From Tychonema litorale BBK16 (GTDB lineage Bacteria > Cyanobacteriota > Cyanobacteriia > Cyanobacteriales > Microcoleaceae), in contig NZ_JAKJHX010000070.1 of assembly GCF_021648855.1 (NCBI RefSeq), positions 1-27,538 on the forward strand: 27,538 bases of DNA, given 5' to 3'. Shown one piece after another: positions 1 to 27,538 of the stretch (within the stretch, counting starts at the first letter, position 1; every line of letters starts with the position of its first letter). A program made the translations under genes and the position numbers. The notes beneath the pieces were generated by a model. It had not been told where the DNA came from and searched no databases. It saw only the letters and a program-made list of their open reading frames with translations.

Positions 1-134
1 TTGTAGAGCGCCAAATGCAAGCTCTGAGCGTAATATAGAAGCTTCTGAACTTTCATGTTGGTCATTTCAGCTTCTAGACCATCTTCATAAGCTCTCATAA
101 TGAAGTAGCGAGCAGCATTGAGACAGTCAATCAT
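1..134 (-). CDS. Panacea / SocA-like (DUF4065) protein, N-terminal fragment
   Basis: The first 44 codons of a minus-strand gene start at an ATG (132-134) and run off the left edge. The fragment reads MIDCLNAARYF, then an acidic stretch, then MKVQKLLYYAQSLHLALY. The run of Lys, Leu, Leu, Tyr, Tyr, Ala, Gln followed by a His is the hallmark of the Panacea (formerly DUF4065) domain. That domain occurs in the SocA antitoxin/ClpXP adaptor and in many phage- and toxin-associated proteins. Such proteins often act as antitoxins for an adjacent toxin, but any partner gene lies outside the window. No strong ribosome-binding site is visible. The family call rests on this one motif and the length is unknown. 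Confidence 0.6.
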   Translation of the reverse strand, partial: MIDCLNAARYFIMRAYEDGLEAEMTNMKVQKLLYYAQSLHLALY

Positions 135-396
135 GGCTCAATCCACATTCTTAAATAAAGGTTTTTTCTTTTAACAAATTTGCAAAATGTCAACACATAA
201 CTATTATAGATGAAGCCTGCAAATAGTGCAATAATACTGAAAACGGTGTAATAAACCGCATCAAAAAAACTTAATTAAATAGACATTTGGGAAAAATAAA
301 ATATCCCGCCCCTACTGACAAGAGTAAAGCATTTGGACGCAAAACAACAGCTTTGCAACATAAATTGTCGCCCAAATACTTCACCCAAATGTCACA
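135..396. other. Intergenic gap, AT-rich
   Basis: This gap lies between the start of the Panacea-like gene and the end of the histidine kinase gene, both on the minus strand. It is AT-rich, with short A and T runs. I see no convincing small gene, RNA or clear terminator. The promoter of the Panacea-like gene should lie in the left part. Confidence 0.4.
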
Positions 397-2487
397 TCAC
401 CCATTTCCCGCCGGTATCCGCACAGTAAACACAGACCCTTTCCCTTCCTCACTTTCTACCAAAATCTCCCCGCCCATGATCCGACAGTAATGGCGGCTAA
501 TTGTCAGCCCCAACCCATTGCCACCGTACCGTCGCGTCGCCGAAGAATCAGCTTGCACAAAAGCTTCAAATAACTTGTGCTGCTGTTCTTCCGACATTCC
601 AATTCCAGTATCTTTAACAGATAGACAAATCCAATCTGAGTCTTGAACATTTAGCAGCGGACAAGCGATCGCACCAGAATGAGTTTCACCCGTCGCGATC
701 CTCTTCGAGGGCTTCGCGATCGCATTGTCAACACCCGATCGCCCTAAATTCAATTGGCCACTTCCTGCAATCCGCCTGACACTCAGTTTCACCCTGCCGT
801 TTTTGGTAAACTTAGCAGCATTACTCAGGAGGTGCATCAAAACCTGCCGCAATTTCCCCAAATCTGTGTGCACAATACCCGCAGTTCGATCGCACTCAAC
901 CTCCAAAACATTACCATTTTTCCCTACCAATGGTTTCGCCACACTCGCCACATTTTCCACCAACGATTGGATGTCAAACTCCTCGATTTCCAGTTTCACC
1001 CCCCCCGCTTCAATTTTTGACAAATCGAGGATATCGTTAACTAAGGATAGCAAGTGTGTTCCCGCCTTCTCAATCTTGTCCAAGTCCGGTACAAACTCCT
1101 TGTAGCCTGCATCCCGCGCATCTTCTAAAAGTAGTTGACTGTAGCCGATAATCGCATTTAAAGGTGTCCGCAATTCGTGAGTCATATTTGCTAAAAACTG
1201 GCTTTTAGCAGTGTTAGCGGCGACGGCGACTCCCTTAGCTTGCTCCAATTCTTTTGTATGTCCCGAAACTCGTTCAATTAGGTGATTGAGAGAGACGGCC
1301 AGAGAGCCGATTTCACCTTGGGCGGTGACGGGGACTCGCAAGTCAAAATTAGACTCGGCGGCTACTTGTTCGGCTACCTGAGTGACGCTGATGACTGGTT
1401 TGGCGATCGCCCGACTGGTGTGCCTCGCCAAAATTCCAGCCACTGCTACCGACAGCAGCATACTGATGATAATTATACCTTTTTCGATGCCTTGCGCCTC
1501 CTCCATCACTACACCGCCTTGTCGTTCCTGCTGCTGGGCGATGTCGAGAATTTTGCTCAATTCCTGAAGGTGGCTGTCGAGTTTATTTGCACTTAATCCG
1601 TTTTCGATGGCGAGTCTTTTTCGGACTAATTCTATCTCTTGGGGTGATAATTGCGTTAGCGAAGCCCTCGAAGAGGATCGCTCGATTTGCTGCAAGCTTG
1701 ACTTGAGAGTATCAGCGTAAGAGTCTAAATCTGCTGTGCAATCTTGCAATAAAGCCTTGAGTATTGGAGGTTTTGCTGCTAGCCAAGCGGGTTTGGTGTC
1801 GGTAAATTTTTCTATTTGCGATCGCAGGTTTTTCGCTTTCGCAATATTCCCGACAAACAGTTGTTTTTGCAATTCTAGTTTGGCTGAATTGTCTAAAAAA
1901 GAATTTAGCTGTGCTCCTCGCAAATGTGCAGCCAAGGTTGCATCTTTAAAATTACCTAGCAACTGGGCTTGTAGGTGAGCATCATTGAGTTGTTTTAATC
2001 CTTGTCCTTGGTGCAAATCGGCGATTAGCATTCCACTCATCGAACCGAAAAAACCGATGCCAATTGCTACGAAATACCCGCAACCAATTTTGTGATGAAT
2101 GCCCCAATTGCCAATTTTCGATTGCCAATTTTCGATAGTTTTTGAGCATGACTTTTCTCCGAATTTCTGACTGGGTGTTTTTTGGCGATCGGTTTTTCCA
2201 GTCACGGAATTTTTCGGGAAATCGTGCAGCTCAAATAAAGAAATACTGCGTTTTTCTGGATTGCTGACAACTGACTGATAAACAGATATTTTCTGCTCCT
2301 TTAATGATTGTAAATTCTGTTCAGATTCGCCCTGATCTACATAAAAATTAACTGATTCACTGTGTTGATTTTCTGTTTTTTGTCTTAACTGAATTCTGGA
2401 GTTATGCAACCACTGTATTTTCTTGGAATGTACCACTTTTTTGAATCTCCAAAACGGACATTTCTTTCTATTTCCTAATAGATACAT
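397..2487 (-). CDS. Membrane sensor histidine kinase (HAMP-HisKA-HATPase)
   Basis: Sensor kinase of a two-component system, expected in the inner membrane. Order: a long polar N-terminus (about 1-130), TM1 (about 134-156), an extracytoplasmic helical region (about 157-335), TM2 (about 337-354), HAMP (about 350-410), a short coiled coil, HisKA with H437 inside HELRTPLN, and HATPase_c with N556 in the N-box, G1 (DTGIGM, about 626) and G2 (GNGLGL, about 656). There is no receiver domain and no adjacent response regulator, so the partner is unknown. About 45 extra residues (about 573-617) sit between the N-box and G1; family members usually have a short turn there. The N-terminal 130 residues have no recognisable domain and overlap repetitive DNA, so the true start may be an alternative codon nearer TM1. 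The kinase call is secure; the start is not. Confidence 0.88.
695..717. repeat. Small dispersed repeat inside the kinase gene, copy 1
   Basis: This 23-bp unit runs from GCGATCC through CTTCGAGG to GCTTCGC and is followed at once by a HIP1 core (716-723). It encodes part of the extra loop in the HATPase domain (residues about 590-598). It is the exact reverse complement of the unit at 1659-1681. Confidence 0.8.
1659..1681. repeat. Small dispersed repeat inside the kinase gene, copy 2 (inverted)
   Basis: Exact 23-bp inverted copy of 695-717. Here it encodes a Ser/Arg-rich turn (about residues 269-277) in the sensing region. HIP1-linked small repeats of this kind are common in filamentous cyanobacteria. 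Two inverted copies about 0.94 kb apart in one gene could mediate inversion of the intervening segment. Confidence 0.8.
2107..2134. repeat. 14-bp tandem duplication in the kinase 5' region
   Basis: The unit ATTGCCAATTTTCG occurs twice head to tail, just before the first transmembrane segment on the minus strand. Because 14 is not a multiple of three, a gain or loss of one unit would shift the reading frame. This bears on whether the long N-terminus is real. Confidence 0.75.
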
Positions 2488-2915
2488 CCGAAAAAGAATC
2501 TGAGATCTTTGTTGTATAACAACAGAAGCTTGAATTCTGTGGATGCCTAATAGATAATTAGATATTTTATGACTGTTGACAAATGCTTTTTCAACTCGGA
2601 AAATTCCTTTTCAGGCAAAAAGAGACAAAAACTTGATGCCGGCAGTATGTTTACTTCCATAAAACAGTACAAGCAGAGACTTCTGCCTTTTTGCTTTTGC
2701 TTGAAGAGTGACCCAAAGCTGATGTTGTCTTTTCGACAATGCACCCGATCCCTCAGCTTTGGAATTTCACTACCAGCGCGATCGCGATGCTGGAAATTTT
2801 TTGTTTCAGCAGCCCATGACTTGATATTACCTGATATTACAAATATAGCAGGCGATCGACTTCAGAGGCAAGCATTCCATATCACAAACCCTAGTAATAT
2901 TAAGGCAATCAGGTC
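2488..2915. other. 428-bp intergenic gap without a supported gene
   Basis: The gap contains one overlapping HIP1-type site (around 2778-2792) and a short direct repeat TGATATTACC/TGATATTAC (around 2822-2840). A plus-strand frame from 2569 runs into the 3' end of the next gene, but its product is Ser/Phe/Lys-rich with no domain or ribosome-binding site. I regard it as non-coding. No terminator hairpin stands out. Confidence 0.4.
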
Positions 2916-4085
2916 TCAGTGGAAATACGGACTATGTTTCAATGTTTTAGCTAAAGTGTTGTCATTGTCGCGCAAAGCTTCATAAAAAAATAAAACTTCT
3001 CCGTGAATACCGCAAGAACGGTTGTAAGTAATCACCTGTAACAATAGTTCTGGAGTCATAGAATAAGGAGTACCTCGATTCGCCAACAGAATACCGGGCG
3101 AGACACACTGTAATTGTGCGCTGCTAAACTGTTGTCTAACGAGTCGATCGATCAATTGCTGATAACTGTTAAAATCACGGCGGTAGAATTGCGGATGAAT
3201 CATATCCACCAACTTTCTGTCAACCCAAGCTTGAGAATCTTGCAAATATTCCACAAGTCCCCATTCATAAGGACTTGGCGACATCGACAGCAATAAATCG
3301 GGATTAATCGCTTTCAATTCTCGGTACAATCGAGCCACAAAATCAGTAATTATATCAGCGCGCCAATGCAGCCAATGTTGCTCTCTAGGATTGGCTGGCG
3401 GTTCTCTCCCACACTGTTGGCGATAGTTTTCGACAGTTTTGGTATCATAACCACCTTCGCATGGCAACGCAATGCGATCGTCTCCTTGAATACCATTGAC
3501 TGGATAATTTTTTGCAACTTCCAGCATCAAACTTAGCAAAAAGTCTTGCACTTCTGAGTCAAGAGAGTTCATCCACTCGAAATTATTCTTTTTCAGCAAA
3601 TTTCCAGTGCGATCGCGCGCCGCCCATTCTGGCTTTTTCGCCAGCAAATGACCACCGTTGAGATTGTAAGAACTCACAAAACCATATTCAAACCAAGGAA
3701 TAACTTTTAAACCAACTCTATTTGCTTCAACAATTAACTCTCCTAAAGGGTCGCGCCCTTGATACCGCGAGTCAATTTCCACCCCAAATTGTTCGCGCAT
3801 AATTTGAGAAGGATAAGCCGTAAAACCTCGGTTCCAAACTACAGGAAATACTGTATTAAATCCCGTATCAGCGAGGAAATCCATCGCTTCGGCAATTCGT
3901 TGTTTTGAGGTGAGAACTTTGCAGTCTGTGCTTGGTATCCAGACACCGCGCATTCCAGTGTTACCGGGTGCAAATGACTTGGGAAGTGTTACTTGATTTT
4001 TCGCGTCTACTGGAGCCGTAAACTGCTGTTTTAATAAAGATTTGAAACTGTGAATAGCTGATTTAAATGGATCTAAAAATGCCAT
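2916..4085 (-). CDS. GHL10-type glycosyl hydrolase-like protein
   Basis: A 389-residue (beta/alpha)8-type protein of the glycosyl-hydrolase-like 10 group (PF02638, 'family 10 glycosylhydrolase'). Seen in sequence: the opening strand GMRGVWI, then a helix and FNTVFPVVWNRG, then VIPWFEYGF, NGIQGDDRIALP, LLLSMSPSPYEWGL and VDMIHPQFYRRD. These match the usual strand and loop order of the family, including the conserved DD in the strand-4 loop. Members are predicted glycan-active enzymes of poorly defined substrate, often linked to cell-wall or exopolysaccharide glycans. No signal peptide is visible, whereas many relatives are exported. The start is ATG without a clear Shine-Dalgarno. Family call good, function open. 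Confidence 0.8.
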   Translation of the reverse strand: MAFLDPFKSAIHSFKSLLKQQFTAPVDAKNQVTLPKSFAPGNTGMRGVWIPSTDCKVLTSKQRIAEAMDFLADTGFNTVFPVVWNRGFTAYPSQIMREQFGVEIDSRYQGRDPLGELIVEANRVGLKVIPWFEYGFVSSYNLNGGHLLAKKPEWAARDRTGNLLKKNNFEWMNSLDSEVQDFLLSLMLEVAKNYPVNGIQGDDRIALPCEGGYDTKTVENYRQQCGREPPANPREQHWLHWRADIITDFVARLYRELKAINPDLLLSMSPSPYEWGLVEYLQDSQAWVDRKLVDMIHPQFYRRDFNSYQQLIDRLVRQQFSSAQLQCVSPGILLANRGTPYSMTPELLLQVITYNRSCGIHGEVLFFYEALRDNDNTLAKTLKHSPYFH

Positions 4086-4137
4086 TTAGTCTTAATAATT
4101 GGTTATTAGTTATTGGTTATTTGTTAAATGATATAGA

Positions 4138-4186
4138 GGAGACGGCAATGCCGTGTCCCTACCGAAAATAATCTTGTAGGGACACT
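4138..4186. repeat. Palindromic dispersed repeat, interrupted copy
   Basis: The left arm (4138-4162, GGAGACGGCAATGCCGTGTC...) is followed by a spacer and only the first part of the expected right arm (GTAGGGACAC, 4177-4186). A more complete copy of the same element is at 9422-9524. Here the right arm is cut short where the 230-bp element at 4180-4409 begins. Confidence 0.7.
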
Positions 4187-4409
4187 CCAAGAGCCCATTA
4201 GTGTCAACTTAAGACTGAAACCCTTGGTATTTCTCGCTTTTACCTAAGTCTAGATCCCCCTAAATCCCCCTTAAGAAGGGGGACTTTGAAAAGACTCCTG
4301 TCCCCCCCTTCTTAAGGGGGGCTAGGGGGGATCTAGATTTAATAGTCTTGCTAGCAATCTGTGACAGGGTTTGACCTTAAGTTGACACTAATGGACTCTT
4401 GGAGTGTCC
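4180..4409. mobile_element. 230-bp MITE-like element with nested palindrome
   Basis: The ends form a terminal inverted repeat: left from 4180 (GGACACTCCAAGAG...) and right reading inward from 4409. They match over about 34 nt with one mismatch, then more loosely for another 10. The centre (about 4247-4340) is a second long inverted repeat centred on CCCCCTTAAGAAGGGGG-type arms, a motif widespread in cyanobacterial intergenic DNA. There is no coding capacity. Both ends abut a TA-containing flank (TAG on the left, CTAA on the right), which would suit a TA-targeting transposase, but a clean target duplication is not proven. It lies 12 bp beyond the metK stop codon and could fold to act as a 3' terminator or stabiliser for metK. 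Confidence 0.75.
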
Positions 4410-4421
4410 TAATTTCGGCTA

Positions 4422-5684
4422 CTATCTCGCCACGGCTGACAACTGCTGAGTCAAAGCTGCTTTCAACAGTTCGACCTTATCAGTTTGCTCCCAAGGCAAC
4501 TCTAAATCAGTGCGTCCAAAGTGACCGTAAGCTGCCACATCTTGATAGAAACGGCCGCCCCTTTCCGCAGGCAAATTCTGCAAGTTAAATGCTTGAATAA
4601 TCCCCGCTGGACGCAGTTCAAACAACTGCTTCACAACTTCCAAAAGGCGATCGTCATCAACTTTTCCAGTGCCAAAAGTTTCGATCATCATGCTAACTGG
4701 CCGCGCAACCCCGATCGCATAACTCAACTGCACTTCACACTTTTCGGCCAAACCAGCAGCCACGATATTTTTAGCAACGTAGCGACAAGCATAAGCCGCA
4801 CTGCGGTCTACCTTCGTGGGGTCTTTTCCAGAAAAAGCACCACCACCGTGACGGGAATAACCGCCGTAGGTATCCACAATAATTTTGCGCCCCGTCAAAC
4901 CCGAATCCCCTTGAGGCCCACCTACCACAAATTTGCCTGTGGGGTTGACAAGGAAGCGAGTTTCTGCATCGGGTTTGATCGCAATATCAGCAAACACGGG
5001 TTCGACGACAGTAGCCCAAAGGTCTGCTTTAATCTTGGCTTGAACTGCGGCAGTTTCAGTAATGTCGCCGATCGCCTCAGTGTGCTGCGTAGAGATTAAT
5101 ATGGTATCAATACCAACAGGTTTGCCATCTTCGTAAGTGACGGTAACTTGGCTTTTGCCATCGGGACGTAGATAAGGCAATTGACCAGTTTTGCGAACTA
5201 CCGCCAATTGGCGACAAATCCGGTGCGCTAAACTAATCGGGAGTGGCATCAATTCCGGCGTTTCGTTGCAAGCAAAGCCGAACATCAAGCCTTGATCGCC
5301 AGCTCCAATAGCGTCCAATTCCTCTTCACTAGATTGTTCCCGACTCTCGTGGGCTGTATTCACCCCTTGAGCGATATCAGGAGACTGAGTGTCTAGAGCC
5401 ACCAACACCGAGCAGCTATTGGCAGAAAAGCCGTTATCAGCGTGGACGTAGCCAATATCGGCTATTTTTTTCCGCGCTAGTTCTATGTAATTTACCTGAG
5501 CTTTAGTGGTAATTTCTCCCGTCAGCAGCATCAAGCCCGTGTTGACAACAACTTCGGCGGCGACACGACTTTTAGGGTCTTCGGTCAGTAAGGCATCTAA
5601 GATCGTATCTGAGATTTGATCGCAGATTTTGTCGGGATGGCCTTCGGTAACAGATTCAGAAGTGAACAGGTAGCGGCGTGACAA
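4422..5684 (-). CDS. metK: S-adenosylmethionine synthetase
   Basis: Methionine adenosyltransferase: makes S-adenosylmethionine from methionine and ATP in the cytosol, supplying methylation, polyamine and cofactor synthesis. At 420 residues it is full length. Diagnostic segments are present in order: [12 protein letters not shown] near the N-terminus, the central [12 protein letters not shown] loop, [24 protein letters not shown], and [20 protein letters not shown]. The start codon is TTG (5682-5684). An AAGGAG box sits about nine bases upstream on the minus strand, and translation gives the typical cyanobacterial N-terminus [12 protein letters not shown], so the TTG is well supported. It is transcribed alone and divergently from the AAA/GGDEF gene. 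No SAM riboswitch was recognised in its leader. Confidence 0.97.
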
Positions 5685-5849
5685 TGATTATTTCTCCTTG
5701 TGATGGGGGTTTGCGCCAGAGCAACATTGGCGACAGTTGACTGATTTTCGAGGTAGAGGCGCAAAATCATCGCGTCTCATCGATCGCCGAAAAATGTGTG
5801 TCAGTCTAGTCTAACTGAAGCAGGGTTTGCTTTGGCGTAAAGTCACCCC

Positions 5850-5858
5850 ACTATAGCA
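5850..5858 (-). promoter_or_regulatory. metK: Possible extended -10 promoter element for metK
   Basis: Read on the minus strand this is TGCTATAGT, a good match to an extended -10 (TG-N-TATAAT-like), about 165 nt upstream of the metK start codon. I see no good -35 element at the usual distance. It would imply a leader of roughly 150-160 nt. This is a pattern match only. Confidence 0.25.
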
Positions 5859-6023
5859 AATTCGCAGTCCCACCCCGATCGATAAATCGAATTCTTTAAA
5901 GATTTGTCTTCAAATATCTCTTATATTTTGGAAGATAGCCCCATTATCCGAGCCTCCGTGCTCGTTTTGATTGGTGGCGATCGCATCTAACGATTCATCA
6001 GGGCATTGTATCGCAGAACAACT

Positions 6024-7742
6024 ATGGCAGGAATCCCAAAATCAACAAAAATCATCCAAACGGTTGCAGACTTAGAATTTCCCGGCGGCCCCATACCGCT
6101 TGACTCTCAATTTTATATCGATCGAGTCCCAGCCGAAACACGAGCTTGTGCAGAAATCGGCAAACCCGGAAGCCTAGTTCGGATTAAAGCCCCCAGAAAA
6201 ATGGGCAAAAGTTCTCTGATGCTACGAATAATTCAAGGGGCGGTAGCGCGGGGATACCGCACTGTCACCATAGATTTTCAGCAAGCCGACGAATCAATTT
6301 TTGCTAGCTTAGATAAATTTTTGCGGTGGCTTTGTGTCAATGCAGCGAGACAACTCAAACTCGAACCAAACTTAGATGATTTTTGGGATGAAGATATGGG
6401 TAGTAAAGTAAGCTGTTCTATTTATTTTGAAAACTATTTGCTCGAAAAAATTGACAGTCCCATTGTCTTGGTATTAAACGAAGTAAATCGAGTTTTTGAA
6501 CGGACAAATATTGCTCAAGAATTCTTGCCATTGCTGCGTTATTGGTACGAACAAGCCAGACAAATTGAAACTTGGCAAAAACTTCGCTTAGTCGTGGTTC
6601 ACTCAACAGAAATTTATGTTGCTTTGAGCGTCAATCAATCTCCTTTCAATGTAGGATTGCCAATTAAATTGTGGGAATTCACAGTCGAGCAAGTCCAAGA
6701 ATTAGCGCGACGATATGGACTGGAATGGAGTAACAGCAATCCTATTCAGCAATTAATGAAAATGGTAGGAGGACATCCTTATTTAGTACATTTAGCTCTT
6801 TATAATCTGGTTAATTCCTTACAGAATAGTCTCCTGCACTCGAAAGAAGAAGCAGGAAATTATATGGCGCAAACAGAATTAGAGCAACTGTTGAAAATGG
6901 CTCCTACTCAAACCGGAATTTATAGCGAATATCTGCAAAGTCAGTCGATATTTCTACAAAAAGACCCCGCACTAGCAGAAGCTTTTCAACAGGTGATAAA
7001 TGCTGAAAATAGTGTTCATTTAGAACCTTTAATCGCCTATCAGTTAGACAGTATGGGATTAGTGAAATTAGAGGGAAATAATTGTCGAGTGTCTTGCGAA
7101 TTATATCGGTTGTATTTTCAAGAACAAAATCTGTTTGAGGATAAGTTACCAATTGTTTGTCTGGAGGATTTACAGCAAGAAAATGAAAGACTACAAGCTT
7201 TGGTGAATGTGGACGAACTTACTCAAATTGGCAATAGACGGCATTTTGATAGTTGTTTGCGGGCGGAATGGAAACATATGACTCGCGATGGTACTCCGAT
7301 ATCTTTAATTTTGTGCGATATTGACTATTTTAAAGTTTACAATGATACCTATGGACATCAAGCTGGGGATACTTGTTTGCGATCGGTAGCTCAGGCAATT
7401 GCTCGATCGCTGAAGCTTCCGGCTGATGTGGCGGCTCGTTACGGTGGCGAGGAATTTGCGGTGATTTTGCCTAGCACTGATGCGTCCGCTGCTCTGATTG
7501 TCGCTGAAATAATTAGAGCAAATATTAAAGCTTTGAATCAGGTTTTTAACCATTCAAAAGTTGCAAATGTGCCAAATCCTGTGGTAACAATTAGTTTGGG
7601 AATTGCCAGCGTTGTTCCGGGGCCGGAGAATGATATATCAACGTTGGTATTGGCGGCTGATGAGGCTTTGTATGATTCAAAAAGAGATGGGCGCGATCGG
7701 GCTACTCTTAGTACGCTTTTGAATTTTAGATTTGCATCATAA
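6024..7742 (+). CDS. AAA-like ATPase domain fused to GGDEF diguanylate cyclase
   Basis: A 572-residue two-domain signalling protein. Residues about 10-350 match the cyanobacterial AAA-like (AAA_35) module: P-loop-like KAPRKMGKSSLM (55-66), then LVVVHSTEIYVALSVNQSPFN and GGHPYLVHLALY. A short coiled coil (LEDLQQENERLQALV) leads to a GGDEF domain with DELTQIGNRRHFD and an active-site GGEEF (474-478), so it should make cyclic di-GMP. Two deviations: the Walker B position reads LVLNEVN where this family normally has DE (Asn151 for the Mg-binding Asp), and the inhibitory I-site RxxD is replaced by LPAD. The first domain may therefore sense nucleotide rather than hydrolyse it, and the cyclase may lack product inhibition. 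The ATG at 6024 is preferred to an in-frame TTG at 6006. No clear ribosome-binding site is seen. Confidence 0.87.
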   Translation: MAGIPKSTKIIQTVADLEFPGGPIPLDSQFYIDRVPAETRACAEIGKPGSLVRIKAPRKMGKSSLMLRIIQGAVARGYRTVTIDFQQADESIFASLDKFLRWLCVNAARQLKLEPNLDDFWDEDMGSKVSCSIYFENYLLEKIDSPIVLVLNEVNRVFERTNIAQEFLPLLRYWYEQARQIETWQKLRLVVVHSTEIYVALSVNQSPFNVGLPIKLWEFTVEQVQELARRYGLEWSNSNPIQQLMKMVGGHPYLVHLALYNLVNSLQNSLLHSKEEAGNYMAQTELEQLLKMAPTQTGIYSEYLQSQSIFLQKDPALAEAFQQVINAENSVHLEPLIAYQLDSMGLVKLEGNNCRVSCELYRLYFQEQNLFEDKLPIVCLEDLQQENERLQALVNVDELTQIGNRRHFDSCLRAEWKHMTRDGTPISLILCDIDYFKVYNDTYGHQAGDTCLRSVAQAIARSLKLPADVAARYGGEEFAVILPSTDASAALIVAEIIRANIKALNQVFNHSKVANVPNPVVTISLGIASVVPGPENDISTLVLAADEALYDSKRDGRDRATLSTLLNFRFAS

Positions 7743-7780
7743 TCTTAGGATAACCCGGCGGTTGAAACCTACACAAACGA

Positions 7781-7798
7781 AGTCTGCCTCCGCAGACT
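7781..7798. repeat. Short hairpin repeat downstream of the AAA/GGDEF gene
   Basis: AGTCTGC-CTCC-GCAGACT forms a 7-bp stem with a 4-nt loop, 39 bases after the stop codon. It resembles the tail of a common cyanobacterial intergenic repeat (GTTGAAACC...ACGAAGTC...). No T-run follows, so a simple intrinsic terminator is doubtful. Confidence 0.45.
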
Positions 7799-7882
7799 AA
7801 GAGAATCGATCGCGTATCTAGAAAAAATCATACAATCAATCCATACGGTTTACGCACGGGGCTTTAGACCCAGTTTCTTGGT

Positions 7883-7903
7883 AAAAACCCGGTTTCTTTG
7901 GCG
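7883..7903. repeat. Dispersed 21-nt repeat, copy 1
   Basis: A stretch beginning AAAAACCCGGTTTC and ending TTTGGCG recurs identically at 23664-23684 in the icfG-like cluster. It is part of a family of CCGGTTTC-containing intergenic repeats. Confidence 0.6.
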
Positions 7904-7958
7904 AAGTGCGTAATTCCTGCCAAAAGTTTGATAAATTTGTCGAAGCCGCAACTGCGGA

Positions 7959-7990
7959 ATGTCAAGTTTTGAAGCAAAAAAACTTGACAT
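7959..7990. promoter_or_regulatory. Perfect 12-bp inverted repeat, possible AbiEi operator
   Basis: ATGTCAAGTTTT and its exact reverse complement are separated by 8 nt. The palindrome lies just upstream of the preferred antitoxin start (8043). AbiEi antitoxins are known to repress their own operon by binding inverted repeats upstream, so this is a plausible operator. If translation instead began at the ATG at 7959, the palindrome would be within the coding region. Confidence 0.45.
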
Positions 7991-8042
7991 CCTACCCAGC
8001 GCCAACAACAATGAGAGTGAGGCTAAATATTGGACTCAAGCC

Positions 8043-8759
8043 ATGAAACCGATTCGAGTCAATACCTCCGCGCTCATTCACCAACAAATAGAAGAACAGG
8101 GAGAAGGCTACTGGCGGTTATCTGATTTTTCTGGACTACCGCCAACAGCAGTCTGCAAAACCCTCTCCCGTATGGCAAAAGCAGGAACCCTAGAACGAGT
8201 TAACAAAGGACTATACTATCGATCGCGCCAAACACGCTTTGGCCCCAGCCACCCGTCTCAAAGTGAGATTCAAAAGTTACCAGTTGCTCAAACCTTCCAG
8301 CCCGCAGGACTTAGTGCTGCTAATCTGTTGGGATTCACCACTCAGAATTCGATACAAGGTGAATTTGCCACCTCAGCTAATAGCATTCCCCGCACAATTA
8401 TTGGTTCACGCGCCAAAGTTCACACCCGCAGGCCAGAAACATGGAAACATCTCTCTAACACAGAAGCAGCCTTGCTTGATTTGTTGAGATCGAGGGCAAA
8501 GCTGAGCGAATTATCACCTGAACAAACTAAGCAACGCCTGCTAGAATGCTTCCGTGAAAGTAACCACTTTGAGCGTTTAGTAGCGGTAGCAGATGCCGAA
8601 CCTCCCCGCGTCCGTGCAATGCTAGGCGCAATTGGTCAAGAACTCGGTAAAAGCCCTCAGCAACTCGAACAACTTCGTCAAAGCTTAAACCCGATTTCCC
8701 GGTTTGACTTTGGGATTTTGAGGAACCTTTGTTATGCAAAAGAATGGCAAGCAAATTGA
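8043..8759 (+). CDS. AbiEi-family antitoxin / winged-helix regulator
   Basis: First gene of a type IV AbiE-like toxin-antitoxin pair: a 238-residue predicted antitoxin and transcriptional autorepressor. Residues about 8-60 form a winged-helix N-terminal domain (HQQIEEQGEGYWRLSDFSG, then TAVCKTLSRMAKAGTLERVNKGLYYR), the signature of AbiEi antitoxins. The C-terminal half carries the helical region seen in cyanobacterial homologues. An upstream in-frame ATG at 7959 would add 28 low-complexity residues and place a perfect palindrome within the gene. I prefer 8043, where recognisable homology begins, although neither start has a good ribosome-binding site. It overlaps the downstream toxin gene by 16 bp, which argues for coupled translation. 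Confidence 0.72.
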   Translation: MKPIRVNTSALIHQQIEEQGEGYWRLSDFSGLPPTAVCKTLSRMAKAGTLERVNKGLYYRSRQTRFGPSHPSQSEIQKLPVAQTFQPAGLSAANLLGFTTQNSIQGEFATSANSIPRTIIGSRAKVHTRRPETWKHLSNTEAALLDLLRSRAKLSELSPEQTKQRLLECFRESNHFERLVAVADAEPPRVRAMLGAIGQELGKSPQQLEQLRQSLNPISRFDFGILRNLCYAKEWQAN

Positions 8760-9414
8760 AACTTTGTGAATCTCCCGATTTTCACGATGCTATCCTGGCG
8801 GCCAGAGAACACTTTGCCAACCTCAGTCTTACCGAAGCATTTATTGAAAAAGATTACTATGTCACTGAAGCGCTGCGAATTGTAGCGAATCAGTGGGCAA
8901 CTCAAGTTATTTTTAAAGGGGGAACGAGCCTTTCAAAAGGATGGAAGCTGATTGAACGCTTCTCCGAAGATATTGACTTATTTTTAAACAAAGATGCGTT
9001 TACCCCGCCATACGGAGAAAATAGAGCTGACAAAGAGTTGAAAGCAATAGAAACCGCCGTCAGCCAGCATCCAAGATTAAAATTAAGCAACAACTCTCCA
9101 TCCAAGCGGGGCATCTACCGGCACAGCTATTTCAGCTACCCTCAACAATTTGCTGGGATGGGGAAAATTAGCTCGCACCTGTTTCTAGAGATGGGAACTC
9201 GCAGCGGTACTTATCCGGTGCAAACAGTCCCGCTGTCCTCCTATTTGGCTGAATTTCTCCACAAAATTAACGATAGCCTTAATGCTGAAGATGAATCGTC
9301 TTTTTCGATGACTTTAAAGAATATCAGCAGCAGTGCCAAAATCTCTGCTACGGCAATTATCCAACATGGGAGGAAATAGAAGCTTGTTTTTCTGAACTGC
9401 GTAACCAACTTTAG
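8744..9414 (+). pseudogene. AbiEii-family nucleotidyltransferase toxin, internally deleted and frameshifted
   Basis: The N-terminal half is a good AbiEii/AbiGii toxin (nucleotidyltransferase fold): AFIEKDYYVTEALRI, then FKGGTSLSKGWKLI and RFSEDIDLFL, which carries the acidic catalytic motif. The frame holds to about 9306, then runs out as an unrelated tail (LKNISSSAKIS...) and stops at 9379. In the +2-shifted frame from 9307, the DNA encodes the normal C-terminus of the family, DDFKEYQQQCQ followed by NLCYGNYPTWEEIEACF, to a TAG at 9412. About 90-100 residues expected between the halves are absent. So this is an internal deletion with an out-of-frame junction, not a mere sequencing slip. The product would be a 211-residue protein that is probably inactive, while the antitoxin gene remains intact. 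The ATG at 8744 is chosen over a TTG at 8729. Confidence 0.8.
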
Positions 9415-9421
9415 TAATGGA

Positions 9422-9524
9422 GGACACGGCAATGCCGTTTCCCTACCCCAAAATAATCAATCTGACTCGATGAAATATATAACCATCGCCCGATTACTTG
9501 TAGGGAAACGGCACTGCCGTCTCC
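9422..9524. repeat. Palindromic dispersed repeat, complete copy
   Basis: Arms 9422-9446 and 9500-9524 are inverted copies (two mismatches in 25), separated by a 53-bp AT-rich spacer. Each arm has its own inner palindrome (GGCAATGCC or GGCACTGCC). The same element occurs, interrupted, at 4138-4186. It lies between the convergent toxin pseudogene and CcmS-like gene and could serve as a bidirectional 3' structure. Confidence 0.75.
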
Positions 9525-9572
9525 TAATTGTGGGTAATAGCAATTCCGATGTCACAGGATTTGATATAAGTC

Positions 9573-10004
9573 CTATTTCATATATTCAACCATCTGCTGT
9601 TCCAGCTTAGCCAACAATGTATCAACATCCGCCGCAGCTTCCTCAAAACAAACAGGAGGTTCCGGCTTAGGTTCAAATAGAATCAACTTAATTTGACCTT
9701 CCCCGATCGCCAAAATCGCTACTTCCTTCTCCGGCTTGTGAGCATTCAACACCCCTAAAATTTCCTGAATATGACTTTTTACTTGACGGTTCAACTCCTC
9801 AACCGCTTCTTTCTTACAATACACAAAACGCGAAGTTTCCCCAATATCAATTGCCAAAATATCCTCGCTTTCCTCACCCCTTTCCAAAAATAGCCCCCAA
9901 GCCAAAGCAGCCAATTCATGTTGATTAGCTTTCACAAACTTATCTAATTTGCGACGCCAGCTATTTTCGTTTGGTTTGGACTCAGGGCTATCAAATAGAA
10001 ACAT
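9573..10004 (-). CDS. ccmS: CcmS-like beta-carboxysome assembly chaperone
   Basis: A 143-residue soluble, acidic protein. Its features fit the cyanobacterial family now named CcmS, a chaperone reported to bind the shell protein CcmK1 and assist beta-carboxysome assembly: WRRKLDKFVKANQHELAALAWGL near the N-terminus (read as two motifs, WRRKLDKFVK and NQHELAALAWGL), a central conserved FVYC segment, then a helical stretch, VAILAIGEGQIKLILFEP, and an acidic C-terminal helix (DVDTLLAKLEQQM). The identification is from memory of the family, not a search. The gene stands alone, away from any carboxysome genes, as is usual for dispersed carboxysome factors. The start is ATG with an AAGAAGAG-type purine stretch just upstream. 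Confidence 0.6.
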   Translation of the reverse strand: MFLFDSPESKPNENSWRRKLDKFVKANQHELAALAWGLFLERGEESEDILAIDIGETSRFVYCKKEAVEELNRQVKSHIQEILGVLNAHKPEKEVAILAIGEGQIKLILFEPKPEPPVCFEEAAADVDTLLAKLEQQMVEYMK

Positions 10005-10036
10005 TTTCTCTTCTTGCTTGTAGAAATTAATATTTT

Positions 10037-10200
10037 ACGGTTATTTGTGATTGGTTATTGGTCGTACCCTGAGCGTAGTCGAAGGGTCGAATAGTTATTG
10101 GTTATTGGTTATTAGAAGACTGTGAATAACTAATTACCAATGCCCAATGACCAATGCCCTATGCCCTATGCCCAATTCCCAATTTCCAATTCCCAAAACC
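10037..10200. repeat. Low-complexity tandem repeat block
   Basis: A run of TTGGTTA-type heptamers (about 10038-10117) is followed by their complement-like CCAATGCCC/CCCTATG/CCCAATTCC units (about 10134-10198). The two halves can pair into a long imperfect hairpin. A GAGCGTAGTCGAAGGGT-type repeat (about 10069-10087) is embedded. Such blocks are typical of filamentous cyanobacterial intergenic DNA; similar units occur at 4098-4130 and 13936-13985. Confidence 0.7.
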
Positions 10201-10209
10201 GCTTCGTTT

Positions 10210-11991
10210 CTATTTTATACCAGATTGGACGCGCCAGAGCGACGCATAAACCCCATCATGTTCGAGAAGTTGTTCGTGCTGCCCCGATTCTACCACCAGC
10301 CCCTCATCCATGACAAAAATGCAGTCAGCATTACGGACTGTGGAGAGACGATGGGCGATCGCAATTGTAGTCCGATTTTTAGTAATTCGTTCGAGCGATC
10401 GCTGAATAGCCGCCTCAGTCTCATTATCCACCGCTGAAGTAGCCTCATCCAGAATCAAAATCGGCGGATTCTTCAAAACAGCCCTAGCAATAGCAATCCG
10501 CTGTCTTTGTCCCCCCGACAATTTTTGACCCCGTTCCCCCACAATTGTCTCATAACCATCCGGCAATTGCGCGATAAACTCATGGGCTTCCGCAATTTTC
10601 GCAGCGTCAATTATATCAGAATTAGTTGCATCAAAACTGCCATAAGCAATATTTTCTGCCACCGTACCGTGAAATAAAAATACATCCTGACTCACCAATC
10701 CGATCGCACGACGCAAATCTTTTAAATTCAGTTTATTTAATTCAATTCCATCGAGAGTGATTTTACCATACTGTACCTCATAAAGCCGCAAAATCAACTT
10801 GACCAACGTACTTTTACCCGAACCAGTGGCACCAACTATCGCAGTAGTTTTTCCCGCCATGAGCTTCAAAGAAAAATATTGTAAAATCGGTCTTCTTTGA
10901 TTGTAAGAAAAAGTGACATTCTTAAATTCCAGCGCCCCCTTAATCGAGCTGATGGGCAATCGAATATCTCCAGTCCGAATTGCGATCGGAGTATCCAGCA
11001 AATCCATCGCCCGATTAGTAGAAGCCATCGCCCGCTGATACTGATCCAGAGTGTCCCCCAGCCGAGTCAGAGGCCATAGCAACCGCTGCGTCAAAAACAC
11101 CAAAACGCTATAAGTTCCTACCGACAATCTACCTGCGACAACCTCCAAACCACCCAGAAATAGCGTCGCGATAAAACCCAAGAAAACGATAATCCGAATC
11201 AACGGAATAAAAGCAGCAGAAAGCACGATCGCCTTTCGGTTACTTTGGCGATAAGCCTCGCTTTGTATTTCTATACGCTGAGTTTCATAGTCTTCGGAAG
11301 TAAAACTTTTAATAGTAGTAATTCCGCTCAAATTATTCGACAATTGACCGTTCAAAAAACTCACCTTTTCCCGCACATCAGCATACAGAGGGGCGAGACG
11401 GTTCTGAAATGCGATCGAACCCCAAACAATAAACGGAATCGGCAGCATTGACAGCACAGCAACAGTCGGAGATGCCGCAAAAAAAGCTGCACCAATAATG
11501 ATTACCGTGGTAATTACCTGAATCACATCATTAGCGCCGCCATCCAAAAAACGCTCCAGTTGATTGATATCATCATTCAAAATAGATATCAAGCCACCCG
11601 TGCTACGTTCCTCAAAGTAAGCTAATTCTAATTCTTGCAAATGGCTGTAAACTTCCAATCGCAAATCGTGCTGAATATTCTGAGCCAAATTCCGCCACAG
11701 GTAATCATAAGCATATTCAAAAATAGATTCCAATGTCCAAACAATGGCACTCAAAGCAGTGATAATTGCCAGTTGCCAAAAAACATCTTTTACGCCCCAC
11801 TTAGCGATAACTGAATCTTCATGTTTCACCACCACATCAACCGCAATCCCAATTAATGCTGGTGGCGCTAAGTCGAAGAGTTTATTCAAAAAGGAAGAGA
11901 TAGTTGCTAGCCAAGTTTGAAGACGGTAGCGGCGTCCGTATTTCAGCAACCGCTGCAAAGGATGGGTAGATTTAGGAGGATTTGGTGACAA
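10210..11991 (-). CDS. ABC transporter, fused permease and ATPase (MsbA-like half-transporter)
   Basis: A 593-residue type IV (exporter-fold) ABC half-transporter that should work as a homodimer in the inner membrane. The N-terminal half has about six membrane helices (residues about 25-310). The ATPase has Walker A GATGSGKS (387-394), the Q-loop at SQDVFLF, signature LSGGQ (491-495), Walker B ILILDE (511-516) and H-loop His547. All catalytic residues are present, so the protein is likely active. Relatives export lipids, peptides or drugs; the substrate cannot be told here. The start is a TTG (11989-11991) with no visible ribosome-binding site and no ATG nearby, so the start is uncertain by a few codons. 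It is not clearly in an operon. Confidence 0.92.
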
Positions 11992-12048
11992 TTGATGATG
12001 GGGGTAATTGGGCAGTTTTTAGATTTTGCACTTACTCTCACAGCTTTA

Positions 12049-12115
12049 GAAACGGGCAAGATGCCCGTTCCACAATTAAGAATTTGTCTTGTGGAACGGG
12101 CTTCTAGCCTGTTCC
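12049..12115. repeat. Imperfect palindrome between rtcB and the ABC transporter gene
   Basis: Arms of about 27 bp (left 12049-12075, right 12089-12115) are inverted copies sharing CCCGTTCCACAA and its complement. Each arm has an inner GGGC/GCCC palindrome. It lies 37 bp beyond the rtcB stop codon on the same strand and may act as its 3' end structure, though no T-run follows directly. Confidence 0.6.
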
Positions 12116-12151
12116 TGACAACAATTCTTGAAAACAAACAAATAGCGTAGC

Positions 12152-13648
12152 TTACGCTTTAAAGGTTAACACAGGCTTCAGTTTAGCGACTACATCAACC
12201 ATTTGTGCCTCTACTTGAGCGTCAATTACTGGTTGAATAGGCTTATAAGCAGCCGGTGCTTCTTCTATTCTGCGCTCTTCCCTTAAGGTAATGCAATCTA
12301 TGCCATTTAAACCCAAAGCAGTATCACTTTTGTCAACACCTTCACGACTCATATCGAAACGCGATCGAGCTCTACCAGCACCGTGAGAAGCCGATCGCAA
12401 AAATCGATCGTTTCCCTTACCAACTAGCAGATAAGACGGCGCACCCATTGAACCAGGTATGATTAATGGCTGTTCGAGATAGGCGGGACAAGCACCTTTA
12501 CGAGTCACCCAACCAGCACCTTCAGCTAAAGTGATATTGTGAGGTAAATCGTAGACTAAAGGAGCTTCTATATCGCCGAAAACTTGCCGCAAACGCAGTC
12601 GCAAAAGTTCTGCTAACAGCAAACGATTGACGAAACCATAGTTAGCAGCAGTTGCTTCCGCTTGCAGATAACTGTGGACAAGTTCGGGATTTGCTGAGAG
12701 TGATAGCGGGAAAAGCTCTGACTCTGGATATTTGAGGTTTTTTGGCCAAGCATCACGGGCCCAATCGCGCCACATTCCACCGATATATTTACCCACATTT
12801 CGCGAACCGGAGTGAATCATGAAAGCGATTTGTCCCGATCGCACACCCCAATTATAAGCCCTAGCCTTGTCCACAACTTCATCAACCACTTGAATTTCCA
12901 CAAAGTGATTGCCGCCGCCGATAGTACCCAAGCCGCCATCCCTGACTAAGCCGTCGTTTGGGACTAATTCTGGGGGAGCCCATTTGATATCGCCATTCAT
13001 CGAACCGCCGAGAAAAGTGCGATCGGACTCTTGCGCCAACTGCTCGAAATCTGAATTGATCGCACTACCAGTTGCGTTGTCCAGCATAGCATCCAGCCAT
13101 CCAGGAATCCCGTGTTGGAACATAGCGCGAGCAGTTTTTGCAGTCATGCTGACATCGCGAGTACCGAAAAAGTAATCGCCTTTCATCAATTCTACAAACC
13201 GATCGCGTTTTGCTAAGAATTGTGCGATCGACAAATCCGCAACGTGTAACCGCATCCCACAGTTTATATCCGAACCGACAGCCGCCGGAATCACCATTCC
13301 TGCTGTTTCTACAATAGAGCCGATCGCGACACCTGAATCACCTGGATGGAAATCTGGAGTAGCGCAAGTGCGACAAACACAACCACCTTGAGGATGGCAA
13401 ACATTCGCCAGATTTGCTAACTGTTTCAGCGCCTTTGCTTCCACCGGAAAATCTTCTGGAAGCAAGACTTCTGCGATTGTGGAACTATCGTCATTTAATC
13501 CATCTTCCTGTGTGACACTAGCATCTTGCCACTGTTCTTTCAAAGAACTATTGAGAGAAATGGAGTAAACTTTGTTGTTGTAACTAACATCAAGACCTTG
13601 CCGAGACAGAGCTCGCAAAAGCCTACTCAAGTTTTTTGGCTGCTGCAT
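12152..13648 (-). CDS. rtcB: RtcB-family RNA ligase
   Basis: GTP- and Mn-dependent ligase joining 2',3'-cyclic phosphate (or 3'-phosphate) RNA ends to 5'-OH ends; in bacteria a tRNA/rRNA repair enzyme. From the ATG at 13648 it is 498 residues. Signature blocks: PDFHPGD (metal ligands Asp, His), GSDINCGMRL with the metal-binding Cys (Cys130), GGGNHFVEIQ, MIHSGSRNVG, and SHGAGRARSR with the guanylylated His (about His422). A further in-frame TTG at 13762 would add 38 residues of no known domain; I prefer the ATG. Unusual: a CVCRTC cluster immediately before the first metal motif, and about 60 N-terminal residues before the catalytic fold. No archease or RtcA gene is adjacent, and no intein is inserted. 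Confidence 0.92.
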   Translation of the reverse strand: MQQPKNLSRLLRALSRQGLDVSYNNKVYSISLNSSLKEQWQDASVTQEDGLNDDSSTIAEVLLPEDFPVEAKALKQLANLANVCHPQGGCVCRTCATPDFHPGDSGVAIGSIVETAGMVIPAAVGSDINCGMRLHVADLSIAQFLAKRDRFVELMKGDYFFGTRDVSMTAKTARAMFQHGIPGWLDAMLDNATGSAINSDFEQLAQESDRTFLGGSMNGDIKWAPPELVPNDGLVRDGGLGTIGGGNHFVEIQVVDEVVDKARAYNWGVRSGQIAFMIHSGSRNVGKYIGGMWRDWARDAWPKNLKYPESELFPLSLSANPELVHSYLQAEATAANYGFVNRLLLAELLRLRLRQVFGDIEAPLVYDLPHNITLAEGAGWVTRKGACPAYLEQPLIIPGSMGAPSYLLVGKGNDRFLRSASHGAGRARSRFDMSREGVDKSDTALGLNGIDCITLREERRIEEAPAAYKPIQPVIDAQVEAQMVDVVAKLKPVLTFKA

Positions 13649-13842
13649 AAAAAGTAAGTTGTGGTCTGCATAGCAAACCCCACCAAGTGAAGAGATGTTG
13701 TAGATAATCAAAGACTTTGGTTCAGCAGCCGCAATCTTTTTGGAGAGAAAGTTGAAAGGCAACTTTTCTAATTAATAAAATCATGACACATCATTTTTGA
13801 TCTGTCAATAAATTTCAGATCTCCTCTACTCCTCTACTTCTA

Positions 13843-13932
13843 CTCGTTACCAGGCTCTGCATCGAATTCTCCAATTATCAGAGCGAGGCAGAGCCTTTGG
13901 AAATCGGTTCCCAGGGAGAGCCTAGGAACGAG
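13843..13932. repeat. Imperfect inverted repeat (CTCGTT...AACGAG type)
   Basis: The ends CTCGTTACCAGGCTCTGC and GAGAGCCTAGGAACGAG are inverted copies, with a further GGCAGAGCC unit inside. It is an intergenic repeat between rtcB and the permease gene, upstream of rtcB. No coding capacity. Confidence 0.55.
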
Positions 13933-13935
13933 TTA

Positions 13936-13985
13936 TTCCCAATTCCCCATTCCCCCATTCCCAATTCCCCATTCCCAATTCCCCA
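13936..13985. repeat. CCCAATTCCCCATT-type tandem repeat
   Basis: Several near-identical units of CCCAATTCCCCATT run directly into the stop codon of the permease gene. Low-complexity tandem repeats of this composition are common in these genomes and vary in copy number. Confidence 0.75.
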
Positions 13986-15821
13986 TTAAAGAAAATATCT
14001 AACCGTTGTTACTACCCGACTTTTTTTAGCCCGCAAAGCCGCCTTCAAGAAGAAAGCAGTTTGATTGTGCAGCAATCCCTCCCACCAATTTCGCGTTACA
14101 AAAGCCGGAATAATCAGCGTTAAGAATACCCCCGGACGTTGTTCTTCAAACAAAGTCAAAAAGTGAGTCAAAGGCTCACCAACCGAACGATAAGGCGATT
14201 CCAGAATTTCCAAAGGAATGTCAGACTGCAAATCTTCCCAAGCTGCTTGCAATTTTGCGCGATCGGTCAAACCAATATCTACATGAACTGCCACAACTTC
14301 ATCTGCAATCAAACGAGCATAATCTAGGGCATCAAAAGTTCCCCGGTGTAACTGTCCAACTAATACAACTGCCGGATGTGTCACCGTCTTAACTTTAGGT
14401 CTGGCAGGATAAGATATAGGTTCTATCCCTTGAATGTTCAAGCGAGCCGCTACATAGCGATAGTGTCGGCTAATAGCTAAAAATAGACTAACTACAAGTG
14501 GAATGGTTACAACAACAACCCAAGCTCCCAAAATAAATTTTGTGGCGACAATTACGCTCAAAACCAGTGTAGTTGCTACTGCACCAATACCGTTCATTAT
14601 CGCACTGAGCTGCCAACCTTTACCTCGCTCTTTCAACCAGTGAATTACCATTCCCGATTGGGATAAAGTAAAAGAAGTAAAAACGCCAACTGCATAGAGC
14701 GGAATCACCGCCGTAGTATCGCCTCGGAAGATGATAAGTAACAACGCAGAACAGAGACTCAGCAAAGTAATTCCATTAGAATAAACCAGCCGATCGCCCA
14801 AAAGCGACAACTGTCTCGGCAAAAAACTATCTCTCGCCAAAAAATAACAAAGTCGAGGAAAATCAGCATAACTGGTATTCGCAGCCAACAGCAAAATCAA
14901 CAGAGTTGATATCTGCAAATAGTAGTAAGATATACCGACACCAAAAATGTCTTTTCCCAATACAGAAAGGACTGTCTCATGTTCACTAGGAATCACATGA
15001 TAAACATTAGCTAAGTAACTAATTCCCACAAACATCAGTCCCAGAATCACCCCCATATAAGTCAAAGTCAGTCGGGCATTTTTCCATTCAGGAGGCTTAA
15101 AAGCTAACACCCCATCTGATATAGCTTCCACTCCTGTCAAAGCAGTACAACCCGCCGCAAACGCCCGCGCGATCAGAAATAATCCCAAAGGTTCCTTCGC
15201 TGGAATATTTTCTAATGTCGATAAAACATGACCTGTTGCCTGTTGGTATAAACCGCAGCCAATCAAGATAAAAATCCCAACAATAAAGGCATAGGTAGGA
15301 ACCATAAATATATTCCCAGATTCCCGCAATCCCCTAAGATTGGCAAACATGATAAGGACAACAAAAACTAAGCACAGTTCAACAGTATAAGGGTGCATTG
15401 ATGGAACTGCTGAAGTCAAAGCTGCTACCCCAGCCGAAATACTCACGGTGACGGTGAGGATGTAGTCAATCATCAGAGAAGCTGCTGCGATCAAACCTGG
15501 ATAAATACCCAAGTTTTCTCGCGCCACAATGTAAGCGCCGCCACCGTTGGGGTATGCTTTAATTGTCTGTCGATAAGAAAGTGCAACGATCGCCAACAGT
15601 AAAATAATAATGCCAGAAATAGGCAGCGATAAACTCAAACTGCTACTCCCGGCTAGTAATAATACCAGCAGAGTTTCTTGAGTAGCATAGGCAACAGAGG
15701 AAAGTGCATCGGAAGCAAGAACAGCTAATCCAGTAGCGTTGCTCAACCGTTCGTGAATCGATGCACTGGTGGGGAGAGATTCACCCAGTAAAACTCGCTT
15801 CAATCGAGAATAAGTATACAT
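13986..15821 (-). CDS. KimA/KUP-like APC-superfamily permease
   Basis: A 611-residue membrane transporter with about 12 membrane helices (to about residue 450) and a hydrophilic C-terminal domain of about 150 residues. The N-terminus (MYTYSRLKRVLLGESLPT, then LASDALSSVAYATQETL, YPNGGGAYIVARENLG and LMIDYILTVTVSISAG) closely resembles Bacillus KimA/YdaO, a high-affinity proton-coupled potassium importer of the KUP family. The length (about 607) and layout also match. Acidic and Tyr residues at the KimA ion-path positions (Asp in SSDALSS-type and IDYILT segments, Glu in GVEAISDG) appear kept. In Bacillus KimA the C-terminal domain binds cyclic di-AMP. Database annotation would probably say only 'APC family permease' or amino-acid transporter, so the substrate remains inference. 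Confidence 0.8.
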   Translation of the reverse strand: MYTYSRLKRVLLGESLPTSASIHERLSNATGLAVLASDALSSVAYATQETLLVLLLAGSSSLSLSLPISGIIILLLAIVALSYRQTIKAYPNGGGAYIVARENLGIYPGLIAAASLMIDYILTVTVSISAGVAALTSAVPSMHPYTVELCLVFVVLIMFANLRGLRESGNIFMVPTYAFIVGIFILIGCGLYQQATGHVLSTLENIPAKEPLGLFLIARAFAAGCTALTGVEAISDGVLAFKPPEWKNARLTLTYMGVILGLMFVGISYLANVYHVIPSEHETVLSVLGKDIFGVGISYYYLQISTLLILLLAANTSYADFPRLCYFLARDSFLPRQLSLLGDRLVYSNGITLLSLCSALLLIIFRGDTTAVIPLYAVGVFTSFTLSQSGMVIHWLKERGKGWQLSAIMNGIGAVATTLVLSVIVATKFILGAWVVVVTIPLVVSLFLAISRHYRYVAARLNIQGIEPISYPARPKVKTVTHPAVVLVGQLHRGTFDALDYARLIADEVVAVHVDIGLTDRAKLQAAWEDLQSDIPLEILESPYRSVGEPLTHFLTLFEEQRPGVFLTLIIPAFVTRNWWEGLLHNQTAFFLKAALRAKKSRVVTTVRYFL

Positions 15822-15882
15822 TTAAAGCCAATATATAGACATTGACGATCATAATGTAGACGGGGACATTAGCAAGTAAATT

Positions 15883-16050
15883 TTGACCCATGTTTTCAAT
15901 GATGAAGCAATTCGCCCTCAAGAATCTGGCCGCGTCCGTTTTCAAAGCACTTGATGGTCTGCAAGATGCGATCGAGACATAACTTTTGTACCTGGGGATG
16001 TGGTTCGTGTTGTCGGCATTGACAACATTACCTTGATTGTCGCAGCCTAG
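15883..16050 (+). pseudogene. NfeD-like OB-fold mini-gene, copy A (broken)
   Basis: The frame from 15883 encodes DEAIRPQESGRVRFQST, then a TGA, then WSARCDRDITFVPGDVV and VRVVGIDNITLIVAA to a TAG at 16048. It aligns along its length with the intact copy at 16132-16314. The TGA stands where the intact gene has TGG (first Trp of the WW pair), a single-base nonsense change. The 5' end has also lost the ATG and some codons. The frame is otherwise kept, which suggests recent decay. On context it could be read through only if TGA were decoded as Trp, for which there is no evidence elsewhere in this window. Confidence 0.75.
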
Positions 16051-16131
16051 CTGGCGATGGAGTAACGACCCTAGCCATCAGTTTTTTGCATCTCAAAGTT
16101 CAGCCAAACTTATAATCGGGAGCCAGCAATC

Positions 16132-16314
16132 ATGACTTTTGACAATTCCGAAAAAGCGATCGTCGATGAAGCAATTCGCCCTCAAGAGTCCGGCCGCGTG
16201 CGCTTCCAAAACATTTGGTGGCCTGCAAAATGCGAGCAAGAGATGACTTTTCAACCGGGTGACGTGGTTCGCGTCATCGGAATTGACAACATTACTCTGA
16301 TTGTGGCAGCCTAG
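16132..16314 (+). CDS. NfeD-like OB-fold small protein, copy B (intact)
   Basis: A 60-residue protein consisting almost only of an NfeD C-terminal-type OB-fold. After a short helix (EKAIVDEAIRP), the strands are SGRVRFQNIWWPAKCE, FQPGDVVRVIGIDN and ITLIVAA. The pattern GxVRFxxxWWxAxC...GxxVxVxGxxxxxLxV is that of NfeD domains. Full NfeD proteins add membrane helices and work with stomatin-like proteins in membrane quality control. Stand-alone OB forms without helices occur in cyanobacteria and their role is unknown. The start is ATG with a GGGAG ribosome-binding site about 12 bases upstream. It is the middle of three tandem copies with a period of about 265 bp, the flanks being duplicated as well. 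Confidence 0.72.
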   Translation: MTFDNSEKAIVDEAIRPQESGRVRFQNIWWPAKCEQEMTFQPGDVVRVIGIDNITLIVAA

Positions 16315-16398
16315 CTGCTGATCGAGCCAACGAATCGAGTCCTGCAAGTTTTTGCCTCTCAAGAATCCGACGAATCTGCACTCAGGAGTCCTAAAGTT

Positions 16399-16500
16399 AT
16401 GAGTCTCAGCCATTTGAAAAAAGCAGTGGTAGAAGAAGAAATCCGTCCAGGCAAATCCGGTCGCGTCCGCTTAAATCTCATACAGCGATTATTGGGATGA
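16399..16500 (+). pseudogene. NfeD-like OB-fold mini-gene, copy C (truncated)
   Basis: Starts with an ATG preceded by a good AGGAG box (16384-16388) and reads MSLSHLKKAVVEEEIRPGKS, then GRVRL. Homology to copies A and B ends there and the frame stops at 16498 after 33 codons. It is more diverged than A is from B (SLSHLKKAVVEE rather than FDNSEKAIVDEA), so it may be the older copy or a paralogue whose 3' half was lost. The break falls just before the hairpin at 16492-16523. Confidence 0.65.
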
Positions 16501-16523
16501 AAAATCTCACATTTTTATCCCAA
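16492..16523. terminator. Hairpin at the end of the NfeD-like array
   Basis: TTGGGAT-g-AAAAAT, loop CTCAC, ATTTTT-ATCCCAA: a 13-bp stem with one bulged base, AT-rich in its inner half. It lies between the plus-strand NfeD-like array and the convergent 3' end of the cupin fusion gene. It could end transcription of the array; it lacks a classic trailing T-run on either strand. Confidence 0.4.
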
Positions 16524-16601
16524 AGCAGAAGGTAGAAGCGCGGACTCGATCCATCCCAAAATTAAGTAAAACTTATCTTCAGGAAAAATTTATCATGTCT
16601 A

Positions 16602-19451
16602 CTATACAGCAAAAGGTGGGTCAGCAAAATTAAATTTCATACTGATTGTGATGTCGTTAAAGTCACCTTTAGCAACAGCACTTGGGGAATCTTCCATGCC
16701 AAAACGATTAGTTCCTAGGGAAATAATATGGCTTGAGCGATCGAGATTAGCTTCCTTGTAAGCAAAATAAGTCGCTGACGATCGCTGTTGCGAATCGAAA
16801 GTTGTCATATACGGCGCGTACAACTTCCCGCTATCCAACAGATAGCTTCCAGAATTACTCAGTTGACCTTGATTTAAAGCACTCGTGTCAAGCTCAATTT
16901 TCTTTGACTTAGATAGAACAACATTCGCGTAATTTGGGTTTTGGGCCGTCACAATTTCACCCGTTAACGGATCTTTGACATCACCTTTCTTGTTGAGGAC
17001 TTCGTAAAGTCCAATCCGATGGGTCAAACCATTAGGCTGGGGACTTTTAGTAATGTCGATGTCTGCTTTGATTTTGCGATCGACAATTGTGGAAGTATCC
17101 AGAACATTGCGCCCCTTAGTCTGGCGATGGCCAATGATATCCTGAAAGCTCTCTACAGGCCCATTTAAGGCGATCGCCCCTCCCGAACCGTCAGAAAACT
17201 GAAAAGACAAACCATCAGCACTTGGCTGTGCAGAAAACTGAGGGTTTTGGAATGAGAACTCGATCGGAGGATTAGCATCCAAAATTGACCCGCCACCAAC
17301 TTTATAGATAGCTAATCTCTCCGTGGTTTCAACAGGAATATTTCGGGAGGTATTAGTAGCACTGGGAGAATTATTAGCAGTGGTATTGAATAAAACGATC
17401 GCTCGTTTCCGCACTGCTTCTAAGTAGCCAATATCTGTAGGCAGAAGACCATTCACCCGATTATTAGCATCATCAACAGCAAACACGCCATATTCAACAG
17501 GTTGATTGCTCGGTTTTCCAGCCGCGAACAAAAGATTAATCCCTACACCGGGCGTATTGGATTTGTTATTGACAGCTACAATCCCATTAGTGGCATTTAA
17601 AGAGACAGATAGCTGTGGTGTATCTTTAAACAGACCAGTGAGCAGATCTACACCGTCTTTCTGACCCTGGTATACACCCGTTAGCGGATCGCTAGCCGAC
17701 GATGTACGAACCGAATCAATTCGGATCTGAGAAACGGTTTTATCTGAGAGTCCATTACCTTCCAGAAGTGGCGAAAAATTTGCAAAAAAATCTTTCGTGT
17801 ACTGTGCCTCTAAGTGATTGGTTAATGCTGCTCCACCAACATACTTCTCGTAAAAAAAGTATTGGTTTGGTTGCAAAGGATCTTCATAAAACTCAAAAGC
17901 GAGATTATTAGATTGTTCGGTGGCTTTAGTTTTTTTTGTCAGATCGTCTACCAGAGATCTGATTCGATCGCGAGTTCCTGCCTTGGCTTTAAATTTGCCA
18001 GTTAAAACTTTCGGACTGTTGACTTCTGTATCCGTTTCGATTATATCAATTGTCGGAGAATTAACTACAGATCCAATTGACTTTAGTCCCTGCTCAAATT
18101 GCTTGTAACTATCCGATTTTTGATACTTATCTAAGTCAGAATACTTGTTCCATTTTTCAATCAATAGCAAATTTTGAGGATTGTTGGGATCTCGGTAAAA
18201 ATCAGTGGAGGAATTACCGTTCTGTTGTTCAGTATTTTTATCGTAATTGCTGACTAAACTTAGCAATTGCTGAGAATTAGCGGCTCCAGCAGAAATACTC
18301 AATCGCTTGATAGGCGCTGGATCTAGCGGAATATTAAACTTAACTGACTTACTGGGAGTATTGGGGGCTGGTGGGGCATAGGTTGGACTTGGGGGCGGAC
18401 TGGGGATAGGTTGAGTATCTTCGGGAATGGCTGGGTTCCAATTACCTCCATTCGCTAAATAACTTCCAAAATTCTGGCTCAGCGAAACATAGTAATTGGG
18501 GAATTGGTTGAAAGCATCTGTCAATCTTTGCTGGTTGTCAATAGACGCTTGTGAACCAGGATTTTTATTATAAAGTGAGCCAATCCCAGCCGCTTCATTG
18601 GCGGTATCACCAAAGATGCCAATACCATTTTTGAAAAAAAATTGCTCAATACCTCCCGGTGTCGCATTTTGATCCTTTCTAGACCAAATCGTTAAAAAAG
18701 TTAGAGGTTCTTTAGTAGGGCTGGCATTTCTGTAGTTGTGGGTATATCCGGCTGGTAAGAAGCCAATTTGCCCTGGAGTCAGGTGTACGTAGTAGAAGTC
18801 TTCAATTTTAGGAATACCATTTTGCCCGGGAATTTCTCCGATTTTATAGGGAGTTTTATTAGCAACGGGTAACCAAGCATCCATTTCCCCTTGCAATAAA
18901 ATGAACCATTCATCTTCAGCCCAGTGAGTGTGAGGAATCGGACCAGTATTGTAGGGAGTAACAGTCAGTCCCATAGTGTAAGGTCGAGCCTGAGATGAAG
19001 TTGAAATAGCCGTTAAATCAACGGGCAAACCTTGTTGAGTTTGGGGATTTAATGCTTGTACAGCAGCCTTGCTGACGCTGGTCATTAAAAATTGTTGCGA
19101 TTCGCCGGCAGGAAAAGAGTCCCACTGATTTGAACCAGGGCTAGTTTCCTGTTGCAATCCTGTATAAAATGATAAATTTTTCCCGTTAGGATCGCCACTA
19201 GGTTCCTTTAAAACATTCGAGTAAGAGAAGTTTTTGGGAATTGGCAATCCAATATTTTTAGGCCATTGGAATTGAGGAGCTTGATTGTAGGGTGCATTGG
19301 GATTATATCTGTCCTCTTTAGAGAAACTAGGCCAGCTAAATCCTGGGGGTAGTTTGTCAGTAGTGGTGCTGGTATTCTGAGTATTGTCCTCAGTGTGGTC
19401 GTGACCAGCGTGGCTAGCTTTGCGGGTGTCATTGTGTTCGATTTCTAACAT
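16602..19451 (-). CDS. Cupin-ABM-ABM-DUF4114-like fusion protein
   Basis: A 949-residue multidomain protein. (1) Residues about 1-100: polar, His/Asp-rich start (HAGHDHTED). (2) Cupin at about 155-260 with both textbook motifs: HxH(X4)E(X6)G with His174, His176, Glu181, and G(X5)PxG(X2)H(X3)N with His238. This is a complete metal site, as in quercetin 2,3-dioxygenase-like cupins. (3) Proline-rich linker, about 346-367. (4) Two consecutive antibiotic-biosynthesis-monooxygenase-like (ABM) domains, about 380-470 and 485-565, each with an FYxDP...YEKW/KY-type core. (5) A beta-rich C-terminal third (about 640-945) ending in FGMEDSPS...GDFNDITI, like DUF4114, found in secreted cyanobacterial proteins. 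No signal peptide is visible, so export would need a C-terminal or other route. Last gene of the minus-strand run. The architecture is unfamiliar to me; substrate unknown. Confidence 0.8.
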   Translation of the reverse strand: MLEIEHNDTRKASHAGHDHTEDNTQNTSTTTDKLPPGFSWPSFSKEDRYNPNAPYNQAPQFQWPKNIGLPIPKNFSYSNVLKEPSGDPNGKNLSFYTGLQQETSPGSNQWDSFPAGESQQFLMTSVSKAAVQALNPQTQQGLPVDLTAISTSSQARPYTMGLTVTPYNTGPIPHTHWAEDEWFILLQGEMDAWLPVANKTPYKIGEIPGQNGIPKIEDFYYVHLTPGQIGFLPAGYTHNYRNASPTKEPLTFLTIWSRKDQNATPGGIEQFFFKNGIGIFGDTANEAAGIGSLYNKNPGSQASIDNQQRLTDAFNQFPNYYVSLSQNFGSYLANGGNWNPAIPEDTQPIPSPPPSPTYAPPAPNTPSKSVKFNIPLDPAPIKRLSISAGAANSQQLLSLVSNYDKNTEQQNGNSSTDFYRDPNNPQNLLLIEKWNKYSDLDKYQKSDSYKQFEQGLKSIGSVVNSPTIDIIETDTEVNSPKVLTGKFKAKAGTRDRIRSLVDDLTKKTKATEQSNNLAFEFYEDPLQPNQYFFYEKYVGGAALTNHLEAQYTKDFFANFSPLLEGNGLSDKTVSQIRIDSVRTSSASDPLTGVYQGQKDGVDLLTGLFKDTPQLSVSLNATNGIVAVNNKSNTPGVGINLLFAAGKPSNQPVEYGVFAVDDANNRVNGLLPTDIGYLEAVRKRAIVLFNTTANNSPSATNTSRNIPVETTERLAIYKVGGGSILDANPPIEFSFQNPQFSAQPSADGLSFQFSDGSGGAIALNGPVESFQDIIGHRQTKGRNVLDTSTIVDRKIKADIDITKSPQPNGLTHRIGLYEVLNKKGDVKDPLTGEIVTAQNPNYANVVLSKSKKIELDTSALNQGQLSNSGSYLLDSGKLYAPYMTTFDSQQRSSATYFAYKEANLDRSSHIISLGTNRFGMEDSPSAVAKGDFNDITISMKFNFADPPFAV

Positions 19452-19555
19452 GATTGCTTAATTGCCAAAAAAGTTTATGCAGGAAATTTTAGAACGTGAG
19501 TTGGAGGGGCTCGAATAATTTCACAAGGCGAGAAGATCGTCGAACTCACGTTTCA

Positions 19556-19915
19556 CTACTGTGCCGATCGCATTTGAGCGACTATCTCATTCAACACCCC
19601 AAAACAACCAGCTACTTTATTGAAGCCAGCATAAACACACATAAACAGCAGTAATTCTTCAATCTCCTCATAAGTAGCTCCCTGCTTGAGAGCCATAGAG
19701 ACGTGAGCTCCAAAGGGGTTCCCAGGGCCAACTTGATCCTGATTCACTACATCTACAGCAATAGTAATCAGAGCTTTTGTTTTTTGATCGATGTGTGGTA
19801 ATCCCCAGGCTTCTCCAGCCACTCTGGTTACAAAATCACCAAATTTGGGATTGATTCCCTTCAGTCCTTCTTGCAGCTCTAAATCATCCAAAACTGCATT
19901 TTTGTAATTTTCCAT
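19556..19915 (-). CDS. Carboxymuconolactone decarboxylase-family protein
   Basis: A 119-residue all-helical protein of the CMD/AhpD-like fold: FVTRVAGEAWGLPHIDQKTKALITIAVDVV, then a central HVSMALKQGATYEEIEELL and CVYAGFNKVAGCFGVLNE. (These are two motifs spread over the length.) The order and spacing are those of the family. AhpD-type members use a CxxC or CxxH; here the position before the conserved His is not Cys (PFGAH), so a peroxidase function by that motif is not supported. A Cys does occur later (about Cys91 and Cys103). The start is ATG with a GGAAGG box upstream. It lies between the exported ABM gene and the cupin fusion; a CMD gene (slr1853) also belongs to the Synechocystis icfG neighbourhood. 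Confidence 0.82.
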   Translation of the reverse strand: MENYKNAVLDDLELQEGLKGINPKFGDFVTRVAGEAWGLPHIDQKTKALITIAVDVVNQDQVGPGNPFGAHVSMALKQGATYEEIEELLLFMCVYAGFNKVAGCFGVLNEIVAQMRSAQ

Positions 19916-20028
19916 GAGGCTTTACCTTCCTAACTAAACTTTACTACGTAGGCATTTCTAAGTAATCTAGGATTTACGCCAATTTTCAGAATTGGTAGAA
20001 TCAGCGGTCAACTATCAACTGTCAACTA

Positions 20029-20496
20029 TTATTTAGGCAACTCATAAGCAACACTGTTAGTGGTATAAACTCTAACAAGCAGAGAACCCTTAATAATTTC
20101 TGAAAATTTGGCCAGCAGCGGCTGAACGTAAGGCTGCTTTAAATGCTCCCTTAAAGCTGTGCGATCTTTCCACTCTTCGTAGTAGATGAAAGAATTTTTT
20201 GCTGTTGGCTGCTCGTAAAATCCGTAGCTGATACAACCTGATTCAGCTCGCGTAGGAGCGAGAGCAGCAGTTGCTAATTTCAGAAATAGCTCCCGCTGTT
20301 CGGGTTTGACTTCAAATCGATTGGCTACAACTAATGGCAGAGTGACATTACTATCCTGTTGCCTGTTTGATGGAACCTGACTCAAGCCTGAAGTGCTGAA
20401 TATTGTTGTGCAAACAAAAGCGGCTAAAAAGAGCCAAAGAACCTTACTGATGCCTCGGAAGCTTTTAAAAAAATATGCTTTTAGCATTTTTTGCAT
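20029..20496 (-). CDS. Exported ABM-domain (YgiN-like) quinol monooxygenase
   Basis: A 155-residue protein. Residues about 1-40 look like a signal peptide or membrane anchor: several Lys/Arg, a hydrophobic core VLWLFLAAFVCTTIF, then a STSGLSQ region suitable for signal peptidase I. The mature part is one ABM domain: VANRFEVKPEQRELFLKLA, then AESGCISYGFYEQP, FIYYEEWKDRTALREHLKQP and a final helix and strand. This is the arrangement of YgiN-like quinol monooxygenases, small dimeric cofactor-free enzymes acting on quinols or polyphenols. A periplasmic location is inferred. The same fold is found twice inside the cupin fusion two genes downstream. Confidence 0.8.
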   Translation of the reverse strand: MQKMLKAYFFKSFRGISKVLWLFLAAFVCTTIFSTSGLSQVPSNRQQDSNVTLPLVVANRFEVKPEQRELFLKLATAALAPTRAESGCISYGFYEQPTAKNSFIYYEEWKDRTALREHLKQPYVQPLLAKFSEIIKGSLLVRVYTTNSVAYELPK

Positions 20497-20575
20497 CTGT
20501 ATTTGATGGTTGCGGAGGTAGTAATTTGAGTAGTGAGCTGGTACAACCCACCTAAGATGCCTCTGACAGAGGCTT

Positions 20576-20607
20576 TAGATTTTAGCAAAACTGCTTGCTA
20601 AAATCTA
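20576..20607. repeat. Perfect 13-bp hairpin between STAS and ABM genes
   Basis: TAGATTTTAGCAA, loop AACTGC, TTGCTAAAATCTA. It lies 22 bases after the stop codon of the minus-strand STAS gene. On the minus strand no T-run follows, so a full intrinsic terminator is doubtful; it may protect the upstream mRNA or partly separate the icfG-like genes from the cupin/ABM group. Confidence 0.55.
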
Positions 20608-20628
20608 AAATCTTTTCTACTAAGGCTA

Positions 20629-20967
20629 TCAGGCGCTTTCGAGTCCGATAGAATCATAATCGTCAACGGCAATGACACCTTGTATAAATCCGGTTTTTTC
20701 CAAGGTATCAAGGATCATTTCTTGAGCGCCAACGACGTAAATATCGACATCAACTCCCATTTTTTGTTTGGCGAAGATCAGGACTCGCAGCCCCGCACTC
20801 GCCATATAGTCTAACCCTTGCAGCATCAGCACTAAATGTTTGGGTTTGTTGACAGCCGCTTTCTCAATCTCGTCTTTGAATATCTGTGCAGAACTTGCGT
20901 CTAATTCGCCAGTCAATGTAATTTTTGCAGCATCACCTGATGATTCTAGAGTTGCAGTGAAAGCCAT
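20629..20967 (-). CDS. STAS-domain anti-sigma factor antagonist (Slr1856/Slr1859-like)
   Basis: A 112-residue single STAS domain. It should act in a partner switch: unphosphorylated it binds an RsbW-like kinase/anti-sigma factor, and phosphorylation on the conserved Ser releases it. The site is visible as YMASAGLRVL, with Ser57 the predicted phosphoacceptor. The start is ATG with an AAGGAC box about nine bases upstream. It follows glgX by 53 bp, and a second STAS gene lies on the other side of glgX. The arrangement STAS-glgX-STAS with a PP2C phosphatase in the same run mirrors the Synechocystis icfG cluster. Confidence 0.88.
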   Translation of the reverse strand: MAFTATLESSGDAAKITLTGELDASSAQIFKDEIEKAAVNKPKHLVLMLQGLDYMASAGLRVLIFAKQKMGVDVDIYVVGAQEMILDTLEKTGFIQGVIAVDDYDSIGLESA

Positions 20968-21020
20968 AATTTTTTGTCCTTTTGAAGATGTTTGTGAGTG
21001 GGATTAAGTTGATGATGAGA

Positions 21021-23135
21021 TTACTTGCCGACTAAGATGACGATCGAGCGATCGCCCAAAAGAATACCGTGCTGGTTTTCTAATTTGGGTTCCGTTCCCG
21101 GTTCCCAAATATCATCTGGAGACGTGCAGCCGGTATTCACAGAAATGTGCCATCGCAACTGTTCCGGCAAACCGGGAATTTCAAACCAGTTCGCCTCCCA
21201 GTGCATATTGATCGCGACATAAATGTAGTTATCTTCAACACTTCCTGCTTTCGCGTGTTTGCCGCAAAGCAGGAAGGCGATGGTGCGACAACTGGGAGAC
21301 CAATCTGCGTTCCAGGCTTTGGTGCCGTGCCAAGTGATATCTGCATAGCCGCTGCCCACATAGTCCCGGTTCTGGAAGTGATATTTATTTCTCAGTACGG
21401 GGTGAATGTTGCGGAAGGCAATGCTGTTTTTGACGAAGCGAAATAGATTGGCGTTGGTTTTTAATAAATCCCAATCCAGCCAATTGAGTTCGTTATCGTG
21501 GCAGTAGGTATTGTTGTTGCCATTTTGACTGCGACCGAGTTCATCGCCCATTAGCAGCATGGGCACGCCTTGGCTGACCATCAGCATCGCGATCGCATTT
21601 CGCATTTGGCGCGATCGCAAAGCATTAATTCCCGAATCCTCCGTCCACCCTTCTGCGCCGCAATTCCAACTGTCATTATCATTGCAGCCGTCGTTATTAT
21701 TTTCGCCGTTAGCTTCATTATGTTTGTCGTTATAAGACACCATATCAGCTAAGGTAAAACCGTCATGCGCCGTAATGAAATTAATTGAAGTAGCGGGGCC
21801 GCGGCCTTGACTCTCGTAGAGATTGGGTGAACCTTGCAAGCATTGTGCCGCATCCCCGACAGTGCCATCTCCTTTCAAAAACTTGCGAATATTGTCGCGG
21901 TATTTACCATTCCATTCCGCCCAACGCCCGTAAGCAGGAAATGAACCAACCTGATACAAACCACCCGCATCCCAAGCTTCAGCAATGAGTTTGCACTTCG
22001 CTAAAATTGGGTCAAATGCCAGTGTTTCCAGCAATGGCGGATTAGATAGCGGATAGCCCCAAGCATCGCGACCTAAAATAGCTGCTAAGTCAAATCTGAA
22101 GCCGTCAATGTGATATTCACTTGCCCAGTAGCGCAAGCAATCCAACACAATATTGCGGACGATCGGATTATTACAATTCAGCGTGTTGCCACAACCGCTG
22201 AAGTTAAAGTAATAACCTTCCGGGGTTAACATATAGTAGGTTTTGTTATCCAGCCCCCGGAATGAGATTGTCGGGCCGCGTTGATCCCCTTCTGCTGTGT
22301 GGTTGAAGACGACATCTAAAATGACTTCAAGGCCATTTTTGTGCAGTTCTTTGACGAGGGCTTTGACCTCATCTACCTGCATTCCTAATTTCCCAGTGGC
22401 GGCATAGCCAGCTTTGGGTGCAAAGAAACCGACGGTACTGTAGCCCCAATAATTGACTAGCAATTCTCCCGTGATGGGGCTGGGGCGAGAGTGTTCAAAT
22501 TCGTCAAACTCATAAATTGGCATGAGTTCGATCGCATTAACGCCCAACTCTTTAAAGTAGGAAATTTTTTCGCGGATGGCGGCAAAAGTTCCCGGATGTT
22601 TCACGCCGGAGGAAGGATGCTTGGTAAAACTGCGGACGTGCATTTCATAGATAACCTGATCCTCCGGTGCAATCTCCAGAGGTCGGTCATTTTCCCAATC
22701 AAAGTCATCAAAACTAATTCGCGATCGATGTTGATAAATATCATTCCAATCCGGCGCTACGCCCCAAATATCTCGGCCGCCAATAATTTTGGCATAGGGA
22801 TCTAGGAGAATTTTGGTTTTGTCAAAGTAATGACCTGCTTGGGGGTTGAAAGGGCCGTCCATGCGATAGCCGTATTCGATGTTTTCGTAATCGATGTCGA
22901 ATACAGTCATGGTAAAGACATTGCCAATGCGGAACTCTTCGGGAAAGGGAATTTCGGCAAAGGGTTCTTTAGCGTGTCTTTTAAACAGCACTAGCGTGCA
23001 GGATGTGGCATAGCTGGAAAATACGGAAAAATTAACTCCTCCGGGTATCAGACTTGCTCCGAAAGGCATCGGGCGACCTACACGCAGTTTAAAATCGCCG
23101 TGTTTGTGAGTGGGGTGAATGTCTATTCGTTCCAT
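21021..23135 (-). CDS. glgX: Glycogen debranching enzyme GlgX (isoamylase type, GH13)
   Basis: A 704-residue cytosolic enzyme that hydrolyses alpha-1,6 branches of glycogen or phosphorylase-limit dextrin. An N-terminal CBM48-type beta domain (about 15-150, with GVNFSVFS and YGYRMDGP) precedes the GH13 barrel. The four barrel motifs are present: VILDVVFNH, DGFRFDLA (nucleophile Asp349), LIAEAWD (acid/base Glu386) and TAHDGFT (Asp458). The length is normal for GlgX/TreX. The ATG follows an AGGACAGGT ribosome-binding region. Its placement between two STAS genes ties glycogen breakdown to the partner-switch cluster; the Synechocystis counterpart is slr1857. Confidence 0.95.
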   Translation of the reverse strand: MERIDIHPTHKHGDFKLRVGRPMPFGASLIPGGVNFSVFSSYATSCTLVLFKRHAKEPFAEIPFPEEFRIGNVFTMTVFDIDYENIEYGYRMDGPFNPQAGHYFDKTKILLDPYAKIIGGRDIWGVAPDWNDIYQHRSRISFDDFDWENDRPLEIAPEDQVIYEMHVRSFTKHPSSGVKHPGTFAAIREKISYFKELGVNAIELMPIYEFDEFEHSRPSPITGELLVNYWGYSTVGFFAPKAGYAATGKLGMQVDEVKALVKELHKNGLEVILDVVFNHTAEGDQRGPTISFRGLDNKTYYMLTPEGYYFNFSGCGNTLNCNNPIVRNIVLDCLRYWASEYHIDGFRFDLAAILGRDAWGYPLSNPPLLETLAFDPILAKCKLIAEAWDAGGLYQVGSFPAYGRWAEWNGKYRDNIRKFLKGDGTVGDAAQCLQGSPNLYESQGRGPATSINFITAHDGFTLADMVSYNDKHNEANGENNNDGCNDNDSWNCGAEGWTEDSGINALRSRQMRNAIAMLMVSQGVPMLLMGDELGRSQNGNNNTYCHDNELNWLDWDLLKTNANLFRFVKNSIAFRNIHPVLRNKYHFQNRDYVGSGYADITWHGTKAWNADWSPSCRTIAFLLCGKHAKAGSVEDNYIYVAINMHWEANWFEIPGLPEQLRWHISVNTGCTSPDDIWEPGTEPKLENQHGILLGDRSIVILVGK

Positions 23136-23220
23136 TACCTGTCCTACTAATTTAAAATTCTGAACAGCGATCGCACCTGGAAAAAACCAAATTTTGACCT
23201 GATTTAATTGACTTTACTGC

Positions 23221-23553
23221 TTACTTCAGAGCCGCTATTCCTGCATCTAACGTGTCGCAAGTTGTAAAAAAGCTGAGAAATCCTGTTACGTCCATTGTAT
23301 CTTTAATTTCCTCAGCAACCCCCACCAATACAAGTTTGCCTTCTTGAGCCGATACCAGCCGATAAAGTGACAGCAGCATCCGTAAGCCAGCACTAGACAT
23401 ATAGGGAACTAGAGTCATATCTAAGAGAATTTTACTCCCAGGTTTTGCCAGAGTCAGCACCTTTTCTTGAACTCCTAGTGCGGTACTAGCATCGATATCT
23501 CCATCCAACTTTACAACTGTTATTTCGGCTGTTTTACTAATTGCAATATCCAC
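23221..23553 (-). CDS. STAS-domain anti-sigma factor antagonist, second paralogue
   Basis: A 110-residue STAS protein with the phosphorylation segment YMSSAGLRMLL (Ser54 the likely acceptor). The start is GTG (23551-23553) preceded by AAGAGG at a good distance; there is no competing ATG near it. It precedes glgX by 85 bp and follows the epimerase gene. It is clearly different in sequence from the STAS protein at 20629, so the two probably have distinct partners, as Slr1856 and Slr1859 do in Synechocystis. Confidence 0.88.
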   Translation of the reverse strand: MDIAISKTAEITVVKLDGDIDASTALGVQEKVLTLAKPGSKILLDMTLVPYMSSAGLRMLLSLYRLVSAQEGKLVLVGVAEEIKDTMDVTGFLSFFTTCDTLDAGIAALK

Positions 23554-23612
23554 GATAAACCTCTTTGTAAATGAATGAGATAGTCCTGAGAGTCCTGGAC
23601 GAAAGAGTGGTC

Positions 23613-23684
23613 AGAAACCGGGTTTTTTGCGACAAGATTTCGTTACAATCCGTAAATTTGCTGAAAAACCCGGTTTCTTTGGCG
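23613..23684. repeat. Inverted repeat (hairpin) between AGE and STAS genes, includes 21-nt repeat copy 2
   Basis: AGAAACCGGGTTTTTT (23613-23628) and AAAAACCCGGTTTCT (23664-23678) form a stem of about 15 bp around a 35-nt loop. The right arm extends into TTGGCG and matches 7883-7903 exactly. It sits within the minus-strand run, so it could attenuate or stabilise rather than simply end transcription. Confidence 0.6.
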
Positions 23685-23711
23685 GAGTATATCAGCCCTG
23701 AAAACTGCTGA

Positions 23712-25535
23712 TTACACCGGCACAATCTGCACTTTGACTTTCACCCGCTCTTTGGTATCCGGCAACTGAACGGTTAAGTTATCTGCGTCGAAGTTGCTGT
23801 AGGGTTGTCCGTCGATTTCACAAGCACCAATTTTGATACTTCCGGGGGGCAAAATATCAGGTGAAACTCGCAAGATATTGTCTTTAAATCCTCCCGGCAT
23901 TGGCTTGAAGTAGAAGTCCATCGGCTGCTTAGTAATCAGCAGGTTGGTGTAAACCGCCGATAGGTAGCACAGTTCGGTGGAGTGATAGCCAGACATGGAG
24001 TGAGAGCCTTTGAATCGCTCATTTCCCAGCAAGTAGGGCAATCCGTTGGCTAAAGTATTGAAGTAAACAGCACCGTCGTCATGATCCAGGAAGAACGCAC
24101 TGTAGAAGGCCGCGGCTTCGCGAGCGTGGCGCAAGTATTCTGGGTTTTGAGTTAGTCCGCTGAGGATTAAGTAAGCTAAGATTGCTTGTTCTTGCTGCCA
24201 CCAAGCTTTGCGATCGTGCCAGACAAAGCTGTGCTGTTCTTCATCTGGTTGGCGCATCCGTTCGACGACATCGTACCAGCCGCCACGTTGGCGATCGCTA
24301 CCTACATCGGGCATGAGATCCGCAATCTTTTCAGCCAATTCTTTGTAATTATCTTTGGCTTTCAGCGATTGCATCCGCATCAAATTCCAGGAAATCTTCA
24401 GGTTGTGACCGACAACAGCGCGGTCTTGTTGCCAGCCCCAGATTTTGTCAGGAGTCCAATCTTCATTGAACTTTTCTTGAACAAACGGGCTGGTTTCGTA
24501 CTCAGGGAAATACTTGGCGATCGTGTCAAAAGTGTCCTCTAAAAAGTCGGCGTATTTCTGGTCGCCTGTTGCCAGATACAGGTTAATTAAATACGCAGGT
24601 GCGTGGTCGCCGACTGAGTTCCAATTTTTGCGAGCGCGGTTGCGACCTAGGGACTCGGCACGGGCATCAAGGGAGAGGGCATCAACGTGGGAGAAATAAC
24701 CGCCTTGTTCTTTGTCTATGAAGAACTTGTCAAACAAATCGACAGTCATTTCGGCATCTTTGAGGATGCGGGGGTCGCCAGTAATTCGGTAAGTTTGAAT
24801 CGGGCCGGCAAGAGCGTAAATTTGTTCGTAAGCGGGGATGCAATCGTAGTCGTCGCTAAACTCAGAAGTGAGCAGTTTTTGTTCCCGCTGTCCTTTGACC
24901 CGTACCCCGTGATACCAGTAAATCAGGTTTTCATCGGGGTCGTAAAACCTCATGTGATCGCGCAGGTATTCAGTACCTTTTTCAGCGGCTTCTAAAAAGC
25001 GGTCTTCACCTGTCATTAAAAAAGCTGAAGCAAACCCATAAACCAAGCGGGAAACGGTGTCAGTTTCTTGCAAGTAGTCGTCTTGCTTTTTGCTACCGGA
25101 CAGATTTAGCATCGTCCGATATTCTTTATAGTCAATCGGCTGCTTGGGGTAGTTAAATTGCCATTTCAGGTAGCTATCGGCGATCGATCGCACTTGCTTA
25201 ATCCACCAATCCTGTTCTTCGTGGCGATATTGTTGCGACCCTTCACCGGCAAAAACTAAAGATTTGGCTTCAAATTTGTGTCCTTCACCGTGAGGGTAGA
25301 AGACACCGTAAGCGAAGACGTGCTGGCCGGGGTGCAGCAATTCTGCAAACCTTTCCGTAGCGCTGATGTAAGATTCTTCTAGGTTTTGGGTAATGCGGCC
25401 GTAAGTAGTTTCGGTCAGGTACGCAGTATATTCGCGACCGTCTGATGTTTTGATGCCGAAGCTTTTGTCGCTGCGGTTGAACTTAGTAACATATCCTCCG
25501 ATCATGTCGGAGAATGAAAAATTCATCCGTTCCAT
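23712..25535 (-). CDS. AGE-family epimerase/isomerase-like protein (Slr1855-like)
   Basis: A 607-residue protein. Residues about 1-100 form a small beta-rich domain (YVTKFNRSDKSFGIKTSDG, then HVFAYGVFYPHGEGHKF split over strands). The rest is a long alpha/alpha-barrel of the N-acylglucosamine 2-epimerase (AGE) superfamily. The barrel shows VVGHNLKISWNL, with the conserved His after Gly, and a later RKAWWQQEQAILAYL, equivalent to the catalytic His and Trp/Glu region of AGE enzymes. Relatives interconvert N-acylglucosamine/N-acylmannosamine or epimerise free sugars and cellobiose; the substrate here is unknown. The start is ATG with an AGAGGAAA box. The Synechocystis counterpart slr1855 lies beside slr1856 (STAS) in the icfG cluster. 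Confidence 0.82.
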   Translation of the reverse strand: MERMNFSFSDMIGGYVTKFNRSDKSFGIKTSDGREYTAYLTETTYGRITQNLEESYISATERFAELLHPGQHVFAYGVFYPHGEGHKFEAKSLVFAGEGSQQYRHEEQDWWIKQVRSIADSYLKWQFNYPKQPIDYKEYRTMLNLSGSKKQDDYLQETDTVSRLVYGFASAFLMTGEDRFLEAAEKGTEYLRDHMRFYDPDENLIYWYHGVRVKGQREQKLLTSEFSDDYDCIPAYEQIYALAGPIQTYRITGDPRILKDAEMTVDLFDKFFIDKEQGGYFSHVDALSLDARAESLGRNRARKNWNSVGDHAPAYLINLYLATGDQKYADFLEDTFDTIAKYFPEYETSPFVQEKFNEDWTPDKIWGWQQDRAVVGHNLKISWNLMRMQSLKAKDNYKELAEKIADLMPDVGSDRQRGGWYDVVERMRQPDEEQHSFVWHDRKAWWQQEQAILAYLILSGLTQNPEYLRHAREAAAFYSAFFLDHDDGAVYFNTLANGLPYLLGNERFKGSHSMSGYHSTELCYLSAVYTNLLITKQPMDFYFKPMPGGFKDNILRVSPDILPPGSIKIGACEIDGQPYSNFDADNLTVQLPDTKERVKVKVQIVPV

Positions 25536-25586
25536 TATTTTTCCTCTGTTAATTGATGAGAATTGTTTGCCAGATCGTCTGTATTT

Positions 25587-26195
25587 TTACTTCTTTTCAA
25601 TCTCTTTGACAAAAACCTCCATGAATAGACCGACTACTCCTGGATGCTTCCCTGTAATCAAATTGCCATCTACCACTAAGTCAACGGTGACTTCATTCTC
25701 TTCGTCGTAAACGACTTCTGCGCCGGCATTTTCCACATCGCAGATGATGTTGTGAGCACAGGTCACTTTCCGCCCTTTCAGTAAGTCTGAGTCGGCGCAG
25801 AAAAGCCACAAACTGTGACAGATTGTGCCGAGCTTGACACTTTCTGCCTGCATGGATTTTCTGAGGAATTCTACTGCCGGTGCTTGATTCTTTTGACCTT
25901 TTTTAACTTTGGCCTCATATCTTAGGCGATCGGTAGCGTAAGCGCCAATTGCAATGATGCCTTTGTAGGCAGAGGGAGCGATATCATTGACTTCTGTAGT
26001 GACAGTGACGTGCTCTTTAACTGTATCATCTTCTGGGTTCGATCCGAAAGTTAATTGTTGATTTCCCCACAAGTGAGAAATATACTCGACTTCGTAACCG
26101 TGTTTCGGGAAAAATTCATTGAATTCCCGATATTCCGTAGGATCGAAATGTTCTTCGATCAGAACACCAATTTTGCCCTTGCTTTCAGTTGCCAT
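25587..26195 (-). CDS. DJ-1/PfpI-family protein (Slr1854-like)
   Basis: A 202-residue class I glutamine amidotransferase-like protein. The nucleophile elbow LGTICHSLWLF places the reactive Cys at position 126, followed by His; the partner acidic residue is probably in the IGVLIEEHFDPTEY segment. Family members are stress chaperones, glyoxalases/deglycases or peptidases; none can be assigned. Start: the ATG at 26195 has an AAGGAG box about 11 bases upstream and begins right before the first strand. An in-frame ATG at 26252 would add 19 residues with a weak ribosome-binding site, so I prefer 26195. It lies 51 bp upstream of the epimerase gene and is probably co-transcribed. Confidence 0.85.
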   Translation of the reverse strand: MATESKGKIGVLIEEHFDPTEYREFNEFFPKHGYEVEYISHLWGNQQLTFGSNPEDDTVKEHVTVTTEVNDIAPSAYKGIIAIGAYATDRLRYEAKVKKGQKNQAPAVEFLRKSMQAESVKLGTICHSLWLFCADSDLLKGRKVTCAHNIICDVENAGAEVVYDEENEVTVDLVVDGNLITGKHPGVVGLFMEVFVKEIEKK

Positions 26196-26303
26196 GCCTA
26201 CAAACTCCTTGCGATCGTAAACTATTTGAGGTTGATAATTGTCCTCTGACATAGAAGCCCCTGACGGAATTCCTACATCTCGTAACCAGACAATAGGAGG
26301 TAT

Positions 26304-26867
26304 TTAGGCCTTGATTAGCTTTAAAAGTGAATCAGGGGCAAAAACATCTCGGTAGAAAGTCAATTGTTCGGTTTTGAGGTAGCAGCCACCTCGGTTGCCG
26401 CGCCGCACCCAAGTGACATTGCCTTTGGCTAGAGTTTCGTTAGTTTCGTCGTCCACACACTTCCATTCAAAGTAAGTGTGTTCTCCAAAAAACATCACAA
26501 TCGGCCAGCACATTGTCACCCCTGGCTGTGCAATTAAAGCCCACCAGTGTTTCTCGCGTTCTTTTTGTTTGTCCAAGCCGCGATAGGGGCCGTCTTGGCA
26601 CAAATAAACCAAGTCTTCGCGATATTCACCTGTTAAGATGTCACCCCGGCATTGTCTTAATGCCTCGCAGTGAGTCGGCCACCATTCCTGATTTTCTTTT
26701 TCGATTTGTTCGAGGGTATAATCTGAGCTAATTTCGGGCAAGTTTTCTTCCTTCATTGCCACAATTTTCTCGGCTAACTCAATCATTGTTTGCTTAAGTT
26801 CGTCCGAAACCAATCCAGGTTTTGAATAGTCTGCTATCAAGCCTTTATAGTAGTTGATTCGAGTCAT
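26304..26867 (-). CDS. Uncharacterised NTF2/SnoaL-like protein of the icfG-type cluster
   Basis: A 187-residue soluble protein without membrane segments or signal peptide. The N-terminal third is helical (MTRINYYKGLIADYSKPG, then ELKQTMIELAEKIVAMKEE). The rest is Trp-rich with alternating strands (HWWALIAQPGV, FFGEHTYFEWKCVD, LAKGNVTWVRRGNRGGCYLK), which suggests the NTF2/SnoaL cone fold. No catalytic motif is recognised. The start is ATG with a strong AAGGAGT box. It sits between the PP2C phosphatase gene and the DJ-1 gene, all minus strand and closely spaced. Position suggests it may correspond to slr1852 of Synechocystis, but this is from memory of gene order, not alignment. Confidence 0.6.
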   Translation of the reverse strand: MTRINYYKGLIADYSKPGLVSDELKQTMIELAEKIVAMKEENLPEISSDYTLEQIEKENQEWWPTHCEALRQCRGDILTGEYREDLVYLCQDGPYRGLDKQKEREKHWWALIAQPGVTMCWPIVMFFGEHTYFEWKCVDDETNETLAKGNVTWVRRGNRGGCYLKTEQLTFYRDVFAPDSLLKLIKA

Positions 26868-26939
26868 TAGTAACTCCTTAGTGGTGAATAAAGAACAATA
26901 CTTTCAGTAGAACTGAAAACCCCGTTTCCTAAAATTTAA

Positions 26940-27538
26940 TTAGGATGTGCCGGGGATTTTCCGTCGCACTGCTAGCAAGGTAATGTCATCAAACTGCGCT
27001 GCACAGTCTATATGGGTAAACACATCGGTTTTCATACGTTCTAGTAATTCGGATGCTGAGGAATAAGGCTGATTTAGGAGTGAAAGCACTCGCTTTTCTG
27101 TGAAAAATTCCCTGTTGGGGCTGCGGGCATCAGTAAGACCATCTGTGTAACCAAATAGAATATCTCCCGGTTCAAGCTGAACCTGCTGAATTTTAAACTT
27201 CATATTTGGCATCATTCCTACGGCGGGGCCCGTAGATTTGAGGGCAGTCTTGATCCCAGAAGCATTGATAATTAAAGGTGATTCATGCCCGCCGTTAATA
27301 TAGGTTAATAAACCTGTTTCTGGATTGAGTACGCCGAAGAACATTGTGGCAAACATACCGGTTTCACCATGTTCTTCACTAATGTAGTTGTTGGTAATCT
27401 CAATGGCCTGGAGAGCTTGCCTTTGATATAAGTCAAATTCTAATTCCATTCCGGCTGTACTATCCTTTGCTTCTCGATCGCAGAACTGAAAATTTGTTCC
27501 TCCCGAAAACAGCCGAATAAAGCTGCGAAATAGCCCCA
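26940..27538 (-). CDS. PP2C/SpoIIE-type serine phosphatase, C-terminal part (IcfG-like)
   Basis: The C-terminal 199 codons of a gene that continues past the right edge. The frame stays open to the edge (GLFRSFIRLFSGGTNFQF, then CDREAKDSTAGMELE...), so an ATG at 27447-27449 is internal. Domain evidence for SpoIIE/RsbU-type PP2C: FATMFFGVLNPETGLLTYINGGH (read as FATMFFGVL and LTYINGGH), GPAVGMMP, LEPGDILFGYTDGLTDARSP and a final FDDITLLAVRR with metal-binding Asp residues. Such enzymes dephosphorylate STAS antagonists in partner switches. With two STAS genes and glgX in the same run, this fits IcfG (Slr1860). Any N-terminal sensor domain lies outside the window. Confidence 0.85.
   Translation of the reverse strand, partial: GLFRSFIRLFSGGTNFQFCDREAKDSTAGMELEFDLYQRQALQAIEITNNYISEEHGETGMFATMFFGVLNPETGLLTYINGGHESPLIINASGIKTALKSTGPAVGMMPNMKFKIQQVQLEPGDILFGYTDGLTDARSPNREFFTEKRVLSLLNQPYSSASELLERMKTDVFTHIDCAAQFDDITLLAVRRKIPGTS

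Follow-up and report, generated by a model that had tools for sequence, protein, structure and literature searches.

What does a cupin joined to two ABM domains and a DUF4114 end do beside the carbon-control genes of a cyanobacterium, and do its neighbors take part in the same pathway? The gene lies in a 27,538-nucleotide stretch of the Tychonema litorale BBK16 genome (the window), for which a sequence-only reading had proposed three linked oxidation genes acting on quinones or flavonoids at the cell surface. Using profile, structure-library and alignment comparisons, we divided its 949-aa product (16602..19451, minus strand) into a cupin (~110–345), a proline-rich linker (~346–372), ABM1 (~375–470), ABM2 (~475–580) and a beta-rich C-terminal module (~610–949) with DUF4114 at its end, all borders being approximate. 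Profiles, a fold match and the alignment of ligands bear out the earlier layout of a cupin with both motifs, two ABM domains and a DUF4114 end. An assembly or frame artefact was ruled out by the presence of relatives in independent genomes. The fusion is a rare, new arrangement of known parts, and the open-licence literature yielded neither a description of this cupin–ABM–ABM–DUF4114 architecture nor a text holding both sll1785 and slr1853.

The metal ligand set of the cupin is complete (His174, His176, Glu181 and His238; 3-His/1-Glu) and invariant in all 11 aligned fusion-family sequences. These residues align with a His, His, Glu and His of CucA that we take to be its metal ligands. CucA (Sll1785; PDB 2XL7), rather than the flavonol-dioxygenase type named earlier, is the nearest solved relative of the domain; no quercetinase match was found among the listed NCBIfam, Pfam and PDB matches, though the domain may still have such activity. 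The Pfam match to a cupin is sub-threshold, and the call is supported by the CucA alignments and ligand invariance, which rule out a chance origin. The predicted structure is weak here (block means of 22–54 over residues 1–260) and leaves the cupin unresolved. The small cupin CucA of Synechocystis sp. PCC 6803 is exported by Sec (PMC4192464), whereas that of the window, sharing its core and the same four aligned ligand positions, precedes two ABM domains and DUF4114 in one chain and follows a hydrophilic N-terminus with no visible Sec-type signal. The fusion may work like CucA, but with 949 aa and several domains it departs from the single-domain, Sec-exported form typical of CucA and was not filed as such.

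The ABM profile (PF03992) is matched above its curated cut-off, together with an alpha-beta barrel-type fold. The best Foldseek matches of the tandem part are two-domain ABM monooxygenases (3F44, 3MCS, the anthrone oxidase-like 5F9P and PenE 9KDP), aligned over more than 200 columns with E values of 1e-9 to 6e-5. Unlike the fusion, these chains have no cupin or DUF4114 part visible in the search, and at an rmsd of ~15 over both domains the relative orientation is not reproduced. The structure matches also include LsrG, named as an AI-2 modifying ABM-fold protein, and the modeled fold would not by itself indicate cofactor-free oxygenase activity. ABM2 retains a near-invariant histidine (His546) whose counterpart is missing from ABM1, so half of the pair may be inactive. 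The label “quinol monooxygenase YgiN”, attached by one source to some relatives, was dropped because it seems to derive from the ABM domain. A separate ABM protein of 155 aa (20029..20496, minus strand; profile and sequence) has an export-type hydrophobic N-terminal segment and is 29% identical to ABM2.

At the other end of the fusion, DUF4114 (PF13448, cut-off 27) scored 30.3 bits in the genome search, above the cut-off, and 25.9 in the protein scan, just below it; five of the 11 listed fusion relatives carry the domain. Modules of this type end many large cyanobacterial proteins, and in 25 of 26 partial-match loci (L009–L034), a subset of all partial matches in the fusion survey, the module forms the extreme C-terminus. 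In Myxococcus PilY1.1, DUF4114 binds calcium and exopolysaccharide (as cited in PMC12058595). The structure lists shown hold no fold match for the cupin or residues 580–949, an absence that is uninformative because the model is weak there. Cysteine is lacking from the fusion and from nine of 10 aligned relatives. RTX calcium repeats (GGxGxD), as expected of RTX-type type I substrates, do not occur in the 949 residues, and a Pfam scan of 20 ORFs of the window recognised no gene for type I secretion. One HlyD-type protein in the genome scores above its curated cut-off, and an RTX/CHRD protein and an OprB porin adjoin relatives of the fusion. Together with the missing cysteines and the C-terminal place of the module, these speak for export, whereas the missing repeats and type I genes speak against it. 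The window also holds an untyped ABC exporter (10210–11991).

Between the two ABM-containing genes lies that of a 119-aa carboxymuconolactone decarboxylase-family (CMD) protein (19556..19915, minus strand; profile and sequence), and, as first described, the neighbors of the fusion are a CMD-family gene and one for an ABM protein whose N-terminus is of export type. No export signal was seen in the CMD protein, which is probably cytosolic; the three genes are linked by adjacency and co-distribution, as had been claimed, but the CMD protein need not act at the cell surface. It scores 42 bits against the 155.7 of the PcaC equivalog cut-off (TIGR02425) and has no AhpD-type CxxC motif in its 119 residues, so neither ring-cleavage decarboxylation nor peroxidase chemistry can be deduced from the sequence. 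Two cysteines (C..C) are present in three of 19 related CMD stretches, further downstream than the place that we took, for this comparison, to be that of the AhpD motif. CMD genes are likewise tied to transcription-control genes among the ECF41-linked COE genes (CMD, oxidoreductase, epimerase), where, according to that account, the CMD proteins all carry CxxC, in contrast to that of the window (PMC3426412). COE loci also differ in usually having one of the three genes instead of a whole set, and the control genes here are of the STAS/SpoIIE partner-switch type.

These control genes belong to an icfG cluster, recognised by the joint presence of a SpoIIE-type phosphatase, a STAS antagonist, GlgX and an epimerase. 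All on the minus strand, they encode a STAS anti-sigma-factor antagonist (20629..20967; profile), a GlgX glycogen debranching enzyme (21021..23135; above the TIGR02100 cut-off), a second, 110-aa STAS-like protein (23221..23553; BLAST only), an N-acylglucosamine 2-epimerase-like protein, the slr1855 counterpart (23712..25535; annotation and order), a DJ-1/PfpI-family protein (25587..26252; profile) and the C-terminal part of an IcfG-like SpoIIE-type phosphatase (26940..27538; profile), whose frame is open to the contig end and whose full-length counterpart in genome G099 has 655 aa. For the window and G099, BLAST gave 31–33% between the two STAS-type products. The fusion, CMD and ABM genes follow downstream on the same strand, with the fusion at the operon end, confirming the proposed attachment to a carbon-control cluster. 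Intergenic gaps are 51–158 bp and the next larger gene downstream is 780 bp away; a promoter and terminator scan of 15600–27538 gave 11 versus 18.2 and 7 versus 11.7 in shuffled sequence, no excess, so that the operon is deduced from strand and spacing. The Synechocystis cluster slr1852–1862, named as an operon (PMC8670252), similarly comprises STAS, GlgX, epimerase, DJ-1 (probably slr1854, judging by gene order in locus L051), CMD (slr1853 by annotation; PMC3564720) and SpoIIE-type phosphatase genes, but gene order differs and the window has the fusion as an extra gene, downstream of the others on their strand. Beside slr1852 of PCC 6803, sll1783 runs divergently (PMC5341163), and the neighborhood of sll1784–1785 and slr1852–1862, two operons of one salt-repressed region, has already been published (PMC8670252).

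One further gene of the cluster (26304..26867, minus strand) proved central on the basis of fold comparison and co-occurrence. Its 187-aa product has a predicted NTF2/SnoaL-like fold, a curved-sheet alpha+beta cone, and no family in Pfam or NCBIfam; its family profile gave a single chance match in the PDB (E 0.94) and comparison with SnoaL-type neighbors no result (probability 0.6), so that fold comparison alone of the methods tried was productive. We surveyed 386 cyanobacterial genomes at E thresholds of 1e-5 for the fusion (scored on up to two candidates per genome), 1e-10 for the 187-aa protein, 1e-25 for CMD and 1e-8 for CucA and ABM. The 187-aa protein is present in 24 genomes from eight families. 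With chance values that treat related genomes as independent, which they are not, this set encloses all 22 genomes with CMD (7e-34), all four with the fusion (1e-5), six of the seven with a CucA-like cupin (2e-7; the exception is G191) and nine of 15 with an ABM relative (1e-8), or nine of nine at E 1e-15 or better (3e-12), a line set after the list was seen. CMD is absent at 1e-25 from G123 and G276, and is distant from the 187-aa gene in G014 (~13 kb) and G380 (~25 kb, with a second copy elsewhere). Within ~10 kb of the gene, the 24 loci contain CMD (20), DJ-1 (20), epimerase (19) and GlgX (18). The conserved core is thus CMD with the 187-aa NTF2-fold protein, which had been overlooked, and not the three-gene unit suggested at the outset, whose genes are nonetheless linked.

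A closer fusion group (at least 40% identity) comprises five loci, in the window, G099, G187, G145 and Okeania (L003). All five have CMD no more than 4 kb from the fusion, and four have an ABM gene no more than 1 kb away, that of G187 lying elsewhere. The genes therefore do occur together where the fusion exists, although few genomes carry it. In G145 and G187, icfG genes do not adjoin the fusion and CMD, so icfG control is not universal. Synechococcus sp. AG-670-F04 has two distant fusion relatives, neither with an adjacent CMD; this genome, like Okeania (L003), contains both CMD and the 187-aa protein.

The recurrence of these small neighbors in scattered cyanobacteria suggests a real chemical pathway. 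Our favored explanation, which we put a little short of an even chance, is that the locus encodes an accessory small-molecule pathway on the icfG operon, with an outer arm (cupin and ABM) and a cytosolic arm. The fusion, as the outer arm, would leave the cell without a Sec signal by a type I or similar route, its cupin acquiring metal, probably copper by analogy with CucA, at the site of folding, and DUF4114 would hold it, calcium-dependently, in the sheath or exopolysaccharide. ABM1 and ABM2 may pair into a single pseudo-dimeric barrel, of which ABM2 (His546) would more likely be the active half. Cupin, ABM pair and separate exported ABM protein would then act on a small organic compound outside the cytoplasm, by oxidation or rearrangement; nothing found points to the quinones or flavonoids first envisaged. 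The cytosolic CMD and 187-aa proteins would process the product, joined in other species by EthD, VOC, SnoaL or SDR proteins, and the STAS/SpoIIE partner-switch genes would couple expression to carbon status.

The kinship of the cupin with CucA also fits an exported sheath protein that binds or stores copper or another metal, a role suspected for CucA too, its ABM domains only binding small ligands. CucA is a major copper-binding protein for which the passages available give no catalytic role (PMC9764255, PMC4192464), and the fusion of the window and some relatives have a His-containing N-terminus (H14-x2-H17-x-H19). This N-terminus is missing, however, from P0008 (Okeania), P0004, P0005 and P0007, and CMD, NTF2-fold, EthD, VOC, SnoaL, SDR and hydrolase neighbors indicate a carbon compound, leaving metal handling unlikely. 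We give similarly little credence to a stress function without a dedicated pathway, in which CMD, DJ-1, VOC, ABM and NTF2-fold proteins clear reactive carbonyls or quinones in and outside the cell. DJ-1 accompanies the 187-aa gene in 20 of 24 loci, and Synechocystis slr1853 and slr1854 are reported at 1.59 to 2.71 under ethanol (PMC3564720) and Slr1853 at 1.61 at one point under hexane (PMC3479031), values that we take as fold increases; yet slr1852–1862 and sll1784–1785 decrease in salt (PMC8670252), the CxxC of peroxidase-type members is missing from CMD, and a tie to glycogen debranching and partner-switch genes would not be expected.

Co-occurrence within an accessory cluster can also arise by co-transfer, and the genes could be cargo of one island without common function. 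The cluster epimerase is found in only two of 20 genomes of the window's genus (two of 16 among those at least 90% complete), and the cluster in the window and that in G099 have different flanks. Against this, the CMD/187-aa pair persists while surroundings and order vary, the 24 genomes with the 187-aa protein coming from eight families, and fusions join domains of the set in various ways (187-aa with EthD; CMD with EthD–VOC–SnoaL; cupin with ABM), making mere hitch-hiking decidedly improbable.

Within the favored small-molecule pathway, the parts fused in the window also occur as neighbors, since in L051 and L052 (two genomes of one genus) separate genes for CucA homologues and an exported ABM protein divergently adjoin the CMD, 187-aa and icfG genes. 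We offer as a tentative and rather doubtful extension that CucA, for which the passages available settle no physiological role, and the fusion are two forms of one extracytoplasmic oxidation step in an undescribed cyanobacterial pathway, with CMD and the new NTF2-fold family as its cytosolic core and the icfG partner switch setting its expression, and that in one lineage a multi-domain enzyme, secreted and bound to the sheath, took over the step from a free protein of the periplasm. CucA is a model for correct metal acquisition by proteins, and the literature passages at hand give it no enzymatic role. Linking it to recurring small-molecule enzymes and the icfG switch yields concrete gene sets and compounds to probe, and places the genes for the 187-aa protein and CMD, with which the icfG operon begins and which had lacked an explanation, in one shared setting.

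As a lead only, the 187-aa loci appear to split by partner: EthD is nearby in 11 of 24 and ABM or cupin in nine, with no overlap (BLAST-based; P 5e-4 without phylogeny), and neither in four. An EthD locus, L046, holds a SnoaL–SnoaL–ABM protein, with a likely counterpart in L049.

The 949-aa fusion protein (16602–19451, minus strand) joins a cupin, two ABM domains and a C-terminal DUF4114 module, as the sequence-only reading had correctly observed; the cupin is of CucA type, and the architecture is a new combination of domains that are all known. Its gene is the last in a run of genes on one strand, separated by gaps of 51 to 158 bp, that encode a SpoIIE-type phosphatase (truncated at the contig end), a 187-aa protein (26304–26867), DJ-1, an N-acylglucosamine 2-epimerase-like protein, a STAS-like protein, GlgX, a STAS protein, an exported ABM protein (20029–20496), a carboxymuconolactone decarboxylase (CMD)-family protein (19556–19915) and the fusion itself. 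With its phosphatase, epimerase-like, GlgX and STAS genes, this set is the icfG cluster. The slr1852–1862 operon of Synechocystis sp. PCC 6803 is listed as containing an epimerase (slr1855), an anti-sigma antagonist (Slr1856), GlgX1 and IcfG (PMC8670252), and its partner-switch proteins and connection to carbon are described in PMC12329169. One other cyanobacterial genome (G099) has a cluster order identical to that of the window. The epimerase was found in only 2 of 20 genomes of the window's genus, and the icfG cluster is therefore accessory in this genus. Between the STAS and ABM genes lie two hairpins (20559–20609, listed for the plus strand), one with 15 pairs, and they might divide the operon in two at this point; hairpin-type sites were no more frequent than in shuffled sequence.

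The link to a carbon-control cluster proposed from the sequence alone is real, and broader than could be seen from the window. In two genomes of one genus (loci L051 and L052), two CucA-type cupins and an ABM protein whose N-terminus is hydrophobic are encoded divergently from adjoining genes for the 187-aa protein, CMD, DJ-1, epimerase, STAS and GlgX. Both L051 cupins match CucA (Sll1785), the first with an E value of 7e-81 and the second with 1e-112 over 234 residues. This arrangement mirrors that of Synechocystis PCC 6803, in which sll1783 and slr1852 are reported as divergent neighbors (PMC5341163) and slr1853, on the icfG side, is annotated as a CMD (PMC3564720). Judged by gene order alone, slr1852 would correspond to the 187-aa protein, and sll1783 would encode the ABM. 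A CucA-like cupin gene also adjoins an ABM gene in L067 (genome G306), there apart from the icfG genes and accompanied by TIM-barrel and alpha/beta-hydrolase genes, both of which also occur with the cupins in L051, L052, L061, L065 and L066. More interesting than the fusion architecture is that CucA is hereby placed in one testable gene set with the genes that open the icfG operon.

The 187-aa family, which is without a Pfam or NCBIfam match and has a predicted NTF2/SnoaL fold, is the partner of the CMD; the window protein is 56–78% identical to 13 other cyanobacterial members. In other loci, the companions of this pair are EthD, VOC, SnoaL and SDR proteins, in some cases fused. In L046, a 1054-aa protein with six domains (CMD-EthD-EthD-VOC-SnoaL-SnoaL; 10249–13413) adjoins a 518-aa EthD-EthD-187aa fusion. 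ORFs resembling those of L046 by BLAST (CMD, EthD and VOC) were also noted in L049. Among 24 loci with the 187-aa protein from 386 cyanobacterial genomes, 11 have EthD and nine have ABM/cupin genes, with no overlap, and four have neither. Since EthD and ABM are both alpha-beta barrel proteins, EthD and ABM/cupin genes may replace one another, but the split is blurred by L046, an EthD locus that also holds a SnoaL-SnoaL-ABM protein.

No Sec-type signal was seen at the N-terminus of the fusion, which also lacks cysteine, as do nine of ten aligned relatives. Its C-terminal module lies at the extreme C-terminus; of 26 further loci examined, 25 show the module in that position too. The genome encodes one HlyD-type protein above the curated cut-off. 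The DUF4114 domain of Myxococcus PilY1.1 is cited in PMC12058595 as binding calcium and aiding pilus–exopolysaccharide binding. Based on these features together, secretion followed by calcium-dependent tethering would be the likeliest fate of the fusion. CucA is reported to fold in the periplasm and to hold copper, and the Tat-exported MncA to fold inside the cell and to hold manganese (PMC4192464); by analogy with CucA, the fusion would be expected to take copper if it folds outside.

Nothing in the sequence of the fusion locus indicates a substrate, and the earlier suggestion of quinones, flavonoids or related aromatics is unsupported; the CMD falls below the PcaC cut-off and is not of the CxxC type. 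In Synechocystis, the counterparts of both arms (sll1784–1785 and slr1852–1862) decrease together under salt (PMC8670252). The remaining accounts each cover a single arm: sll1783–1785 responds to many perturbations (PMC2924297), and slr1853–1854 has listed values of 1.59–2.71 in ethanol (PMC3564720). We tentatively favor, as the most likely reading, a regulated pathway in which the cupin and ABM proteins would carry out an outer step and the CMD and NTF2-fold protein an inner one. Metal handling and general detoxification are rival readings, both unlikely. Mere co-transfer of the genes is less probable still.

Among the relatives of the fusion, a distant one in Synechococcus sp. AG-670-F04 (L004, 2038–9999) has a GMC oxidoreductase, an MFS transporter and an OprB porin for neighbors, a set that would suit the import and oxidation of a compound from outside the cell, and another (L036, 7676–11089) has an additional DUF5648 domain after the C-terminal module. 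Elsewhere in the window there is a toxin–antitoxin pair of AbiEi/AbiEii type by Pfam (7959–9379), with AbiEi barely above the cut-off, and two intergenic stretches, 10132–10196 and 13935–13987, hold short tandem repeats whose 7-base units are CCAATGC and ATTCCCC.
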